DNA from: Sulfurospirillum oryzae
GTDB taxonomy: Bacteria; Campylobacterota; Campylobacteria; Campylobacterales; Sulfurospirillaceae
Assembly: GCF_025770725.1 (NCBI RefSeq)
Contig: NZ_JANZKZ010000002.1
Coordinates: forward strand, 310,001-374,000
Length of the DNA stretch: 64,000 nt
Direction of reading: 5' to 3'
Positions within the stretch are counted from its first letter, which is position 1. The number at the start of each line of letters is the position of its first letter. The notes under the pieces are model-generated. The model saw only the letters and a list, made by a program, of their open reading frames with translations, ran no database searches and was not told where the DNA came from. This document shows positions 1 through 64,000 of the stretch, piece after piece. The translations under genes and the position numbers were made by a program.

Positions 1-936
1 GATTAGCTCGTAAGTATTGAACATAATATGTCCACCATCAAGAGCTGGAATAGGCAAAAGATTGATGACACCAAGATTGACTGAAATAAGAGCAATTAAG
101 GCAAAAAGTGCGACAAGCCCAGCGGCACTTGCTTCTGATGTCACTTGAACAATAGAGATAATGCCACCCAACTCTTTAGGTGAGACAACACCTTCAACAA
201 GTTTTTGCAGACTTGTTAAAATGAGTGTCGTTGCTTTGGCAGTTTGATCATAAGCAAAACCAAAAAGTTCATTGGCGCCATAAACCACTTCAATCGTTTT
301 ACCACTTGGTGCAACCCCAATCATTTTCTTTTGCTTTGTTTCGCCAAACATATTTTGATATTCACTAATTTTAGGGGTTAAAAGGAGTGTTTGCACACTT
401 CCTGCACGTTCCACTTTTAGCTCGATTTTATCCATGCTTTTTTGAATGATTGCACTGACTTCATCCCACGCCTCAATCACAATACCATTGATCATGACAA
501 TACGGTCATTTTCCTGAAGTCCCGCTTCAAGGGCAGGGGAGTTTTCACTGATTTTACCAATGATAGGCGCGTATTTGCTAACCCCCATTGCTCCGACAGC
601 CATAAAAAGAAGAAACGCTAGTAAAAAATTTGAAAAAGGACCCGCAAAAAGAATGATAATACGCTTCCATGGTGCTTTTGTGTTGTAGCTGTCCGCATCA
701 TAGCTTACTTTAGTGGGATCACGGTCGTCTTGCCCTTTCATCTGCACATATCCACCTAGAGGAATCAGCGAGAGGCAATACTCTGTGTTACCGACAATTT
801 TTGTGAAGATTTTTTTACCAAATCCGATGCTAAAAACTTCAACGTGTACACCAAAAAAACGAGCAGCTAAGAAGTGACCCAATTCATGGAAAAAAATAAG
901 AAAAGAGAGAACTAAAATGGAAGTAAGTGTTCCCAT
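1..936 (-). CDS. rseP: RIP metalloprotease RseP (site-2 protease), cut by the window edge
   Basis: Intramembrane zinc metalloprotease that cleaves membrane-embedded substrates such as anti-sigma factors. The gene starts at 936 and runs off the left edge, so only the first 312 codons are present. The start reads MGTLTSILVLSFLIFFHELG, with the zinc-binding HExxH motif (HELGH) inside the first membrane segment. A PDZ-type region follows (SPALEAGLQENDRIVMINGI). The second zinc motif is near the end of the visible part, in NLLPIPALDGGH, where the LDG aspartate is the third ligand. Its ATG overlaps the stop codon of pgsA (TAATG), so the two are translationally coupled. The family is certain; the substrate is not visible from sequence. 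Confidence 0.93.
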   Translation of the reverse strand, partial: MGTLTSILVLSFLIFFHELGHFLAARFFGVHVEVFSIGFGKKIFTKIVGNTEYCLSLIPLGGYVQMKGQDDRDPTKVSYDADSYNTKAPWKRIIILFAGPFSNFLLAFLLFMAVGAMGVSKYAPIIGKISENSPALEAGLQENDRIVMINGIVIEAWDEVSAIIQKSMDKIELKVERAGSVQTLLLTPKISEYQNMFGETKQKKMIGVAPSGKTIEVVYGANELFGFAYDQTAKATTLILTSLQKLVEGVVSPKELGGIISIVQVTSEASAAGLVALFALIALISVNLGVINLLPIPALDGGHIMFNTYELI

Positions 937-1478
937 TAATGGCTCTCTTTTTTAGTGTATCCGATGATGTATTCATAGCCTGAGTAGAGTGTTAGAGCAA
1001 CGGCTGCCCAGAGTAAAAGGTTTGCATAAGGCCAGTTCATCATTAAAAAGCCAATGGCGATCATCTGAAGAACGGTTTTGACTTTTCCAGCCATACTTGC
1101 CGCAATATCCTTACCTTCGCCCATTGCCGCTACACGAAGACCTGTAATGAAAAATTCGCGTGTAAGGATGAGAAAGATCGCCCATGGATTGGCTCGATCT
1201 ATCATCATTAGACCAAGAAATGCCGCTAAAGTGAGCATTTTATCAGCTAGGGGATCTAGAATGGCGCCTAATTGTGTCATTTGATTCCAACTGCGCGCAA
1301 TGTAGCCATCGAAGAAATCGGTAGCGCTTGCGATCACAAAAATCAAAGCCGCAAAAAAGTCTATCCAGCTTGGATGTAAACTTGCAAAAAGAGGCAAGTC
1401 ACGATTGACCAAGAGGACAAACATGAGTGGTGCTAAACCTATGCGTAAAGAGGCTAAAAGATTAGGAAGGTTCATCAT
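936..1478 (-). CDS. pgsA: CDP-diacylglycerol-glycerol-3-phosphate 3-phosphatidyltransferase
   Basis: Makes phosphatidylglycerol phosphate from CDP-diacylglycerol and glycerol-3-phosphate, the committed step to phosphatidylglycerol in the inner membrane. The complete CDP-alcohol phosphotransferase signature is present: D54, D57-G58, A61-R62, G71, D75 and D79. There are several hydrophobic segments, and the length of 180 residues is usual for PgsA. The ORF begins MMNLPNLL; the second Met, three bases downstream, is equally possible. It overlaps the upstream SDR gene by 4 bases and the downstream rseP start by 1 base, so the genes form one operon. Confidence 0.93.
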   Translation of the reverse strand: MMNLPNLLASLRIGLAPLMFVLLVNRDLPLFASLHPSWIDFFAALIFVIASATDFFDGYIARSWNQMTQLGAILDPLADKMLTLAAFLGLMMIDRANPWAIFLILTREFFITGLRVAAMGEGKDIAASMAGKVKTVLQMIAIGFLMMNWPYANLLLWAAVALTLYSGYEYIIGYTKKESH

Positions 1479-2242
1479 TTAAACGTTGTTCCACCATCAA
1501 TTAACATGGTATGCCCTGTAATCCATGATGCCTTATCTGAACAGAGAAACAGACATGCGCCCGCTAAGTCTTGTGGTTGACCCATACGACCCAAAGGTGA
1601 AAGTTTAGCTGTAATGTCGCGAACTTCTTCATAGTTTGTAAATGCTCTTAAAGCATCTGTTTCAATGGGGCCACCACTCACGGCATTAACGCGAATTCCC
1701 ATGCAACCAAGTTCAGCCGCAGCGTAACGAACCATGGTTTCAACAGCTGCTTTTGCGGTACCATGACCTGCATAGTTTTCAATGTAAACGAGGTTACCTG
1801 TTGATGAAAGAGAGATGATACTTCCTCCACCCACTTTTTCCATACGTTTTGCTGCTTCTTGAGCGCCTACAACAAATGCGTTAACGGTTGCCGTAAAGAT
1901 GTTATTGATACCACGAGGTTTAAGTTTCATAAACTTGGTATATCCACCTACAACAGGACGACCTGAGATGATCGCATTAGAGATAAAAAAGTCAATACGA
2001 TCAAAATCTTTGTCGATCTCTAAAAAAAGATCTTTGTAGGTCTCTGGTTCTAAAATATTGAGTGGATAAGCTTTTGCTTTAATGCCATATTTTGTTTCCA
2101 AGTCTTTTACTTGCTCTTTTGCTAACTCTTCATTTGAGTTATAGGTAAATGCAACATTCACACCTGCTTGGGCAAATTCATAAACAATGGCTTGACCGAT
2201 ACCTCTAGTACCGCCGCTAATGACAAGTGTTTTCCCCTTCAT
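1475..2242 (-). CDS. FabL-like enoyl-ACP reductase (short-chain dehydrogenase family)
   Basis: NAD(P)H-dependent short-chain dehydrogenase/reductase of 255 residues. The N-terminal nucleotide-binding loop is SGGTRGIG (residues 9-16). The catalytic spacing is Y157-x6-K164 (YAGHGTAK), which is the enoyl-ACP reductase pattern, not the Y-x3-K of ordinary SDRs. The C-terminal half (VNAVSGGPIETDAL, LIDGG) resembles Bacillus FabL. The likely role is the last reduction of fatty-acid elongation. The homologous position in Helicobacter and Campylobacter is often labelled a generic oxidoreductase or 7-alpha-hydroxysteroid dehydrogenase, which the Y-x6-K spacing argues against. It is coupled to dapA by a 1-base overlap. 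Whether the cell also has FabI cannot be seen here. Confidence 0.75.
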   Translation of the reverse strand: MKGKTLVISGGTRGIGQAIVYEFAQAGVNVAFTYNSNEELAKEQVKDLETKYGIKAKAYPLNILEPETYKDLFLEIDKDFDRIDFFISNAIISGRPVVGGYTKFMKLKPRGINNIFTATVNAFVVGAQEAAKRMEKVGGGSIISLSSTGNLVYIENYAGHGTAKAAVETMVRYAAAELGCMGIRVNAVSGGPIETDALRAFTNYEEVRDITAKLSPLGRMGQPQDLAGACLFLCSDKASWITGHTMLIDGGTTFK

Positions 2243-3135
2243 TAAAATCCTTTAATCGTATATTTTTTGAGTGTATTTTCAATACGTTTCATATTCTCGT
2301 TGCTTGGCGCGCAGAGTGGTAGACGATATTCCAATGTTTCAAGCAAGCCTGCGATATACATTGCCGCTTTTATAGGAATAGGGTTACTTTCACAGAAAAG
2401 AGTTTTGTTGATCTCATAAAGTGAGTCATTAATGGCTTTTGCTCCATGAAAATCGCCTGCTAGTGCTAAATGCGTAAGCTCCGAGATTTGATCTGGCAAA
2501 ATGTTTGATGTCACAGAAATAACACCTGACCCTCCATTTGAGAGAATAGGGTAGTTAATCGCATCTTCACCGCTAAAGACAGCCAATTTGGGCTGATGAG
2601 CCAGTAAATCAACACAACGATCAATAGAACCCGTTGCTTCTTTAACGCCAAAGATATTTGGGCATGCATCATAGAGTCTAAAGATGGTATCAGGGAGTAA
2701 ATCACAGCCTGTACGTCCCGGTACATTGTATAAAAGGACGGGAATATCTACAGAGCTTGCAATGGCTTTATAGTGTTGAAAAAGACCTTCTTGCGTTGGT
2801 TTGTTGTAGTAGGGTGTAACTGAAAGAATACCGTGTGCGCCATGTGCTTGTGCAAACTTAGCCAATCCAATGGCTTCATGGGTTGCATTGCTTCCAGCCC
2901 CTGCAAGGACTTTAACATCACTTTTTGAGCAGACATCAACAGCAATTTCGATACAACGGCGGTGTTCGTCGTGATCAAGTGTTGCACTTTCACCCGTTGT
3001 ACCCACAGGAACAACAACATCAATGCCATTTTTAATCTGTCTTTCTATCAATTTTGCATAGTGAACTTCATCGAGTTTTCCATTTTTAAATGGTGTAATA
3101 AGCGCGGTCATCGCTCCTTGTAACGAGTGGTGCAT
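2242..3135 (-). CDS. dapA: 4-hydroxy-tetrahydrodipicolinate synthase
   Basis: Condenses pyruvate with aspartate semialdehyde, the first step of the lysine/diaminopimelate branch that also supplies peptidoglycan. It is a TIM-barrel class I aldolase of 297 residues. Visible active-site elements are the TTGES loop (T46-T47), Y136 in LLYNVPG and the Schiff-base lysine K165 in GVKEATG. The YYNKPTQEG segment is typical of the family. It lies directly downstream of the M16 peptidase gene, the same order as in Campylobacter jejuni, and overlaps the next gene by 1 base. Confidence 0.96.
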
Positions 3136-3136
3136 C

Positions 3137-4438
3137 TTAATAATCCTTTCTTAATATCACAGTCGTAGAGGACTGTGGGAGTAAATATTTGTTAACAGCT
3201 TTGATTATATCTTCTTTTTTGAGCTTATTGATGCCCTCTTCATAATTTAGTAACGGGGTAATGTCCCCCTTGGCATAGTAAGAACCAAACAGTGAGGCTA
3301 ACTCACTTGAACTTTCTAAATTATGAATAAAATCGGCTTTTGTATTGATCTTTATCTTTTCAATATCTTTATCGCTTACATTGCCTTTTTTTAGACTATC
3401 AATAATTTTTAATATCTCTGCTTCAACGCTTTCCGCTTTCACACCGGGGTTACAGACTGCTAAAAACAGAAAGATCGAAGGATCTTTCGCTTCCATAGCG
3501 TAGCCGTAGATTTGGTTGACCAATTGTTTTTCATCCACTAAAGTACGGTGGAGCTTACTGCTCTTTCCACTACTTAGAAGTTCACTTAATGCTGAAAGTG
3601 CAACTTGATCTTCATGTGTGAAGTTTGGAATCTTATAGGCAATCGCTACCATTTCCACTTCACTCTCTTTTTTAATAAGAAGGCGCTTTGCACCATCTTG
3701 TTGTGGTTCAACTTGATGATGTGCGGCAGGAATTGGCATTGTATTTTTTATTTCACCAAAATACTTTGCAACATTGTTAAAAACAACTTCGGGCGTAATA
3801 TCACCAGCCACAACAACGATGGCATTGGAAGGTTGATAATATTTGGAGTGAAAACTACGAATATCTTCAATGCTCCAGTTTTTAATATCCTCTTTAAATC
3901 CTATCGGTGTCCAGTGGTAAGGATGATAGGTAAATGCATTATTAAAAAGTCTAAAATACAAATAGCCAATCGGCGAGTTATCGGTTCTCCAAAGTCTTTC
4001 TTCAAGAACAACATTGCGCTCTGGTTGAAACTCTTCATCGGTAAGTTTAAGATTTTGCATGAGTTCTGCAAAAAGCTCTAAAGATTTTGGTAAATTCTTC
4101 GAAGAGCTTTTGATGAAATAATGCGTATAATCAAAACCTGTTGAAGCATTATTGACACCACCAAATCCTTTGACGATTTCATCAAATTCACCTGTTTTAA
4201 GGTTTTTTGTTGATTTGAAATTGAGGTGCTCCAACATGTGAGCGATGCCGCTTTTTCCCATGATTTCATTGCCGCTTCCGACTTTATAAAAAATGTCTGT
4301 GGTAATGACATCACTTTTATTGTTCATAGGAATAACAACAATTTGTAGGCCATTCTCCAACGTTTTGGTAAAGTGCTCAGGAAGAGAGTTAGCCATTAAT
4401 GCTCCTAAAAATGTTAAAAATAGTAGTAACTGTTTCAT
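3137..4438 (-). CDS. M16 family zinc peptidase with signal sequence
   Basis: Pitrilysin/insulinase-family peptidase of 433 residues. It begins with a hydrophobic export signal ([18 protein letters not shown]), so it is probably periplasmic. The inverted zinc motif HxxEH is at residues 67-71 (HMLEH), and the downstream glutamate ligand is likely in the VVLEERLWR segment near residue 147. A second M16-type domain follows. In Campylobacterota this gene always lies between pyrD and dapA; its substrate is unknown. It is related to the processing peptidases PqqF and MPP but there is no pqq context here. Confidence 0.88.
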
Positions 4439-4444
4439 GCGTTA

Positions 4445-5509
4445 TCATCTCCTGTCGCTTCCTATAACTTCGCTAATATGACTAAATCCATCTCTTTCCA
4501 TACGCTCTAAAATGCCTTGATTTATCGCACGGTTGAGTGAAGGACCTTTGAAAATAAATGCGGTATAGATTTGAATCAAACTCGCTCCTGCTTTGAGTCT
4601 TCTATACGCTTCATCCGCAGAATCAATACCGCCAACGGAAATCAATGTTGTTTTGCCAAAAAATTCTTTAGCAAGTGCGTCAAACATCGCAAAGCTCTTT
4701 TCGGTGAGCACCTTACCACTAATGCCACCAAAATCTTTTGCATTTGGAAGCAAAGAGTAGTCGATGGTTGTATTGGTTGCCACGATTCCCGCTGCACCAT
4801 TTTCAAGAGCAGTTGAGCTTACATGTAAAGCATCAGACACCGCTAGATCAGGTGCGATTTTAAGCAGAACAGGTTTACATGTAAGCTCTTTTGCCATCAC
4901 AAAAAGATCTTTAATAAACTGTTCATTTTGTAAATCTCTAAGGCCTGGTGTGTTAGGCGAAGAGATGTTAATGACCAAATAATCGCTCAAGTCTTTAAAA
5001 CGCTTAATCAGTTTTTCATAGTCTTTAAGCGCATTTTCGGCTGATGTTGTTTTGTTTTTACCAATGTTAGCACCTAATGGTGTGGCAAAAGGGTAGAGTG
5101 ATTCTAATCGCTTACCGACTTTGTACATGCCTTCATTGTTAAAACCCATAGCATTTTGAATGGACTCTTGCTCAACATAACGAAACAGTCTTGGTTTGGC
5201 ATTGCCACTTTGAGGCTCAGGTGTAATCGTACCATACTCAATGTGCCCAAATCCAAGGGCTGTAAGCATTTTGATCATGGTAGCATTTTTGTCAAATCCT
5301 GCACCAAGACCTAGAGGATTTAAAAATGTTGTTCCCAAAAGTTCTTGTTCAAGGCGTTTGTCATGAATAAAAAACTGTTCTGCTATGGGTTGGAGAATAA
5401 AAGGTGTATAGTTTGCGCCATTTTTAAAGAAAAATTCTGCAATATGGTGCGCATTCTCTGGCGAGAAATTAAACATGAATTTTTTCATCAAGCCATAATA
5501 ATCAAACAT
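4445..5509 (-). CDS. pyrD: Dihydroorotate dehydrogenase (quinone), class 2
   Basis: FMN enzyme of pyrimidine synthesis that oxidises dihydroorotate to orotate and passes electrons to the quinone pool at the inner membrane. The 354-residue length and the N-terminal helical extension (about residues 1-45) are those of the membrane-associated class 2. The active-site serine loop is NISSPNTPGLR. FMN/phosphate-binding glycines are in ISVGGIDSADEA near the C terminus, and the substrate loop contains NAMGFNNEG. It starts the pyrD-peptidase-dapA-SDR-pgsA-rseP operon, with only 6 bases to the next gene. Confidence 0.95.
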   Translation of the reverse strand: MFDYYGLMKKFMFNFSPENAHHIAEFFFKNGANYTPFILQPIAEQFFIHDKRLEQELLGTTFLNPLGLGAGFDKNATMIKMLTALGFGHIEYGTITPEPQSGNAKPRLFRYVEQESIQNAMGFNNEGMYKVGKRLESLYPFATPLGANIGKNKTTSAENALKDYEKLIKRFKDLSDYLVINISSPNTPGLRDLQNEQFIKDLFVMAKELTCKPVLLKIAPDLAVSDALHVSSTALENGAAGIVATNTTIDYSLLPNAKDFGGISGKVLTEKSFAMFDALAKEFFGKTTLISVGGIDSADEAYRRLKAGASLIQIYTAFIFKGPSLNRAINQGILERMERDGFSHISEVIGSDRR

Positions 5510-5538
5510 CTTTTATTTCCTTCAATATAAAGTACGCG

Positions 5539-5544
5539 ATTATA
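5539..5544 (-). promoter_or_regulatory. Predicted -10 box upstream of pyrD
   Basis: On the minus strand the 74-bp gap between msbA and pyrD contains a perfect TATAAT, about 30 bases upstream of the pyrD ATG. No clear -35 hexamer is seen, which is common for sigma-70 promoters of Campylobacterota. It probably drives the pyrD-rseP operon. Confidence 0.5.
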
Positions 5545-5583
5545 CTCCATAAAAGATAAAAGATGGTTGATTTTAGCCTATTG

Positions 5584-7299
5584 CTAGTGCTGTAAGCCTT
5601 TGAGATTAAGATACTCTTTGGAGTTTGCGAGTAACTCTTCATCGCTTCCAATAGCACAAATTTTGCCATGTTTAAGAAGCGCGATTTTATCTGCTTTTTT
5701 GATGGTGCTCAGACGGTGTGCAATGACAAAAGTGATTTTATCTTTGATGAGATTTTCAATCGCTTCGGTAATTTTTTGTTCACTTTGTGTGTCTAGTGCA
5801 GAAGTGGCTTCATCTAAAATAAGCACTTGTGGATTAGTGTAAATCGCGCGTGCTATGGCAATGCGTTGCCTTTGTCCGCCTGAGAGATTGGTTCCAAATT
5901 CATCTAAATGCGTGTAAATTCCCTCACTTAGGCTTTGTACAAATTCATACGCATTGGCTTTTTGCAATGCATCAATGACTTTAGCCTCATCAATCTCTTT
6001 GCCATAAGCAACGTTTGCTGCAATGCTATCGTGAAAAATATAGACGCGTTGGGTTACCATCGCAATATTGTGACGCAAATCGTGCAGATCAAATGATTTT
6101 AGATCCATACCATTAATTTGTATAGTGCCAGATTTTGGATCGTAAAAGCGCATCAGCATATTCATTAAAGAACTTTTACCACCACCGCTATCACCGATGA
6201 GAGCGATCATTTCGCCTGCTTTCGCTTCAAGTGTTACATCATTTAAAGCTTGTTTCTCTCCATAAAACAGTGAAACATTGTTAAAAGAGATCGTATTGAT
6301 TTTTTGAGGTAAAGATTCTGTTCCCGATGGAATAGAAGGTCGTTGATCCAGCAAGAAGAAAATACGCTCACTTGCCACTAAGGCGTCTTGCATTCGATTG
6401 TAAAGACCAGAAATTCTCTTAATTGGGGTATAAAGCATAAAAAGGGCTGTTAAAAAAGAGAAAAATGCACCTACACTCATGCTTCCTTCTATAACCTCTT
6501 TACCGCCCACTAAAATAACAACAGCAACGCCGATAGAACCCAATGTTTCCATGACCGGGCTAACAAGTTCGTTGACTTTAACCGATTTCATGGTGAGTTT
6601 AAAAAAGCGTTCATTATCTTTTTGAAAAAGTTCATGCTCATAAGCTTGGGCATTATTGGCTTGAATAATTTCAATGTTATTGAAAATTTCACTTAGTTTT
6701 GCCGTAATATCAGATATTTTTTCTTGTGATTGGCGTGAAACTTTCTTCATTTTTTTAGAGAGAATACTCAAAGGATAAACAGCCAAAGGCATAACGACCA
6801 GCGCATAAAAAGCAAGTTCATAACTTTGATAAATCACAACACCAATCAGACCAAAAATAGTAAATGTTTCTCGTAAAAACTCAGGAATGAGATTGGAAAC
6901 AACGGTACGTACACGTTCAACGTCGTTCGTATTACGGCTAATAAGTTCACCTGTTCGGTATTCATGGAAAAATGAGAGGTCAAGTTTTAAAAGATTTTCT
7001 AAAATATTTTCACGAAAACGTCTGATAATATCATGCCCAATATAAGCTGTGTAGTAAGCTTGCATATACCTACCAGCCTCTTTGATCGCATAAACGGCAA
7101 TAATGGCATAAGGCAAAAGCTGTAGCATCTCTTTATCTTTTGCAATAAAAATTTCATCTAAAAGAGGTTTTACAAGATAAGCAGAGTAAGCCGTACCACC
7201 ACTGGAAAGTCCCATACCAACAATAGCCAAAATAAAATAAGGTATGTAATCTTTAAAAAAAGGAGAAAAACGCTTTAAAACATCTTTAAGGCTATACAT
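5584..7299 (-). CDS. msbA: Lipid A/lipid-flippase type ABC exporter (MsbA-like)
   Basis: Half-transporter fused to its ATPase, 571 residues, acting in the inner membrane; by position and family it probably flips lipid A-core. The N-terminal six-helix domain (about residues 1-310) is followed by an ABC domain with Walker A GDSGGGKSS, signature LSGGQRQR, Walker B VLILDEATSALD and switch histidine in VIAHRLST. I chose the ATG at 7299 (MYSLKDVLKRF) because AAAAGGTG lies before it and because it then starts 2 bases after the cysS stop; a longer reading frame begins at 7320. The order cysS-msbA-pyrD is conserved in the class. Confidence 0.88.
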   Translation of the reverse strand: MYSLKDVLKRFSPFFKDYIPYFILAIVGMGLSSGGTAYSAYLVKPLLDEIFIAKDKEMLQLLPYAIIAVYAIKEAGRYMQAYYTAYIGHDIIRRFRENILENLLKLDLSFFHEYRTGELISRNTNDVERVRTVVSNLIPEFLRETFTIFGLIGVVIYQSYELAFYALVVMPLAVYPLSILSKKMKKVSRQSQEKISDITAKLSEIFNNIEIIQANNAQAYEHELFQKDNERFFKLTMKSVKVNELVSPVMETLGSIGVAVVILVGGKEVIEGSMSVGAFFSFLTALFMLYTPIKRISGLYNRMQDALVASERIFFLLDQRPSIPSGTESLPQKINTISFNNVSLFYGEKQALNDVTLEAKAGEMIALIGDSGGGKSSLMNMLMRFYDPKSGTIQINGMDLKSFDLHDLRHNIAMVTQRVYIFHDSIAANVAYGKEIDEAKVIDALQKANAYEFVQSLSEGIYTHLDEFGTNLSGGQRQRIAIARAIYTNPQVLILDEATSALDTQSEQKITEAIENLIKDKITFVIAHRLSTIKKADKIALLKHGKICAIGSDEELLANSKEYLNLKGLQH

Positions 7300-7301
7300 T
7301 T

Positions 7302-8699
7302 TTAATTCACCTTTTCCCATTGCGTACCTGTTGCTGTATCCATTAGCTGTATCTGTTTGCTTTCAAGAAGGGAACGAATTTCATCTGCTTTAGCGAAATC
7401 TTTCGCTTTTTTAGCCTCGGTTCGCTCTTGTATTAGTGCTTCAATCTCTGCTTTTTCAGCCTCGCTAACACCCATTTGAAAATAGACGTAAGGATTGTAG
7501 AGACCGATACCAAGTAACGATTCAATCCAGATCAGATTGGCATGAGTGATGGCTTTAAAAGCTTTATCTTTAGGGTTAGAATCGAGCATTTCATTGGCGT
7601 AAGAGATCATTTCATCTAAGCTTGCCAGTGCTTTTGAAATGTTCAAATCATCACTCAGTGCTTCAAGCATGAGTTCTTTAAAGCTTGAAGAAACTTCACT
7701 TGGCGTGATTTCAAAAATTCTTTTTTTAAGTCGGTAGAGTTTATCAAGTCGTTTTTTTGTGTTTAAAAGATCCTCTTCCGCAAAGTTAAAGTTAGCCCTA
7801 TAATGTGTCGCAAGGAGGTAAAATCGAAGCACCTCTCCGCTATAGATAGCAAGAGCATCTTTAAGAAAAAAGCTATTGCCCAATGATTTACTCATTTTTT
7901 CACCACTGATCGTGACAAATCCGTTGTGCATCCAGTATTTGGCAAGCTCTTGATCGCTTTTACATCTGGTTTGTGCCGCTTCATTTTCATGGTGAGGAAA
8001 GAGAAGGTCAGCACCTCCTGCATGAATATCGATTTGATACGCCCCACTGCTTGCAAGATGTTTTTCTATCATCGCTGAACACTCAATGTGCCACCCTGGA
8101 CGGCCCACTCCAAAAGGAGCAGGGTAACTTGGTTCATTCGCTTTGGAAAATTTCCAGAGTGCAAAATCTTTTTGATCTTTCTTCTCTTCTTTTTGCTCTA
8201 CTCTTGCTTGTGTTGCATCTTCTTCAATAGAACGATGACTTAAAGAGAGGTATTTATGATCTTTGGAAGTATCAAAATAGATTCCATCGCTTGTTGCATA
8301 CGCAACCTTTTTACCGAGCATTGCATCGATAAATGTGATAATCTCCAAAACCGTTTCTGTAGCCTTTGGTTCAATGTCTGCGTCGTTTACATGTAAAGCG
8401 TGCATCTCGTTTTTATAGCGTTCGATATAAAAAGAGGTGATCTCTTCAAGTGACTTGCCACTCTCTTTCATTTTGTGAATGATTTTGTCATCAATGTCAG
8501 TAAAGTTTTTTACAAAAGTCACGCGATAACCAAGTGCTGTAAAGACACGACGTAAAAGATCAAAAGCGATGGCACTCCTGGCATGTCCTAAGTGTGCATC
8601 ATCATAGACGGTTGGTCCACAAACATAAATCTTTACTTCGTTTTCCTTAATAGGTACAAACAGTAGTTTTTTCTTCACAACTGAATCATAAATAAACAT
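7302..8699 (-). CDS. cysS: Cysteine-tRNA ligase
   Basis: Class I aminoacyl-tRNA synthetase that charges tRNA-Cys, 465 residues, full length. The HIGH-type motif is HLGH in YDDAHLGHARS, and the KMSKS loop is GEKMSKSLGNS. Zinc-binding residues are visible as CGPTVYDDAHLG near the N terminus, and as GRPGWHIECSAM and HHENEAAQ in the middle. It overlaps the end of murJ by 14 bases. Confidence 0.97.
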   Translation of the reverse strand: MFIYDSVVKKKLLFVPIKENEVKIYVCGPTVYDDAHLGHARSAIAFDLLRRVFTALGYRVTFVKNFTDIDDKIIHKMKESGKSLEEITSFYIERYKNEMHALHVNDADIEPKATETVLEIITFIDAMLGKKVAYATSDGIYFDTSKDHKYLSLSHRSIEEDATQARVEQKEEKKDQKDFALWKFSKANEPSYPAPFGVGRPGWHIECSAMIEKHLASSGAYQIDIHAGGADLLFPHHENEAAQTRCKSDQELAKYWMHNGFVTISGEKMSKSLGNSFFLKDALAIYSGEVLRFYLLATHYRANFNFAEEDLLNTKKRLDKLYRLKKRIFEITPSEVSSSFKELMLEALSDDLNISKALASLDEMISYANEMLDSNPKDKAFKAITHANLIWIESLLGIGLYNPYVYFQMGVSEAEKAEIEALIQERTEAKKAKDFAKADEIRSLLESKQIQLMDTATGTQWEKVN

Positions 8700-10095
8700 G
8701 AATTATTTCCTTTAACCAACTTAGCACACCCCACTCAAGGAGTAGCACTAAAATCAAAATAAGTAATTTTTTATTATAAAGTATAGCGAAAAATTTTCGA
8801 GCACCAAAGGATCGGATCGTAAAAAAGAGTAAAACATAAGCCGCAAGTGAGCCTGCAAGCGCAAGTCCAGCTGCACCCATAGGCTTGATAAGAGCAAATG
8901 AAAAGACAAGGTTTGACCCGAGTGAATACATCGCGATAATGGCAGCTTCTCTTTGTCTCATGCCTGCATAAAGCCAAAGTGAGAAGAGTTTTGCAAGTCC
9001 AAAAGGAATTAATCCTATCATGTACATGCCCAAAACCCAAGCGGTCGTTAGACTATCTTCGTGTGAAAAAGAGCCGTGTTCAAACAAAAGCTTGACGATC
9101 TCGTAACTTAACATGTAACCACCCATCGTAGAGGTTGTCAGTAGAAAAGCCAAGACCCAAAAGCCTTGAGAAAGTAGTTTTGATGCTTCTTCTTCGTTGT
9201 TCGCTTTAAGTAATCTCGTGATTTTTGGGAAAATACCCGTGGTGAGGGCAATCGCAAAAAGAGCGAGAGGAAGCTGAAAAATACGGTTTCCATAGTAGAG
9301 ATAACTGATACTTCCTGTCACTAGAAAACTTGCCAATGTTGTGTCTACAAAAGAGACAATTTGAGGAGTGGAATTACCAATAATTGAGTGCCAAAAGGAG
9401 CGATTAAAGCTTTTATTAGCTTCGTTAAGTGCTTCATCTCTTTTATGACGATGTTTAAAAGCAACGACAAAAAGTTTTAAAAAGTTATCTTTTTTTAGGG
9501 CAACCACATGGATGGCAACTTGCATTAACCCACCCACTAAAACACCGTAACTTAGAGCATAAACAATGGTTTTACGATCATAATTTTGAAACAGAAGAAG
9601 GGCTCCTATCATACCAATATTAAGGAGTGCCGTAGAAAAAGCACTGACGGCAAAATGGTGTTTATACTGTAAGAGTGAGCCAAAAAGCGTGACACAAAAA
9701 ATGAGGGGAAGATAGTAAAAATTGATTGCAACAAAAGGTGCTGAGAGTGCTACGGTCTCTTCATCAAATCCAAAAGCAATAATTTTTGCAAAAAACTCGC
9801 TAAATAGGGTGACGATAAGAGAGAATACGATTAGAAAAAGTAGAAAGCGTACAAAAATAGTATACGTAAAAAGTGATTTACGTGGTGTTTTGATAAAGCT
9901 AGGGATGAAGCTCTGTGTAAAAGCACCTTCTGCAAAGATACGGCGGAAAAGATTAGGAAATTTAAACGCCACAAAAAAGATGTCGCTATAGATGTTTGCG
10001 CCTAAAATTGAAGCACTCAGCATATCGCGAATAAAGCCAAATATACGAGAGACAAGGGTTCCGATACTGTTTGTAAAAAATGATTTAATAAGCAT
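8686..10095 (-). CDS. murJ: Lipid II flippase MurJ (MviN family)
   Basis: Integral membrane flippase that moves lipid II across the inner membrane for peptidoglycan synthesis. The 469 residues are almost entirely hydrophobic helices, as expected for a 13-14 helix MOP-superfamily exporter. The N terminus contains the family hallmark SRIFGFIRDMLSASILG, followed by DIFFVAFKFPNLFRRIFAEG, whose arginines belong to the charged central cavity. It starts the murJ-cysS-msbA group on the minus strand and is divergent from the DUF342 gene. Confidence 0.95.
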   Translation of the reverse strand: MLIKSFFTNSIGTLVSRIFGFIRDMLSASILGANIYSDIFFVAFKFPNLFRRIFAEGAFTQSFIPSFIKTPRKSLFTYTIFVRFLLFLIVFSLIVTLFSEFFAKIIAFGFDEETVALSAPFVAINFYYLPLIFCVTLFGSLLQYKHHFAVSAFSTALLNIGMIGALLLFQNYDRKTIVYALSYGVLVGGLMQVAIHVVALKKDNFLKLFVVAFKHRHKRDEALNEANKSFNRSFWHSIIGNSTPQIVSFVDTTLASFLVTGSISYLYYGNRIFQLPLALFAIALTTGIFPKITRLLKANNEEEASKLLSQGFWVLAFLLTTSTMGGYMLSYEIVKLLFEHGSFSHEDSLTTAWVLGMYMIGLIPFGLAKLFSLWLYAGMRQREAAIIAMYSLGSNLVFSFALIKPMGAAGLALAGSLAAYVLLFFTIRSFGARKFFAILYNKKLLILILVLLLEWGVLSWLKEIIHVYL

Positions 10096-10146
10096 GGCGT
10101 ATAGTATCTAAAAATGGTTTAAACAATATTTTTATCTATTTTTTGC

Positions 10147-10152
10147 TAAGAT
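10147..10152 (+). promoter_or_regulatory. Predicted extended -10 box upstream of the DUF342 gene
   Basis: The divergent gap between murJ and the DUF342 gene contains TGC-TAAGAT on the plus strand, an extended -10 element preceded by a T-rich run (TTTTTATCTATTTTTTGC). It lies 76 bases upstream of the chosen TTG start. On the other strand TACTAT just before the murJ ATG may be the murJ -10 box. Confidence 0.4.
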
Positions 10153-10227
10153 TTCCTAACATTTTAAGCAACATTGGTCGATATTAACACAGAGTTTAGA
10201 ACTCAACACAAAAAACAGAGGTGCACA

Positions 10228-12159
10228 TTGGGGCTATTTGATAAGATTAAAGGTAACAATACGGACGGAACAACACAAAGTGATGGTGATACGTCTGAAT
10301 TTAAATCCATTGTAATAGACACTATCAATGTTATTAAAGAACTTAAAAATGTTGCTGCTGCAAATCACCTCAAACCGACAGAGCTTTCTTTTAAGCTTCT
10401 TCGCACCACAACTTATTATAGCGATGAAAAAAGCGAAAATAATGAAATGAATGAAGAAGAGTTAAAGCTTTTACTCGATGATAGCTTTTTGCTCAACCCA
10501 AATCTCAAACTTACACAACATTATCGTGTTGAAATTTATAAAATTGCTGATCAAGAAGATGATCACACAATTTTGCCCGATATAACACTCAGTGGCAATA
10601 AAAGCCTTACCAAAATCATCGCTATGGTTGCGCAAAGTCATGATGTGAAGTACACTTCAAAACTTGAAGAAAAGATGATTGAAGATATTCAAATCAAAAA
10701 GATTAAAGCGGGTATTTTAGTAGGTATTCGCGATCAAAATATGTATAAAGAGGTCAAAAAAATTGTTGCCAATATTAGAGTTAATGGCATCATAGATCAA
10801 AACCAAACTTTTGTCGTATGCCAAGGTGTCGATGAAGTGCCTTCCATCAATGATGACCTTATCTATCACTATAAGAAGAAAATCAATGCTAAAAGTTCAG
10901 ATGGCAAGGTTGATTATTCTAAGAGAGGGTTTGTGCTAGCGGTTGAAAAAGATGAGTGTATTATCGAATACATTAAACCGCAAATGGGCACACCTGGTCG
11001 TAATTGCAGGGGCGCTTATATACCTGTAAAAGAGCCTCGTAAAGCTAACGATATTCCTATTGGTATTAGTGCTAATCTGACTAAAAAAGAGAGTGAAACA
11101 AGTATCAAATATATTGCCAATCGTGGTGGTTATGTTAATTTCGATAAAGGCAATTATGACATTCAAGACCAGATGGAAATCAACGAAATCAGTTTTAAAT
11201 CCACAGGTTCAATTGATGCCAATCTTGGCTCAAATATCAAGATCAATATTAAAGAAAGCGATATTCTCAAAGATGCTATAGGTGCAGGTATGAGTGTTGA
11301 AACGACCGAAGTGCATGTCCAAGGAAATATCGGTAGTGGCGCAAGAATTAAAGCTAAAATTGCTGAAATTGGCGGACAAACACATCAAACTGCCTATATT
11401 GAAGCCGATAAAATCATTATTTCTGTACACCGTGGTGAGGCGAATGGTTCTGATGTCGAAATCGACCGTTTAGAAGGTGGCAAAGTTATCGGTGATACAG
11501 TACATGTAAAACAGATGATTGGTGGTGAGATCATCGCTAAGGTTGTTAAAATCGATAATCTTATGTCCAATGCAAAAATCACAGCTTCAGAAATTTTGGA
11601 AGTGACGGAGCTTAAAGGAACCAATAATAAATTTATCATTGATCCAAGTGTTACCAAAGAGTTTAATGAACTGATAGAATCTATCAATAAAAAAATTCAA
11701 AAACTCGAAGAAGAACTCAAAGCCTTTCCTAGGCAGTTAAGCGCTAAAAAAGAGTTTATTGAAAAAAATAAGCCAATGGCTGAAATGGTAAAAGACAAAA
11801 TTATGGAGCTCAAACGTACAGGCGTTGAACCTCCTGTAACTCTTTTTGCAAAGATTAAAGATTTTCAAGAAAAAGTGATTGATTACAATACCTTCTTGCA
11901 GACATTCAAGGATAAAAAAGAGGAATTGCAAGAATATCGTGATGAGTTAAATAAAGTTCAAAATAAAGTCTTCGCCGCAAAAATTATCAACCATTCGGCA
12001 TGGAAAGAGTTCAATGAGGTACGCTTCAGACTGATTTCCCCTCCTAAAGATGTGACTTATAACCCTAAAGAGCGTGAAATTGCTCGCGAAATTACCTTGA
12101 AAGATATGGGTAATGGAGAGCATAGAATCATTCGCTCAGGTGAGTATAGCAGCAAATGA
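10228..12159 (+). CDS. DUF342/FapA family protein
   Basis: A 643-residue protein of the DUF342 (flagellar assembly protein A-like) family. About residues 180-470 contain the glycine-rich repeats expected of a beta-helix (for example SDGKVDYSKRGFVLAVEKDE, NRGGYVNFDKGNYD, HRGEANGSDVEID). The segment after about residue 480 is a long charged coiled coil. I chose the TTG at 10228, because AGAGGTG lies 5 bases upstream and the protein then starts MGLFDKIKG; the reading frame stays open to a TTG at 10174. The gene overlaps ruvA by 4 bases (ATGA), and the same pair is found in Campylobacter. The cellular role is not established. Confidence 0.8.
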   Translation: MGLFDKIKGNNTDGTTQSDGDTSEFKSIVIDTINVIKELKNVAAANHLKPTELSFKLLRTTTYYSDEKSENNEMNEEELKLLLDDSFLLNPNLKLTQHYRVEIYKIADQEDDHTILPDITLSGNKSLTKIIAMVAQSHDVKYTSKLEEKMIEDIQIKKIKAGILVGIRDQNMYKEVKKIVANIRVNGIIDQNQTFVVCQGVDEVPSINDDLIYHYKKKINAKSSDGKVDYSKRGFVLAVEKDECIIEYIKPQMGTPGRNCRGAYIPVKEPRKANDIPIGISANLTKKESETSIKYIANRGGYVNFDKGNYDIQDQMEINEISFKSTGSIDANLGSNIKINIKESDILKDAIGAGMSVETTEVHVQGNIGSGARIKAKIAEIGGQTHQTAYIEADKIIISVHRGEANGSDVEIDRLEGGKVIGDTVHVKQMIGGEIIAKVVKIDNLMSNAKITASEILEVTELKGTNNKFIIDPSVTKEFNELIESINKKIQKLEEELKAFPRQLSAKKEFIEKNKPMAEMVKDKIMELKRTGVEPPVTLFAKIKDFQEKVIDYNTFLQTFKDKKEELQEYRDELNKVQNKVFAAKIINHSAWKEFNEVRFRLISPPKDVTYNPKEREIAREITLKDMGNGEHRIIRSGEYSSK

Positions 12160-12713
12160 TAGTTGGCATTGAAGGAAAAGTCGTCAAAAAAGAGGTGACG
12201 TTTGTTTATATTAAAACGTCCTCTGGGCTTACGTATAAAGTTTTTGTTTCGTTGTCGTGTATTGGAAAAATTAACACAGATGTTATAGCTTTACATGTAA
12301 CGCAAATTATCAGAGAAGATCAACATAGCTTGTATGGTTTTATAGATGAAAATGAGAAAAAAGTATTTGATACACTCATTAAACTTAATGGCATTGGCCC
12401 ATCAACAGCCCTTGCCGTTTGCTCAACGCTCAGTCCTGATGATTTTGCACAAGCACTAGTGAGTCAAAATGTTCAAGCTTTTCAAAAAGTTCCTGGCATT
12501 GGACCGAAGAGTGCAAAACGCATTTTAGTAGAACTGAGTGATTTTTCATTGCAATTAAGCCTTGATGAGCATAGTTCAGGAAGCATGGTTGAAGCTTCTT
12601 TGGCACTTGAAAGTCTTGGATTTAAGAAAGAGATGATCAAAAAAGCACTGAGCAGTTGCCAAGGCTCAGATACCCAAACACTTATCAAAGAAGCTCTTAG
12701 AAAATTAAGTTAG
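12156..12713 (+). CDS. ruvA: Holliday junction branch migration protein RuvA
   Basis: DNA-binding subunit of the RuvAB branch-migration complex, 185 residues. An N-terminal OB fold (MIVGIEGKVVKKEV...) is followed by two helix-hairpin-helix motifs, LNGIGPSTALAVCSTL and VPGIGPKSAKRILVEL. A C-terminal helical domain that contacts RuvB follows a flexible linker. The ATG overlaps the stop of the DUF342 gene. RuvB is not in the window. Confidence 0.96.
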   Translation: MIVGIEGKVVKKEVTFVYIKTSSGLTYKVFVSLSCIGKINTDVIALHVTQIIREDQHSLYGFIDENEKKVFDTLIKLNGIGPSTALAVCSTLSPDDFAQALVSQNVQAFQKVPGIGPKSAKRILVELSDFSLQLSLDEHSSGSMVEASLALESLGFKKEMIKKALSSCQGSDTQTLIKEALRKLS

Positions 12714-12763
12714 GCTCTTTGCAAAAAAGTGTTCTTAAAATTAACGCTAACAAAGGAAAAGAA

Positions 12764-13798
12764 ATGACTGTAGCCGTTTTATTTGGCGCCCAAAGTTTTG
12801 AACATGAAATCAGCGTGGTAAGTGCCATTGCTCTAAAAAAAGTACTTAAAAGTGATATCGTTTATATTTTTTGTGATTATCATCGTGATTTTTATTTAAT
12901 TCCTACGGATAAAATTACCTCAAAACGCTTTAGCAGTGGTGAGTATAAAAAAGACAGATCACTTTATTTAAAGCAAGGTGGTTTTTATGCTAAAAAAATG
13001 ATTGGTGAAGAAAAAGTTGCTTTTGATGTGATGATCAACCTCGTGCATGGACAAGACGGTGAAGATGGAAAGTTAAGCTCCATGCTTGATTTCTTTGGTG
13101 TACCATACATTGGACCTCGAACGGAAGGCAGTTGTATCAGTTACAATAAACTCTTTACTAAGTTGTATGCTAAAGAAGTAGGGGTCAATGTTTTGGATTA
13201 TCAAGCATTGCGCAAAGGAAGTAATGAGACCATTAGAATTCCTTACCCTTTCATTGTTAAACCTTTGCGACTTGGAAGCTCTATTGGTATTGGTATCGTA
13301 AAAGAGGAAAAAGAGCTCTCTTATGCACTTGATGTTGCGTTTGAATTTGACGATACTGTTTTAATTGAGCCCTTTATCAGTGGTGTAAAAGAGTACAATC
13401 TTGCAGGATGCAAGACGAATGTATTTCATTTCTCTATTATTGAAGAGCCACAAAAGGAGGAGTTTTTAGACTTTGATAAAAAGTATTTAGACTTTTCGCG
13501 TACCAAAAGAGTGAATGAAGCTACACTGGATACTCAAGCAGAAGAGGGCATTCGTGAAGCGTTTGTTAAGCTTTATGATCCACTCTTCTTAGGCGCACTG
13601 ATTCGTTGTGATTTCTTTGTCATTGATGGTGTCACCTACCTTAATGAAATCAACCCAATCCCTGGTAGTATGGCAAATTACCTCTTTGATGACTTTGATA
13701 GTATTATCAACAATCTCTCGAAATGGTTACCAAAAAGTATCTCTATGCCTAAAGAGTACCGCTATATCAACTCTATTCAAGCAGCTAAAGGTAAGTAA
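12764..13798 (+). CDS. ddl: D-alanine-D-alanine ligase
   Basis: ATP-grasp enzyme that makes the D-Ala-D-Ala dipeptide for peptidoglycan, 344 residues from the chosen start. The N-terminal FGAQSFEHEISVVSA segment is the Ddl substrate-binding motif. Other landmarks are NLVHGQDGEDGKLSSMLDFF, PFIVKPLRLGSSIGIGIVK (the ATP-grasp lysine and serines), and the metal-binding end YLNEINPIPGSM. The start at 12764 is preceded by AAAGGAAAAGAA; an open frame extends back to a TTG at 12719. Together with murF nearby it supplies and uses the dipeptide. Confidence 0.95.
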   Translation: MTVAVLFGAQSFEHEISVVSAIALKKVLKSDIVYIFCDYHRDFYLIPTDKITSKRFSSGEYKKDRSLYLKQGGFYAKKMIGEEKVAFDVMINLVHGQDGEDGKLSSMLDFFGVPYIGPRTEGSCISYNKLFTKLYAKEVGVNVLDYQALRKGSNETIRIPYPFIVKPLRLGSSIGIGIVKEEKELSYALDVAFEFDDTVLIEPFISGVKEYNLAGCKTNVFHFSIIEEPQKEEFLDFDKKYLDFSRTKRVNEATLDTQAEEGIREAFVKLYDPLFLGALIRCDFFVIDGVTYLNEINPIPGSMANYLFDDFDSIINNLSKWLPKSISMPKEYRYINSIQAAKGK

Positions 13799-13852
13799 AA
13801 GTCTTGTTTATGTAGGATATTACATAAAATTTTGCACAAAGGCACTTTCTTG

Positions 13853-14077
13853 ATGACCTATGCTAAGAATGAGATAATGACGGCAACTGACATGGTGCGC
13901 AACTTTAGCTCTGTGTTAGGAAGCCTCAGTAAGGGCGAAAACAAGCGTGTTGTTATCGTAAAAAATAACCGTTTTGAGGCGATTATGATTACGGTGGACG
14001 AGTATGAAAAAATGAGCGAAGCGGTTAATATTTTGGAGAAAATTTACGCCAGCACAAAAAAGAAGAGTGATGGCTAA
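13853..14077 (+). CDS. Phd/YefM-like antitoxin-family protein without a toxin partner
   Basis: Small protein of 74 residues resembling the Phd/YefM antitoxin fold: TATDMVRNFSSVLGSL, then KRVVIVKNNRFEAIMITVDEYEKM, the usual beta-strand and helix pattern of the DNA-binding half. No RelE/Doc-like toxin gene follows; the next gene is an alpha/beta hydrolase overlapping by 8 bases. A gene at this place, between ddl and the hydrolase, is conserved in Campylobacter, so it may be a domesticated regulator. The start could be 13853 (AAAGG 11 bases upstream) or the ATG at 13877. Confidence 0.65.
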   Translation: MTYAKNEIMTATDMVRNFSSVLGSLSKGENKRVVIVKNNRFEAIMITVDEYEKMSEAVNILEKIYASTKKKSDG

Positions 14078-14789
14078 GAAAGAGATTGTATTTCAAAATA
14101 GTAACTATTCACTCTCTTATGAGATCCTCAACTTTGGGAAACCTCAAACAATCCTCTTTTTGCACGGATGGGGAAGTAACAAAGAGATTATGAAACAAGC
14201 GTTCGGGCAGACGTTTTCTTCGTATCAACATCTTTATCTTGACCTTCCTGGTTTTGGGCACTCTTCGATTGAAGCTGTCATCGATACTGGAACTTACTCT
14301 GATATTGTTCATGTCTTTTTGAAGGCGTTACATGTAAAACCTTTTATGGTTGTTGGTCACTCCTTTGGAGGCAAAGTTGCGACGCTTTTAAAACCTGAGG
14401 TATTGGTTTTACTCTCAAGTGCAGGTATCGTAGCACCAAAGTCATTTAAAGTAAAAGCAAAGATAGCGCTTTTTAAAATGCTCAAACCTTTCTTTCCTAA
14501 AAGTTTTTATCGCTTTTTTGCAACGAAAGATGTGGATGGCATGAGTCAGACAATGTATGAAATATTAAAACGTGTTGTTAATGAAGATTTTAGTGAACAA
14601 TTCCTTACCTGTAAAGCCAAAACATTTATTTTTTGGGGTAAAAATGATGCCGCCACCCCTTTGGCGAGTGGAGAAAAAATGCATACTTTAATAACGGGGA
14701 GCCATTTCTTTCCATTAGAAGGAGATCACTTTTTCTTCTTAAAACAGAATAAACAGATTGAAAAAACGCTTTTGGAGATTGGATTTTGA
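14070..14789 (+). CDS. Alpha/beta hydrolase
   Basis: Serine hydrolase of 239 residues. The oxyanion region is FLHGWGSN and the nucleophile elbow is VVGHSFGGKVA. The acid is probably the aspartate in FWGKNDAATP and the histidine is in LEGDHFFFL, giving a complete catalytic triad. It is embedded in a cell-wall cluster (ddl upstream, murF downstream), as in C. jejuni, but the substrate is unknown. The start ATG at 14070 overlaps the previous gene. Confidence 0.85.
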   Translation: MAKKEIVFQNSNYSLSYEILNFGKPQTILFLHGWGSNKEIMKQAFGQTFSSYQHLYLDLPGFGHSSIEAVIDTGTYSDIVHVFLKALHVKPFMVVGHSFGGKVATLLKPEVLVLLSSAGIVAPKSFKVKAKIALFKMLKPFFPKSFYRFFATKDVDGMSQTMYEILKRVVNEDFSEQFLTCKAKTFIFWGKNDAATPLASGEKMHTLITGSHFFPLEGDHFFFLKQNKQIEKTLLEIGF

Positions 14790-15055
14790 ATACGTATAGA
14801 TTAATGGTTACTGGACGCGTACAGGGTGTTAATTATCGCCGCTTTGTGGTCGATATGGCACATGCTTTGAATTACGTTGGGTATGTTAAAAATAGGAATG
14901 ATGGAAGCGTTGAAGTGGTTATGAATTGTGAGTATGAGGAAGACTTGGAATTTTTTATAAGTAAGCTCTATGATGGCTCAATGTTTTCAGACGTTCATGA
15001 TGTTACATGTCAAAAGATTGATTATTTGATCTTTGATGATTTTGAAAAGAGATAA
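14786..15055 (+). CDS. acyP: Acylphosphatase
   Basis: Small enzyme (89 residues) that hydrolyses acyl phosphates such as acetyl phosphate and carbamoyl phosphate. The two family signatures are present: GRVQGVNYRRFV with the phosphate-binding arginine, and GYVKNRNDGSVEVV with the catalytic asparagine. The TTG start overlaps the TGA of the hydrolase gene. Acetyl phosphate is also the intermediate of the nearby Pta-AckA pathway, although a functional link is only a guess. Confidence 0.9.
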   Translation: MNTYRLMVTGRVQGVNYRRFVVDMAHALNYVGYVKNRNDGSVEVVMNCEYEEDLEFFISKLYDGSMFSDVHDVTCQKIDYLIFDDFEKR

Positions 15056-15061
15056 GAAGGC

Positions 15062-16498
15062 ATGGATCAAATTATCACAACGGTGTTTCACCTCTGCTTC
15101 ATTTTAGGTATGGGGTTTTATTTTATGACGGCGATGCAATGGTACAGTTATAAAGTTGAGCGTATTTTATTTCACTATAATCGCTATGACTGGCATCTCT
15201 ACTTTTTTGTACTTCCACTTATGGGATACTATTTTCTAGAGGGCATTTTTCTCTACATTTTTGGTGCGCTTTTTCTCGTATTGCTTTTTGTATGGCAGTC
15301 AAAGATGGACAAAAAGCTTGTTTGGACAGCGCGAGTTCAACGCTTTTTCCTCTTTTTAGTTTTAGCAACATTGTTTCAAGACCTTCTATGTGGATTTTTT
15401 CCATCATGCCTTAAATTGGGTGTGATTATTCCTTTAGCTATAGCACAGCTTGCAAGCATGACTTATGAGAAGATGCTTTTTATGAGCTTTCAAAAAGAAG
15501 CGCAAAAGAAACTGATGACAAGCAGTAAACTTAAAGTCGTTGCCATTACGGCAAGTTATGGCAAAACGAGTATCAAAAACTTTTTAGCACAAATTCTCTC
15601 ATCACACTTTAATGTCTATAAAACACCTCGCAGTGTTAATACCTTAGGCGGAATTATAAAGGACATCAATGAATCTTTGCCTGAAGAATGTGATGTTTAT
15701 ATCGTAGAAGCGGGTGCACGTGCTCGTGGTGATATTGATGAAATCACGCGACTTGTTAATCCCCATATTGCAGTGGTTGGGTGTATTGGTGAACAACATA
15801 TTGAGTATTTTAAAACATTAGAGAATATTCGCAATACAAAAATGGAGATTATTAACTCTTCGAGGCTTGAGAAAGCTTTTGTGCATGAAAGTGCCAACAT
15901 TAAAGAGACTGAAACTATTGTCTCTTTTGGTTCAGAACTGAGTGATATTGAAGCAAACTTAAATGGACTTTCTTTTTCTATGATGTTAGATGGTATTAAA
16001 GAGCACTTTACATGTAAACTTTTGGGTGATTTTAATGCCATCAATATTGCCGCAGCCATTCATGTGGCTCGCAGCCTTGGTCTTTCTACTGAGCAGATTA
16101 AAACAGCAGTATCCAATCTTGTCGGTGTTGAGCATCGTTTACAAAAGATTGAAGCGGGCGGTAAGCTCATTATTGATGATAGCTTTAATGGCAATTTAGA
16201 AGGCATGTTAAGTTCTTATGATCTTGTTGCAAAACATGAGGGACGTAAAGTTATCATCACTCCTGGTATTGTCGAGAGTACAGAAGAAGCCAATACGACA
16301 CTTGCAAAAAAGATTGATGATGTTTTTGATCTTGTGATTATTACAAGTAAAGCTAATGTGAAAATTTTAGATTTACATGTAAAGAAAGCCCAGAAAATTA
16401 TCCTTTCAGATAAATCCAAACTCCAAGAAACACTTGCGCAGCAGACAAATGTGGGAGATGTGATACTTTTCTCCAACGATGCACCAAGTTTTATCTAA
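15062..16498 (+). CDS. murF: UDP-N-acetylmuramoyl-tripeptide-D-alanyl-D-alanine ligase with a membrane-anchoring N-terminal region
   Basis: ATP-dependent Mur ligase that adds D-Ala-D-Ala to the UDP-MurNAc-tripeptide. The ATP loop is ITASYGKTSIKNF near residue 160, and central-domain landmarks are TPRSVNTLGGI, EAGARARGDIDEI and GCIGEQHIEYF. The C-terminal domain contains DDSFNGNLEGM. Residues 1 to about 150 are not the usual UDP-binding domain but a run of four or five hydrophobic segments (for example HLYFFVLPLMGYYFLEGIF). This arrangement is known in other Campylobacterota and suggests the ligase is membrane-bound near MurJ and MraY. It is the last gene of the DUF342-ruvA-ddl group. Confidence 0.93.
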   Translation: MDQIITTVFHLCFILGMGFYFMTAMQWYSYKVERILFHYNRYDWHLYFFVLPLMGYYFLEGIFLYIFGALFLVLLFVWQSKMDKKLVWTARVQRFFLFLVLATLFQDLLCGFFPSCLKLGVIIPLAIAQLASMTYEKMLFMSFQKEAQKKLMTSSKLKVVAITASYGKTSIKNFLAQILSSHFNVYKTPRSVNTLGGIIKDINESLPEECDVYIVEAGARARGDIDEITRLVNPHIAVVGCIGEQHIEYFKTLENIRNTKMEIINSSRLEKAFVHESANIKETETIVSFGSELSDIEANLNGLSFSMMLDGIKEHFTCKLLGDFNAINIAAAIHVARSLGLSTEQIKTAVSNLVGVEHRLQKIEAGGKLIIDDSFNGNLEGMLSSYDLVAKHEGRKVIITPGIVESTEEANTTLAKKIDDVFDLVIITSKANVKILDLHVKKAQKIILSDKSKLQETLAQQTNVGDVILFSNDAPSFI

Positions 16499-16568
16499 AA
16501 AATTTATTTTATTATACGAATGTTATACGATCTAAAGTATTATAAGCGATAAATTTGAAAGGAGTGAG

Positions 16569-18677
16569 ATGAAAACGAAAAGTTTGTATATCTCATCGCT
16601 AGCGCCAGCAGCGGGAAGTTTGGTTGTTGCGATGGGTATTATGGAGCTGTTAAAAGGGCGTCTTGGTAAAGTAGCTTTTTTTCGCCCTGTTATTTTAGAT
16701 GGTAACGAAGTCGATAAAGATATTGATTTTATGTTGGAACATTATGCTTTGGGTATGGATTATAAAGATACCTATGGATATACTGTGCATGAAGTTGAGA
16801 GTTTAATTGCCGAAAACAAATACAATCACGTTTTAGAGAATCTCATTGATAAACTCAAAATCCTAGAGAGTCAGTATGATTTTGTTCTCATTGAAGGACT
16901 TAATCAGTCTAATTTTTCTCAGACACTTGACTTTGATATTAATCTCTCTATTGCTAAAAATCTTAGCAGTCCTTTTATTAGTGTCCTCAAAGGGAAACAC
17001 AAAAGTGTTAAAGAAGTATTGGATGAAATTCATATTGAAGCAGAAGCAATCAAAGTTGCTGGATGCCAACACTTTGCAACGTTTGTTAATCGTTTAGGCG
17101 AAGCAGAATCTGAAGAGCTTAAAGCGCTTAATAGCGAAAATCCAATTCAAAAATCTCCAGTTTATTTTCTACCTGAAGTCCCAGAACTCGATACGCCAAC
17201 CGTTGCTGAGATCAAAAAGAAATTAGGCTGTATGCACATATACGGTGAAGAAAAAGACCTTAGACGTGTTGTGAAGCAGAGTAAAATTGCTGCAATGAAG
17301 CTCGATAACTTTTTAGAGTACATTGAAGATGGCGACTTGGTTATTACTTCTGGCGATAGATCAGACATTATTGTAGGCTGCCTTAGTACCGTATTTTCCA
17401 ACAATTATCCAAATATCTCTGGTATTTTACTAACGGCGGGAATGATGCCACATAAGTCTATTAATAAACTCATAGCTGGTTTTAAAGATCTTTCCATTCC
17501 TATTTTAAGTGTTGATAATGGTACGTTTGATACAGCGGTCAATGTCGCAAAGGTTCCAGCGACCATTACCCCTCAAAGTGTACGAAAAATAGCCCTTGCC
17601 ATGGGTATATTTTCATCTAATGTCAATATTGACGAGATAGAAAAATCAATTAATGCTGAACCTTCAACAAGCTCTATTACCCCCATTATGTTTGAGTATG
17701 CCTTGTTTGAGCGAGCACGAAGAGATCGTAAAAAAATTGTACTTCCTGAAAGCGATGATGAGCGCATTTTGCGAGCAACCGAGATTTTATTGCGTCGGGA
17801 TGTTGCTGATATTATTCTTTTAGGTGTTGAGGCAGACGTACGTCGTAAAAGTGCAACACTTGGACTTGATATTAGTAAAGCAACCATTATCGATCCTTTA
17901 ACATCACCACTGATGGAAGAGTTTGTAAACTCTTTCTATGAAATGCGTAAAGCCAAAGGTTTGGCATTAGATGTTGCACGTGATAGTATGATGCTCAAAA
18001 ATTACTTTGGAACCATGATGGTCTATCTAGGTTATGCCGATGGAATGGTTTCTGGTGCTATTCACACAACCCAAGAGACGATTCGCCCTGCACTTCAGAT
18101 TATCAAAACCAAACCTGGTATTTCGATTGTTTCAAGCCTTTTCTTTATGTGTTTAGACACAAGAGTTCTTGTTTATGGTGATTGTGCCGTCAATCAAGAC
18201 CCGAATGCGGAAGAACTTGCACAAATTGCAATCTCATCAGCCGATACGGCTAAGATGTTTGGAATCGAGCCAAAAATTGCAATGCTTTCTTATTCTACAG
18301 GCGATTCAGGTAAAGGTGAAGAGGTTGAAAAAGTACGCTTGGCAACCAAAATTGTCAAAGAGACTCGCCCTGATCTTTTGGTGGAAGGTCCTATTCAATA
18401 TGACGCCGCTATTGATCCAACCGTTGCTAAAACGAAGCTTCCTAACAGTAAAGTTGCTGGTGAGGCGACTATCTTTATTTTCCCAGATCTTAATACGGGT
18501 AATAATACTTATAAAGCCGTTCAAAGAAGTTCAGGTGCTGTGGCAATTGGTCCTGTTTTACAAGGGCTTCGTAAACCTGTAAATGACCTAAGCCGTGGTT
18601 GTTTAGTTCCTGATATTGTTAACACCGTAGCCATTACAGCCATTCAAGCACAAACCAACGATGGAGCAAATAAGTGA
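16569..18677 (+). CDS. pta: Phosphate acetyltransferase (long form)
   Basis: Interconverts acetyl-CoA and acetyl phosphate. It is the 702-residue long form: an N-terminal BioD-like P-loop-type domain (about 1-210), a central DRTGG-type domain (about 215-330, including VITSGDRSDIIVGCL), and the C-terminal catalytic PTA domain (from FEYALFERARRDRKKIVLPE to the end). Catalytic-domain landmarks are MVSGAIHTTQETIRPAL, SYSTGDSGKG and EGPIQYDAA. The start is preceded by GAAAGGAGTGAG. It overlaps ackA by 4 bases, so the pathway enzymes are co-translated. Confidence 0.96.
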   Translation: MKTKSLYISSLAPAAGSLVVAMGIMELLKGRLGKVAFFRPVILDGNEVDKDIDFMLEHYALGMDYKDTYGYTVHEVESLIAENKYNHVLENLIDKLKILESQYDFVLIEGLNQSNFSQTLDFDINLSIAKNLSSPFISVLKGKHKSVKEVLDEIHIEAEAIKVAGCQHFATFVNRLGEAESEELKALNSENPIQKSPVYFLPEVPELDTPTVAEIKKKLGCMHIYGEEKDLRRVVKQSKIAAMKLDNFLEYIEDGDLVITSGDRSDIIVGCLSTVFSNNYPNISGILLTAGMMPHKSINKLIAGFKDLSIPILSVDNGTFDTAVNVAKVPATITPQSVRKIALAMGIFSSNVNIDEIEKSINAEPSTSSITPIMFEYALFERARRDRKKIVLPESDDERILRATEILLRRDVADIILLGVEADVRRKSATLGLDISKATIIDPLTSPLMEEFVNSFYEMRKAKGLALDVARDSMMLKNYFGTMMVYLGYADGMVSGAIHTTQETIRPALQIIKTKPGISIVSSLFFMCLDTRVLVYGDCAVNQDPNAEELAQIAISSADTAKMFGIEPKIAMLSYSTGDSGKGEEVEKVRLATKIVKETRPDLLVEGPIQYDAAIDPTVAKTKLPNSKVAGEATIFIFPDLNTGNNTYKAVQRSSGAVAIGPVLQGLRKPVNDLSRGCLVPDIVNTVAITAIQAQTNDGANK

Positions 18678-19888
18678 AAATTCTAGTCTTAAATGCGGGT
18701 AGTTCTTCAGTTAAATATCAACTTTTTAATATGACCAATAATGATGTCCTCGCGAGTGGTATCATTGAACAAATTGGCGAAAAAGAGTCGATGGCTAAAA
18801 TAAAATATAAAGATGCAAGCGGTACTGAGCATAAAAGAGAACAAAAGTGTTCCATCAAAGATCATGATGAGGCTTTACAATGGATGAGTGAAGCTTTGAT
18901 CCAATCGAATGTGATTAAAGATCTTAACGAACTTGATGGCATTGGGCATCGTGTTGTTCAAGGCGGTGCATCATTTCATGAACCTGCTATGGTCAATGAC
19001 TACGTTATGTCTGAAATTGAGCGATTGATTCCGCTTGGACCTTTGCACAATCCTGGACATCTTGCTGGTATGAAGGTTTCTGTTCAACAAAGCCCTAATG
19101 TGCCGCAAGTTGCTATTTTTGATACAGCTTTTCATGCAACACTACCAAAACATGCTTATATGTACGCTATTCCATATAAGTACTATGAAGATCTACGTAT
19201 TAGACGTTATGGTTTTCATGGAACATCACATCGCTATATTGTTAAAGAGGCCGCAAAATACCTCAAACAAGATGTAAACACACTTAATGCAATTACACTC
19301 CATTTGGGTAACGGTGCGAGTGCAGCGGCGATTGAAAATGGTAAAAGTGTTGATACTTCTATGGGTTTAACGCCACTTGAAGGCTTAGTCATGGGAACCC
19401 GCAGTGGTGACATTGATCCTGCGCTTCTTTTCTATCTAGCACGTAAACGTGGGCTTAGTATAGATGATCTTGATAAAATGCTCAACAAAGAGAGTGGATT
19501 AAAAGGCATTTGTGGCAATAACGACATGCGTGAGATTACACAAATGGCAGAAGAGGGCGATGAAAGAGCCAAACTTGCATACGATATGTTCAATTATCGT
19601 TTGAAAAAGTATATTGGTTCATACAGTGCTGTTCTTGGACGGGTTGATTGTATTGTATTTACCGGTGGCATTGGCGAAAATGCAAGCGGTGTACGTCTTA
19701 AATCATGTGAAAACTTAGAAAATTTAGGTATCAAAATTGATCCAGTACTCAATGAAATGCGCTCAAGCGATATTATGCAGATCAGTACACCTGATAGTAA
19801 AGTGAAAGTTTTGGTTATTCCAACCAATGAAGAGCTTGAAATTGCAATCGAAACGCTAGAAATGATCGAAGAGCATCATCGTAAATAA
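18674..19888 (+). CDS. ackA: Acetate kinase
   Basis: Converts acetyl phosphate and ADP to acetate and ATP, or the reverse for acetate assimilation; 404 residues. Signatures: VLNAGSSSVKYQLF at the N terminus, HLGNGASAAAI, the MGLTPLEGLVMGTRSGDIDP segment and FTGGIGENA. The GTG start overlaps the pta stop. A palindrome-containing terminator lies 8 bases after the stop. Confidence 0.97.
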   Translation: MKILVLNAGSSSVKYQLFNMTNNDVLASGIIEQIGEKESMAKIKYKDASGTEHKREQKCSIKDHDEALQWMSEALIQSNVIKDLNELDGIGHRVVQGGASFHEPAMVNDYVMSEIERLIPLGPLHNPGHLAGMKVSVQQSPNVPQVAIFDTAFHATLPKHAYMYAIPYKYYEDLRIRRYGFHGTSHRYIVKEAAKYLKQDVNTLNAITLHLGNGASAAAIENGKSVDTSMGLTPLEGLVMGTRSGDIDPALLFYLARKRGLSIDDLDKMLNKESGLKGICGNNDMREITQMAEEGDERAKLAYDMFNYRLKKYIGSYSAVLGRVDCIVFTGGIGENASGVRLKSCENLENLGIKIDPVLNEMRSSDIMQISTPDSKVKVLVIPTNEELEIAIETLEMIEEHHRK

Positions 19889-19896
19889 CAAAAAAA

Positions 19897-19927
19897 TTTA
19901 CATGTAGAGATTTTCTCTACATGTAAA
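19897..19927 (-). terminator. Hairpin terminator between ackA and yqeY, made from two TTACATGTAA-type motifs
   Basis: A perfect 14-bp stem (19897-19910 with 19914-19927) and a TTT loop. Each arm contains TTACATGTAG, one base from the dispersed palindrome. On the minus strand it is followed by seven T residues, so it should terminate yqeY; on the plus strand the tail is weak (AAC after the stem), so for ackA it is less certain. Confidence 0.8.
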
Positions 19928-19933
19928 AACTGT

Positions 19934-20380
19934 TTAGGCTAAGATCTCTTTTGCAATGGCATTGATTCTTTTTCCATCAGCTACACCTTCACATTCCGCA
20001 AGTACACCTGACATGATCTTTCCAATCTCTTTAAGGCTCGTTGCACCAGAGGCTTGAATATGTTTTTGAACAATGATTTTGAGCTCTTCATCGCTTAGTT
20101 GCTTTGGCAAATAGCTTTTTAGAATGGTTGCTTCTGCAATTTCTTTATCGTATAAATCAACTCTACCTGCTTCTTTAAACGCCGTTGCTGCATCATCACG
20201 TTGCTTGAGTGATTTTTGGATGATTTTAATGATATCTGAATCGCTGAGAACTTTTCGTTCATCCACTTCAATTTGTTTAAGTGCGCTCATCAAAAAGCGG
20301 ATAGCATCACGTTTAAAATTGTCTTTACTTTTCATCGCCTCTTTAAGATCATCTTGGAGTTTTACTTTGAGTTGTGACAT
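19934..20380 (-). CDS. GatB/YqeY domain-containing protein
   Basis: A 148-residue YqeY-family protein, related to the tRNA-binding tail of the GatB amidotransferase subunit. It starts MSQLKVKLQDDLKEAMKSKD, and conserved elements include RFLMSALKQIEVDERK, EAGRVDLYDKEIAE and ILKSYLPKQLSDEE. AAGGAAAGAAG precedes the ATG at 20380. The reading frame continues upstream to 20713, but that extension has no coding character and overlaps flgH. Its exact function is unknown; it is probably involved in aminoacyl-tRNA metabolism. Confidence 0.9.
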   Translation of the reverse strand: MSQLKVKLQDDLKEAMKSKDNFKRDAIRFLMSALKQIEVDERKVLSDSDIIKIIQKSLKQRDDAATAFKEAGRVDLYDKEIAEATILKSYLPKQLSDEELKIIVQKHIQASGATSLKEIGKIMSGVLAECEGVADGKRINAIAKEILA

Positions 20381-20430
20381 CTTCTTTCCTTGGAACTTAA
20401 TTTGCTTTAGTAGGAGGGTGTATTTTATAG

Positions 20431-20436
20431 TATAAT
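20431..20436 (+). promoter_or_regulatory. Predicted -10 box of flgH
   Basis: TATAAT in the yqeY-flgH divergent gap, 28 bases upstream of the flgH ATG, preceded by TATTTTATAG. No sigma-54 (GG-N10-GC) or sigma-28 pattern is evident, so flgH appears to have a housekeeping promoter. TATAAAAT on the opposite strand just to the left may serve yqeY. Confidence 0.5.
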
Positions 20437-20464
20437 AGTAAAAAATAGAATAAAATGGAGTTGT

Positions 20465-21178
20465 ATGAGAGTTATTACATGTAGCTTGGTAACTGCTCTT
20501 TTTTTGGCAGGGTGTTCTGTCCACCCCGCTGATCCAAAGATTAGTATGAAAGCACCTGTTTACGTTGACGAGACTCCTTCTCGTGTCAATGAAACGATGC
20601 CTGCAAATCCAGGTAGCCTTTTTGGGCAAGGTGACAATCCCTTGTTTTCCGATCTTAAAGCAATGCATGTTAATGATGTTGTCACTGTAACCATTACAGA
20701 AAAAACAGCACAAACATCTACAGGCAAAAAAGCTCTTACCAAACAGAGTAGTGATGCTTTGGGTGCGGGAGTCTCTTTATCAACTCCTTTTGGTGGGGAT
20801 ATAGGTGGCGTTGCGAGTAGGGTAATGGACAAAGCGGCTGGAATTGGATTTACAACAAATTCAACAAATTCATTTACGGGTAATGGAAGTAATACTCGAA
20901 ATGAAAGTTTTGCAACGACTATTTCTGCACGAGTGATTAAAATCTTAAATAATGGTCATTATTTTATTGAAGGTAGTCGAGAGTTGTTAATTAATGGAGA
21001 AAAGCAAATTATTCAAGTGAGTGGTGTCATTCGCCCTTATGATATTGATAAAAATAATAATATCGATTCAAAATACATTGCTGATGCTAAAATTCTCTAC
21101 AAAACAGAAGGCGATATTGATCAAACAACAACGAAGCCATGGGGTAGTAAATTTATGGAAACCATTTGGCCATTTTAG
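20465..21178 (+). CDS. flgH: Flagellar L-ring protein FlgH
   Basis: Outer-membrane lipoprotein that forms the L ring of the flagellar basal body; 237 residues. The lipoprotein signal ends with the lipobox LAGC at about residues 14-17 (FLAGCSVHP). Family hallmarks are NPGSLFGQGDNPLFSDLKA, VNDVVTVTITEKTAQTSTGK, GHYFIEGSRELLINGEKQ and VSGVIRPYDID. A TGGAG ribosome site precedes the ATG. The gene is alone, not in a flagellar cluster, as usual for this class. Confidence 0.95.
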   Translation: MRVITCSLVTALFLAGCSVHPADPKISMKAPVYVDETPSRVNETMPANPGSLFGQGDNPLFSDLKAMHVNDVVTVTITEKTAQTSTGKKALTKQSSDALGAGVSLSTPFGGDIGGVASRVMDKAAGIGFTTNSTNSFTGNGSNTRNESFATTISARVIKILNNGHYFIEGSRELLINGEKQIIQVSGVIRPYDIDKNNNIDSKYIADAKILYKTEGDIDQTTTKPWGSKFMETIWPF

Positions 21179-21208
21179 TGCATTATTTATAATTATAAAG
21201 GATATTTA

Positions 21209-21652
21209 TTGGAAAGCGCAAACCCACCTAAGTTTATTGAGAGAGACAAGATTTTTAAAGCAAAAGACGTTATTGTAGCGCTTAAATATTTTGGTGCTAG
21301 TTTTGATAAACTTAAAACAAATACTCCCAATCGTGCTCGTGCTATTGTTTTAGGTTATAAAGCATGGCGATTAGGGATTAATGAAGAACAGTTACGTTCA
21401 GCGATTGGTCGTAAAATTGATGACAAAGAGATTATTGAAGTCTTAGAATATAAAGAGAAAAAAAGTATTCGTAGTTGGAGTATTTTTACAAAAATTAAAG
21501 AAGATGACTATAAAATCAAAGTAGAGCGCTTGTGGTGTAAAAAACTAGGTGCTTTGTGTTTGATTGCAAAAATTGGTCAAAAAGAGTTAATTGAACTCTC
21601 CCAAGAGAAGTTTAAAGACAGTTTAGATTGTACTATTCCTAAAGAGTTTTAA
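21209..21652 (+). CDS. Hypothetical protein downstream of flgH
   Basis: A 147-residue protein I do not recognise. It starts from TTG with AAGGA eight bases upstream. It is rich in Lys and Glu, with no signal or membrane segment. The middle (RARAIVLGYKAWRLGINEEQLRSAIG) looks helical and could be a DNA- or protein-binding helical domain. It follows flgH by 30 bases with no terminator between them, so it is probably co-transcribed, and it ends just before a strong bidirectional terminator. Confidence 0.7.
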   Translation: MESANPPKFIERDKIFKAKDVIVALKYFGASFDKLKTNTPNRARAIVLGYKAWRLGINEEQLRSAIGRKIDDKEIIEVLEYKEKKSIRSWSIFTKIKEDDYKIKVERLWCKKLGALCLIAKIGQKELIELSQEKFKDSLDCTIPKEF

Positions 21653-21654
21653 AA

Positions 21655-21688
21655 AATAAAGCCTTACCTTTACATGTAAGGCTTTATT
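21655..21688. terminator. Bidirectional terminator between the flgH unit and the cts-like operon
   Basis: Perfect 13-bp stem AATAAAGCCTTAC with its complement, and an 8-base loop. The run AAAAAAT before it and the TTATT after it give partial T tracts in both directions. The loop and right arm contain an exact TTACATGTAA (21670-21679). It separates convergent genes. Confidence 0.85.
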
Positions 21689-21701
21689 CATTCTTCGTGT
21701 A

Positions 21702-22943
21702 TTAGGATTTAACGGCCTTTGCCATATCCCACATCGGCATAAAGATTCCAAGTGCCATCAAAAGTACCATAGCTGCGATAAAGCCTAACAAAATAGGTTC
21801 AATATAACTTGCAATATTGTCGATAATTTGACTAAAGCGTGATTTGAAATAGAGTGTCACTTTTTCCAGCATTTTATCCAGCGTACCACTTTGCTCGCCT
21901 GCTTGAATCATTTGGATAAGCATACCTTCAAAAAGCCCTGTATCTCTGAATGATTCTGTTAGCGAAATACCTCTTTGCACAGAGATTCTAACGGCAGAAA
22001 GTCTTTTTTTAAGATGGGTGTTTTCAAGTGTTAATAAAGCAGTATCCAGTGCATCTGCAATGGGTATACCCGCGCGAATAAGCTCTGTAAAAACAAGGCA
22101 GAAACGACTGAGAGTAGCATAGAAAATGATATCACCAATAAGATAAACTTTGAGGATATATTGATCAAATGTCTTCTTAAACTCTTCATTATTATTCAAT
22201 AAATACTTAAATAAAACAATAGTACCAACAATACCTGCGAGGAGATAAAGTCCATAATGATTGATAAGGTTTTCCATAAAAAGAAGAATTTTTGTAGGAA
22301 GTGGTAACTCTGCCTTAAGTTGGGCAAAAATTTCTTTAAATTTTGGCACAACGTAAATCATTAAAATAGAAAATGCTATCGCAATCGCTATAACAACAGT
22401 AATAGGGTAACGCATTGCTTTTTTAAATTTTTGTCTATTCTCTTCAATTTCTTCAAGAATTTCTGCCAATTTTTCCAAAGACTCTGCCATATTACCAGTA
22501 CTCTCTCCCAGCTCAACCATTGCTAATGTGACATCTCCAACTTCTTCACGGTATGTCATCAGTGCTTGTGTAAGACTAAGTCCGGAGTTTAGATCATCAT
22601 TTACGCTGTTAAAAATTTCTTTGAGCGTTTTATCAACAGTAGCATTAGCTACCTCTTTGACGCTATCATGGATTGATATACCAGCATGAGTCATAACACT
22701 TAATTGGCTTATTGCTGCAATAAGATTTGGCATTTTAATTTTTTTACGAAAAATAGCTCCAAGGAATTGAGTTTTAAGTTCACTCATTTGATCTTCAAGG
22801 GGTGCGGAGGTCTCTTTAACATTTAAAATGACACCAGGTATTTTTACTTTTGCAATAGAAATAGCATCATTTCGATTGGGTGATTTAATAACAGTTTTTT
22901 CTTTTTTCCCTTTAGAGAGATAGTTGACCTCAAAATATTTCAT
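21702..22943 (-). CDS. Type II secretion/type IV pilus-like inner-membrane platform protein (GspF/PilC family; CtsF-like)
   Basis: Polytopic platform protein of 413 residues. It has two related GspF domains (about 75-200 and 275-400), each ending in a hydrophobic segment; IAAISQLSVMTHAGISIHD and VFTELIRAGIPIADAL are the matching domain starts. The C terminus ends in a third membrane segment (FIAAMVLLMALGIFMPMWDM). It overlaps the ATPase gene by 4 bases. By gene order it corresponds to ctsF, required for natural transformation in C. jejuni. Confidence 0.88.
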   Translation of the reverse strand: MKYFEVNYLSKGKKEKTVIKSPNRNDAISIAKVKIPGVILNVKETSAPLEDQMSELKTQFLGAIFRKKIKMPNLIAAISQLSVMTHAGISIHDSVKEVANATVDKTLKEIFNSVNDDLNSGLSLTQALMTYREEVGDVTLAMVELGESTGNMAESLEKLAEILEEIEENRQKFKKAMRYPITVVIAIAIAFSILMIYVVPKFKEIFAQLKAELPLPTKILLFMENLINHYGLYLLAGIVGTIVLFKYLLNNNEEFKKTFDQYILKVYLIGDIIFYATLSRFCLVFTELIRAGIPIADALDTALLTLENTHLKKRLSAVRISVQRGISLTESFRDTGLFEGMLIQMIQAGEQSGTLDKMLEKVTLYFKSRFSQIIDNIASYIEPILLGFIAAMVLLMALGIFMPMWDMAKAVKS

Positions 22944-24691
22944 ACTTTTGCCACCCTTGCAATTTCATCAAGAGAAGTAATACCATTTGCAGCTCTTGTG
23001 ATGCCATCTTGATACATATCAATAAAACCCTCTTTAATAGCTTGCTCTTTGATATCACTTTTAGAAGCACCTTGTGCAATCATGCTTGAGATTTTTTCAC
23101 TAACGGGGAGAATCTCAGAGATCATTTCACGTCCCAAATAACCTGTTTGTGAACATTTTTCACAACCATTATTTTTATAAAATTGATAGTTTTCAGGAAG
23201 CATTGTATGAATTTCATCATAGGCAGTTTTTGGAAGCGTATACTTCGTTTTACAATAAGGACAAAGCTTGCGCACCAGCCTTTGTGCTTCTATAGCGATC
23301 AAGGAGCCGCTAATAAGATAAGGCTCAATTCCCATATCAACAACCCTCGTTACGGCACTAATGGCATCATTGGTGTGGAGTGTTGAAAAAACTAAGTGAC
23401 CTGTAAGGGCTGCTTGAACTGCAATACGTAATGTTTCAGCATCGCGAACCTCACCAATCATGATAATATCAGGATCTTGTCTTAAAATTGAACGTAAGGC
23501 AGTTGCAAACGTAAGATTTGCTTTTTCATTGACTTGTACTTGTTGTGTTAAGTTTAGTTGGTACTCGACAGGATCTTCAACCGTAATAATTTTACTTTGA
23601 ACACTCTTGATAGCATTTAGAGCAGCATAAAGTGTCGTTGTTTTACCGCTTCCCGTTGGTCCTGTAACAAAAATAATACCATAAGGAGTACGCATAGCTT
23701 GTGCAAACTTTGCATACGTTTTAGGTTGCATTCCTAGATCTTCGATTTTAATCATCACTTTGGATTTATCTAAAATACGAATAACAATGGATTCTCCATT
23801 AATAGTGGGAAGTGCTGAAATCCTAAAATCGTATTCTCGACCAAGAATTGTTGCTGAGAAACGTCCATCTTGTGGCTTACGCTTTTCAGCAATATCCATA
23901 TTGGAAAGCAGTTTCATACGTGAAGCAAGTGGTGGATATATGTCTTTATCAAAAATAAATGTTTCAGTGAGCATACCATCAATACGACTACGTACAATAC
24001 AGTTATTCTCTGTTGGTTCAATATGAATGTCACTTGCTCGTGCCAAAATAGATGTTTTGAGAATAATTTCGATTAGTTTTAAAATACCTGAAGACTCTTG
24101 TGGGTTTTCAGCAGCACTTGAAGTAATCTCTTTACGAATTTCTCCAATTAATCCTTTAATGCTCTCACCAAGTTCCATTTTGACAAGATATTTATCAATT
24201 TGTGATGGCTCAGAAATAATAATTTTAAGAAGTTTTCTTGGAAAAATCCTCTGAACACCTTCTTGAGCATTGATATCTAAAGGATCTTTGAGTGCCACAA
24301 AAATATTAATTTCGTCTTCCTTGATAGGAAGTGCTTTATATTTTTTAAGTTGAGCAAAAGGAAGTTTTGAAGCTAATCGGTAGTCTATATCGATTGAATC
24401 AAGATCAAGATACTCATAATTAAGATTTTTTGCTAATGCTTGTAGAAATTTTTCACTATCAATCGCAAAATTTGCATTAACATCTTCTAAGCTTAAATAA
24501 CCTTTTTTAAAGAATTCAATCACCAAAATAAGCAAATCTTCTTTAGTAAAAAAGTTATTTTCTAAGAGAATTTCTCCTAAAACTTTATGACTATTTTGTT
24601 TTGTCTCTTCTTTAATTTTGGCAGCACTATTTTCGTCGATAATACGGTTATGAATAAGATAAGTTAAAAGTGTTGTTGTAATATCGCTCAT
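22940..24691 (-). CDS. Type II secretion/type IV pilus-like assembly ATPase (GspE/PilB family; CtsE-like)
   Basis: Hexameric secretion ATPase of 583 residues. It has an N-terminal MshEN-type domain, then Walker A GPTGSGKTTTLYA, the Asp box, Walker B with IIMIGEVRDAETLR, and the His box (LTGHLVFSTLHTNDA). A tetracysteine zinc motif is intact (CPYC ... CEKC). The ATG at 24691 (MSDITTTLL) fits the family start; the frame is open to 24751. It powers assembly of a pseudopilus-like fibre for DNA uptake, by analogy with ctsE. Confidence 0.92.
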   Translation of the reverse strand: MSDITTTLLTYLIHNRIIDENSAAKIKEETKQNSHKVLGEILLENNFFTKEDLLILVIEFFKKGYLSLEDVNANFAIDSEKFLQALAKNLNYEYLDLDSIDIDYRLASKLPFAQLKKYKALPIKEDEINIFVALKDPLDINAQEGVQRIFPRKLLKIIISEPSQIDKYLVKMELGESIKGLIGEIRKEITSSAAENPQESSGILKLIEIILKTSILARASDIHIEPTENNCIVRSRIDGMLTETFIFDKDIYPPLASRMKLLSNMDIAEKRKPQDGRFSATILGREYDFRISALPTINGESIVIRILDKSKVMIKIEDLGMQPKTYAKFAQAMRTPYGIIFVTGPTGSGKTTTLYAALNAIKSVQSKIITVEDPVEYQLNLTQQVQVNEKANLTFATALRSILRQDPDIIMIGEVRDAETLRIAVQAALTGHLVFSTLHTNDAISAVTRVVDMGIEPYLISGSLIAIEAQRLVRKLCPYCKTKYTLPKTAYDEIHTMLPENYQFYKNNGCEKCSQTGYLGREMISEILPVSEKISSMIAQGASKSDIKEQAIKEGFIDMYQDGITRAANGITSLDEIARVAKV

Positions 24692-24759
24692 TTTCTCTAC
24701 CACTGTGTATAAATTTTTACTATTGTACCATTTCTCAAACGAAGAAACCAAATTCTAAT

Positions 24760-25641
24760 TTAGTCAATAACTTCACCAACATTAATCTGATTGAGTAAGC
24801 TTTGTGCCGCTTTTGATTTGTTGTTTTTTAAATAAGCTTTAAGTGCCAAAATAGCATCTTCTTTATGCCCTAATTTGAGTTTTGATTTAGCAAACCATAT
24901 CCAGCTTTTTTCATTTTCAGGGTCAGTATTATTAGCAATCAATGCCCATTTATTGCTTTCGTTATAGTTCTTTGTTAAATAATATTCCTCTGCGAGCATC
25001 AGTGCAAAAGTTATATTATGTGTTTTTTCAAATTTATCTTTTAGGTATTGAATAGAATTGACTTCATGTGTTTCAATTTTAATAACCCCTTTTGGCTTAG
25101 GCTCTTCAAGTAGAGGAGGGGGCAGCAGAGATGCATCAATTTTATCTTCTTTTGATCTATAAAAACTTTCTTCATCAATAGTATTAGGTGCTTTTCGCAT
25201 TAAAATTTTATTTTCAAGTTCTTCTTCTTGTATTCCTGCATTTGTTTTTTTATCTGTCATATCAGGAGTGTATGATGTCTTTTTTTCTACATTACTTTTA
25301 CCAATAATAGGAAGTTGGAGAAGAAGTGCCTGCTCAGCTTTTTCTTCGATTGCAGGTGTTGGTACATATTTTGTGCTACTATTGATATCAGGAACAATGG
25401 GTTGTTGTTCCAGTGTAGTGTGATTAATATCAGCAATTTTTTGTTCAGCTATAGAAAGAACAACGGGTTCTTGTTCTTTTATTTTTGTTTGAGGCGAGAA
25501 CGTAGGGTAACCATAAAAGAAGAATCCAATAAAACCAATAGACAAAATTAATACAGCACTAATGAGATAATGTAGCCGTTGTTTCAGCCTATATTTTAAA
25601 ACTTTCTTTTCGAGTTCTGTAATTTCAATTGCACTAAGCAT
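24760..25641 (-). CDS. Membrane-anchored TPR-like protein of the cts-like operon (position of ctsX)
   Basis: A 293-residue bitopic protein. There is one membrane segment at about residues 24-45 (YLISAVLILSIGFIGFFFYG), then a low-complexity Pro/Glu/Lys-rich linker, and a C-terminal helical part (YLKDKFEKTHNITFALMLAE ... KSWIWFAKSKLKLGHKEDAI) that looks like two or three tetratricopeptide repeats. This layout resembles MshN-type proteins of MSHA systems. By order (between the ATPase and the GspA-like ATPase) it matches ctsX. It overlaps the next gene by 8 bases. Confidence 0.65.
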   Translation of the reverse strand: MLSAIEITELEKKVLKYRLKQRLHYLISAVLILSIGFIGFFFYGYPTFSPQTKIKEQEPVVLSIAEQKIADINHTTLEQQPIVPDINSSTKYVPTPAIEEKAEQALLLQLPIIGKSNVEKKTSYTPDMTDKKTNAGIQEEELENKILMRKAPNTIDEESFYRSKEDKIDASLLPPPLLEEPKPKGVIKIETHEVNSIQYLKDKFEKTHNITFALMLAEEYYLTKNYNESNKWALIANNTDPENEKSWIWFAKSKLKLGHKEDAILALKAYLKNNKSKAAQSLLNQINVGEVID

Positions 25642-26443
25642 GGATCATTCCTAAGCTTATTCCAGCCATCTCAAGATATTTTACATGTAAAGCATTACTC
25701 TTAATTTGTGATGGTTTATGGTGGTCATAGTATTCTAAAATTTCAAAGAGTTTATACATTAATTTATTAATCGTTCTTAAATTGCCTCCTGTGAGTTTAG
25801 CAATAAGTTTGTAATGTTTATCTTTAAAAAGGTTCAGGTATTCAAACCGATTGTGAAAAAGAAGCTTTTTTTCGATATATGTTTTAATTTCATTTTGTGA
25901 AGCATTATCTATTTCAATTGTTTCCCAAATACGCGTTTGAAAATAATCTTTGGCCAGCACATCTTCTTTTTCTGTTTTATGCACCGTAAACAAAAACTTA
26001 AACAAACGAGAGTCTGCCATAAGTCTGATTTTTTCAATTAAGTCTGTCGGATAGAGTTGTGCCTCATCAATTAAAACAGTAATAGCTTGATTTGTGGATG
26101 TTATGTGTTTACTGACAAGTGCTAAAAATTCATTGTAATTTGAAAAATCAGGAGAGGTTTTTCCAAAAATATGTTCATAGAGTGCTTTTATAAAGATTTT
26201 TTCTTCAAAAAATGGCCGTGGAAAAAAGATAATACGTTTTTTTGATCTTAGATCATTATAGATTTTTTGCAGTAAAAACGTTTTACCAGTTCCTGGCTTT
26301 CCATAAAAAAGAATAAGCTTTAAAGGCTTATCCAAAGTCTGTACCAACTTATCATAGGTTGTTGCAGACTTATCTAAGTTTACATAATCAAAAATTTCAC
26401 CATCTACAAAGATGGTTTTTAGATCGCTGTAATGGCTATTCAT
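25634..26443 (-). CDS. GspA/ExeA-like AAA ATPase (CtsP-like)
   Basis: AAA-type NTPase of 269 residues. Walker A is FYGKPGTGKTFLL and Walker B is ITVLIDEAQLYP; a sensor region follows (RLMADSRLFKFLFTVHK), and GGNLRTINKLMYKLFEIL is the C-terminal AAA helix region. Such proteins (ExeA, MshM) help secretin or pilus assembly; in C. jejuni the equivalent CtsP is a nucleotide-binding transformation protein. I chose the ATG at 26443 (MNSHYSDL), which overlaps the secretin stop as ATGAATAG; the frame is open to 26464. Confidence 0.82.
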   Translation of the reverse strand: MNSHYSDLKTIFVDGEIFDYVNLDKSATTYDKLVQTLDKPLKLILFYGKPGTGKTFLLQKIYNDLRSKKRIIFFPRPFFEEKIFIKALYEHIFGKTSPDFSNYNEFLALVSKHITSTNQAITVLIDEAQLYPTDLIEKIRLMADSRLFKFLFTVHKTEKEDVLAKDYFQTRIWETIEIDNASQNEIKTYIEKKLLFHNRFEYLNLFKDKHYKLIAKLTGGNLRTINKLMYKLFEILEYYDHHKPSQIKSNALHVKYLEMAGISLGMIHA

Positions 26444-27980
26444 ATATCTTTTGACTGTAGCCAAGATCTTTAAGTGTAGCTTTATCAGTACCTTTTACGC
26501 CCATGATACGAGGCGTAATAACAAAAACAAGCTCATTTGTAGACAGTGTGTCCGCTGAATGCTTAAAAGCTTCTCCTAAAAGAGGTATGCTACTGAGTAA
26601 AGGGACACTAGAGTCTTGTTTGCCTTTATTGTTTGTGATAAGACCACCTAAGATAATGGTTGAACCATCTTTAACTTTAACAACTGTTGAAAGTTTTTTC
26701 TCTGATGTATCTGGTGCAATTTCACGTGCCGAACCTGTTGCTTGTCTGACATCGTCATCGGTATATTTAAAATTACTAACAGAAGGGTTGATTCTAAGAA
26801 TAATTTCATTATCTTCAGAAATTTCAGGAGTAATGTTGAGTAATACACCAATAAAAATTGAATAATTAGTATATGTTGTTGCCAATGTTGCCGTACCTGT
26901 TGTACTTGCTGCATTGGTGGTTTCTGGTACACGGTAATTAACATTATCACCAATTGTGATAAGTGCTTGTTGATTATTCATTGTCAATACTTTTGGACTT
27001 GAAACAACTTTTGTTTCTCCGCTAGAGCCTAAAAAATCGATAAGTCCTGAAATATTAAAAATACCATCATTTACAACTGTTAAATTGTTCAAAAGATTTG
27101 GATTTCCAGTCAGTGCAGCATTGGCACCTACTGCAGCATAAGGATCAGCATGATACGCATTTAGTTTATTGCTACTATTATTAAACATAGTTGTGCTATT
27201 GAGACTGAGTGAGAATTTACTCCAATCAACACCTGTTTTATTACTACTGCTAAGCGCAACAGAAACAATAGAGACATCAATGAGTACTTGCCTATGAAGT
27301 CTTTCTTTAAGAACGTCTATGTATTCACCAACACGATCTAACTGTTTTTTAGTAGCTGTGACAGTGATCATGCCAGCATTGGCATTAATAATTGGAGCTG
27401 ACGCTTTGTAGCTTTCTGAACCTGTATTAATAACGGATGTTAACTCTGTTGAGATGGTTTTCCAAAAATCAAAAGACTCATTAGATGAAATAGTATTTTG
27501 TCCTTGGCTCGTTGTATTTTTGGTTCCAGTTCCACTAGCTTCAGTTGGTGTTGCATCCACTGAAGCATTAATAACCGCTTTTCCTTCACGAATAGATGAG
27601 ATATAGTCAACCTTGAATGATTTAGTTGAAAGTGCAGAAATTTTTAAATAGTTTTTATCATAAGTATAAAAAAGGTCATTATCTTGGATAACTATTTGAA
27701 AGACTTCATCTAAGGAGAGATTTTTAATGTTAATACCATTCAAGTTTTTTGCAAGTGCTTTTTCAGCTTCTGTATCTTTTACAACAATGCTAAAATCACA
27801 TACCTCTGCTAACTCTGAAAGGAGTTCCAATCCTGTTGCTTTGTTATTAGTTTTAATGTTAAAAGTACGATATTCACATGCTTTATTTTTTTCTGCGGCT
27901 TGAACGGGCGAAAGAGCTATAGCTAAGATCGCAGCCAATGCAATAAATTTATTTGGTAAATATTTTAATATTGCTCTCAT
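26436..27980 (-). CDS. Secretin (GspD/PilQ/MshL family; CtsD-like)
   Basis: Outer-membrane secretin of 514 residues with a signal peptide (FIALAAILAIALSPVQA). An N-terminal N0/STN-type domain (about 35-120) is followed by a secretin_N part and the C-terminal beta-barrel domain. The secretin signature GGLITNNKGKQDSSVPLLSS, followed by IPLLGEAFKHS, is intact. It should form the outer-membrane gate for DNA uptake. It overlaps the upstream ctsR-like gene by 32 bases. Confidence 0.9.
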   Translation of the reverse strand: MRAILKYLPNKFIALAAILAIALSPVQAAEKNKACEYRTFNIKTNNKATGLELLSELAEVCDFSIVVKDTEAEKALAKNLNGINIKNLSLDEVFQIVIQDNDLFYTYDKNYLKISALSTKSFKVDYISSIREGKAVINASVDATPTEASGTGTKNTTSQGQNTISSNESFDFWKTISTELTSVINTGSESYKASAPIINANAGMITVTATKKQLDRVGEYIDVLKERLHRQVLIDVSIVSVALSSSNKTGVDWSKFSLSLNSTTMFNNSSNKLNAYHADPYAAVGANAALTGNPNLLNNLTVVNDGIFNISGLIDFLGSSGETKVVSSPKVLTMNNQQALITIGDNVNYRVPETTNAASTTGTATLATTYTNYSIFIGVLLNITPEISEDNEIILRINPSVSNFKYTDDDVRQATGSAREIAPDTSEKKLSTVVKVKDGSTIILGGLITNNKGKQDSSVPLLSSIPLLGEAFKHSADTLSTNELVFVITPRIMGVKGTDKATLKDLGYSQKIYE

Positions 27981-28377
27981 TTTTTGTCCTTAGTGCAAGT
28001 TCTTTTTTTTCAATTTCATTTTGGAGTATAACACTATCACGCGTAATTTTAACAAGTTTATAGGATCCAACTGAATCATTTTTTGCGTACCAATTACCAT
28101 TAATTTTTGCTTTTTGATCAAATGTCGCTTCTAAGATATAAACAGTTATTTCTGAAGTCGCATTTGAATCACTATTAATTAGCTCTGTATTACTATTGAT
28201 AAAAGGATTTTCAAGCTTATCAATCATCGTAACATCTGCACCTGACCTTCGCTCAGCGATTTTTTCAAAAATCTTATCGTATTCTTGAACTTCACTACCT
28301 AAAGACAAGCCGCTTTTAGCACTACTAATACTAAGCGCTAAAAGTAGTCCCAATGTGGTTCTAAATAAAGTTTTCAA
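27949..28377 (-). CDS. Small exported protein of the cts-like operon (position of ctsR)
   Basis: A 142-residue protein with a signal peptide (TLFRTTLGLLLALSISSAKS) and a soluble C-terminal part (EITVYILEATFDQKAKINGN) that could be a small PilP/MshK-like domain. It is placed immediately before the secretin, as pilot or periplasmic partner proteins often are. I chose TTG at 28377 (GGGATG upstream; it overlaps the previous stop as TATTGA). Assignment to ctsR is by gene order only. Confidence 0.6.
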   Translation of the reverse strand: MKTLFRTTLGLLLALSISSAKSGLSLGSEVQEYDKIFEKIAERRSGADVTMIDKLENPFINSNTELINSDSNATSEITVYILEATFDQKAKINGNWYAKNDSVGSYKLVKITRDSVILQNEIEKKELALRTKNESNIKIFTK

Positions 28378-29021
28378 TACTTCATCCCCCAAACAGCAAT
28401 ATTGAATTGACCTTCAATATTTTTTTTACCTGTACAATTGAGCTCGTAAATATCGACAACGAGTTCACTCTCTTCAATAGCATTCATAAATTTCATAGTA
28501 TTCGCAAATGAACCGCTGAAATCAACTTTTAGCGTTAAAATCTGTTCTATTTTTTGAATACTGGGTTCATTGATTTTATTTTCAATCACTTTAATACGAA
28601 CAGAATTTTTTTGAGCTAATTGAGTAATAGAGTGAAGGAATTTAGCCCAGTTTTCATCATTGAATAGCAAATAAGAAAGTTCTTTAAGCTTATTGTCTAC
28701 ATAGGCATTCGTATAAGTTGTTTTTTCTAAAAGAAGCTTTGCATTTTCAATATCGTTTTTTACTTTTTTAATTAAAAATGTAGTGTCACCATCTCGTGAG
28801 ACAGATGCTAGATAGGCTTTTTCATCGTGAAGTTTTTTTTCAATTTCTTTAGCATTACGTGAGGATTGGTTAAGCATTTTTTCTGTAATAGGGAAAAGAT
28901 AACTATAAAATATAAATCCGATAAGTGCAAATACCATCGCAAAAATTAAATACGTTTCACTGCTTTTTTTACCTTGGAAGAAAAGATCAATTTTATCAAA
29001 AAGAGTATCGATATTATTCAT
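28374..29021 (-). CDS. PilO/MshJ-like inner-membrane protein
   Basis: A 215-residue bitopic protein with a short cytoplasmic N terminus, one membrane helix at about 24-45 (YLIFAMVFALIGFIFYSYLF), a coiled coil (about 50-120), and a small C-terminal alpha/beta domain with FSGSFANTMKFMNAIEESEL, which matches the ferredoxin-like fold of PilO. It probably forms the inner-membrane alignment complex with the next protein. It overlaps neighbours by 4 and 8 bases. Confidence 0.68.
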   Translation of the reverse strand: MNNIDTLFDKIDLFFQGKKSSETYLIFAMVFALIGFIFYSYLFPITEKMLNQSSRNAKEIEKKLHDEKAYLASVSRDGDTTFLIKKVKNDIENAKLLLEKTTYTNAYVDNKLKELSYLLFNDENWAKFLHSITQLAQKNSVRIKVIENKINEPSIQKIEQILTLKVDFSGSFANTMKFMNAIEESELVVDIYELNCTGKKNIEGQFNIAVWGMKY

Positions 29022-30540
29022 CGTTCAATCCTATTGAGATTTTACTAGTATAGAGTTTAATTGTGTCATCTTGTAAAATTTTTTCTGTGTTGATCTTATA
29101 TTTTTTTAAAGCAGTTAAGTCTTGGATAAATTCTGTGATTTTTTTCTCACTTTTATTTCTCACAAAAATATTAAGCTGTTTTTTCTTAAATTCAATTGTT
29201 TCAACTTTACAATCATTTTGATTAGAAAGTTGAAATATTTCTAAAAGCATAAGTGCTTTCATTGGATAGGATATTTTTTTATTATAAATTTCACTTAATA
29301 ATTTTTTTCTAAATTCAAATTTTGTTGTTTCATTGTTAACCAATCCATCAATTTTCTCTTTTTCTGTTTTTAAAAGAGCTAGTTGTTGCCTAATTTCAGA
29401 CGTTTGTTTGAAAAGGTCATTGTATTCACTTGTTTGCTGTACGATTCGCAAGCTTAAAAAAGAGTGGTAAGCAAATTGATAGGCAGGATAGGCGAGACTA
29501 ATGATAATACTTGCTGCCATGATTCCAAGAAGTTTTCCTGATGCTCTGTATTTAAGCGGAGGAGGTCTTTTGTAAATCGAGAAATTGAGAGTATCGTCAG
29601 GAGTTTCCATATAAAGCTGAGCACTTAACATCATTAAAATATGGATTTGATCAATATACCACTCTTTTGAGTTAATAGCGATACTGAAGTTAAATTCAAA
29701 TGCTTCTAACCCAAGATAACTTTTACCATACTCTTCTATTCCAGAAAATGAACCAATTTCTGATCCTAGATAGATACGATCAATAAAATCAATATTATAA
29801 GAGCGCTTTGTAAAAACTAAAACATCATTGATATAAAGAAAAATCTCGCCAAAAAGTTGCATTAAACTTTGTTGATATTGGCTATTGGTTGCTCTTAATC
29901 CCTCATTTACAAGTAGTTTATAAAAATCTTCTTCATCGACTCTTTCGCCAATAAGTTCACAAAATTTTTCATTAATTTCTTTAAGAGAATAGTGTAAAGA
30001 TTTTGAGTAAATGTATTCTCCACCTTTATAAATTGCTAAAAAAGCATCTGTTTTTTGAAAATAAACAAAACAGTGCGTTCCCTCTGGCTCAATAAAGTTT
30101 TTACGGTAAAGTGCTTTAACGAGAAAAGGTGCAGTGGTTACATAATCGATGTAACGTGTTTTTTCTTTGATAGGGGTTAATTTTGTATGTATAAGGCTGG
30201 CATCAATAATAAAAATATTAAATGATCTATTTTTGGTATCTTTAGATTCAGTTTCAATGTAACTAATAATATATTCTATAGCTGAATCAAGGGCTAATTC
30301 ATCATAAACTTTAATTTCTATGGCATCTTTTAAATCGCTATCAGGGATGTTGCGGCTAATGTCAATCGTTGCACTAATAACGTCTCTTGTTTGCAAATAT
30401 GAGATAAAAAAAGCATCTTTATCGCTTTTTTCAAGCTTATTGAGTTTAATTTCGTTTTTAGAATAGGCATAAGAAACAAGCGACAAAGGGTCTATAGATA
30501 CAATTTCTGAGCTATAGCGTCTATCCTCAGGTGTGGCCAT
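29014..30540 (-). CDS. PilM/PilN-like fused inner-membrane protein of the cts-like operon
   Basis: A 508-residue protein starting the operon. Residues 1 to about 310 are soluble and look like an actin-fold PilM/GspL-type domain. A membrane helix at about 338-362 (LLGIMAASIIISLAYPAYQF) is followed by a coiled coil, and then a PilN-like domain (YPMKALMLLEIFQLSNQNDC ... EFIQDLTALKKYKI). Classical systems encode these as separate PilM and PilN, or as GspL, so this appears to be a GspL-like fusion. AGAGG precedes the ATG. Confidence 0.6.
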   Translation of the reverse strand: MATPEDRRYSSEIVSIDPLSLVSYAYSKNEIKLNKLEKSDKDAFFISYLQTRDVISATIDISRNIPDSDLKDAIEIKVYDELALDSAIEYIISYIETESKDTKNRSFNIFIIDASLIHTKLTPIKEKTRYIDYVTTAPFLVKALYRKNFIEPEGTHCFVYFQKTDAFLAIYKGGEYIYSKSLHYSLKEINEKFCELIGERVDEEDFYKLLVNEGLRATNSQYQQSLMQLFGEIFLYINDVLVFTKRSYNIDFIDRIYLGSEIGSFSGIEEYGKSYLGLEAFEFNFSIAINSKEWYIDQIHILMMLSAQLYMETPDDTLNFSIYKRPPPLKYRASGKLLGIMAASIIISLAYPAYQFAYHSFLSLRIVQQTSEYNDLFKQTSEIRQQLALLKTEKEKIDGLVNNETTKFEFRKKLLSEIYNKKISYPMKALMLLEIFQLSNQNDCKVETIEFKKKQLNIFVRNKSEKKITEFIQDLTALKKYKINTEKILQDDTIKLYTSKISIGLNDE

Positions 30541-30567
30541 ATTTAAAACCTCTTTATTTTAAAAATT

Positions 30568-30584
30568 ATCGTTATGATAACGAT
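30568..30584. promoter_or_regulatory. 17-bp perfect palindrome upstream of the cts-like operon
   Basis: ATCGTTATGATAACGAT lies between the end of era and the first cts-like gene, 28 bases before its ATG. It resembles a Fur-type 7-1-7 operator in layout but not closely in bases. There is no T tract, so a terminator is unlikely; an operator for the cts-like operon is the more likely reading. Confidence 0.35.
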
Positions 30585-30599
30585 TACAACATAGTAACT

Positions 30600-31490
30600 T
30601 TATTCTACTATATAACCAATTTTCTTCAACATTTCTTTATCTTGGCTCCAGCCTTGTTTAACAATAACGACGAGTTTCAAAAAGACACGTTTTTGGGACA
30701 GAGATTCAATCAATTTACGAGCACTTGATCCGATTCGTTTGATGGTTTGACCATCTTTTCCGATAACAATCCCTTTTTGGCTCTTTTTATCGACAATAAT
30801 AGTAGCATAAATATTATCGATTGTCTCTTTTTCATCGACTTTATCTATAATTACATCAGCAAAATAGGGTATTTCATCACTTGTATTCTCAAAAATTGCT
30901 TCACGGATAAGCTCTTTGTAAATATCACGAGAGCGCTCTGTGGTAAGAATTTCAGTATCATAAAGATAAGGATGTTCTGGCATATATTTTGAGATAGCTT
31001 CCAAAAGATAGGATTGTGAGATTCCTTTTTTGACAGAAACAGGAATAAGTGCAACAAATCTATCTTGATAGGCTTGATATTCTGTGATTTTATCAAAAAG
31101 TGCAGATTGTGAAACGCTATCTGTTTTTGTCAAAAGAACCATATGTGGAATATTTGCTTTATTAAGTCCTAAGAAGTCAATATAGTTTTGAACACTATCA
31201 CTTGCTGGGGCTAAAAATAGAATCAGATCGCAATCACCCATTGCTTTCATTGCCTCTTCAAGCATGAATTGATTAAGAAGTCTCTCTTGCTCGTGAATAC
31301 CAGGCGTATCAATAAAAATAATTTGTGTATTTTCATGCATTGCAATAATATTAAGACGTTTTCGTGTGGCATTGGCTTTATGCGAAACCATTGCTAGCTT
31401 TTCACCCACTAACCAATTGAGAAGTGAGCTTTTGCCTGCATTGGGTCTGCCAATAACGGCAACATATCCTGTTTTTGTTTTTTCGTTCAT
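30600..31490 (-). CDS. era: GTPase Era
   Basis: Essential GTPase that binds 16S rRNA and helps 30S assembly; 296 residues. G1 is GRPNAGKSSLLN, G3 DTPGIHEQE, and G4 TKTD in VLLTKTDSVS. The C-terminal KH domain is present (GIVIGKDGQTIKRIGSSARK). It is the last gene of the argG-rplI-hslV-hslU-era order that is also found in C. jejuni. Confidence 0.97.
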   Translation of the reverse strand: MNEKTKTGYVAVIGRPNAGKSSLLNWLVGEKLAMVSHKANATRKRLNIIAMHENTQIIFIDTPGIHEQERLLNQFMLEEAMKAMGDCDLILFLAPASDSVQNYIDFLGLNKANIPHMVLLTKTDSVSQSALFDKITEYQAYQDRFVALIPVSVKKGISQSYLLEAISKYMPEHPYLYDTEILTTERSRDIYKELIREAIFENTSDEIPYFADVIIDKVDEKETIDNIYATIIVDKKSQKGIVIGKDGQTIKRIGSSARKLIESLSQKRVFLKLVVIVKQGWSQDKEMLKKIGYIVE

Positions 31491-31503
31491 TTTGCTTCTT
31501 TAA

Positions 31504-32829
31504 TTATAAAATATAGCGACTGCTATCTTCACTCTCGACGATCGCATCGAGTTTTTCATGCACTAGTTCTTTGGTTACATGTAATGTTTCGCCATTGTGT
31601 TCATCAGCACTGTAACTGATATCTTCGAGCACTTTTTCGATGATGGTATGCAGTCTTCTAGCACCGATATCTTCGGTTTTTTCATTGGTGATTTGCGCAA
31701 TTTTAGCAATCGCTTTAATTGCCTCATCTTCAAACATTAATTCCACACCTTCCGTTTTTAACAGCGCTTGATATTGGCGTAGCAAAGAGTTTTTTGGTTG
31801 CGTTAAGATCTGATAGAGTACTTCTTCTGTAAGTGAACTCAATTCTACGCGCAATGGAAAACGACCTTGAAGCTCTGGAATCAAATCGCTAGGTTTACTG
31901 AGATGAAAAGCACCTGCGGAAATGAAAAGAATGTGGTCAGTTTTAATGCTTCCATATTTGGTGTTGACATCACTGCCTTCAACGATAGGGAGAAGATCTC
32001 TTTGAACACCTTCTTTGCTAGGATCACTTCTATGAGATTGTGAAGAATTAACTGCAATTTTATCGATCTCATCGATAAAGATAATGCCACCATTTTGAGC
32101 ACGTTCTCTCGCTTCACTTTTAACTGCTTCCATATCTAAAAGTTTTTCACTTGCCTCTGCTTTTAAAGCTTCTTTGGCATCCTTGACTTTCATCTCTTTT
32201 TTAATGTTGTTTTGTCCGGAACCTAAAATTTTAATGAAAGATTCTTGCACTTTAATCATTTCAGGAGGTAAGGATGAATCTCCTAAATCGCTATTATTTT
32301 GAGAAATTTCCACTTCGATTTTAAGCTCATCTAGCTCTCCATCGCGAAGTTTCTGGCGCATTTTTTCAAAACTTTTTTCATAGTCAGCTTTTTTTTCTTC
32401 ACTCACCCCTTTAGGCAGAGGAGGAAGAAGTTTTTCAACAATCGTTTTTTCTACATGTAAAGCAATATCTTCTTGGTTTTTCTCTTTATGCTCTGCTTTG
32501 ACAAGGTTGATGGAAGCCATCATAAGATCTCGCACCATGGACTCAACATCGCGTCCAACAAAACCAACTTCGGTGTATTTACTCGCTTCTACTTTAACAA
32601 AAGGCAAAGAGAGCATTTTTGCCATACGGCGTGCAATTTCCGTTTTACCCACACCTGTTGAGCCAATCATGAGAATGTTTTTTGGCATAACTTCTTCTGC
32701 CATTTCACCCTCAAGCTTAAGTCTTCTATAGCGATTGCGAAGAGCAATAGCAATGGATTTTTTTGCATTAAATTGCCCGATGATATATTCATCCAAGTAG
32801 GCGACAGTCTGCTTTGGTGTTAAATTCAT
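31504..32829 (-). CDS. hslU: HslU, ATPase subunit of the HslVU protease
   Basis: AAA+ unfoldase of 441 residues that feeds substrates into HslV. Walker A is GSTGVGKTEIARR and Walker B is GIIFIDEIDKIA. The gated-pore segment SKYTEVGFVGRDVES is present. The I-domain (about 130-220) is rich in Lys and Glu, and the C terminus ends in the short hydrophobic tail (SRYIL) that docks into HslV. Only 4 bases separate it from hslV. Confidence 0.97.
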   Translation of the reverse strand: MNLTPKQTVAYLDEYIIGQFNAKKSIAIALRNRYRRLKLEGEMAEEVMPKNILMIGSTGVGKTEIARRMAKMLSLPFVKVEASKYTEVGFVGRDVESMVRDLMMASINLVKAEHKEKNQEDIALHVEKTIVEKLLPPLPKGVSEEKKADYEKSFEKMRQKLRDGELDELKIEVEISQNNSDLGDSSLPPEMIKVQESFIKILGSGQNNIKKEMKVKDAKEALKAEASEKLLDMEAVKSEARERAQNGGIIFIDEIDKIAVNSSQSHRSDPSKEGVQRDLLPIVEGSDVNTKYGSIKTDHILFISAGAFHLSKPSDLIPELQGRFPLRVELSSLTEEVLYQILTQPKNSLLRQYQALLKTEGVELMFEDEAIKAIAKIAQITNEKTEDIGARRLHTIIEKVLEDISYSADEHNGETLHVTKELVHEKLDAIVESEDSSRYIL

Positions 32830-32833
32830 GAAG

Positions 32834-33370
32834 TTATCTCTCTAAAACAAATGTTTTGATGTGATCATTGGTATAAATACACAGTTCACTAGCGATTTTC
32901 AAGCTCTCTTTTACAAGGGCTTCTTCATCAAGATTGGCATGACGATCAAGTGCGCGAGCTGCAGAAATGGCGTAGTTCCCGCCACTTCCAATGGCTGCAA
33001 TTTTACCATCTTCAGGTTCAACCACATCACCTGTGCCACTTAAGATAAAGATATGATCGCATGTTAGAACAATCATCATAGCTTCTAAGCGACGTAACAT
33101 TTTATCTTTGCGCCACTCTTTAGAAAACTCGATGACTGACTTGTACAAATCGCCTTTCTTTTGCTCCAAAATACTTTCAAACATATCAAAGAGGTTGAAA
33201 GCATCTGCCGTACTTCCAGCAAAACCTGCTAAGATTTTGCCATTGTAAAGCTTTCGGATCTTGGTGGCATTGTTCTTAAGCACGGTATTGCCAAAGGTGA
33301 CTTGTCCATCACCGCCAATAACCGCTTTATCTTTACCTCGACATGCAAGGATGGTGGTTGCTTCAAACAT
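32834..33370 (-). CDS. hslV: HslV, peptidase subunit of the HslVU protease
   Basis: Proteasome-beta-type Thr peptidase of 178 residues. The active N-terminal threonine is in [20 protein letters not shown], so a short propeptide (MFEA) must be removed to expose Thr5; E. coli HslV loses only Met. Other landmarks are [13 protein letters not shown] and [15 protein letters not shown]. It is partnered by hslU immediately downstream. Confidence 0.96.
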
Positions 33371-33375
33371 AACGT

Positions 33376-33822
33376 TTATTCTCCAAGAATAATAAGTTTC
33401 AATACAGCGTGAATGCCGTGCCCTAGTTTAATGCTTACGTCAAAATTACCCGTTGTTTTGATCGCATGTTCAATTTCGACTGTTTTTTTGTCGATTTCAA
33501 TGCCATGTTGTTCTTTAAGTTCATGCGCGATTTCATCTTTAGTCACGGCACCAAAAAGACTACCGTTGGCTCCAAGTTTACGTTTAACGGTAAGTTTCAA
33601 CTCCGCTAATTTTTTTTCAATAGCTTTCAGATTTGCAATCTCATCAGCTTCGTGTGCTGCTTTTTTGCGTTGGTCTGATTCGTATTTTCTCATGACTTCG
33701 TTGGTCGCAAGAAGGGCAAAACCTTTACCAATCAAGAAGTTTTGACCATAACCGTCTTTTACTTCTTTGATCTCACCTTTTTTGCCTAAGTCTTTAACAT
33801 CTTTAATCAATAAAACTTTCAT
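33376..33822 (-). CDS. rplI: 50S ribosomal protein L9
   Basis: Two-domain ribosomal protein of 148 residues that binds 23S rRNA. The N-terminal signature is [20 protein letters not shown] followed by [16 protein letters not shown]; a long connecting helix and a C-terminal domain ([16 protein letters not shown]) follow. It lies 6 bases upstream of hslV. Confidence 0.97.
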
Positions 33823-33831
33823 TTTTTATCC

Positions 33832-34254
33832 TTAAGAGCGAGTATTTTTGGGAAGTGGGGCATTTTTCAGTTTTTCACCATGAAATGCATCAATGCCCCC
33901 ACTAAGATGGGCGATATTACTAAAGCCCATCCGTCGTAAAATAAATATCATTTGAGATGTGCGTCCACCGACATGGCAGTAAAAAATCAGAAGCTTACCT
34001 GAGAGCTTTTTCAGCTCTTCCATATGTTGATGAATGGTCGAAGTTGGTAAAAGCATGTCAGTGCCTTTGATACTTGATTGCGAGTACTCATGCATTTCTC
34101 TAATGTCAATGAGCACAAAATCAAGCTTTTTTTGGGCTCTTAAATTTAGCATTACATGTAACTCTTCACCACTCACTTCACAGCTTCGTGTTACGGTTTT
34201 GACTAAATTCATCATTGCTTCATCACTCCATTCATCTTCACACACTTCATCCAT
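33832..34254 (-). CDS. Rhodanese-like domain protein
   Basis: A 140-residue protein with a C-terminal single rhodanese domain. The aspartate-arginine motif IDIREMHEYSQSSIKGT and the active-site cysteine loop FYCHVGGRTSQM are present. The conserved GGIDAFHG tail follows. The first 40 residues (MDEVCEDEWSDEAMMNLVKT) are acidic and less typical. It may transfer sulfur from a persulfide, but the acceptor is unknown. It lies 5 bases after argG. Confidence 0.85.
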   Translation of the reverse strand: MDEVCEDEWSDEAMMNLVKTVTRSCEVSGEELHVMLNLRAQKKLDFVLIDIREMHEYSQSSIKGTDMLLPTSTIHQHMEELKKLSGKLLIFYCHVGGRTSQMIFILRRMGFSNIAHLSGGIDAFHGEKLKNAPLPKNTRS

Positions 34255-34259
34255 AAGGT

Positions 34260-35489
34260 TTAAGCTTTACCTTGGTTTTTTCTGTTTTTTCCGCTAATAA
34301 TAAAGCGTAATGCATTAAGCTTTATAAAACCTGCTGCATCTTTTTGGTTATAGACTTCGTCTTCTTCAAACGTACAGAATGCTTCGTTGAAAAGATTATT
34401 GGTTTTAGAATCTCTTCCGATAACAGAAACATTACCTTTGTAAAGTTTGAGCTTAACTGTGCCATTTACTGTCTCTTGTGATTTATCGATGGCTGCTTGC
34501 ATCATCTCACGCTCTGGAGAGAACCAGAATCCATTGTAGATGGTTTTTGCATAACGAGGCATGATTTCATCTTTAAAGTGCGCTGCTTCGCGGTCAAGTG
34601 TAATGCTCTCAATCGCTCTGTGAGCACGAAGCATAATCGTACCACCAGGTGTTTCATAGCAACCTCTACTTTTCATACCGACAAAACGGTTTTCAACGAT
34701 ATCAATACGGCCAATGCCATGTTTACAGCCGATTTCATTAAGTTTTGCTAGCATGGTTGCAGGACTTAGTTTAACACCATTAAGTGCAACTGGATCACCT
34801 TTTTCATAAGTGATTTCAATGACTTCTGATTGGTCAGGTGCATTTTCCGGGCTTACTGTCCATCGCCACATATCTTCTTCTGGCTCTGCTGCTGGGTTTT
34901 CAAGCACGAGTCCCTCATAAGAGATGTGAAGCAAGTTTGCATCCATAGAGTAGGGTGATTTACCCGGTTTTTTCTCAATACTGATGCCATTTTTCTCTGC
35001 ATAGGCAAGAAGTTTTTCACGAGAGTTTAGATCCCACTCTCTCCAAGGTGCGATGATAACAAGGTCTGAATTCATGCTAAGGTAACCCATCTCAAAACGA
35101 ACTTGGTCATTTCCTTTACCCGTAGCACCATGACTAACGCCATCAGCGCCTACCATTGCAGCAATTTCTGCTTGGCGTTTTGCAATAAGCGGTCTTGCGA
35201 TAGAAGTTCCAAGAAGATATTCACCTTCGTAAATTGCGTTTGCTCTAAACATCGGGAATACATAATCTTTTACAAATTCTTCTTTTAAATCTTCAATAAA
35301 AATATTTTCAGGTTTAATGCCCAAAGAGATGGCTTTTTTGCGCGCAGGCTCTAGCTCTTCACCCTGACCGATGTCGGCAGTGAACGTTACAACTTCACAT
35401 TTGTACTCATCTTGGAGCCATTTTAAAATAATACTGGTATCAAGTCCACCGGAGTATGCTAAAACTACTTTTTTGACATTTTTTTTCAT
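34260..35489 (-). CDS. argG: Argininosuccinate synthase
   Basis: Joins citrulline and aspartate using ATP in arginine synthesis; 409 residues. The PP-loop motif is [17 protein letters not shown]. Downstream landmarks are [13 protein letters not shown] and [20 protein letters not shown]. The ATG at 35489 ([15 protein letters not shown]) has AGGAT upstream; the frame stays open to 35504. It begins the argG-rplI-hslVU-era group. Confidence 0.96.
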
Positions 35490-35508
35490 AATACGAATCC
35501 TCACAGAA

Positions 35509-35514
35509 TTTATA
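35509..35514 (-). promoter_or_regulatory. Predicted argG -10 box
   Basis: On the minus strand TATAAA lies 20 bases before the argG ATG. TTGCGC sits 16 bases upstream of it as a weak -35. The divergent gap (35490-35645) also holds one exact TTACATGTAA at 35572-35581. Confidence 0.4.
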
Positions 35515-35614
35515 GAATTGCGTGATGGTAGCGCAACTTTGTAAAAACTTTGCTTATACCCTACGGGTGCCTTACATGTAAAGCCTAAAAAAGCAAGTTT
35601 AAATATTCTTTTGC

Positions 35615-35620
35615 TAGAAT
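35615..35620 (+). promoter_or_regulatory. Predicted extended -10 box of the S4-trpD-tsaE-lptB-rpoN operon
   Basis: TGC-TAGAAT on the plus strand, 26 bases before the ATG of the S4-domain gene, preceded by a T-rich stretch. The genes downstream overlap or are closely spaced up to rpoN, so this is likely their main promoter. Confidence 0.5.
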
Positions 35621-35645
35621 GAGCGTTAAATCCTAAGGATGGGGT

Positions 35646-35891
35646 ATGAGAGTCGATAAATTTTTAAACAGTGTCAATATTACGAAGCGTCGAGCCGTAT
35701 CGGAAGATATGTGCAAAAATGGTGTCGTAAGCATCAATAACGTCGTAGTAAAACCTTCTAAAGACGTTAAAGTGGGCGATATTATTACCATTAATTATCT
35801 TGAAAAAACAGTCAAATATGAAGTTTTGCAAATTCCTGAGAGCAAAACGATTCCAAAAACGAAACAAAACGAATACGTAAGGGAAATGTGA
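35646..35891 (+). CDS. RqcP/Hsp15-like S4-domain RNA-binding protein
   Basis: An 81-residue protein that is almost only an S4 domain: [20 protein letters not shown], then [20 protein letters not shown] and [18 protein letters not shown]. This length and pattern match RqcP (YlmH/Hsp15 relatives), which stabilises P-site tRNA on obstructed 50S subunits during alanine tailing. RqcH would be its partner and is not in the window. AAGGATGGGG precedes the ATG. The gene overlaps trpD by 1 base. Confidence 0.75.
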
Positions 35892-36874
35892 TGAATTACC
35901 AAGAGGCCTATAAACAGTTTAATGCGCTCTTTGAAAATGAGCTAAGTCCAGAAGCAGCAGCTCAATTTTTAGTGGAACTCTATGAGCGAGGTGAAAGCTT
36001 TGAAGAGATCGCTGCAGCTGCCAAAGTTATGCGCGAGCATAGCGTTAAACTCGATATTCCAGAACATTTGAAAGCAGAAATTATTGACATCGTAGGAACG
36101 GGTGGCGATAAAAGCGGTACGTTTAATATTTCGACTACAACGTCTATCGTCCTAGCCTCTCTTGGCTGTAAAGTCGCCAAACATGGTAGTGGTTCTGCAA
36201 CCTCACTTTCAGGGAGTGCAGATGTCCTTAAAGCACTAGGACTTAACCTTGCATTAACGCCTGAAAAACAGATCAAAATGCTTGAAGAGTGTGGTTTTGT
36301 TTTTATGTTTGCGATGAACCATCATCCGTGTATGAAACATATTATGCCAATTCGTAAAAGCCTCTCACACCGTACCATTTTCAATATGTTAGGACCGCTT
36401 GCCAATCCCGCAGGTGCTCAAAAACAGATGATTGGTGTTTTCCATGTGGATTATATTGAGCGTTTTAGCAAAGCTTTAAGAGAACTAGGAACACTTAAAA
36501 GTATGGTCGTTAGTTCACTCGATGGCTTAGATGAAGTGAGTATTTGCTCACCTACGCGTTACACGATGATTGAGGATCAAATCATCACTGAAGGTGAAAT
36601 CGACCCGCAAATGTATGGCTTTAAACTAGCGCCGTTAGAAGCCATCAAAGGCGGTGACAGTGTCCAAAATGCTGAGATTACACGTGCCATTTTACGGGGT
36701 GACGAAAAAGGGGCAAAATTAGATGTTGTTCTTTTAAATGGAGCATGTGCTTTGATGATTGATGGCAAAGCTAGAGACATGCAAGAGGGCATTGAGATGA
36801 TGAAAGAATCGATTGCAAGCAAAAAAGCTTGGGATAAGCTCGGCGAGATTATCAAACTCTCTTATCTTGTATGA
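35891..36874 (+). CDS. trpD: Anthranilate phosphoribosyltransferase
   Basis: Second step of tryptophan synthesis: anthranilate + PRPP to phosphoribosylanthranilate. 327 residues from the ATG at 35891, with the PRPP-binding GTGGDKSGTFNISTTTS, KHGSGSATSLSGSADVL and RTIFNMLGPLANPAG segments. It stands apart from other trp genes, in a group of unrelated housekeeping genes. The TGATG overlap couples it to the S4 gene. Confidence 0.95.
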   Translation: MNYQEAYKQFNALFENELSPEAAAQFLVELYERGESFEEIAAAAKVMREHSVKLDIPEHLKAEIIDIVGTGGDKSGTFNISTTTSIVLASLGCKVAKHGSGSATSLSGSADVLKALGLNLALTPEKQIKMLEECGFVFMFAMNHHPCMKHIMPIRKSLSHRTIFNMLGPLANPAGAQKQMIGVFHVDYIERFSKALRELGTLKSMVVSSLDGLDEVSICSPTRYTMIEDQIITEGEIDPQMYGFKLAPLEAIKGGDSVQNAEITRAILRGDEKGAKLDVVLLNGACALMIDGKARDMQEGIEMMKESIASKKAWDKLGEIIKLSYLV

Positions 36875-37305
36875 GTCAAACGTCTTATGAGAAAGTGTGT
36901 GACTTAGCACACTTGGAAAGTTTTGCTAAAGAGATACAAACGGAGCTTGGAAGCTCAGGTGTATTACTGCTTCGTGGCAATCTTGCAAGCGGAAAAACGG
37001 CTTTTGTGAAAGCATTTGCTAAAGCTTTAGGTATTGATGAGGCTATCTCTTCACCGACATTTTCGATTTTGCATGAATACGCGGGAAAACTTTTTCACTA
37101 TGACATCTATCAATGTGGAACAGATGGATTTCTCAAAAGTGGATTGATCGAAAAATTTGACTGTGAGGGGTATCATCTCATTGAATGGGGTGATAGTGCA
37201 TTTGAAAAACTATTGCATCATTTTGGCATAGGTTACAGTACAATTGACATAGAAACAATGGATTTAAAACGCAATTACAAGGTTCATATAAATGCATACG
37301 CTTAA
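36871..37305 (+). CDS. tsaE: tRNA threonylcarbamoyladenosine biosynthesis ATPase TsaE
   Basis: ATPase of the t6A tRNA-modification complex with TsaB and TsaD; 144 residues. Walker A is LRGNLASGKTAFVKA. Typical neighbours in the fold are the SSPTFSILHEYAG and FHYDIYQCG segments and a Walker-B-like LIEWGDSAFE. Overlaps: 4 bases with trpD and 14 bases with lptB. Confidence 0.94.
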   Translation: MSQTSYEKVCDLAHLESFAKEIQTELGSSGVLLLRGNLASGKTAFVKAFAKALGIDEAISSPTFSILHEYAGKLFHYDIYQCGTDGFLKSGLIEKFDCEGYHLIEWGDSAFEKLLHHFGIGYSTIDIETMDLKRNYKVHINAYA

Positions 37306-38014
37306 AGTTCAAGAATTACAAAAAATGATTAAAAAAACAGAGATTATTAAAGGTGTTTCGCTGGATGTTCAAAGTGGCGAAGTTGTAGGTCTTTTAGGTC
37401 CCAATGGTGCGGGTAAAACAACTATGTTTTATATGATCTGTGGGCTTATTGATCCAAGTGCTGGTGCTGTTTATTTTGACGACCACGATGTCACCAAAAT
37501 ACCTTTACATGTAAGAGCAAAACTAGGCATTGGTTACCTTCCTCAAGAATCAAGTATTTTTAAAGACCTCAGTGTTGAAGAGAACATTATGCTTGCGGCT
37601 GAAATTGTTTATCCCAATAAAGAAGATGCGATGAAGCGTGTGGAAGAGCTTTTAAATTTGCTCAATATTGAACCGATTCGTAAACGTAACGGTGTAAGTC
37701 TAAGCGGAGGAGAACGCCGTCGTTGTGAGATCGCACGCTCTTTAGTTTTACAACCTAAATTTCTTCTCTTGGATGAGCCTTTTGCGGGTGTCGATCCTAT
37801 CGCGGTGGCAGATATACAAGGCATTGTACAAGAGCTTGCACAGCTTGATATTGGTGTTTTAATTACCGATCATAATGTTCGTGAAACGCTTGCAATTTGT
37901 GATAGAGCGTATGTCCTCAAAGATGGTGCATTGCTAGCAAGTGGAAGCAGTGAAGAAGTCGCACAAAATAAACTGGTGAAAACCTATTATCTTGGCGAAG
38001 ATTTTAGATTTTAG
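37292..38014 (+). CDS. lptB: LPS export ABC transporter ATP-binding protein LptB
   Basis: Cytoplasmic ATPase of the LptBFG complex that extracts LPS from the inner membrane; 240 residues. Walker A GPNGAGKTTMFYMI, signature VSLSGGERRRCEIARSL, Walker B FLLLDEPFAGVDPIAV and switch histidine (ITDHNVRETL) are intact. The adjacency to rpoN is the classic lptB-rpoN order seen in many Proteobacteria. Confidence 0.95.
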   Translation: MHTLKVQELQKMIKKTEIIKGVSLDVQSGEVVGLLGPNGAGKTTMFYMICGLIDPSAGAVYFDDHDVTKIPLHVRAKLGIGYLPQESSIFKDLSVEENIMLAAEIVYPNKEDAMKRVEELLNLLNIEPIRKRNGVSLSGGERRRCEIARSLVLQPKFLLLDEPFAGVDPIAVADIQGIVQELAQLDIGVLITDHNVRETLAICDRAYVLKDGALLASGSSEEVAQNKLVKTYYLGEDFRF

Positions 38015-38033
38015 CGCATAGGGGAGATGGGTT

Positions 38034-39305
38034 TTGAAACTTAGGGTTTCTGGCACACAAACAACCAAACAAAAGTTCTCCTCGACACTTAGAGGTTGGC
38101 TTCCAATACTCCAAGCAAATTTGGATAGCCTCGTGGAAACACTGGAGCCTTTTGTTCAAGAAAATCCTTTCATCAGCGTCAAATCAGGCTCAGAAACCCC
38201 TGATAAACGCTTTGAAAAGAAAAGCTTTTTCTCTGAAGTGGCTAAAACATCCGTTTCCGATACCATTGAAGCGTTAACACTCGATAAAAAATCTCTTTTT
38301 CAAACACTCAGCGAACAGGTCAATCCACCGCTTTTTCCTACGGAAAAATCACAACGTATCGCCTACGAGATTATTGAAAATATCAATTCTGAGGGTTATT
38401 TTGAAGTTCAAGCTTTGGCTGAAATCGCAAAAAAATTGGACGTCAAACCAGAAGAAATTGAAAAGATAAGACAGCGTTTTGCTTATCTCGATCCTTTGGG
38501 TATTGGTGCTTTAGATGTAAAAGAGACCTTTTTATTTCAACTACAAGATCTCTCTTTGGAAGATGATCTTTATACGATGGTTGAAAAGCTCATCATCAAT
38601 TTTGAAAACATCGAATCTTTTTGCAAAGAGCCACTCTTTCATGAAGCACTAAATATCATTAAACGCTTCCGAAATCCCCCCGCTATTGATTTTTTAGAAG
38701 ATGAAAAAGAGGTCATACCTGATATTTTTATCTATGATCTTGAGGGAGCCATTGAAGTAAGGTTGAATGATGCTTACTATCCTGAGGTGATTATTGACAC
38801 CGATGGACTCGATGAAAATCATAGTTTTGTTTCGCAGAAAATCAAAGATGCTAAAGATCTCATTGATGCTCTTGAAATGCGCAAAGCAACACTTTATAAG
38901 ATTGGTTTGATGATCGTTGAGTATCAGTATGATTTTTTCTTTGGAAAAGCTATAAAGCCTATGAAGCTCAAAGATTTAGCGGATGATCTAGGGCGCAATC
39001 CCTCAACGATTTCGCGAGCGATAGCAGGTAAATACCTCTCATGTTCACGTGGTGTCATACCACTGAAACAGTTTTTTGCAACAGCAGTGGAAGAAGATAT
39101 TTCTAACAGTGCGATTAAAGAGTATATGATCGAGTTAGTTAAAAACGAGAGTAAACTCAAGCCACTCAGTGACATCAAGCTTCTAGAACTGATTGAGGGA
39201 AAATTCAACATCAAAATGGTGCGACGAACCATTACAAAGTACCGTCAGCAGTTTAACATCGCAAGCTCATCAGAGCGCAAAAAACTCTATACTCTTAAAT
39301 TTTAA
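38034..39305 (+). CDS. rpoN: RNA polymerase sigma-54 factor
   Basis: Alternative sigma factor that in this class controls middle flagellar genes; 423 residues. The N-terminal activator-interacting region is short and less Gln-rich than in E. coli (TLRGWLPILQANLDSLVETL). The core-binding domain follows, then the HTH DNA-binding domain (LKDLADDLGRNPSTISRAIA), and the RpoN box is VRRTITKYRQ, close to the consensus ARRTVAKYRE. TTG start with a GGGGAGATGG ribosome site. Its last 4 bases overlap the convergent DnaJ-domain gene. Confidence 0.95.
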   Translation: MKLRVSGTQTTKQKFSSTLRGWLPILQANLDSLVETLEPFVQENPFISVKSGSETPDKRFEKKSFFSEVAKTSVSDTIEALTLDKKSLFQTLSEQVNPPLFPTEKSQRIAYEIIENINSEGYFEVQALAEIAKKLDVKPEEIEKIRQRFAYLDPLGIGALDVKETFLFQLQDLSLEDDLYTMVEKLIINFENIESFCKEPLFHEALNIIKRFRNPPAIDFLEDEKEVIPDIFIYDLEGAIEVRLNDAYYPEVIIDTDGLDENHSFVSQKIKDAKDLIDALEMRKATLYKIGLMIVEYQYDFFFGKAIKPMKLKDLADDLGRNPSTISRAIAGKYLSCSRGVIPLKQFFATAVEEDISNSAIKEYMIELVKNESKLKPLSDIKLLELIEGKFNIKMVRRTITKYRQQFNIASSSERKKLYTLKF

Positions 39306-40132
39306 GCGCTTTTTGCTTCCAAGTGTTTAAAGTGCATTTTGAGCATTTCATAGGCATTTTGTACTTCTTGAAACTTTGCCACATACTTTACATGTAAATC
39401 TCCATCGTACAAACCGCAACTATCTGGATGATACTTCTTAACAAGGGCTAGATAGTTTCTGCGAATAATTTCAAATGAATCTTCAAATTTACAACCTAAA
39501 ATGCCAAAGTACTCCTCAAGTAAAGAGAAGAGGGCGTTATGGCGACTTCTTTTAGCACGTTTTGCGATAAAACTCTTTTTATACGCTAGAAAATCTTCCA
39601 TAGCATAAGAAAATTCAACAAAACAGCCAAAAAGCTCTTTTTGTGCCAAAAGTTTTTCCAAAAGACGCACAGTCACATCTGAGTTTGGATAAAGCGTAAT
39701 CGTGCCATTTTTAGGGCGAATTCTGACCAAATGGTCTTTAAAATAGCTTTTAAGATACGATGCAAAAAGGGTGTTGTGTGATCCCATGTGAAAGACAACA
39801 GCGTAATTATCTTCAATGTCAATATTAATGTTCATTTTTTGAAGCACTTGATTGGATTTGAGAAGAGAGATTTTAATGCTTTTATCGAGGGAATTTTCAA
39901 TTACATGTGATTGCTGTACATTGCCTGTTTTACGAAGATATATTTTACTGATAAGTTTCAAGAAATAACGACGTTGTACTAACTCATCTTGTTCTTTAAA
40001 GATAATCATCTTATCTTTACGTCCAATCTTCTTTTGAAAGTTTTTATCAGCAATATTTTGAAGGTAATAAAACGTTTTTGAATCTTCTTCTATCGTAAGG
40101 GCAAGCATATCATGTGAAAGTGAAAGGTGCAT
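39302..40132 (-). CDS. DnaJ (J) domain protein
   Basis: A 276-residue protein with a J domain only at its C terminus: LGCKFEDSFEIIRRNYLALV, KKYHPDSCG (the HPD motif) and AKFQEVQNAYEMLKMH. It has no Gly/Phe-rich or zinc-finger part. The first 200 residues are a family-specific region without recognisable motifs. A similar protein is found next to rpoN in related genomes, to my recollection. It probably recruits DnaK to a specific client. Confidence 0.8.
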   Translation of the reverse strand: MHLSLSHDMLALTIEEDSKTFYYLQNIADKNFQKKIGRKDKMIIFKEQDELVQRRYFLKLISKIYLRKTGNVQQSHVIENSLDKSIKISLLKSNQVLQKMNINIDIEDNYAVVFHMGSHNTLFASYLKSYFKDHLVRIRPKNGTITLYPNSDVTVRLLEKLLAQKELFGCFVEFSYAMEDFLAYKKSFIAKRAKRSRHNALFSLLEEYFGILGCKFEDSFEIIRRNYLALVKKYHPDSCGLYDGDLHVKYVAKFQEVQNAYEMLKMHFKHLEAKSA

Positions 40133-40196
40133 CGATCCATCCTTTTTGTATCAAGTTATTTACCTTGAAGCAAAAAGAATTCCAAGTTTTAATAAG

Positions 40197-40922
40197 TTAT
40201 ATCCAGATAGCATCTTCATCTAAGTTTGGATTGCCTTGAAGAATCTGATAAGGCTGATAAGAAGCTTTGTATTTCAGGCTTTGGCAATCTTTGACATAGT
40301 AGCCAAGATAGATCCAGTCTAGATCATACTCTTTGGCTACTATGATCTGCTCATAAAGAGAAAGTCTGCCTAAAGAGAGCTTTTCAAAGTCAGGGTCATA
40401 GTAAAAATAAATCGAAGAGATACCATCATCGAGAAAATCTATAAGATCAACGCCGATAAGTTTTTCTCCATGAAAATAGAGGACTTCCTTGCCAAAATTA
40501 TGGGCACCGCTGACATAGAGTTCATGGTAGCTTTGTGGTTTGAGATTGTAGTACTGCCAACCACGTTTATGTTCCATAAATCGGTGGTATTTATCGTAAA
40601 GTTCCAAATGCTCAGTGCTAATTGTAGGGGATTGTATGACGTAACGAATGCCCTCGGCCTTTTTAAAAGCACGCTTTGCCGAGTGTGAAAAATCATAATT
40701 TTTTACATCAATACGAAGACTTAGACATGATTGGCAGCTCTGACATTGTGGTCTTGAATAATAATGTCCAAAACGTCTCCATCCACGCTCAATAAGAGAT
40801 TGATTAAGCTCCATTGTTGCATTTTCAATATATTTGTATTCCATGCGCGTTTTACACCCATCTAAATAGGAGCATTTAGTTTCTAAAGTGGAAAATTCAA
40901 TCATGCGTGAGAAGGATGTCAT
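40197..40922 (-). CDS. bpt: Aspartate/glutamate leucyltransferase (Bpt)
   Basis: Aminoacyl-tRNA-protein transferase of the N-end rule pathway that adds Leu to N-terminal Asp or Glu; 241 residues from the first ATG. The N-terminal cysteines (CSYLDGCKTRMEYK, QCQSCQSCLSLRIDV) and the GNAT-like segment ISSIYFYYDPDFEKLSLG are those of the Ate1/Bpt family. A second possible start is the ATG at 40904 (MIEFSTLE). It follows the 56-residue gene by 3 bases. Confidence 0.9.
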   Translation of the reverse strand: MTSFSRMIEFSTLETKCSYLDGCKTRMEYKYIENATMELNQSLIERGWRRFGHYYSRPQCQSCQSCLSLRIDVKNYDFSHSAKRAFKKAEGIRYVIQSPTISTEHLELYDKYHRFMEHKRGWQYYNLKPQSYHELYVSGAHNFGKEVLYFHGEKLIGVDLIDFLDDGISSIYFYYDPDFEKLSLGRLSLYEQIIVAKEYDLDWIYLGYYVKDCQSLKYKASYQPYQILQGNPNLDEDAIWI

Positions 40923-40925
40923 GGA

Positions 40926-41096
40926 TTAGTGTAGTTTTTTGACTCCAGAATTTTGCATAAATTTTTCAAATTGTACGTGTAGCTTTTTCTCTTTTTCTTC
41001 TTTTTGCTCAACAATGAGTTTTTCTTTACTGCTTTTTTCTTCTTGGTTCATTTTTTCTTTAAGAGATTTGAGGTCATCAAATAAATTGCCTTGCAT
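40926..41096 (-). CDS. Small coiled-coil protein of 56 residues
   Basis: Too short for a normal ORF cutoff. It begins MQGNLFDDLKSLKEKMNQEE and ends MQNSGVKKLH; the middle is a charged Lys/Glu coiled coil. It ends 3 bases before the bpt start, so the two are probably one transcript. An exact TTACATGTAA (41106-41115) lies just upstream of its ATG. I do not recognise the family. Confidence 0.6.
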   Translation of the reverse strand: MQGNLFDDLKSLKEKMNQEEKSSKEKLIVEQKEEKEKKLHVQFEKFMQNSGVKKLH

Positions 41097-41216
41097 TGCA
41101 TGCCTTTACATGTAAAGATAAATAGGGTTGGATTATAGCAAATTTTCATACAAATAGGTTTAGGAAGCTAAAGTATTTATGTATTTATAAAAGAAAATAG
41201 GAAATAAAAAGGAGGG

Positions 41217-41273
41217 TGGTACCTGAGGCCGGACTCGAACCGGCATATGTCTCCATACTAGATTTTGAGTCTA
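41217..41273 (-). repeat. attL: 3' fragment of tRNA-Leu
   Basis: 57 bases identical to 63450-63506 apart from T at 41246 against C at 63479 (variable arm of the tRNA). It contains CCA, acceptor, T arm, variable arm and half of the anticodon stem-loop but lacks the 5' half, so it is not a functional tRNA. The matching part ends within the anticodon stem, a common crossover place for tyrosine recombinases. Confidence 0.9.
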
Positions 41274-41397
41274 TATTTTATCTTTTTCTATTTATTCTTA
41301 AAAACTATCAAAATACTTCAAGATACCTTATTTATAGGGATCTTAAAACAACTCTATTTTTTATTTCTTTACATTTTTTTACATTAAATAATAAACT

Positions 41398-41420
41398 TTG
41401 TAGTAAAATTGTAGTAAAAA
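41398..41420 (+). repeat. Left copy of the tandem TTGTAGTAAAA motif (possible integrase arm sites)
   Basis: Two tandem units of TTGTAGTAAAA with a 12-base period, 124 bases inside attL. The same 23 bases with one mismatch recur at 63365-63387 near attR. Confidence 0.5.
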
Positions 41421-41448
41421 TTTTAAAAGAAGCAAATCTTAAACCCCC

Positions 41449-41477
41449 TTGACATATTTAACCTATTTGATTAATAT
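41449..41477 (+). promoter_or_regulatory. Strong sigma-70 promoter at the left end
   Basis: TTGACA (41449-41454), a 17-base spacer and TAATAT (41472-41477), 25 bases upstream of the TTG start of the mqsR-like remnant. It is likely the original promoter of that toxin gene and may now transcribe the kinase-TPR pair. Confidence 0.6.
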
Positions 41478-41502
41478 TTACAAGATATATGAAAGGTACC
41501 AA

Positions 41503-41622
41503 TTGGAAAAAAGAGTTGCACATTATGACTTACAATCTATAAAAGAGCTGATTAAAGATAATCAGTTCTTTATAACAGGAAGTGCAAGAAGAAAAAGTAA
41601 ATCGTATTTCAATGGTAAATAA
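41503..41622 (+). pseudogene. 5' remnant of an MqsR-like toxin gene
   Basis: A 39-codon open frame from TTG (AAAGG eight bases upstream) that begins LEKRVAHYDLQSIKELIKDN and continues QFFITGSARRKS. This matches the N terminus of MqsR mRNA interferases (MEKRxPHxxLxxIKxLI...xxxTxxAL) as I remember it. Full MqsR is about 98 residues; here the frame stops after 39 and the rest of the toxin and any MqsA antitoxin are missing. The gene was therefore broken, probably when the kinase cassette arrived. Confidence 0.6.
41537..41560 (+). repeat. Left copy of the 24-bp repeat bounding the kinase-TPR cassette
   Basis: The sequence CTATAAAAGAGCTG followed by one variable base and TTAAAGATA. It matches 44375-44398 at 23 of 24 positions, in the same orientation. 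This copy lies inside the mqsR-like remnant. Confidence 0.8.
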
Positions 41623-41672
41623 TAGAGAACTTTGTAAAATATATAGATATACTACACATAAGGCACTAATGC

Positions 41673-42767
41673 ATGTTGGATGATGGCGTAGACGTAAGCG
41701 GATTAGCAGCATATAATATGGTTGGGCGGACAATTAAAGACAAATGGGAAGTCAAAGAGTTATTGACAAAAAGACCAGAGGATACAGGTTCTTATTTCTC
41801 AGTACCATATATCGTCGAAAAAGACGGAGTCAAATACTTCATGAAAGCTTTTGATTTTGGCCGTTTTCTATCCATGGCTCCTCCGAAGCATGATGGATCG
41901 CAACAAGAAACATCTGAAATTTTTGCAAAAATGATTAATGCTTATCGATACGAAAGGGATCTGTCGCTTCACTGTCAAAGTAACTATGTAACCAAAGTTG
42001 CCTTTGTCGTTGATTTTAGCGAAGAATTCATCGAAGGGTATACAGCAGGTTTTGTGCCGTGCTTAATTTTTGAGGCAGCTGACGGTGATGTGAGAAAAGC
42101 ACTGCTTGCTTCGGCCAGACTTGATGATGCCTGGAAATTTAAATCCCTCCATGATATTGCCGTAGGCCTTAAACAACTCCACGCAATTGACGTCTCTCAC
42201 CAAGACTTAAAACCCTCTAATATCTTGATATACAACAAAGAACAAGAAAGCAAACTATGTGATCTCGGACGCTCTGTATGTCATAGCATATCAGGACCTT
42301 ACAGCAAATTAGATTTTACTGGTGATAGAAACTATGCTCCTCCAGAGATTTGGTACTATTTTTCTGATCAAGATTGGCACAAACGTTCTTTTGCAATTGA
42401 TTGCTATATGCTTGGTAGCCTCATTGTGTTTTATTTCACAAAAATCAGTATGTCGGCACTTTTAATAAACCACATACCACAATCTTTCCATTTTGCGGTT
42501 TGGAAAGGTGATTTTAAAGAGATATTGCCATACTTGGAAAAAGCATTTGCTGAGTCATTGGATGTATTCGAAAAGAGCATAAATGATTCATATTTCAAGA
42601 AAAACTTAAGAATACTTGTTGAACAATTATGCGAACCAATGCCAGACAAAAGAGGACATCCTGCCAATATTAAAAAGGGAAGAAACCCCTATAGCATGGA
42701 AAGGTTTATTTCGACGCTTGATCTACTAAGGCATAAAGCCGAAATTCGTGTAAAAAAAGAATTGTAA
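41673..42767 (+). CDS. Eukaryotic-type protein kinase
   Basis: A 364-residue soluble protein kinase-fold protein. The ATP-site lysine is K58 (YFMKAF), with a candidate helix-C glutamate at E94. The catalytic loop is H176-Q-D-L-K-P-S-N183, the metal aspartate is in D197-L-G, the activation-segment end is A222-P-P-E225, and D243 sits in the IDCYMLGS helix. All key catalytic residues are therefore present. The glycine-rich loop is atypical, with a single Gly (EDTGSYFSVPYIV). No membrane segment or sensor domain is seen. The gene overlaps the TPR gene by one base (TAATG), so the two form a unit. The role is unknown; a stress or phage-defence module is an inference from the context. Confidence 0.8.
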   Translation: MLDDGVDVSGLAAYNMVGRTIKDKWEVKELLTKRPEDTGSYFSVPYIVEKDGVKYFMKAFDFGRFLSMAPPKHDGSQQETSEIFAKMINAYRYERDLSLHCQSNYVTKVAFVVDFSEEFIEGYTAGFVPCLIFEAADGDVRKALLASARLDDAWKFKSLHDIAVGLKQLHAIDVSHQDLKPSNILIYNKEQESKLCDLGRSVCHSISGPYSKLDFTGDRNYAPPEIWYYFSDQDWHKRSFAIDCYMLGSLIVFYFTKISMSALLINHIPQSFHFAVWKGDFKEILPYLEKAFAESLDVFEKSINDSYFKKNLRILVEQLCEPMPDKRGHPANIKKGRNPYSMERFISTLDLLRHKAEIRVKKEL

Positions 42768-44371
42768 TGATTAGTGTTAGCACAGAACATGACAGACATG
42801 TAATTCCCAATTGGAGGAGCTTTGGTTCCACTGTGTCCTTGGGGGAATTAGATGCGTATCAAACTGTTGAAAGAAATTTTCCAAAAGTGTACGATATCGA
42901 CGAATACATCATCGATTTTCAAATTAATAAAACAACCGTTCATGCTTCAGAGCTCATCAGTGCTGCGATCGCAAATAATCGATTAGAAGCAAAAGAAGTT
43001 GAAGAAGCAGCATATCTTATTTTAAAAAACAGTGATAAAGTAACAAGCTTACAATTTGATCTTGCAAAACAGATTCTCTCTCCAGAACTTTTACATAAAC
43101 AGTATATAAATCATCATCATGAAGAGGATTTACTACGATATTTTGAAGATCATGAAACAAGGATTAAAGACAAAATCAAATGTGCACGAGATTCATTAAA
43201 ACAATTCAACTTTAATCCTGTTTTATATGTTGAACTGTCGCGCTATTATTCAATTATTGGAGAAGAAGCAAAATCAATACACGCAATGAAAATAGCGATG
43301 CATCTAGCAAAAAACAATCGTTTTGTTTTTAGATGTGCCACAAGGCTTTTTGTGCACTATCATAGTGAAAAAAACGATTATTTAGAGCAAATGCAACGAT
43401 ATCTGCAAAAAACGCCGATGGTATCCCATGATCCGTGGTTGATGTCCGCAGAAATATCTTTGTCTACACTGTTAGATAGAAGCTCAAAGTTTGTAAAAAA
43501 AGGAATAGGAATTATTGACTCAAAGAACTACGCTCCTTTTAGTTTGACTGAGCTTGCAAGCAATATTGCTACGATCGAAATGTTTCATGGTAGCCGCAAA
43601 AGAAGCAAAACATTATTCAAAGAAGCGTTAAAAGCTCCAAATGACAATACTCTCGCACAAGTCAAATGGGCTTTACGTAAAGACCCATCGCTGGAGGGAT
43701 CTTTACAGGTATCGTTGGATAGTTTCGATACCAAGAAAAAATTTGAAGCGCTAACCTATGATTCATATTTTGGAAGAAAAGATTTTAATGAGACACTAAC
43801 GCAAGCGATTCATTGGCTAATCGATCAGCCCTTTTCAAAAGATGCGGCGATGTTCGGCTCCAATATAGCAGCGACACTAGTGAGCGATCAAGACAAAGCG
43901 ATCGCACTCGTTAAAGCTGGTCTTTTAAGCCATCCTGATGATCCAGGGTTGATCAATAATTATGCGTACTCTTTATCACTTGATAATCGTCCGGATGAAG
44001 CATTGGATATGCTCAATAAAATGAAAGCAAGCAATATTGCAGAAGAAACAAAAATATGTTTAAAAGCGACACGAGGGCTTGCCCTATTTAGAACGAGACA
44101 GCATGAGCGAATAGAAGAAGGAAGAGCGCTATACCAAGAAGCGATCTCTGATACAAAGAAAATGAACAATTCTAATCTGAATTGGACGGCGATTATAAAC
44201 TATGCTCGAGAGGAACTTATCCACGACTCAAAAAACGCTGTTGAGATTGTAAAGTTGCTTGACATGATTCCTTCGGAGACAAAGAACCCTTCAATTGATT
44301 TCCTAAAAAGTGATTTGATGGGTCAATGTCTCGATACGATGAAAAGTCTTGTCGCAAATAGCCCTAAATAA
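42767..44371 (+). CDS. TPR-rich partner protein of the kinase
   Basis: A 534-residue soluble helical protein. Repeated helix pairs such as NPVLYVELSRYYSIIGEEAK, NNRFVFRCATRLFVHYHSEK and DPGLINNYAYSLSLDNRPDE, followed by ALDMLNKM, look like tetratricopeptide repeats (about residues 145-490). The N-terminal 110 residues have no motif I recognise. It is translationally coupled to the kinase and ends 3 bases before the right-hand copy of the 24-bp repeat. It could be the substrate, scaffold or sensor for the kinase; no enzymatic domain is visible. Confidence 0.7.
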   Translation: MISVSTEHDRHVIPNWRSFGSTVSLGELDAYQTVERNFPKVYDIDEYIIDFQINKTTVHASELISAAIANNRLEAKEVEEAAYLILKNSDKVTSLQFDLAKQILSPELLHKQYINHHHEEDLLRYFEDHETRIKDKIKCARDSLKQFNFNPVLYVELSRYYSIIGEEAKSIHAMKIAMHLAKNNRFVFRCATRLFVHYHSEKNDYLEQMQRYLQKTPMVSHDPWLMSAEISLSTLLDRSSKFVKKGIGIIDSKNYAPFSLTELASNIATIEMFHGSRKRSKTLFKEALKAPNDNTLAQVKWALRKDPSLEGSLQVSLDSFDTKKKFEALTYDSYFGRKDFNETLTQAIHWLIDQPFSKDAAMFGSNIAATLVSDQDKAIALVKAGLLSHPDDPGLINNYAYSLSLDNRPDEALDMLNKMKASNIAEETKICLKATRGLALFRTRQHERIEEGRALYQEAISDTKKMNNSNLNWTAIINYAREELIHDSKNAVEIVKLLDMIPSETKNPSIDFLKSDLMGQCLDTMKSLVANSPK

Positions 44372-44373
44372 GA

Positions 44374-44565
44374 GCTATAAAAGAGCTGCTTAAAGATAGG
44401 CTGGCTGCTTATTATCATTGGGATAATGAACAATGCTTACAACAAGCGATATGGGTTACTCAACAAAATCAAGTAGATATGGAAGCCATTAAGCAATGGT
44501 CACTCAAAGAAAAATCAGAACAAAAATATTTAAATTTCTATCACAAACTTAAAATTAAAAATTAA
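44374..44565 (+). pseudogene. 3' remnant of a nucleotidyltransferase-associated (DUF6036-like) gene
   Basis: An open frame of 63 codons without a start: AIKELLKDRLAAYYHWDNEQ, then CLQQAIWVTQQNQVDMEAIK and a tail ending KLKIKN. The KDRLAAYYHW...QAxxV...IKQWSxKE pattern resembles the C terminus of DUF6036-type nucleotidyltransferase-like proteins, to my recollection. It lies on the right boundary of the kinase-TPR cassette. The first eight codons are shared with the mqsR-like remnant through the 24-bp repeat, so this is a recombination junction. The gap 44372-44656 otherwise holds only a short ATTACA/TGTAAT inverted repeat at about 44610-44626. Confidence 0.45.
44375..44398 (+). repeat. Right copy of the 24-bp repeat bounding the kinase-TPR cassette
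   Basis: Matches 41537-41560 at 23 of 24 positions. It starts 4 bases after the stop of the TPR gene. Confidence 0.8.
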
Positions 44566-44656
44566 CGCAATACTATTTCTGAGCTAGTCACTAGGAAATA
44601 TAAAGAACATTACACTATGATGTAATCGTTCATTTAAAGTAAATACTGAGGCAACA

Positions 44657-47600
44657 ATGTCAAACAATAGCACTCAAGAAGTGGAAGAAAAAGAACTGAA
44701 AAGACACAAATATAAAAGTTTAGCACCAACAATTTTATCATCTAAAGAAATTGCAAAAAAAGAAGAATACTTTAATATACTAGAAGATGCTTTAGATGAT
44801 GAAAATACAAATAATATAGCCATTACCTCACCATATGGTGGAGGTAAAAGTTCTTTTATTAGAACTTTTATTTCAATACAAGAAGATGAGGGAAAAGCAA
44901 AAAAAACAAATACACAAAATTTACCTCTTCTGCTCTTTGAAAAATTACATTTAAAAAAGTATAAATATAAGTTTTTACATATTTCACTTGCCTCATTTGG
45001 AGAAAAAGACAAAGAAGGCAATATTATTAACGCCGAGCAAGAGAGAATTGAAAAAAGTATATTAGAGCAAATGTTTTTTGGTGAGAAATGGAGTCACTTA
45101 AAACATTCTGGTTTTAAACGAATAAAAAATATCAATCCATTAATAATTATGATGCATTTAACTCTACTTATCTCATGGATTATTGTTTTTTTGTCTTTGT
45201 GGAATATAGGTATTTTAAATAGTTTTTATAAAATATTGACGCCTCCAGACATGTTCTTTTTTTCTATAATAATTGGATTTGTCATTCTTTCTTTAGGAGG
45301 ACTTCGCACATTATCAGAGTTAATTACTTATTTTAAAATCAAAAAACTAGTATTTTTTAAAGATGTTGAAATTGAGATAACTGGTGATGATAAATCCGTT
45401 TTAAATAGATATATAGATGAAATATTATATTTCTTTGAAGAAACAGAGTACAACGTAGTTGTCTTTGAAGATCTCGACAGATTTGAGAAACCAGAAATAT
45501 TTAGAAAACTAAGAGAGATAAATCTTATTATTAATAAATCAAGAGTTCTAAGAAAAAAACTTAAACAAGTTAGTTTCATTTATGCAGTAAAAGATGAAGT
45601 TTTTGATACTGAAGCAAGGACTAAATTCTTTGATTACATTATTCCTCTAGTGCCTGTTATCAGTTCCTATAATTCATATATAAAATTGAAAGAAGAACTA
45701 GGTACATTCCTTTATGATAAATCTAAAAAAAAGTCCATTTCTATAGACGATAAAAGAACACAAGGTCAAAAATATATTAGTAACCAGTTACTTAAAAAAA
45801 TATCTTATTATATAACCGATATGAGGCTGTTAATAAATATAACTAATGAATTTAGGCTTTACCATTCGCAATTAGATAGTACAATTATCATGGATCAGCT
45901 TCTATCTATTATCGTTTTTAAAAATATTATGTCAAGTGAATTTTCAAAACTGCAAAAAGATGAAGGCACTTTATTTTCTCTATTTAATAAAACAAAAGAC
46001 TTTATTATTGACAAGCAAATTGAAATAATAGATGCAAAGATTGCGAATCTTAAAAGAGAAATTACTGAAACACAAAATACATTTTTATTTAGTATTCAAG
46101 AGTTAAATAGCATTTATCTCATGGCTGTACAACAATCTACTAGAACCCTAAATACTATTTATAAAATCTATATTGAAGATGAAAAAGATTTTATTGACGT
46201 AACAGAACTTTTAAAAAATGCTGATTTCTTGCCAATAATATTTAAAAACAAAAATCTTCAATGTCAAGATTTATATAATAATTCTTTTTCAATAAGTCTT
46301 GATTTACAACAAATAGAAGAATATATACCATCAAAATTATCATATAGAAGCAGACTTGATCAGATAAATAATCAAACGTCGTTATCTGATATTCGAGATG
46401 AAATAGATGAACTAGAAAAACAAAAACAAGAACTAAAAGGATACAAATTAAGCCAAATACTGACTAGTCCTTTTTTCAAAGACTCAATGAATCAAATGAC
46501 CGAAAAAGAAAAAGAAACACAACTCCTTGAAAATCCTCTTATTAAAATACTTCTTCAAGATGGGCTTTTAAATGAACAATATCACACATTAATATCCTAT
46601 TTTATGACTACTGAGGGAGAATTACAACTACAAGACAAACAATTTTTAATGTGGGTATTACAAAGAGAGAAGAAAAAACTTTATGATTATCAGCTTACAA
46701 CACCAAATAAAGTTGCGGAAGAACTTCAAGAAGAAACGGTCATTCACTATAGTGTTTTAAATTTTGATTTATTTAATGAAATTTTATCCAATTTCGCTAA
46801 ATATTCAAAAATAGAAGCAGAAAATAAATCACTATTTACAAAATTTCTTACTGCTATAAAAGAAACAACAGATGAATATTTTGTGTCTTCCTATTTTGGA
46901 CATCTTCGAGAACTCAATAAGCAAAACGAAATCAATGAACATATAAAAATATTAGCAGAAAATTGGGATGGATTATGGAACTATTATGTACATGGATATC
47001 CTCCGGGAAGCATACATGACTTTTTGTACAAGCTTTTTGAAGTATGTTCAATTGAAACCATTAAAAAACAAGACTACGCTGGTAGAATTAAAAGACATAT
47101 TGAAAATGATTTAGATTTTGAAGTATTTTATCTTAGGAAGCATGATGATCAAAAAAAAGCTAAAGAGGCACAAGATAGACTTGTCGCTTTTTTGCAAAAA
47201 AACAATATTACTTTACTTAATTTAGGAAGATTAGCGGCGGATGAGCGATTACTACAAAAATTTTATGAATCTAACCTGTATATGTTAAATGCAAAAAATG
47301 TCTCAGTTATTCTTTCGGGACAAAATGCGACATATACTAATATTTTAAAATCACAAAAACAACAATTGATAGAACGAGTTAACAAAAATTTAAACAATTA
47401 TCTTAAAAATGAGCTTTTGGAAATAACCGATCCGTATGAAGACGCTAATGTTATGCTTGATCTTATAAATGCAGCTAAGATTACTGGTGGCATTGAGATT
47501 GAAAAAGATACCCTAGAATCTCTAATTAAAAAAAAGATTTTTTGTATCGACGATATTAATAAAGTCATGTGGGATGATAAAAAAATTATAGAAATCTTAT

Positions 47601-48526
47601 ATGCCAACAACAAAGTTTCATTCTCATGGAAAAATATTGTTTCTTATGCTGACAAAATATCTGATGGGCAAGTAGATGAAACATTATTCAGTTTTCTACA
47701 AAATAGTATTGAAAGCGGTACTCTACAAAAATATCCAGATAATGAAAATTTTGATAAAAAATTAGTGGATAAGTTGTTTTATAGTTTAATTAATGAGGAA
47801 AGTGACTATGTAGAAGAATATGATTTAACAAAATCATTAATGCTTTTATGCCCTCAATATAAATACCTTAGATCTGATTTTACAAAAATTGATGACAATA
47901 ATCTTAGATTGATTATTGAACTAGAACGAATAGAATTAACTCCTACTCATTTTGAAAGAATATGGGAAAAAGGAAGTCATAATAATGCAATTGAACTAAT
48001 AAAAAGGAATTTTGATTATTTTATAAAAAGAATTGATACCTATGATATAAATTCTGAACAATTAAAGAGCTTCCTTGATCAAAGCATCTTAATTGTCGAA
48101 CAAAAAGAAAAAATACTTCAAAAATTAGATAGTTCTTTAATTAGCAACCAAGATGAAGCGAAATCTATTTATAGATTTTTAACATCAAATAAATTTAATA
48201 ATTATTATAAATTTCATGCATGGATAATGCAAACGATATCTATGATTAACCATGGCAAGCTAAGCTTACAATTACTACTTTTAGAAATAAAATCTTTAAA
48301 TGAAAAAGAATTAAGAGATGCTTTGATATTGATAAAACACGAAAAAGATGTTTATTATCATATCGCAACATATGGGAAGGATCTCAGGAGAAATGATATA
48401 TATTTAGAGATTACTGACAATACAATGTTACTGATAACAGAACTTAAAAAGCGAAATATGATTTTAAATGTTATTGAACGTAAAAATTGTTATCGATTTA
48501 GTATTAAAATAAGAAATAAATTATAA
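44657..48526 (+). CDS. Large YobI-like/KAP-like P-loop NTPase
   Basis: A 1289-residue protein. The N-terminal segment RHKYKSLAPTILSSKEIAKK, followed by Walker A SPYGGGKSSF (K64), matches the YobI-type P-loop NTPases. Two membrane helices (about 161-186 and 199-218) are inserted before Walker B (NVVVFEDLDRFE, about 266-277), as in KAP-type NTPases. The remaining 900 or so residues are helical and charged with no motif I recognise; they could be a sensor or effector region. The gene is strongly AT-rich compared with its neighbours. It is followed after 9 bases by an ART-like gene, suggesting a two-gene system, probably defensive. Membrane-inserted P-loop NTPases of this type occur in phage-exclusion systems (PifA-like KAP NTPases). 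Confidence 0.72.
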   Translation: MSNNSTQEVEEKELKRHKYKSLAPTILSSKEIAKKEEYFNILEDALDDENTNNIAITSPYGGGKSSFIRTFISIQEDEGKAKKTNTQNLPLLLFEKLHLKKYKYKFLHISLASFGEKDKEGNIINAEQERIEKSILEQMFFGEKWSHLKHSGFKRIKNINPLIIMMHLTLLISWIIVFLSLWNIGILNSFYKILTPPDMFFFSIIIGFVILSLGGLRTLSELITYFKIKKLVFFKDVEIEITGDDKSVLNRYIDEILYFFEETEYNVVVFEDLDRFEKPEIFRKLREINLIINKSRVLRKKLKQVSFIYAVKDEVFDTEARTKFFDYIIPLVPVISSYNSYIKLKEELGTFLYDKSKKKSISIDDKRTQGQKYISNQLLKKISYYITDMRLLINITNEFRLYHSQLDSTIIMDQLLSIIVFKNIMSSEFSKLQKDEGTLFSLFNKTKDFIIDKQIEIIDAKIANLKREITETQNTFLFSIQELNSIYLMAVQQSTRTLNTIYKIYIEDEKDFIDVTELLKNADFLPIIFKNKNLQCQDLYNNSFSISLDLQQIEEYIPSKLSYRSRLDQINNQTSLSDIRDEIDELEKQKQELKGYKLSQILTSPFFKDSMNQMTEKEKETQLLENPLIKILLQDGLLNEQYHTLISYFMTTEGELQLQDKQFLMWVLQREKKKLYDYQLTTPNKVAEELQEETVIHYSVLNFDLFNEILSNFAKYSKIEAENKSLFTKFLTAIKETTDEYFVSSYFGHLRELNKQNEINEHIKILAENWDGLWNYYVHGYPPGSIHDFLYKLFEVCSIETIKKQDYAGRIKRHIENDLDFEVFYLRKHDDQKKAKEAQDRLVAFLQKNNITLLNLGRLAADERLLQKFYESNLYMLNAKNVSVILSGQNATYTNILKSQKQQLIERVNKNLNNYLKNELLEITDPYEDANVMLDLINAAKITGGIEIEKDTLESLIKKKIFCIDDINKVMWDDKKIIEILYANNKVSFSWKNIVSYADKISDGQVDETLFSFLQNSIESGTLQKYPDNENFDKKLVDKLFYSLINEESDYVEEYDLTKSLMLLCPQYKYLRSDFTKIDDNNLRLIIELERIELTPTHFERIWEKGSHNNAIELIKRNFDYFIKRIDTYDINSEQLKSFLDQSILIVEQKEKILQKLDSSLISNQDEAKSIYRFLTSNKFNNYYKFHAWIMQTISMINHGKLSLQLLLLEIKSLNEKELRDALILIKHEKDVYYHIATYGKDLRRNDIYLEITDNTMLLITELKKRNMILNVIERKNCYRFSIKIRNKL

Positions 48527-48535
48527 CTATTTGAA

Positions 48536-49159
48536 ATGAAACAAAAAATAATTAAAAATAAGATTTTAGATATATTTTCATTCCTCCCTTTTGGAGGTGC
48601 AAAACAATCAGATAAAGAAGATTTCTTTACCTCTGAATATCTAATAATGGGTCATTTTACTTCATCCTTTTTACTAACTAATATTTTAAAAGAGGGTTTA
48701 CAACCTCCAAGTGTTACAACTATTTTTAGTAATGCTGAACAAAGTAAACCAGGAGATGAAAAAAACATATATCTTATTGGACATATTGATGATATTTATA
48801 GTCAAAATGCTGTAAAAAAATATGGGGGAGAAGAAATATTGATTCTTGTGCAAATTAAAAGAGAAAATATAGAACTTGATGATTTCCTTAACCACTATTC
48901 TTCAAGAGGAATAATGACAAATTCACAAGAAGAGATTTATGAAGTTTTTTCACAAACTATAAGCCCAGAATGTTGTACAAAAATAGGCATTAGTCCTAAC
49001 CAAATCATAGAAGTTTTAGATGTTAATAAAATAAGAAAACATACAAGAAACATAGTCCCGATAAAAAATAGAGTACACATGAACATGAATGATTTGTTAC
49101 TCCATGGCATTAATATAGAAAAATTAAGATATGCCTACAAACATCATTGCATAGTATAA
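48536..49159 (+). CDS. ADP-ribosyltransferase-like protein, tentative
   Basis: A 207-residue protein. The segment MGHFTSSFLLTNILKEGLQP (residues 38-57) has the H-x-T-S ... N-I-L-x-x-G-L pattern that opens many ADP-ribosyltransferase folds (DarT, KptA and related toxins). Y79 in NIYLIGHI and a glutamate near 132-136 (SQEEIYEVF) would complete an H-Y-E triad with H40. This is a weak, motif-based assignment. No ribosome site is obvious; the ATG at 48536 follows the NTPase stop by 9 bases, so translation may be coupled. Likely role: effector or partner of the NTPase. If the triad is real it would modify a protein or nucleic acid with ADP-ribose. Confidence 0.4.
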   Translation: MKQKIIKNKILDIFSFLPFGGAKQSDKEDFFTSEYLIMGHFTSSFLLTNILKEGLQPPSVTTIFSNAEQSKPGDEKNIYLIGHIDDIYSQNAVKKYGGEEILILVQIKRENIELDDFLNHYSSRGIMTNSQEEIYEVFSQTISPECCTKIGISPNQIIEVLDVNKIRKHTRNIVPIKNRVHMNMNDLLLHGINIEKLRYAYKHHCIV

Positions 49160-49168
49160 AGGATATGA

Positions 49169-50293
49169 ATGCTTAAATCTGTAGGCGGAAAATATGAAGG
49201 CGTGTGGATAAACGAACTTAAAAATGGAGATGTAAGCTATTATATCAATTATCGAGATGCCGATGGTAAACCTACACGAACATTAGTTGGTAAAAAAACT
49301 TCTGCTAGTGATTTTACTGCTAGAGATGCATATGCAAAACTTATTGAAGTTAAATACAAATTACAGCACGAAGAAGCACCGAAAATATCTGCTGGTAGAG
49401 TTAAAAAAGTAAAATTTGATGATATTTGGGGTAAATACCTTGAATGGGCTAAAAATAATAAAAAAAGTTGGCAGACTGATTCATGGAATTATGAGAAACA
49501 CTTAAAGCCATTTTTGGGAAATAGAGCAGTCAAAGAGATTAAAAGTACAGACTTCGAATCATTTAAAACTGAAATGGCTTCTAAAACAAACGCTAAGGGT
49601 GTAAAAATCTCAAACGCAACTGTAAAGCATCAGTTAGTGCTAGCTCGCCATATTGTCAACTATGCGCTCAAAAATGACCTAATCAAGGATTATACTAATC
49701 CTATCGCAAATGGTCGAGTTAGAATGCCTCAAATTGATAATGCAAGATTAGCTTTTTTAACAAAAGAACAGGCCAAAGAATTACTTGAAATATTGTGGAC
49801 ATTAGATCGACAAACTTATCATCTAACTAAAATTTTACTGCTTACTGGTGCACGTTTAGGCGAAGTCACATCACTTCGATGGCAAGATATTAATTTTGAT
49901 ACAAATACGATTTTCTTTAAGAAGACGAAACGAGGTAATGAAAGGCATATTTATATAAACGATAGTCTTATAGAAACTCTTAAAGAGCTATCAGAAAATC
50001 AAAAAAGTGATTTAATCATTAGCACTTCAACGGGAGGTCAATTACTTAAAATGCCAGCTCATTTTGATACGGCGATTGAAGCTGTGATACCAGGTAATAA
50101 AAATAAAGAGGCTAAACAAAAAATCACAGCTCATAGCTTGAGACATACTCATGCTAGTTGGCTCGCAATTAGTGGACTTGATATCTTACAAATTAAAGAG
50201 CAGTTAGGACATAAAACAATTGAAATGACAATGAGATATGCCCATTTGATACCAAACAAAAGACATGAAGCAACAAAAATGATTAATATCTAA
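49169..50293 (+). CDS. Tyrosine recombinase (phage-type integrase)
   Basis: A 374-residue site-specific recombinase. Catalytic residues are R229 (TGARLGEVTSLRW), H322 and R325 (HSLRHTHASW), H348 (LGHKTIEM) and Y357 (MRYAHL). A SAM-like core-binding domain lies at about 80-190, and an N-terminal arm-binding-type domain at 1-60. AAGGA precedes the ATG. It should catalyse integration into and excision from the tRNA-Leu site. Unusually, it is about 8 kb from the left end and 13 kb from the right end, not next to the tRNA. Confidence 0.93.
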   Translation: MLKSVGGKYEGVWINELKNGDVSYYINYRDADGKPTRTLVGKKTSASDFTARDAYAKLIEVKYKLQHEEAPKISAGRVKKVKFDDIWGKYLEWAKNNKKSWQTDSWNYEKHLKPFLGNRAVKEIKSTDFESFKTEMASKTNAKGVKISNATVKHQLVLARHIVNYALKNDLIKDYTNPIANGRVRMPQIDNARLAFLTKEQAKELLEILWTLDRQTYHLTKILLLTGARLGEVTSLRWQDINFDTNTIFFKKTKRGNERHIYINDSLIETLKELSENQKSDLIISTSTGGQLLKMPAHFDTAIEAVIPGNKNKEAKQKITAHSLRHTHASWLAISGLDILQIKEQLGHKTIEMTMRYAHLIPNKRHEATKMINI

Positions 50294-50310
50294 AAATATC
50301 TAAAAACTTT

Positions 50311-50712
50311 TTATCCTAATGTTCGGTCAATAGAGCGTGCAGGTTGCGCTTTAGGACGACGAATATAATTCGATGCTCCATCTTTTGACAGATTATCTTG
50401 TTCTACAAAGCCAGAAGCATCAACCACTTGAAAGAAATATTCCCCATTAGGTTGTGTAACCTTCAAAACAAAAAGACCATTAATGGGTCCATCAACAAGG
50501 GTATAAGTTGTTTTGTTTTTAAGTAAAATCGCAAATTGTTTTGTGATTTTATAATATTTTTTTTCATATTTATAAGTTATTATTAAAAGCGAATCATAAG
50601 GAGTAGTAGAAGAATCATTAAAAACAAGTTCTTCTGCTATAAAGAACGCTATTTGATTTTCATCTAGGTTTGTAACTTCATATTCTTCAATTTCTAAATT
50701 TTCATTTTCCAT
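50311..50712 (-). CDS. Hypothetical protein downstream of the regulator
   Basis: A 133-residue protein with an acidic N terminus (MENENLEIEEYEVTNLDENQ) and a basic, disordered-looking end (YIRRPKAQPARSIDRTLG). No motif is recognised. It begins immediately after the stop of the HTH gene (TAAATG), so it is co-expressed with it. It converges with the integrase gene. Confidence 0.6.
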   Translation of the reverse strand: MENENLEIEEYEVTNLDENQIAFFIAEELVFNDSSTTPYDSLLIITYKYEKKYYKITKQFAILLKNKTTYTLVDGPINGLFVLKVTQPNGEYFFQVVDASGFVEQDNLSKDGASNYIRRPKAQPARSIDRTLG

Positions 50713-51420
50713 TTACTTTGCTCCATTGGAGAGATGAATTAGCTTATCTAAGATGAGTATAGCATTTTTATCTTCTGTACTATAAACAAAATTATGAAAT
50801 GCAATCATTTGCTGCTTAAAATATTTATTAAAAATATGCTCATACGAGTTTGCAATGAGAGCCTGATGATAATAATCAAATTCTTGCAAATTGACAACTG
50901 TATTAGTATAGTCAAGCATAGAATTGGAAGGATAGTCTTTTAACATATAGTTTTCATCTGATGGCTCTATTAAAACACTTATATTTATAGAGTTTAAAAA
51001 ATCAAGTAAATGTGTTTGTATAGTTGTTTTGATATATGCATATTCATTAAAATCAAGACAAGAAAAATAAAAATCATGAAAATTTTCTATTTTTTGTAAT
51101 TCATTGAATAAGTTTAAGTTGTGCGTATAGTTATTAAAACTGTTCTGAATAGATACATTAATATTTTTATGTAAATACAAAAAGACAATATAAGTATCAA
51201 TAAAATTAATATTTTGTAATTGTTTAATAGTGTTATTATAAAGTAAATCTGCAATTTTTATATTTTCAAGTTTTTGCATTTTACCAGTTTGTATAAATTC
51301 TTCTAATTCTTCTTTTTTAAAATATTTTAGGAAAAAACTCAGTCCTCTTTTTTCTTCTTTTTTCCAATTCGAAATTGTATTTTGATGAACATCAAAAAGC
51401 TTAGATATTGTCTTTTGCAT
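50713..51420 (-). CDS. HTH-containing regulator-like protein
   Basis: A 235-residue protein. The N terminus MQKTISKLFDVHQNTISNWK, followed by KEEKRGLSFFLKYF, looks like a helix-turn-helix of the type in mobile-element regulators of Campylobacterota. The rest is Asn/Ile/Phe-rich and helical. The start at 51420 has AAAGG upstream; the frame is open to 51471. It is transcribed away from the operator/promoter region and is the best candidate for its repressor. Confidence 0.6.
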   Translation of the reverse strand: MQKTISKLFDVHQNTISNWKKEEKRGLSFFLKYFKKEELEEFIQTGKMQKLENIKIADLLYNNTIKQLQNINFIDTYIVFLYLHKNINVSIQNSFNNYTHNLNLFNELQKIENFHDFYFSCLDFNEYAYIKTTIQTHLLDFLNSINISVLIEPSDENYMLKDYPSNSMLDYTNTVVNLQEFDYYHQALIANSYEHIFNKYFKQQMIAFHNFVYSTEDKNAILILDKLIHLSNGAK

Positions 51421-51432
51421 CAAATTACCTTT

Positions 51433-51547
51433 ATTTGTTATTTTGATATTGTAATTATACAAAAAAATCAAAAAATTTGTTATTAGATATTGACAAATAA
51501 AAAATATTGGTATAAAATTCTATTAATAAATACTAAAAATAACAAAT
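51433..51547. promoter_or_regulatory. Operator region with three perfect copies of ATTTGTTATT
   Basis: The 144-bp divergent gap holds two direct copies (51433-51442, 51475-51484) and one inverted copy (AATAACAAAT, 51538-51547). The first two are followed by GATATTG after one or two bases, so the repeated unit is longer. The inverted copy lies on the other side of the promoter. Confidence 0.6.
51490..51518 (+). promoter_or_regulatory. Predicted sigma-70 promoter of the mobilisation operon
   Basis: TTGACA (51490-51495), 17 bases, TAAAAT (51513-51518), about 47 bases before the ATG at 51565. It lies between operator copies two and three, so binding there would block it. It probably transcribes the plus-strand genes from 51565 onward. 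Confidence 0.6.
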
Positions 51548-51564
51548 ATTGTTAAAGGCTAGAG

Positions 51565-51807
51565 ATGAATGATAGACAATTAATTTGTGAAATGCTTGTA
51601 AATCGATATGGAATGAGTTTTGACATAGCAACTCTTGCAAAAGCGATAGGTGTAAGTAAATCAAAGTGCGATCAATTTTTTATGAAATTTAGCGACGAGC
51701 AAGTTATAAAAAACAATATTCTGCCTCGTTTTAAAAAAATTGGTAGGCGTCGTATTTGGACTGCCATGTCAGTAGCATCTTGGCTTTGTGAAACTGAGAA
51801 GGCTTGA
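51565..51807 (+). CDS. Small HTH/excisionase-like DNA-binding protein
   Basis: An 80-residue protein. FDIATLAKAIGVSKSKCDQF is a helix-turn-helix-like segment, and FKKIGRRRIWTAMSVASWLC is a winged or basic C-terminal part. Such proteins serve as excisionases or early regulators in integrated elements. It is the first gene of the plus-strand operon and overlaps the next gene (TGATG). The exact role is unknown. Confidence 0.65.
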   Translation: MNDRQLICEMLVNRYGMSFDIATLAKAIGVSKSKCDQFFMKFSDEQVIKNNILPRFKKIGRRRIWTAMSVASWLCETEKA

Positions 51808-52496
51808 TGATGACAACTCCAAAAGCTTTTTTGCATCCTACTAATTTTAGACACGAAATACCAGTTAAGCGCTTGATGAATGATTTGCCTGGAGGTATTG
51901 GATATGGTGTCGCAATGCTTGTCATCGAAACCCTTGCAGGACAGCCTGACATGAGATACCCAGCCGAAGCAGTTGATCTTCTTGCACATGATATAGGAGT
52001 TAGTATACCAATACTAAATACCGTCTTAACGACGTATGGACTTTTCGAAGAAGTTCGCGACGAAAATGGTAAAAGCTATATATGTCCAAGTCTGAATATA
52101 TGGCAAGAACCATATCTTAAAAAAGTAGAGATAAATAGCTTACGAGGGAAAAAAAGTGCAATAAAAAACCAACTTAGGCTTCAATTGCAAATCGATGAAT
52201 TAAATCACACTTTGAGTTCAAGCGACTCAAGTCAACAATTAATTAATAAAATAATCAATAAAAAAATAAAAAATAAATCTCTTAACGGCGAAACAAGAGA
52301 GTTAAAAGCACACCTAATAGACAAATATAATAATACTAATGCAAAATGGGAAGGTGTAGCAGGTTATAAAAGTCTATCTATAATAAATGGCTACCTGCAC
52401 AATAACGTAACAGGTAAAGATTTGGCCCCTGAGGCAGCAATTGAGGCGTGGGGAAAGCTTGCACAGCAATACGCAACAGAAGGAGCTAAAAAATGA
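51807..52496 (+). CDS. Helical protein with Lin1244/DUF4373-like N terminus, replication-type, tentative
   Basis: A 229-residue protein. The first 110 residues (NFRHEIPVKRLMNDLPGGIG ... VSIPILNTVLTTYGLFEEVR) resemble the Lin1244/Lin1753-type winged-helix domain found in DnaD/replication-initiator-like proteins of mobile elements. The C-terminal half is Lys/Asn-rich and ends in a helix (APEAAIEAWGKLAQQYATEG). It could be a replication accessory protein for the excised form; no origin was identified. It overlaps the next gene by 4 bases. Confidence 0.45.
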   Translation: MMTTPKAFLHPTNFRHEIPVKRLMNDLPGGIGYGVAMLVIETLAGQPDMRYPAEAVDLLAHDIGVSIPILNTVLTTYGLFEEVRDENGKSYICPSLNIWQEPYLKKVEINSLRGKKSAIKNQLRLQLQIDELNHTLSSSDSSQQLINKIINKKIKNKSLNGETRELKAHLIDKYNNTNAKWEGVAGYKSLSIINGYLHNNVTGKDLAPEAAIEAWGKLAQQYATEGAKK

Positions 52497-55400
52497 TAAA
52501 AACACTCCTTATATTGATAATCTTTTTATCAATTGCAAATGCTGCCGAATGTTCATACCAATATGTTTATCAACAAAAATTAATTTTTGATAAGACTGGA
52601 AATTCACAATCAGAATGTGATGCCATTAAAGCTGAAAAAGAAGCTCTTGTTGTACAATATGAAGGGACAGCATCCTCATCTGCAACAAATAGTAGTGATT
52701 CAGGAACATCATCTAGCAGTACAACTTCATCTGGTGCATCTAATACGACTACTGCAAAGACTACATCGAGTAGTGCATCTTCATCAAGTGGACAGTCAGT
52801 CAATACAACGGGTGGATGCGGAATGCCTCCATCATTCTTAAGGTCATCAGATGCAATGTCTTTTTCTGGAAACACTTTAAACAAGGGACTTAGCTCTGTA
52901 CAACAAAGCGATTTTGATAATGTTGCTTTTAAAAGTGGTGATTCAGGGAATTTTTCAGGATTTACTTGTCCCCAAGCTTCAGAAATAAAAGATGCAACAT
53001 TTCCTAAAAATCTTGTTTCTGAAGATGGACAAAAAGCATATTCTGTAAAAATCACAGGTATAAATTTTTACACAGGTGCATATACATGTGAGTATAGCTT
53101 TTTAAAATCAAAAACATTTTATACCGTAAAAAGAGTTAATAAAGCATGCGCACAAGACGCCGAAGCAATCAATAAGGCAATTGCAAAAGGTGATATAAAC
53201 GCCCTTCCTAACCTTACATATAGCCAGAACTATGGTATGCATACTTTCAACGAAGGTACGATCAATGCATCGGATGAGTTTAAACAAACATATTCAAACC
53301 TTTTAAAAGGAATTGCTGATTTAAGCAAATCCGAATCACAAGTTGCCCCAGTTGATGTTGGCGGTTCTTTGGATTCTCACAGCAACCACACGAATACATT
53401 ACCTTCTTTATTCTTGGGTATTTTAACTGGCGATATGGAATTTTTAGACAACCCTGTTATTGATGCTAGCGGTAAAATTAGAATTCGTAATACCTCTGTT
53501 AATTCTTCTCCAATAGAAGTTACAGACCTTAATTCACTGCAAGATAAGTTTGTTTCGGTTTTTAAAAGCCTTGATGCTCAATTCTGGGGATTTTATTATT
53601 ATCTAATTGCCAACATATCTCACGCTTTTAATCATATCGTTACGATGATTTTTGGACTTGGCACAGTAGGAATATTCGGTTACGCGTTTTTTAGACGCTC
53701 AATTGATCGAGACAAAGAATCTGGGGCTCAATTTCAATTTGATTTTAAAAACAATTTTATCTCAGCAATAAGTGCACTCATTTTATTTACTGCACCTATT
53801 ATTCCTGCTGACAAAGGAATCCCAAGCGCATTTCTATATCAGCCTTCTACGGCTCCTTCTGCTGCCCAACAAGAAGAAATCCTAAAAAACGCTACTGTTG
53901 TTCAAGTCGGTGTGCGTTATATCTTCCAGCTTGGAACTTATTGGGCAAACTTAATTCATGATTATTCGATGTTTGCTTATTTAAAATTTATTAGTGCTTC
54001 GTATGGCTATTACGATGCAAGTGAAATGAAGAAAAACTTTAAAGATGACATGTCAGAGTTTGTAACAAAAAGCGTACTTTTAAAAAAAGAAATGGACTTT
54101 TTTGAAAAAAGTTGTGGATCAAATTACTATTCTCATCTCTCAAGCAATCATTCATTGCCAGATTACTATGGTGGTGTTGATACAAACATTAATTATTTAA
54201 AAGATAACCCACTTGGGTTTGATAGTGTTGATTATGGCACATGCGCTGCAATGTTTCAAAAAATGCAACAAGCGAGTAGTGATAACTTTGTTAAATACAA
54301 AGAAATTATTAAGGGTTATAACGCAGCTTCTGACAATATGCAATCTTTTCTTGATAGTGATATGGAGGAAATTAATGGCTTCCTTACTGCAATTGTTAAT
54401 ATTAGTAATAAGTTAGGATGGGTTAGTGTAGCTCTTGTCCCTAGTATTACAGACATCCTAGAAACAAAAAAAATATTTACATTTTCAAAGCGAAGTGAGA
54501 ATAATGAAATTATTGATGCTGTTGGAAAGATGGAAGTACAAAAAGTTGATTTGGTAAAACGAAATGAATTAGAAGCAGGAAAAAGCCAAGCAATTAAAGA
54601 AGATGTAAATGTTGAAAACAGCAGCGATAACTGGAGATCAATAAAATCTTTTATTGACAAAATCGATGGTATGAGTGGAAAAATTGGAATCGGTGTTGGT
54701 TGGACAATGGGGCAAGCTATTTCAGGCTTTGGTTATTTTATGTTTCCAGGTTTTGGTGAACTTTATGCAGGCATTGAAAAAACTACAATACCAATGGCTC
54801 TAGCGAGTGCAACAACTAATGCAGCAAGCTCTTTAATCAAATTTATGCCTTCTGGTGCAAATTTAATTATTAGAGGAATCACAAAACTCGAAAAACTTGA
54901 AATTATAAAAGAAACAAAAGCACAAGATGGGAAAAATATAGTAACTTTTCTAATTACTTATATAATTTGTCTATTTTTGTATATTACATTATTTTCTATC
55001 TTTGCAGTTGCGCTCGTAACACTGTTAACAATCTCAAAAATAATTTACTATTTCATTGAGGTCATTATTGCTGTTTTTATTTCAACGGCAGTAATGCTTT
55101 GGGGACTCATTTTTGATAAAACAAGTTCTTCTTCAACAATTGGTGAATTCTTTTATAAAATTGTCTTATTGGCGCTATCTCCTATAAGCATCGTTCTTTC
55201 CATTTATGCCTTTTTATTCGCTAAAGGCGCAATGTTATGGCTGTACCGCCTGATTGCAGAATTTATATTGTTTTCATCCAAAAATATTATTCTGAAATTG
55301 GACTCAAAAAATGAAGGTATTTCAAATTTTACTGGGATAGATAACATCTTAGCAGGAATACAAGCATATGGTGTCTATAACATGGGTGAGATGCTCTTAG

Positions 55401-55552
55401 TTTTCTTCTCAATTTTTATTGCTTACACGATTATTATGCATTTTCATGACTGGGTTCTAAGTTATTTTGGTCATAAAGGAGGTAGTGCGGTACAAAAAAG
55501 TTTAAATAACGTCTTTAGTGACGTAAAACACAAAGCGACAACAAGAATTTAA
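52493..55552 (+). CDS. Large TraG-N/VirB6/DotA-like conjugation membrane protein
   Basis: A 1019-residue exported membrane protein. It has a signal peptide (LLILIIFLSIANAAECSYQY) and then a Ser/Thr-rich low-complexity stretch (about 60-105). A periplasmic domain with several Cys follows. Two membrane segments lie at about 375-445 (IVTMIFGLGTVGIFGYAFF; ISALILFTAPIIP), and a cluster of five or more hydrophobic helices at about 815-1000 (YIICLFLYITLFSIFAVALV; ISIVLSIYAFLFAKGAMLWL; VFFSIFIAYTIIM). This layout is like TraG N-terminal or DotA/VirB6 proteins of conjugation machines. It is the only channel-like protein in the element. Confidence 0.6.
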   Translation: MIKTLLILIIFLSIANAAECSYQYVYQQKLIFDKTGNSQSECDAIKAEKEALVVQYEGTASSSATNSSDSGTSSSSTTSSGASNTTTAKTTSSSASSSSGQSVNTTGGCGMPPSFLRSSDAMSFSGNTLNKGLSSVQQSDFDNVAFKSGDSGNFSGFTCPQASEIKDATFPKNLVSEDGQKAYSVKITGINFYTGAYTCEYSFLKSKTFYTVKRVNKACAQDAEAINKAIAKGDINALPNLTYSQNYGMHTFNEGTINASDEFKQTYSNLLKGIADLSKSESQVAPVDVGGSLDSHSNHTNTLPSLFLGILTGDMEFLDNPVIDASGKIRIRNTSVNSSPIEVTDLNSLQDKFVSVFKSLDAQFWGFYYYLIANISHAFNHIVTMIFGLGTVGIFGYAFFRRSIDRDKESGAQFQFDFKNNFISAISALILFTAPIIPADKGIPSAFLYQPSTAPSAAQQEEILKNATVVQVGVRYIFQLGTYWANLIHDYSMFAYLKFISASYGYYDASEMKKNFKDDMSEFVTKSVLLKKEMDFFEKSCGSNYYSHLSSNHSLPDYYGGVDTNINYLKDNPLGFDSVDYGTCAAMFQKMQQASSDNFVKYKEIIKGYNAASDNMQSFLDSDMEEINGFLTAIVNISNKLGWVSVALVPSITDILETKKIFTFSKRSENNEIIDAVGKMEVQKVDLVKRNELEAGKSQAIKEDVNVENSSDNWRSIKSFIDKIDGMSGKIGIGVGWTMGQAISGFGYFMFPGFGELYAGIEKTTIPMALASATTNAASSLIKFMPSGANLIIRGITKLEKLEIIKETKAQDGKNIVTFLITYIICLFLYITLFSIFAVALVTLLTISKIIYYFIEVIIAVFISTAVMLWGLIFDKTSSSSTIGEFFYKIVLLALSPISIVLSIYAFLFAKGAMLWLYRLIAEFILFSSKNIILKLDSKNEGISNFTGIDNILAGIQAYGVYNMGEMLLVFFSIFIAYTIIMHFHDWVLSYFGHKGGSAVQKSLNNVFSDVKHKATTRI

Positions 55553-55586
55553 AATACACAAAATTATACATAAAAAAGGAGTCAAA

Positions 55587-55844
55587 GTGAAAAAACTAGA
55601 AATAAATCGAAATGATATTATCGAACAAGCTAGGCAATTAATAGTTGCTTGCGCGGCTTTTTTGGCATGGGTAGACACACCATTTATCTTTATTTACGCA
55701 CTATTTGGTTTTCCTCTTTCGATATATGTATTTACCAAAACGAAAAAAGATAAAAATGAGAATATGCCTAAAAAGTTTTTTATTTTGAGCATGATTGGTC
55801 ACGCTTGTGGCTTTTTGTTTTTTCGTATTGTGATAGGAATGTAA
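55587..55844 (+). CDS. Small inner-membrane protein
   Basis: An 85-residue protein starting from GTG with AAAGGAG upstream. Three hydrophobic segments (LIVACAAFLAWV, PFIFIYALFGFPLSIYVF, FFILSMIGHACGFLFFRIV) are separated by a basic loop. No family is recognised. It lies between the large membrane protein and a coiled-coil membrane protein, so it may be part of the same transfer complex. Confidence 0.65.
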   Translation: MKKLEINRNDIIEQARQLIVACAAFLAWVDTPFIFIYALFGFPLSIYVFTKTKKDKNENMPKKFFILSMIGHACGFLFFRIVIGM

Positions 55845-55847
55845 TCT

Positions 55848-56270
55848 ATGAAATTTGAAACAGCAGATCAAACATACGCATTTTTTGAAGAGGCGAGAGT
55901 TGTATTAGCAACTCTTGAAGACAAAATAGAAAACTTCAATAAAGCTTCTCAGCGATTTGAAAATGCACAAAATGAATTTTCAAACATTGAAAAAAACATT
56001 GAAAATATCGGTAAAAGAATTGCTGAAAAAATACATGTCACTACTATTCAAGAGCATTTAATTAATAGTGTAAAAGTATTAAAAAATGCGGATGATGAGA
56101 TTATTGAGATAACTAGACTTATTCAGCAAAGAAGAAAAGATGAAAGATCTAATTTGATTATTATACTTGTATCTTCATGTGTAGCTACACTCTTTACATG
56201 CGGAATTTTTATAGCGTTTGAAGCGGCGAATAAACCTCTTTTCAATCTTATCTATCAATTCGTTCATTAA
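55848..56270 (+). CDS. Coiled-coil protein with a C-terminal membrane anchor
   Basis: A 140-residue protein. A long coiled coil (about 20-100; NFNKASQRFENAQNEFSNIE) is followed by a single membrane segment near the C terminus (LIIILVSSCVATLFTCGIFI). This shape is often seen in the small proteins around relaxase genes of MOB elements. It starts 3 bases after the previous gene. The function is unknown. Confidence 0.6.
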   Translation: MKFETADQTYAFFEEARVVLATLEDKIENFNKASQRFENAQNEFSNIEKNIENIGKRIAEKIHVTTIQEHLINSVKVLKNADDEIIEITRLIQQRRKDERSNLIIILVSSCVATLFTCGIFIAFEAANKPLFNLIYQFVH

Positions 56271-56280
56271 GGAGAACACC

Positions 56281-57060
56281 ATGAAAAATATCGCAATTAT
56301 TAATACCAAAGGTGGCGTAGGTAAAAGCACCCTCGCTTTTCACGTTTTACCGGCCATTTTATCGGATAGAAATTTTGAGATTATCGAGATCGATAACAAC
56401 AATAAAACGACTACGGCGTTTTTAAATACACAGATTCTCAAAGGGAAAATCATCTCGTTAAATATTCAAGAGGGTACGCAAAAACTTGAGGAACTCGTCG
56501 TCACCAATATGCTCGATGAGGACAAGATCAGCGTGATTGATGCCGGTGGTGGTGATGATTCACTGAAAGTAATCCATACATTTATTGATCAAGACTTGAT
56601 AGCCGATACACTTTTTATCATCCCTTTTATGCCCGATTTCGTTCAGCTTAAAAACCTCGTAGATACATACAACGTTTTACCGTCTGAAGCAAAAATTCTA
56701 GTGGTGTTAAATAACGCGGATCTCAGTGATCCTGATCATCTTATGTTCGTCAAAGGTAACGAGGACTTTGAGATCCCTGATATCTCATCTACCTTTACGC
56801 ACTTTGCTGTTTGTCCGAAAACTCCACTTTTTTCTTATGCCGCTTCACGCAATAAAGAGACGATCAAAGATCTTGCTCTACTCGCAAGCCAATATAACAA
56901 AAACGAGATACTTGAGTATGCGAAGACAAAAACAAAAAGCGATAAAGACAAAATGACGAAGATCTATCGCAATTGGAAAATTTCACGTAACGCGAAAGAC
57001 TATCTCGAGAGTGAAGCGATCGCACAGCTAAAAAGCATTGTTTTGGGAGAGCAAGCATGA
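56281..57060 (+). CDS. ParA/StbB-like deviant Walker A ATPase
   Basis: A 259-residue ATPase. The deviant Walker A is NTKGGVGKSTLAF (residues 8-20), and EIDNNNKTTTAF follows. The Walker-B-like segment is KISVIDAGGGDD. A ParB partner is not recognisable. Next to a MOBF relaxase and a small DNA-binding protein this resembles the StbB position of the R388 plasmid, where StbB takes part in localising DNA for transfer. AAGGAG lies upstream of the ATG; the frame begins at 56218. It overlaps the next gene by 4 bases. Codon use is visibly more GC-rich than in the preceding genes. Confidence 0.8.
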   Translation: MKNIAIINTKGGVGKSTLAFHVLPAILSDRNFEIIEIDNNNKTTTAFLNTQILKGKIISLNIQEGTQKLEELVVTNMLDEDKISVIDAGGGDDSLKVIHTFIDQDLIADTLFIIPFMPDFVQLKNLVDTYNVLPSEAKILVVLNNADLSDPDHLMFVKGNEDFEIPDISSTFTHFAVCPKTPLFSYAASRNKETIKDLALLASQYNKNEILEYAKTKTKSDKDKMTKIYRNWKISRNAKDYLESEAIAQLKSIVLGEQA

Positions 57061-57329
57061 AGTACGAAGATTGGATTGCAAAGAACACGCCCTTAAAGCG
57101 TGTCTCTTCTCTTGAGCCTTATCGAGATGAAATTCAAAAACTCGTGAATTTAAACTACACGCATAATCAGATCGCTGATTATTTACAAGAAGTAAGAGGC
57201 CTTGAGATATCAAGGCAGCAAGTTCAAAAGTTTCTCTCGAAAAAAACAACCAAAGAAAAAGCGGTGCAAGCTGACAAAAGTGAAACACCGAAAGTCAGTT
57301 TAGAGGATAAGTTCAAAGGATTCCTCTAG
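57057..57329 (+). CDS. Small HTH DNA-binding protein before the relaxase
   Basis: A 90-residue protein with a helix-turn-helix-like core: LVNLNYTHNQIADYLQEVRG, then LEISRQQVQKFLSKKT, and a charged tail. Such small proteins lie next to the origin of transfer and bind it (TrwA/StbA/MobC analogues). It is coupled to the ParA-like gene and ends 19 bases before a direct repeat array, so it is the most likely binder of that array. Confidence 0.6.
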   Translation: MKYEDWIAKNTPLKRVSSLEPYRDEIQKLVNLNYTHNQIADYLQEVRGLEISRQQVQKFLSKKTTKEKAVQADKSETPKVSLEDKFKGFL

Positions 57330-57348
57330 GGCTTAAAAGATAGGTAAT

Positions 57349-57458
57349 GCAACCTCGTGCCACCGTGATGCTACCGAAAGCAATCGTATGCAACCACTTG
57401 CTACTCAATGCTATCGAAAAGCTACCAAGTGCCACCAAAGAGCAACTCAAAGGCAACC
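57349..57458 (+). repeat. Helically phased array of 11 GCNACC-like units (candidate oriT/partition site)
   Basis: Units start at 57349, 57359, 57370, 57380, 57390, 57400, 57410, 57421, 57431, 57442 and 57453: GCAACC, GCCACC, GCTACC, GCAATC, GCAACC, GCTACT, GCTATC, GCTACC, GCCACC, GCAACT, GCAACC. Spacing is 10 or 11 bases, mean 10.4, close to one helical turn. The rest of the gap (57330-57348 and 57459-57526) contains only the inverted repeat listed separately and an AG-rich stretch before the relaxase ATG. Confidence 0.85.
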
Positions 57459-57500
57459 GAGAAAACATTCACACCCAACGCCACGTTAATGGCACGAGGT
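57352..57500. repeat. 11-bp inverted repeat flanking the phased array
   Basis: ACCTCGTGCCA (57352-57362) and its complement TGGCACGAGGT (57490-57500), separated by 127 bases. The left arm overlaps units one and two of the array; the right arm lies 26 bases before the relaxase ATG. An inverted repeat near a relaxase gene is expected for an oriT, but the nic site is not identified. Confidence 0.6.
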
Positions 57501-57526
57501 GAAAAAAAGACGAAAAAGAGACAAAA

Positions 57527-60394
57527 ATGCTTTCAATTGCAAATATGAATAGCGCGCAAGCGGCTCATTATCATGCAAAAGATCAAAACTACTATCAGCA
57601 AAATAAAGAGACAAGCGTTTGGGCTGGCAAAGGTGCTGAACGTTTAGGCTTGAGCGGTGAAATAGATATCAAAAAATTTGAGCGATTATGCTTTGGTATT
57701 CATCCTTGCGAAGAACGCACTCTTGTTGATATCAGTGAAAGAGCGGGAACGGATCTAACCTTTTCTGCTCCAAAATCCGCATCGATCTTATGTGAATTAG
57801 GTGATGAACGTACCAATCAACTCATACGTGCAGCACATGATCAAGCGGTGCAAACCACACTGTCATTTGTAGAAGATCATTATGCGCAAACAAGAGAACA
57901 AAAGGACGGGCATAGAGAAGCAATCTCAACCGGTAATCTCATCATCGCTAAATTTCAACACGATACCAGTAGAGAAAATGACCCATCATTGCATACGCAT
58001 TGCTTTATCGTCAATGCAACGCAGAAGGAGAACGGTGAATGGAGAGCGTTGCACAATGATAAGCTCTTCACTCACAAGATGTTTTTAGGTCAGACGTATC
58101 GCAATGAATTGGCCAAAAATCTTCGAGACCAAGGATTTGCTATTGAGGTTACAAATGCCAAAGAGGGATTCTTTGAAATTCAAGGTGTTTCCAAAGAGCT
58201 GATCAGTGAATTTTCACAAAGGCGTGAGCAAGTCCTCGAGAAATACGAGGAGCTAAAAAAGCAATATCCTGGTCTCGAGGGAGAAAAACTCAAAGAGATG
58301 GCAACAACCGGCAGCCGAAACGTGAAAGATAAAAACGCTGATCGTAACGTCATTAAATACAACAATATCGAAAGAGCCAAAACCATTGTCACCGGTAAAG
58401 ATTTGACCTATCTCAATCAGCTTAATAGCTCACATGCCAATCATGAACATCAAAAATTAACGGCTAAAGATGCGGTGGATCTTTCGATTCGTATTCAAAG
58501 CGAAAAGACGAGTGTATTTAATCGTGAAGATGTGATGAAAAACGCAATGAAGCTTTCGTTAGGCGAACATTCACTGAGTGCTATGCAGAATGCTTTTGAT
58601 GATCATGTAAATGAGCGATCGATTGTGCAATTGGATCAAAATGCCTACTCTACACCAGAGCTCTTGCAAAAGGAGTTTGAGATTGTTGCAATGGCAAAAA
58701 ACCGCACAGATCCTTTAATCTCTGCTCAACGCGTGGAGCAGTATCTAAGCCATACGCCTTATAGCCTCACAAAAGGACAACAAGAAGCGTATGCACACAT
58801 TCTCTCAAGCAATGAGTCTATTTCAGTGATCCAGGGCGATGCTGGTACGGGTAAAACGTTTATGCTCAAAGCCGTTAGAGAAACGCTTGAAAGTCAAAAA
58901 CAAAGTAGCAATCTACGAGGACTCGCTTTTACTGGAAAAGCCAGTGAAGAGCTTGAGCGTGAAAGTGGTATCCCCTCTACGACGTTACACGCCTTTTTTG
59001 TGAGTCCACCGGCGGAAAAGAATATGGTTTATATCGTAGATGAGGCGTCAATGGTCAGTTCGTTACAGATGCACCACTTATGTGAGATTGCTAAAGAAAA
59101 CCATTCAAAAATTGTGTTTATCGGTGATCAAAAGCAGTTCCAATCTCTAGGTGCTGGCAATATGTTTTCGCAGCTTCAAAAGCAAAGTGATATTCGTATC
59201 GTCGAAATGACTGAGAATAAACGCGCGCAAACAGAATTGATGCGATCGCTTTATTCGTCTATCAAGAGCAAGGATTTAGAAGAGGCGTTTGGCATTTTAG
59301 AAAAGCACCAACGCCTTCATGAAACAACGGATCTCGAGAGGATCAAAAACGAATACCTCAAAGATCGTCATGATACGTTACTCTTGGTTGATACAAACGC
59401 GAATCGTAAAGCTTTAAATGAGTTAATCAGAGCGGATCTCGTCGCTCAAAATGAAGTCACACAGTCTCAACCGTTATCTATCAAAGAGGCAATCAATCTA
59501 AACGAGATTGAAAAACACTACTCGAGCAATTATCAAGTAGGTCAAATTGTTGTCGCACAAAATGCGTTTCAAGGATTTAGTGCCGGGCAAGAAGGGATGA
59601 TCACCGCGATTGATCATCCATCCAATACGATCACGGTTACCAAAGATGAGCAAAGGATCAAAATTGATCTAAGCAAAGCTCACGCTCAAGCAATTCAAAC
59701 TTTTGCTATCAAAGAAAAAGCATTTGGTGTCGGCGACAAAATCGTTTTTACAAAAAACAATCGAAACCTCAAGTTTAGAAATGGTGAGGCCGCTGTGATC
59801 CAAGCAATTCATGGGAATATCATCAAAGTGCAAAAGGGAAATAAAGAGTTGGCGTTTGATGCTTCCAAGTATCCTTATATTGATCATGGATACGTGATTA
59901 CAGCGCATAAAAGCCAAGGTCAAACTACTAGTAGGGTTATCGCTTTCACGAATGCACAAATGGCCAATTTAAACCGCTTCTACGTGCAAATTACCAGGGC
60001 AAAACGTGATGCCTTGATCTATACCAACAGCATAGCAACACTCAAGGAGAATACACAAAAAACGCAAATCAAAACAAGTACCCTAGATTATTTTAGGTCG
60101 GCAATGCAGCATGAGGCACATACAAATCACAATTACGAAAGGACATTCAATGAGCAAAAAGAACGAAGAATATCAAGAGGATCAACTCTTTCAATACTGG
60201 GAGACTATTGCACAAAGCTCAAAATTGCACTCGCAGATCTTAGCCGACATTTTGGCATATTTAAAGGAGATCGACGAGAGATTGAAAGCACTCGAGGCAA
60301 AGATCAAATGAAAAATATCTTAATTGATAATGTTAAACAAAACAATAAAAATATAAATCGAGAGCAAACTTTGGAGAAAAAAAGGAGCCGCTAA
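57527..60394 (+). CDS. MOBF family relaxase-helicase (TrwC/TraI type)
   Basis: A 955-residue conjugative relaxase fused to a RecD-like helicase. The relaxase start (AAHYHAKDQNYYQQNKETSV, then WAGKGAERLGLSGEID) aligns well with TrwC of R388. Catalytic tyrosine candidates are Y15, Y22 and Y23. The three-histidine metal site is in FQHDTSRENDPSLHTHCFIV. The helicase has Walker A GDAGTGKT at 437-444, Walker B YIVDEASMVSS, and the late motif AHKSQGQTTS. It cuts oriT, stays bound to the 5' end and unwinds DNA. The ribosome site is weak. Its last 245 bases also carry the nested ORF at 60150. Confidence 0.93.
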   Translation: MLSIANMNSAQAAHYHAKDQNYYQQNKETSVWAGKGAERLGLSGEIDIKKFERLCFGIHPCEERTLVDISERAGTDLTFSAPKSASILCELGDERTNQLIRAAHDQAVQTTLSFVEDHYAQTREQKDGHREAISTGNLIIAKFQHDTSRENDPSLHTHCFIVNATQKENGEWRALHNDKLFTHKMFLGQTYRNELAKNLRDQGFAIEVTNAKEGFFEIQGVSKELISEFSQRREQVLEKYEELKKQYPGLEGEKLKEMATTGSRNVKDKNADRNVIKYNNIERAKTIVTGKDLTYLNQLNSSHANHEHQKLTAKDAVDLSIRIQSEKTSVFNREDVMKNAMKLSLGEHSLSAMQNAFDDHVNERSIVQLDQNAYSTPELLQKEFEIVAMAKNRTDPLISAQRVEQYLSHTPYSLTKGQQEAYAHILSSNESISVIQGDAGTGKTFMLKAVRETLESQKQSSNLRGLAFTGKASEELERESGIPSTTLHAFFVSPPAEKNMVYIVDEASMVSSLQMHHLCEIAKENHSKIVFIGDQKQFQSLGAGNMFSQLQKQSDIRIVEMTENKRAQTELMRSLYSSIKSKDLEEAFGILEKHQRLHETTDLERIKNEYLKDRHDTLLLVDTNANRKALNELIRADLVAQNEVTQSQPLSIKEAINLNEIEKHYSSNYQVGQIVVAQNAFQGFSAGQEGMITAIDHPSNTITVTKDEQRIKIDLSKAHAQAIQTFAIKEKAFGVGDKIVFTKNNRNLKFRNGEAAVIQAIHGNIIKVQKGNKELAFDASKYPYIDHGYVITAHKSQGQTTSRVIAFTNAQMANLNRFYVQITRAKRDALIYTNSIATLKENTQKTQIKTSTLDYFRSAMQHEAHTNHNYERTFNEQKERRISRGSTLSILGDYCTKLKIALADLSRHFGIFKGDRREIESTRGKDQMKNILIDNVKQNNKNINREQTLEKKRSR
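60150..60311 (+). CDS. Small coiled-coil protein nested in the relaxase gene (53 residues)
   Basis: A frame shifted against the relaxase, starting MSKKNEEYQEDQLFQYWETI and ending LKEIDERLKALEAKIK. It has a good ribosome site (AAAGGACATTCA) before the ATG, and its amphipathic heptads are more typical of a real protein than the relaxase reading of the same bases. The frame extends upstream to 60111 but the inner ATG fits better. An overlap of this size is unusual, so this is a candidate, not a certain gene. Confidence 0.5.
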   Translation: MSKKNEEYQEDQLFQYWETIAQSSKLHSQILADILAYLKEIDERLKALEAKIK

Positions 60395-60795
60395 TGCACT
60401 GCCTATTTTACTATGAAGATTATCTTATAGTGTGCACTGCTACTAAAATTTCAAATACTGATCTATTAAGACAATGTACTTCACTCATATTGTCTAAAAC
60501 ATATTGCGATATCTGTACGTTAAAGCAGGGGAGTGTAAAAAAAATTGCTCTTTTATCAACTACAAAATCTGATATTAAACTTTCTTTTTATCGATTACCA
60601 AATGGCTTTCTTGATACATTGCCATATCAAGAAACTGAGTTGATTATAGAATCTATCATTCAGCAACACAAGCTAGCAATTAGTAATAAAGATAACTCTA
60701 CATCTGTTTTACAGGATAAAGATATTTTTAAAATCTATTTTGACATGTTAAATGTTGTCGATGCAAAATTTATGAAAATCTATACTGGAGAGTGA
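60394..60795 (+). CDS. Hypothetical protein after the relaxase
   Basis: A 133-residue protein with several cysteines near the N terminus (MHCLFYYEDYLIVCTATKIS, SKTYCDICTLKQGSVKKIA). No family is recognised and no membrane segment is clear. The ATG overlaps the relaxase stop (TAATG), so it is translated with the relaxase. Base composition returns here to the AT-rich type of the other element genes. Confidence 0.65.
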   Translation: MHCLFYYEDYLIVCTATKISNTDLLRQCTSLILSKTYCDICTLKQGSVKKIALLSTTKSDIKLSFYRLPNGFLDTLPYQETELIIESIIQQHKLAISNKDNSTSVLQDKDIFKIYFDMLNVVDAKFMKIYTGE

Positions 60796-60798
60796 AAC

Positions 60799-61017
60799 AT
60801 GATTATGGAAATTCTAAAAACTATTGTAGGTATTATAAACAAGATTAGTGGTATCGGCAAAGAAACAAATCACGAAGTGGCAGAAGATGAAGAAAATGCT
60901 GAGAAAAGAGATTGTGAAGAAGAATTAGAAAAAAAGTCAGACAATGAATATAAAAATATTCTCATTGGCAAAAATCAAGCACATTTACAACAAAATCATT
61001 CTTTGACAAGGTACTAG
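60799..61017 (+). CDS. Small acidic hypothetical protein
   Basis: A 72-residue protein with a short hydrophobic N terminus (MEILKTIVGIINKISGIG) and an acidic, disordered-looking middle (EVAEDEENAEKRDCEEELEK). It lies 3 bases from its neighbours on each side. No function can be inferred; it may be an accessory to the coupling protein that follows. Confidence 0.55.
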   Translation: MIMEILKTIVGIINKISGIGKETNHEVAEDEENAEKRDCEEELEKKSDNEYKNILIGKNQAHLQQNHSLTRY

Positions 61018-61019
61018 AC

Positions 61020-62585
61020 ATGAGAATAGAGACAGCAACTTTTTTAATTCTGATAGCTGCTAATACGATAATATCTTACCAAGTTCAAAAAGAATTGGGC
61101 ATTCATAAAGCTCTTATTTTTACAATACTGAGTTTTTTTGAGTACATTATTTGGCATATGTTCATTAGAGAATACTCAAAAATAAACGATAGACTTTTTG
61201 ATGTCAAAAGTTGGCTTATGGGCAGCTATGCAAACTTTTATGGGCAGAGTGAGGGCAACAGGTGGACACCTTCATGGTTAGTAAAACAAAAGATGAAAAA
61301 TGGAGATCTTTTCATTGACAAATTTAGGTTTGATGGAAGTGTATTAAGAAATTTCAAATTTTTTAGTTTCAAAAAATGGTTTAATAATTTTGATTGTTAC
61401 ATGATTCCTTCTGATTTAAAAAAAGGTGGAATTGTTTTCGGAAGCATGGGCGCTGGAAAAACAGAATTGTTTCATTCGATTCTATCTCAACCAGAATTTG
61501 ATAGAAAATTTATATATGACAGTAAAGGCGATTTTACTCAGAAACATTACAGATCAAATAGAGATATTATTTTGAATCCATATGATGCCAGAGGGCATGT
61601 TTGGAATCCGTTTGAAGAAGCCAATACAAGTCCTTTTGTTGTTGGTATATTTATGACAAATCTATTTAACGCAATTGCTGGAGATAAAAAAGATTTCTTT
61701 AGTGCAGGTTCACAAGACCGTTACATGGAATTATTTAATAGCATTCAATATATGGATTCTAAACTGACAGCAAAACAAAAATTTGATTTATTTATTAAAC
61801 TTTTAAAAGAGTATTTTGAAGCACCTCAAACACAATCACGCACAAGTGAAGCAGATATAGCAAGCACGATGAAGCTTTCATTTGAATTTTTTGATTATAT
61901 GAATTTTTGTATTCAAAATGGAAGTCCAACTTTTACAATTCACAATTATTTATCACAAAAAAATTGTGACCTATTTTTACTGTCAAGAGATGATCAAAAG
62001 TCAAAATTAACAGCATTTTTTACTGGATTTTTAGCTGCATTCGTGGCTGTCATGTTGTCTCAAGAAGATAGAGATTCTTTAACCCTTTTAGCTCTCGATG
62101 AGTATCTTTCTTTTGTAAGGAATATGGATAGCGAAACAATCGAAAGTTTGCATGTAAGAATTCGAAGTAAAGGTGGTTGTCTTCTGCCTGGAGTTCAATT
62201 TTTTCCTGATGATCATTTATCCGACGGTCTTACTCAGAAAATATTAAATTCTACAACTTATTGGTTTTTATTCCAGGGCATTGATGAATACACATTAAAT
62301 AAAATTGGTTCTACTGTAGGTAAAGTCAGATATAAAAAAGAACAAGCTAAAGATATTCGTGCTGAACGCTTTGCTAATAAAGATTACTCCATTGAAGAAT
62401 CTGACTTGCTCAATATTAGTATTTTTCATTCATTGGGAGAAAAATACGAACACATCACATTTATACCATCGAGGAAAATTTTATATAAAGGGTATACGCC
62501 ACAAGTCAAACTGAAAAATAGAAATGAGAGCTTTATTCAGAGTGAGAATATTGCTAAATTTTATCAACAAAAGTCGAGAGCTTGA
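61020..62585 (+). CDS. VirD4/TraD-like type IV coupling protein
   Basis: A 521-residue membrane ATPase that brings the relaxase-DNA complex to a mating channel. Two N-terminal membrane helices (ATFLILIAANTIISYQVQ, ALIFTILSFFEYIIWHMF) are followed by Walker A GSMGAGKTELF at about 140 and Walker B LLALDEYLSF near 360. SLHVRIRSKGGCLLPGVQFF is the region after Walker B. The protein is shorter than TraD. No VirB4-type ATPase lies with it, so it probably uses a channel provided by another element. Confidence 0.85.
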   Translation: MRIETATFLILIAANTIISYQVQKELGIHKALIFTILSFFEYIIWHMFIREYSKINDRLFDVKSWLMGSYANFYGQSEGNRWTPSWLVKQKMKNGDLFIDKFRFDGSVLRNFKFFSFKKWFNNFDCYMIPSDLKKGGIVFGSMGAGKTELFHSILSQPEFDRKFIYDSKGDFTQKHYRSNRDIILNPYDARGHVWNPFEEANTSPFVVGIFMTNLFNAIAGDKKDFFSAGSQDRYMELFNSIQYMDSKLTAKQKFDLFIKLLKEYFEAPQTQSRTSEADIASTMKLSFEFFDYMNFCIQNGSPTFTIHNYLSQKNCDLFLLSRDDQKSKLTAFFTGFLAAFVAVMLSQEDRDSLTLLALDEYLSFVRNMDSETIESLHVRIRSKGGCLLPGVQFFPDDHLSDGLTQKILNSTTYWFLFQGIDEYTLNKIGSTVGKVRYKKEQAKDIRAERFANKDYSIEESDLLNISIFHSLGEKYEHITFIPSRKILYKGYTPQVKLKNRNESFIQSENIAKFYQQKSRA

Positions 62586-62606
62586 AGAGCTCGCATAATC
62601 TTGACG

Positions 62607-63287
62607 TTATTGTAATTTTACTGCTGTAGTTGTTGTATGATAATGATGCTTTGTATCTGTTTTTACTGTTTTTGTTGTAACGCTTGAATATGTGTTTGAA
62701 GAAACAGAATGATTAGTCGAAAATGCAATAAGGGCATCTGCCCGTAATGAATAAGCTTCTTGAACTAAATCTTCAGGAATACCTTTTTCATTATTGAGAC
62801 TTGATGATAAAAATCCTAATGATATAAATTTTTCATTATTAATGTTAGTAAGACTAGTAACGTGTAGCATATTTTTATAGAGTAATAGCTCTATTGCTTC
62901 AATCGATAACGGCTGAGCTTTTTGATAAAAAAATTCTTTGATAGCTTTAAAAAAACCATTAGAGCCATAAAACAAAATAATTAAGCCAATAATACCTCCT
63001 GCAGCAGCTCCACCACCACTTCCACCACTTAAAAGCATGATACCTATAGCAACAAGCATCATTATTAAGGATGTAACAATATATTTAATGAATTCTTTCA
63101 ATCGCCACTTCGGATCACTTTTAAATTTTTGCTCTATCGTTTCTTGCTGTAATGCATGAATCTTAGATGCCTCTTTTTTAATAAGGTCAAAATCAATCTT
63201 TTGAAGAGGAGGGTGAGGAATTTCTTTGGGAACTGGCAAAGGTAATGAAAGTAATTTTTGAGGTTCTAACAACTCTATATCAACCAT
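62607..63287 (-). CDS. Membrane protein with a YbjQ-like C-terminal domain, tentative
   Basis: A 226-residue protein at the right end of the element. AGAAGGAAAA precedes the ATG at 63287 (MVDIELLEPQK); the frame is open to 63320. A Pro-rich N terminus is followed by two membrane segments (YIVTSLIMMLVAIGIMLLSG, GGIIGLIILFYGSNGFF) joined by a Gly-rich turn. The C terminus (EAYSLRADALIAFSTNHS ... YHTTTTAVKL) resembles the A-x-x-x-G/R-A-D-A-hydrophobic pattern of YbjQ/heavy-metal-binding-like small domains. The role is unknown; it points towards the mobilisation genes. Confidence 0.5.
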   Translation of the reverse strand: MVDIELLEPQKLLSLPLPVPKEIPHPPLQKIDFDLIKKEASKIHALQQETIEQKFKSDPKWRLKEFIKYIVTSLIMMLVAIGIMLLSGGSGGGAAAGGIIGLIILFYGSNGFFKAIKEFFYQKAQPLSIEAIELLLYKNMLHVTSLTNINNEKFISLGFLSSSLNNEKGIPEDLVQEAYSLRADALIAFSTNHSVSSNTYSSVTTKTVKTDTKHHYHTTTTAVKLQ

Positions 63288-63364
63288 TTTTTTCCTTCTA
63301 AAAACTAATTCAAGAGGCAAATTGTAATGATGACAAATTATAACATAAAATATTACTAAAACTA

Positions 63365-63387
63365 TTGTAGTAAAAATGTAGTAAAAA
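63365..63387 (+). repeat. Right copy of the tandem TTGTAGTAAAA motif
   Basis: Two tandem units, 62 bases inside attR, 22 of 23 bases identical to 41398-41420 and in the same orientation. Best explained as integrase arm-type binding sites at both ends. Confidence 0.5.
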
Positions 63388-63449
63388 AAGGATTTTTTTG
63401 AAACTTAAAAAGAAAGGAAATAAGCTTTAAAAACTCGATTTAAAGGGGA

Positions 63450-63506
63450 TGGTACCTGAGGCCGGACTCGAACCGGCACATGTCTCCATACTAGATTTTG
63501 AGTCTA
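63450..63506 (-). repeat. attR: 57-bp direct repeat inside tRNA-Leu
   Basis: The 3' part of the intact tRNA gene, matching attL at 56 of 57 positions. It restores a complete tRNA after integration. Confidence 0.9.
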
Positions 63507-63534
63507 GCGCGTCTACCAATTTCACCACTCAGGC
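63450..63534 (-). tRNA. tRNA-Leu (anticodon CAA)
   Basis: On the minus strand the gene starts GCCTGAGTGGTGAAATTGGT and ends in the encoded CCA. The acceptor stem GCCTGAG pairs with CTCAGGT. The anticodon stem-loop CTAGA-CTCAAAA-TCTAG gives anticodon CAA. The long variable arm (TATGGAGACATGT) and the T arm GCCGG-TTCGAGT-CCGGC show a class II leucine tRNA. It is the integration target of the element. Confidence 0.97.
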
Positions 63535-63563
63535 ACAATAATTAAGAGTTGGAATTATACAAA

Positions 63564-63605
63564 AAAAAGCTTAAACATCAGTAAAACTGTATGTTTAAGC
63601 TTTTT
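63564..63605 (-). terminator. Terminator of the HU gene
   Basis: A perfect 15-bp stem (63564-63578 with 63591-63605, AAAAAGCTTAAACAT) and a 12-base loop. On the minus strand it ends in a run of eight T residues. It lies 12 bases after the HU stop and before the tRNA gene. Confidence 0.88.
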
Positions 63606-63617
63606 GAGGCGAAGAAA

Positions 63618-63896
63618 TTAAGCTTTTGCTACAACGTCTTTAAGTTTTTTACCAACTTTAAATTTAACGGCTGTAGTTTTAGCTACGTCAACGACTCTAT
63701 TTGTACCAGGAACTCTAGCTTTTCTAGCAGCTCTTGTAGCAGTACTGAATGTACCAAAACCGATAAAGCTTACATCTTTGCCAGCAACTAGTGCTTCAGT
63801 GATTGCTTCTAGAGCTGCATCGACAGCTTTTTGACTATCTTTCTTAGAAAGACCTGCTTTCTCAGAGACCGCTTGGATAAATTCCGCTTTTTTCAT
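63618..63896 (-). CDS. hup: HU-family nucleoid DNA-binding protein
   Basis: A 92-residue histone-like protein. It begins MKKAEFIQAVSEKAGLSKKD, with the helical dimerisation part; the DNA-binding arm contains FIGFGTFSTATRAARKARVP followed by GTNRVVDVAKTTAVKFKVGK. The usual Gly-rich turn and arginines in the arm are present. AAGGAATGAG precedes the ATG. It compacts DNA and bends it at recombination sites, so it could also assist excision of the adjacent element. Confidence 0.96.
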   Translation of the reverse strand: MKKAEFIQAVSEKAGLSKKDSQKAVDAALEAITEALVAGKDVSFIGFGTFSTATRAARKARVPGTNRVVDVAKTTAVKFKVGKKLKDVVAKA

Positions 63897-63930
63897 TGCT
63901 CATTCCTTAATATAAAGTGTTTGTGCGAGG

Positions 63931-63936
63931 ATTGTA
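63931..63936 (-). promoter_or_regulatory. Predicted HU -10 box
   Basis: TACAAT on the minus strand, 34 bases upstream of the HU ATG, within the short palindrome ATTGTACAAT and preceded by a long T run (TGTCTTTTTTTAAAAAAAAT), typical of Campylobacterota promoters. Confidence 0.45.
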
Positions 63937-64000
63937 CAATTTTTTTTAAAAAAAGACAATAATATTTTTTAAAAAGTTAAAGAATAGTGCCAAAAAGTCG

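Follow-up and report, generated by a model that had tools for sequence, protein, structure and literature searches.

What is a run of short, helically phased repeats doing between a small DNA-binding protein gene and a relaxase gene in Sulfurospirillum oryzae? The window, that is, the whole 64,000-nt stretch of DNA analyzed here, carries this run at 57349-57458. The features that surround it are given below with their coordinates in the window.

41209-63506, no strand: integrative element of 22.2 kb with a 65-nt direct repeat at its two ends (41209-41273 and 63442-63506)
49169-50293, + strand: tyrosine-recombinase-like integrase, recognized by sequence inspection, inside the att repeats
55848-56270, + strand: coiled-coil-like protein of 140 aa with one predicted C-terminal membrane segment (Kyte-Doolittle 2.50), directly upstream of the ATPase
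56281-57060, + strand: ParA/StbB-like ATPase (CbiA/AAA_31) with Walker A motif KGGVGKST near the N-terminus
57057-57329, + strand: StbA-like HTH protein of 90 aa, the proposed array binder, based on a structure model and on the similarity of its family to StbA in a profile-profile comparison
57349-57458, + strand: array of 11 phased units RWGCNAYY, based on direct reading, shuffles, and recurrence in five relatives
57527-60394, + strand: MOBF (TrwC-type) relaxase-helicase (PF08751, E 1.7e-85; NF041492)
61020-62585, + strand: TrwB/TraD-type coupling protein (PF10412, E 6e-27)

The order is membrane protein, ATPase, HTH protein, array, predicted nic, MOBF relaxase, and coupling protein. A first-pass annotation made from the letters alone had named a small HTH protein, a ParA/StbB-like ATPase, and a MOBF relaxase as the neighbors of the array, and profile matches and a structure model bear this out. 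For the ATPase, the best full-length match was the NCBIfam StbB model NF041292 (E 9.2e-8, residues 3-242), at a score below the curated cutoff. Similar small membrane proteins are encoded directly upstream of the ATPase in four related loci (L069, L071, L049, and L113), and the sequence suggests that the 140-aa protein is a possible membrane anchor. The 65-nt direct repeat matches the end of a tRNA-Leu(CAA) gene at 63450-63534. A complete set of mating-pair genes was not seen within the element, suggesting that it is mobilizable rather than self-transmissible. Beside the left att repeat, at 41673-48526, a protein-kinase-like gene, a TPR-like gene, and a gene for a 1289-aa P-loop NTPase were recognized by eye; this cargo is possibly a defense island. 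The coupling protein is ∼60% identical to those of the relatives L069 to L073, whose relaxase is 94% identical, and related copies of the element adjoin tRNA-Ser in complete chromosomes, whereas the window element sits in tRNA-Leu. Based on these two differences, we infer that the module of ATPase, HTH protein, oriT, and relaxase moves between integrative elements.

Direct reading of the array places the unit starts at 57349, 57359, 57370, 57380, 57390, 57400, 57410, 57421, 57431, 57442, and 57453, with spacings of 10, 11, 10, 10, 10, 10, 11, 10, 11, and 11 bp (mean, 10.4 bp), exactly the eleven units and spacings first reported. The consensus is RWGCNAYY; 7 of the 11 units contain GCNACC exactly, and the remaining four (GCAATC, GCTACT, GCTATC, and GCAACT) each differ from it by one change. 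When the 197-bp intergenic region was shuffled 20,000 times with dinucleotides preserved, the longest chain of GCNAYY at 10/11-bp steps had 2 units, compared to the 11 observed. A motif-free test, in which any 5-mer with at most one mismatch could serve as the unit, gave a score of 7.5, which none of 5,000 shuffles reached (highest shuffle score, 5.5). In a scan of step pairs from 6/7 to 17/18 the pair 10/11 scored best (7.5), with 9/10 as runner-up (3.8). No further GCNAYY chain of at least three units was found elsewhere in the 64-kb window, unlike in R388, which has secondary arrays in other promoters.

Heptads of 3.5 residues per turn correspond to about 10.5 nt, and A-rich coding DNA can yield weak 10/11-bp chains (maximum score in controls, 4.5), so that such a pattern might reflect chance or coding periodicity. 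That origin is extremely improbable here, and we rejected it: none of the 20,000 shuffles produced the array, the spacing is kept through sequence divergence, and the region is noncoding, given that the preceding reading frame stops at 57329, the relaxase gene does not start until 57527, and the steps are not multiples of 3.

The sequence between the array and the relaxase gene resembles a MOBF origin of transfer, with the following features.

57471/57470, − strand: predicted nic GGCGTTGGGTGT^GAATG, with the cut at 57471|57470, based on likeness to the F and R388 nic sequences and on relatives
57480-57493, − strand: hairpin GCCA-TTAACG-TGGC, the predicted relaxase recognition site, 5' of the predicted nic and kept in all six elements
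57363-57373 and 57490-57500, no strand: 11-bp inverted repeat ACCTCGTGCCA / TGGCACGAGGT, seen by direct reading, linking the beginning of the array with the oriT hairpin

The segment ACATTCACACCCAACGCCACGTTAATGGC is conserved in all six close elements, and its bottom strand reads as the hairpin followed by GTTGGGTGT^GAATG. The hairpin GCCATTAACGTGGC and then an F/R388-type GTTGGGTGT^G thus occur on the same strand beside a TrwC relaxase, as expected for a MOBF oriT. The cleavage positions in F (GCGTGGGGTGT^GGTGC) and R388 (GCGTATTGTCT^ATAG) are established, and the corresponding sequences of more distant relatives bridge the two, with GCGTCAGGTGT in L049, GCGTATGGTCT in L050, and CGTCAGGTGT in both L053 and L068; a comparable hairpin stands at the equivalent place in all four. 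The 11-bp inverted repeat is broken in relatives L070 and L072 and is probably dispensable, since it is not strictly kept.

The predicted nic lies 12 bases past the last array unit, and the distance from the start of the last unit to the predicted nic is 17 to 20 nt in the window, L049, L050, and L068. The first-pass annotation had placed the array upstream of the relaxase, and this is correct as far as it goes (the array ends ∼70 bp before the relaxase ATG), but the array abuts the predicted nic and hence would be part of oriT. A cut of the bottom strand at this site would put the array, the HTH gene, and the ATPase gene on the leading (3') side, so that the leading strand would enter through these first and through the relaxase gene last. 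All stb operons likewise lie on the leading side (PMC3098194). The locus therefore resembles stb both in its leading-side genes, conditional on the predicted nic, and in its helically spaced repeats close to oriT.

The AlphaFold model of the HTH protein has helices at residues 3-9, 20-31, 36-47, and 53-66, followed by a disordered, low-confidence tail (mean pLDDT, 69). A fold search with this model returned generic HTH matches only, of which a phage small terminase scored highest (Z 6.5), and the solved StbA domain, 7pc1, was absent from the rows returned. The window protein alone matched no StbA model, nor did it match DUF5338, the domain of TraK, which R751 TraK matches with an E value of 5.7e-29. 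Compared as a family, the HTH proteins matched StbA of the R388/R46/NAH7 type in a profile-profile comparison (P 2.6e-6; probability, 89%; 65 collinear columns). The homologue in L113 matched an StbA profile at 3.6e-4 and had no match to R388 StbA in pairwise BLAST. It is likely from these profile comparisons that the HTH protein is remotely homologous to StbA, and an StbA-like way of working on direct repeats is better supported than strict membership in the StbA family.

Five relatives carry the same module, and the array recurs in all five with the same phasing. The six elements fall into allele A (window, L069, L070, and L073) and allele B (L071 and L072), a single contrast of four genomes against two. 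ATPases (89 to 93% identity) and relaxases (93 to 94%) are about equally similar between all six elements, whereas the allele-B HTH proteins are only 69 to 74% identical to that of the window. The fixed differences between the alleles are concentrated in one block.

57163-57454, + strand: specificity block, extending from codon 36 of the HTH gene through the last repeat, with 68 of the 84 fixed A/B differences (counted over 4 kb) in 292 bp

No fixed A/B differences occur in 56641-57162 (522 bp) or in 57455-57891 (437 bp). Within HTH codons 35 to 90, amino-acid-changing differences between the alleles reach 0.39 to 0.46, compared to 0.04 to 0.18 elsewhere, and synonymous-only differences are unremarkable (0.11 to 0.13). 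The allele-B array reads GYAACC, and its first seven spacings are identical to those of allele A; it is longer by a single unit, which measures exactly 11 bp. The first-pass annotation had held that its reading would fail if related elements kept the coding frame across the array and lost the spacing, and the relatives came out the opposite way, with the spacing kept, the letters changed, and the added unit measuring 11 bp. The co-change of protein and array suggests that, for specificity, the repeats and the half of the HTH protein that reads DNA are a single unit. Because the repeat letters and the recognition half diverge together and the phasing stays, specificity can apparently change without a change of architecture. 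The allele difference may have arisen either by recombination or by selection in place. In one allele-B element (L072 in G014), the HTH gene at 10932-11186 carries a frameshift near the C-terminus that leaves 84 aa, and the array is kept.

Homologues of the HTH protein occur across the Campylobacterota and in MOBP plasmids of Salmonella/Citrobacter. We applied a uniform test to the DNA flanking 30 family loci, excluding near-duplicates of the window, and found a strong 10/11-bp array (z > 4.5) beside 16 of them. Among 61 control triples taken from these loci, just one passed that threshold (Fisher p 8e-9, Mann-Whitney p 2e-9). In the same test no array was detected at L063 or L107, L053 was weak, and many A+T-rich family arrays were only marginal. 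The units include GTGAAC (L049), TGCAA (L050), TTATTA (L065 and L115), CAAAAG (L057), 18 copies of TCAAGAA (L058), 16 of CTTCC (L061), 6 of TTGAGAA (L100), and 13 of a YGCA-type unit, YGCAC, in the MOBP plasmid pB72C (L025). They are unrelated in sequence and range in composition from AT-only to GC-rich, and their mean spacing is usually 10.3 to 10.6 bp. Phased arrays do recur beside homologous HTH genes, with units that differ. The stb regions of R388 and NAH7 were also positive in the phasing test, with TGCA-type units at strict 11-bp steps.

The last two steps are 11 and 11 in the arrays that abut the oriT region (window, L071, L049, L050, L065, L057, L059, and L068), a post hoc observation that serves as a lead only, since the array ends were chosen by the algorithm and the nic side is uncertain in L057, L059, and L065. 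The array lies directly upstream of the HTH gene in L058, L056, L061, and L025; in the first three the order is array and then HTH gene, followed by the ATPase in L058 and L061. In L113, a Sulfurimonas element (HTH gene at 2709-3008), the relaxase ATG at 3001 overlaps the HTH stop, so the array and oriT core are apparently missing between them. TTCGAA-type repeats at 10/11-bp steps were also seen ∼290 to 380 bp upstream of MOBF relaxases in Acidobacteria (L137, L144, L149, L154, L158, and L176), and no HTH-family gene was detected beside these arrays.

Some ATPases of this type are circularly permuted. Such genes adjoin the HTH gene in L049 (5250-5996), L050 (6266-7027), and L113 (1941-2696), and the permutation is also seen in L192 (G153:C3:37268-38008) and L193 (G343:C1:1705885-1706628). 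In these proteins the Walker A motif (STKGGVGKS) is at the C-terminus, and the remainder aligns from the second strand on. The AlphaFold model of the L049 protein is fairly confident (pTM, 0.80); a fold search with a permuted ATPase returned no matches, a result that says little if the aligner is bound to chain order. We know of no described circularly permuted ParA.

Phased units, their conservation through sequence change, their co-change with the HTH protein, recurrence, and a place beside the predicted nic were all observed here, and we conclude that the array is probably a binding array for the StbA-like HTH protein, forming the leading-side half of oriT and serving, with the ATPase, to control transfer and positioning. 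The first-pass annotation had proposed an array for the HTH protein that acts in oriT and/or partition in the manner of StbA, and allele co-change, kept phasing, and recurrence lend support to that proposal. We weighed this reading against the possibility that the array is mainly a transcriptional operator for the relaxase/coupling-protein operon with no structural role in oriT. Its closeness to the relaxase ATG would suit an operator, as would the placement of the R388 stbDRs around the stb promoter (PMC3098194), and the family arrays directly upstream of HTH genes would suit autoregulation. We consider a purely regulatory function possible but rather doubtful, because arrays of 11 to 18 units far exceed the needs of a simple operator and the array keeps a fixed position relative to the predicted nic in the window, L049, L050, and L068; a search for sigma-70-like promoters, itself a weak test, also found none in the array region.

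It is somewhat unlikely that the array is a partition centromere, with the HTH protein and ParA-type ATPase segregating an excised circle and the location at oriT incidental. The operon includes a gene for a ParA-superfamily ATPase, R388 depends on StbA for its stability (PMC3098194), and divergence of the compatibility type described for ParR/parC (PMC9426499) would explain the fast co-divergence of protein and array. Against partition, the element is integrated in tRNA-Leu, with its related copies beside tRNA-Ser in chromosomes, and the position of the array is closely linked to that of the predicted nic. Sites for accessory proteins near nic are usual in MOBF oriTs, and periodic base composition can itself favor bending, so the array might instead serve another protein (IHF/HU, a TrwA/TraY-type protein, or the relaxase) or act through intrinsic curvature. 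We regard this as improbable, since the repeat sequence tracks the DNA-binding half of the HTH protein exactly and does not follow the relaxase or ATPase, arrays stand beside the HTH gene even where the other neighbors differ (L058 and L025), and the units vary in composition from AT-only to GC-rich.

If the array does bind the HTH protein at oriT, several copies of the protein would sit on the GCNAYY half-sites, all in head-to-tail orientation and on the same side of the helix, and could form a filament or a gently wrapped nucleoprotein complex starting ∼12 bp from nic. This complex may in turn be acted on by the ParA/StbB-like ATPase, for which the membrane protein encoded upstream could be the anchor, and the excised element or the relaxosome would thereby be positioned at the membrane. 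By analogy with R388, where the two proteins are antagonists in that StbA restrains conjugation and StbB is needed for conjugation if StbA is present (PMC3098194), the array-bound HTH protein might restrain or license transfer. Because the element is integrated, we favor a role in transfer or relaxosome positioning over classical partition, and a role in stability would come into play only once the element is excised. Autoregulation by the HTH protein likely runs in parallel. More tentatively, such arrays may represent a widespread class of recognition site in mobile elements in which only the helical geometry is conserved: half-sites would follow one another in head-to-tail order along one side of the DNA, the array would be anchored to nic and have its 11-bp steps closest to that site, and the half-site letters would diversify together with the HTH recognition region by selection against cross-recognition.

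StbA, StbB, and the stbDRs are already known, so the kind of system is known. Four features are new: the GCNAYY unit, the arrangement as one long 10/11-phased block next to the predicted nic, a family in the Campylobacterota whose units vary widely, and a natural allele swap. We met with no account of them in the open-access literature, where the R388 paper was the sole direct precedent that we found for helically phased arrays of such a kind; this is weak evidence of absence. The StbA-type link between plasmid positioning and conjugation is poorly understood, and knowledge of it rests largely on R388. The HTH family offers many natural pairs of protein and array, two of which are alleles in an almost constant background, so that two questions become testable: whether phasing is by itself enough for function, and whether changes in the repeat letters give rise to compatibility groups. 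The family further offers a rule for finding oriT without dependence on sequence, namely 10/11-bp phased repeats beside an StbA-like gene and a relaxase.

The closest known counterpart is the stb system. In the IncW plasmid R388, and likewise in R46 and NAH7, genes for an HTH protein and an ATPase of the ParA superfamily lie to the leading side of a MOBF oriT, which is also where the predicted nic places them in the window. The window ATPase adjoins the HTH gene, as an StbB would, and its Walker A motif fits the StbB group with a classical motif (PMC3098194). Close to nic, R388 has short direct repeats spaced by one helical turn (11 bp), as the window has close to its predicted nic, and StbA binds the R388 repeats in vitro (PMC3098194). 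The repeats of both systems contain a GCA/GCN core, but the unit is GCNAYY here and TTGCATCAT in R388. The window and its relatives have one block of 11 or 12 units with mixed 10- and 11-bp steps, whereas R388 has two blocks of five at 11 bp (PMC3098194); the first-pass annotation, which had described a different unit and a greater length than in R388, was thus right about the unit, and the length is only modestly greater. The window runs from ATPase through HTH protein, array, and nic to relaxase in one direction and lacks the stbA-stbB(-stbC) order with repeats in the promoter region, in contrast to R388, where stbABC is divergent and the repeats lie in the stb promoter region. Also unlike R388 stb, the window system is part of an integrated element and its HTH protein is only remotely similar.

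Other systems share parts of this arrangement. The plasmid pB72C (MOBP, MPF_I type, Salmonella/Citrobacter) encodes a clear HTH homologue (43% identity over 49 aa; profile P 3.5e-9) next to a TraL-like ATPase gene and shares with the window a 10/11-bp array, which lies beside its mobC/relaxase region. It differs from the window in its MOBP relaxase, its other unit, and the position of the array upstream of the HTH gene. TraK of RP4/R751 has been named as a homologue of StbA (PMC3098194). TraK (DUF5338) binds the oriT region, and one member of the HTH alignment matches DUF5338 weakly (E 4e-4); unlike in the window, no 10/11-bp array was found by the phasing test in the traJ-traK interval of R751. 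The ParMRC systems of Clostridium perfringens plasmids are built differently, with an actin-type ParM and with ParR/parC as another protein and site. They resemble the present case in that related elements carry diverged pairs of DNA-binding protein and site, and there recognition is cognate only and the diverged ParR/parC pairs define plasmid compatibility (PMC9426499).

Follow-up and report, generated by a model that had tools for sequence, protein, structure and literature searches.

The window considered here is a stretch of 64,000 nucleotides from Sulfurospirillum oryzae (contig NZ_JANZKZ010000002.1, positions 310,001 to 374,000), and within it a relaxase gene carries, wholly inside its 3' end and on the same strand, a small candidate gene in another frame. 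The features needed for the discussion, all on the forward strand, are the following:

57527..60394, + strand: TrwC/MobF relaxase-helicase gene, host of the nested gene; 955 aa, with Pfam and NCBIfam matches
60138..60149, + strand: Shine-Dalgarno-like AAAGGA with spacer, 5' of the nested ATG, seen in the sequence; AAAGGACATTCAATG in 6/6 close genomes
60149..60394, + strand: C-terminal tail of the relaxase, the closing 81 codons plus stop, which span the nested gene and continue past it; weakly conserved, frame apparently kept open
60150..60311, + strand: nested gene of 53 codons plus stop, +1 relative to the relaxase frame; its product is predicted to be a single helix
60312..60386, + strand: break in similarity to close relatives just past the nested stop, from nucleotide identity to the close relative L016 and the alignment of six
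60394..60795, + strand: 133-aa ORF without a Pfam match, its start codon overlapping the relaxase stop as TAATG
60799..61017, + strand: 72-aa ORF with weak similarity (20/57 residues) to a 61-aa ORF that the distant relative L054 has at this place
61020..62585, + strand: type IV coupling protein (TrwB/TraD-like); Pfam TrwB_AAD_bind 94.9 bits (cut-off 20.5)

The relaxase and helicase domains of the host protein both score above curated cut-offs (Pfam TrwC 287.5 bits against 25 and AAA_30 157 bits against 27; NCBIfam MobF 263.6 bits against 100), which places it in the MOBF (TrwC) family; S. diekertiae JPD-1 (L017) is among its best-matching named loci, and all five of the closest genomes belong to the same genus. 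The nested ORF starts at relaxase codon 875, directly 3' of AAAGGACATTCA, and closes with 83 bases of the relaxase gene left, relaxase stop codon included, so that the position, frame and length of 53 residues given in a preliminary description of this DNA are confirmed. A longer reading of 66 codons from an upstream ATG at 60111 exists, and the Shine-Dalgarno sequence together with the alignment to L054 favours a start at 60150 rather than there. The length of the ORF was dropped as evidence for a gene: the longest +1 ATG ORF in the relaxase gene (68 codons) lies elsewhere, and one at least as long arises in 57.5% of 2000 synonymous-codon shuffles that hold the relaxase protein fixed (P=0.575). 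The preliminary description had also proposed an amphipathic helix, of which the helix is supported by prediction and the amphipathicity is not supported: AlphaFold2, given an alignment of four near-identical rows, predicts one helix over residues 3-52 (mean pLDDT 93.8), and the maximal helical hydrophobic moment, at 0.48, does not clearly exceed that of shuffled sequences (mean 0.39, P=0.16). No family in Pfam or NCBIfam reaches its cut-off with the nested proteins, and a structure model of the full-length relaxase was unusable (mean pLDDT 35.1).

The substitution patterns come from a close set of six genomes, the window's own and five others with relaxases 93-94% identical (94-96% over residues 1-870). 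The nested start, Shine-Dalgarno sequence and stop are intact in all six, contrary to any loss of the start or interruption of the frame that would have weakened the candidate, and identity between the nested protein and its counterparts in the five relatives is 94-100%. In the 162-nt overlap the variable columns fall on relaxase codon positions 1, 2 and 3 as 12, 7 and 0 (of 54 each), against 9, 8 and 53 (of 200 each) in the 600 nt just upstream, the contrast at third positions (0/54 versus 53/200) having a Fisher P of 8e-7. At least 20 mutations are needed to explain the overlap; read in the nested frame they comprise 8 nonsynonymous and 12 synonymous changes (neutral mean 15.7 and 4.3, P=0.0001), and read in the relaxase frame 20 nonsynonymous and 0 synonymous (neutral mean synonymous 5.2). 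The nested-frame changes are moreover conservative, with a BLOSUM62 sum of +10 against a neutral mean of -9.1 (P=0.0027), whereas those in the relaxase frame are not (-14 against -10.9, P=0.34). None of the six genomes varies over the opening 53 bases of the overlap (the first variable column is 60203), and that part therefore contributes no codon signal. Position pattern, synonymous excess and conservative changes in the nested frame together mean that the nested protein is what selection sees: purifying selection works on the nested frame, and in the close set the overlapped part of the relaxase tail gives no sign of amino-acid constraint, which answers in favour of the nested frame the comparison of both frames that the preliminary description had raised.

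That description had called complete same-strand nesting rare, a view that does not hold for this group in a survey of 24 full-length MOBF relaxase genes of Campylobacterota (the window, L016-L018, L054-L068 and L096-L100; the short relaxases L069-L071 and the fragments or truncated matches L014, L015 and L019-L021 stand outside it), since 17 of them have a +1-frame nested gene with a Shine-Dalgarno-like motif near the relaxase 3' end, and the nesting of IncP TraH is known. Fourteen encode a short helical protein, each preceded by such a motif (the six close ones, L054, L055, L056, L060, L066, L098, L096 and L097), five encode a Cys-rich TraH-like protein (L057, L058, L063, L096 and L097), and seven have no accepted nested gene (L059, L061, L062, L064, L065, L099 and L100). 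Mechanically found candidates in L061, L064 and L099, and a third one in L097, were discarded by eye; the locus survey listed downstream ORFs, as the alternative arrangement, above 60 aa; and the nested-ORF scan is imperfect, having recovered the TraH-like ORF in three of four MOBP/TraI controls and missed it in L074. The relaxase tree contains one clade of 16 rows (support 92/94, below the tree tool's own star), all 16 of which have a nested gene, with L066 outside it. A coupling protein lies downstream of the relaxase in 14 loci including the window, 13 of which carry a nested gene, the one without an accepted nested gene being L061; it lies upstream in L059 and L099, neither with a nested gene, and was not found within the examined stretch in the remaining eight. 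Beyond the phylum, 14 MOBF relaxase genes (R388, two IncN, IncU and ten others) gave no ORF recognisable by eye as one of the helical or TraH-like family; mechanical ORFs with a Shine-Dalgarno-like motif present in 9 of the 14 (at least one each, some past the gene end) were all discarded by eye, so that absence there is provisional.

Two of the surveyed genes, L096 and L097, hold a tandem +1 nest within a single MOBF relaxase gene, the helical gene first and then a TraH relative, with AAAGGAG upstream of each:

L096: relaxase codons 892-953 (helical) and 986-1088 (TraH relative)
L097: relaxase codons 894-955 (helical) and 988-1090 (TraH relative)

Their helical genes differ at five sites, spread over all three codon positions, a pair too similar for a selection test.

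How far the helical proteins are related to one another can be read from searches and shuffle controls. Against 397 Campylobacterota genomes, the best match of the window protein beyond its own clade (in genome G008, E=0.0015) sits inside the 3' end of that genome's own relaxase gene. The window protein matches L054 at 22.6 bits, L054 matches L056 at 20.0 and L055 matches L056 at 76.5, each with 0/200 shuffles as good; the direct comparison of window and L056 is weak (11/200), and by pairwise similarity the window, L054, L055 and L056 form one family joined through L054. With the window protein as query, L096 scores 6.9 bits (1/200 shuffles as good), L066 4.9 (10/200), L060 3.0 (40/200) and L098 2.6 (62/200), L097 having been left out of this control. 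L060 and L098 make a pair of their own at 41 bits, and L060, L098 and L066 do not stand out as homologues of the window protein: out of 200 shuffles 10 to 100 do as well, according to the pair and the direction compared, and the resemblance may come from a common helical composition. A profile search of the 397 genomes gave matches in 10 (E<=0.01), of which 7 are strong and all at known nested places, the profile having been built from several of those same seven, and the remaining three, weak ones with E from 8e-4 to 0.008, fall in open frames 410-707 aa long. Weak matches of the window protein in 16 other genomes (E 0.011-0.098), mostly in long open frames and two with internal stops, were set aside, and neither the window protein nor the helical protein of L096 had a tblastn match in plasmids.

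The relaxase frame that runs across these genes poses a separate question. When nested codons are drawn at the upstream relaxase's usage, and bearing in mind that nested ORFs were sought inside open relaxase frames so that openness is a condition of all such figures, the probability of an uninterrupted relaxase frame is 0.0006 in the window, 0.0001-0.0072 in the three close relatives tested, 0.0024 in L054, 0.0003 in L055, 0.0001 in L056, 0.04 in L066 and 0.03 in L063; it is 0.00015 for the helical gene of L096, 0.00125 for that of L097 and 0.00005 for the TraH-like gene of L097, and 0/20000 draws remain open in L057, L058, L060, L098 (0.00005 in a partial run) and the TraH-like gene of L096. 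Over 12 nested genes, T-ending nested codons occur at 0/189 places where a relaxase stop would result and at 94/366 elsewhere. Permuting the nested genes' own codons makes the open frame look ordinary (P=0.20 in the window, 0.03-0.74 over the set), because the bias already sits in the nested gene's choice of codons. In the L067/L068 lineage two changes to T (60275 and 60284), each of which alone would create a relaxase stop, are paired with a neighbouring change that avoids it, two cases in one lineage. As far as can be judged from such comparisons, the relaxase frame across the nested gene is kept open. Nine related tails (the window's own not among them) have an Arg fraction of 0.07-0.16 against 0.03-0.06 in their relaxase bodies, and it is speculation to see in the Arg-rich tail a docking or transport element.

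Past the nested stop the window parts from its relatives. Identity to L016, counted per 40 nt, falls from 39/40 (60267-60306) to 27/40 (60307-60346) and 9/40 (60347-60386), and the break is visible against all five close relatives, in which the coupling-protein ORF follows the relaxase in place of the window's 133-aa ORF. The window's coupling protein is 61-62% identical to those of the five, and that of L016 is 94-98% identical to those of the other four. Similarity ends soon after the nested stop and the coupling protein is a different one, so the nested gene keeps company with the relaxase, which speaks for a partner in the relaxosome. As an observation on the region as a whole, 60307-62585 differs from the close relatives in the end of the relaxase tail, two extra small ORFs and a divergent coupling protein.

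A search of the window's genome for a VirB4-type ATPase (PF03135, TIGR02746) found none, the PF03135 control being positive in 1/14 genomes. With a relaxase and coupling protein and no such ATPase found, the element may be no more than mobilisable, with another element mobilising it, or may rely on a divergent apparatus. Elsewhere in the window, 41673-55552, around an integrase gene (49169-50293), contains a protein-kinase-like gene, a 1289-aa YobI-type NTPase-domain protein and a 1019-aa protein with no Pfam match, genes that are possibly cargo such as defence genes.

What, then, is the nested ORF? It might be a chance frame in an AT-rich relaxase tail, conserved on account of the relaxase frame or of constraint on the DNA itself, and both its length, which chance alone would supply, and the invariant opening of the overlap would fit; but the changes cluster at nested third positions, all 20 are nonsynonymous in the relaxase frame and conservative in the nested one, and one relative shares 41% of residues in the nested frame (n=49) against 18% in the relaxase frame over those columns. 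The codon-position and substitution analysis largely refutes this, and I hold it to be extremely improbable; that 60150-60311 is a selected gene and, as I infer, a translated one is by the same sequence comparisons nearly certain. One might alternatively suppose that the relaxase once stopped before a small gene and ran on through loss of its stop, leaving a neutral overlap and a junk tail, since similarity to distant relaxases ends at about residue 853-881, close to the nested start, and the tail lacks amino-acid constraint in the close set. Nesting in every row of a deep clade, the relaxase frame open across nested genes (P 0.04 to below 5e-5) and the avoidance of T-ending codons at would-be stops, the latter two conditioned on openness, stand against such a history, which I judge quite improbable.

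A more serious contender, though still rather unlikely, is a real nested gene whose product has the coupling protein as its target, or else serves in entry exclusion, anti-defence or regulation. Among the 14 loci with a downstream coupling protein, 13 have the slot between it and the relaxase, the predicted single long helix would suit an adaptor, and the lack of any family match puts few limits on function; however, the window's coupling protein has diverged far more from those of its close relatives than the nested protein has, the same slot is occupied by TraH relatives in other loci, and nothing in the results points to a regulator. On balance I find it likelier that the short helical product is, taking the statement whole, a TraH-like relaxosome accessory protein made in cis with its relaxase, a reading that takes in the selection on the nested frame, the open relaxase frame, the relatives in the same slot and the TraH relative that uses it. 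Once translated, the protein would attach to the relaxase-oriT complex, or to the relaxase tail, and stabilise it for handover to the coupling protein, and nesting would have it produced from the relaxase mRNA, in cis and in fixed proportion to the relaxase; an accessory protein tied to relaxase levels, as the preliminary description had suggested, is plausible by analogy. A broader generalization, which I advance tentatively at slightly less than even odds, is that the MOBF relaxase 3' end in Campylobacterota is a dedicated dual-coding slot for exchangeable relaxosome helpers (the new helical proteins, relatives of TraH also present in MOBP and MOBQ genes, or one of each in tandem), with the open Arg-rich tail as if the helper's partner.

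These considerations matter beyond one locus. The nested gene is very probably an overlooked helper of DNA transfer between bacteria, a function that I infer. If it is true that short nested relaxosome genes are the rule throughout a clade of MOBF relaxases, the parts list of transfer systems is incomplete; the overlap offers a compact case of dual coding in which one frame is strongly constrained and the other merely kept open; and it shows one slot, in relaxases of different MOB families, being used by unrelated proteins. Searches of an open-access library, which lacks most subscription papers, brought up no description of a nested gene in a MOBF relaxase, of the helical family or of the double nest, and older work may exist.

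Nested accessory genes within relaxase genes are nevertheless a known kind. MobB of RSF1010/R1162 and MbeB/MbeD of ColE1 are encoded by small mobilisation genes that overlap the relaxase gene in another frame, like the window's, their relaxases belonging to other MOB families. Auxiliary proteins of the TrwA/TraM/TraY type bind DNA and come from separate genes, not nested ones, unlike the window's. They are named, for R388 and F, as accessory proteins of MOBF relaxosomes in a passage of PMC12857230, and the title of a reference in PMC3297438 states that the transport signals of the R1162 relaxase require MobB.

The nearest parallel is TraH. A passage of PMC7314908 describes RP4 TraH as stabilising the TraJ-TraI-oriT complex and as encoded in another frame within traI, and an excerpt of PMC3614916 gives R751 traH as 130 aa, the length of an ORF found here at codon 515 of R751 traI. 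The gene table of that record (L079, 48797-51040), stated to be incomplete, lists traI without a nested traH although the 130-aa ORF is intact and the literature lists traH, so automatic annotation can miss nested same-strand genes. With the Cys-rich nested protein of L057 as query 781 plasmid records were matched, and among 30 matches listed a relaxase is annotated under 25, a hypothetical protein under 4 and nothing under 1; tblastn with the TraH-like protein of L096 matched 710 records, including the annotated traH of pAKD17 (E=3e-8), and of 40 listed matches spread along the ranking a relaxase or traI is annotated at 32, with traH named at two of these (H181, H186). A TraH-like stretch was also seen in the +1 frame of a mobQ relaxase gene in the E. 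coli plasmid pMB9880_4 (L101:1390-1593). With relatives in traI, mobQ and the surveyed MOBF genes, TraH-like genes are therefore nested in MOBP, MOBQ and, as found here, MOBF relaxase genes. A search for solved structures of TraH-like proteins gave none, the best match (E=0.78) being named as a coiled-coil hexamer design.

The window protein, as query, scores at most 0.5 bits against TraH-like rows and lacks the family's Cys motif (in A2 the invariant C51, C54-P55, W59, C68, C70 and C88-D89). As the helical proteins have no sequence similarity to TraH, a shared function is argued from position and from the two tandem cases. The TraH-like ORFs of L057, L058, L063, L096 and L097 share with the window the relaxase clade (by the tree), the slot and the frame, and belong to a different protein family. 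IncP TraH (RP4, R751, pAKD17) is Cys-rich and lies in a MOBP relaxase gene, whereas the window protein is helical, without Cys and in a MOBF gene; yet in both a small gene lies fully inside the relaxase gene, in the +1 frame and on the same strand, and in IncP the coupling-protein gene comes next, as traG does in pAKD17.
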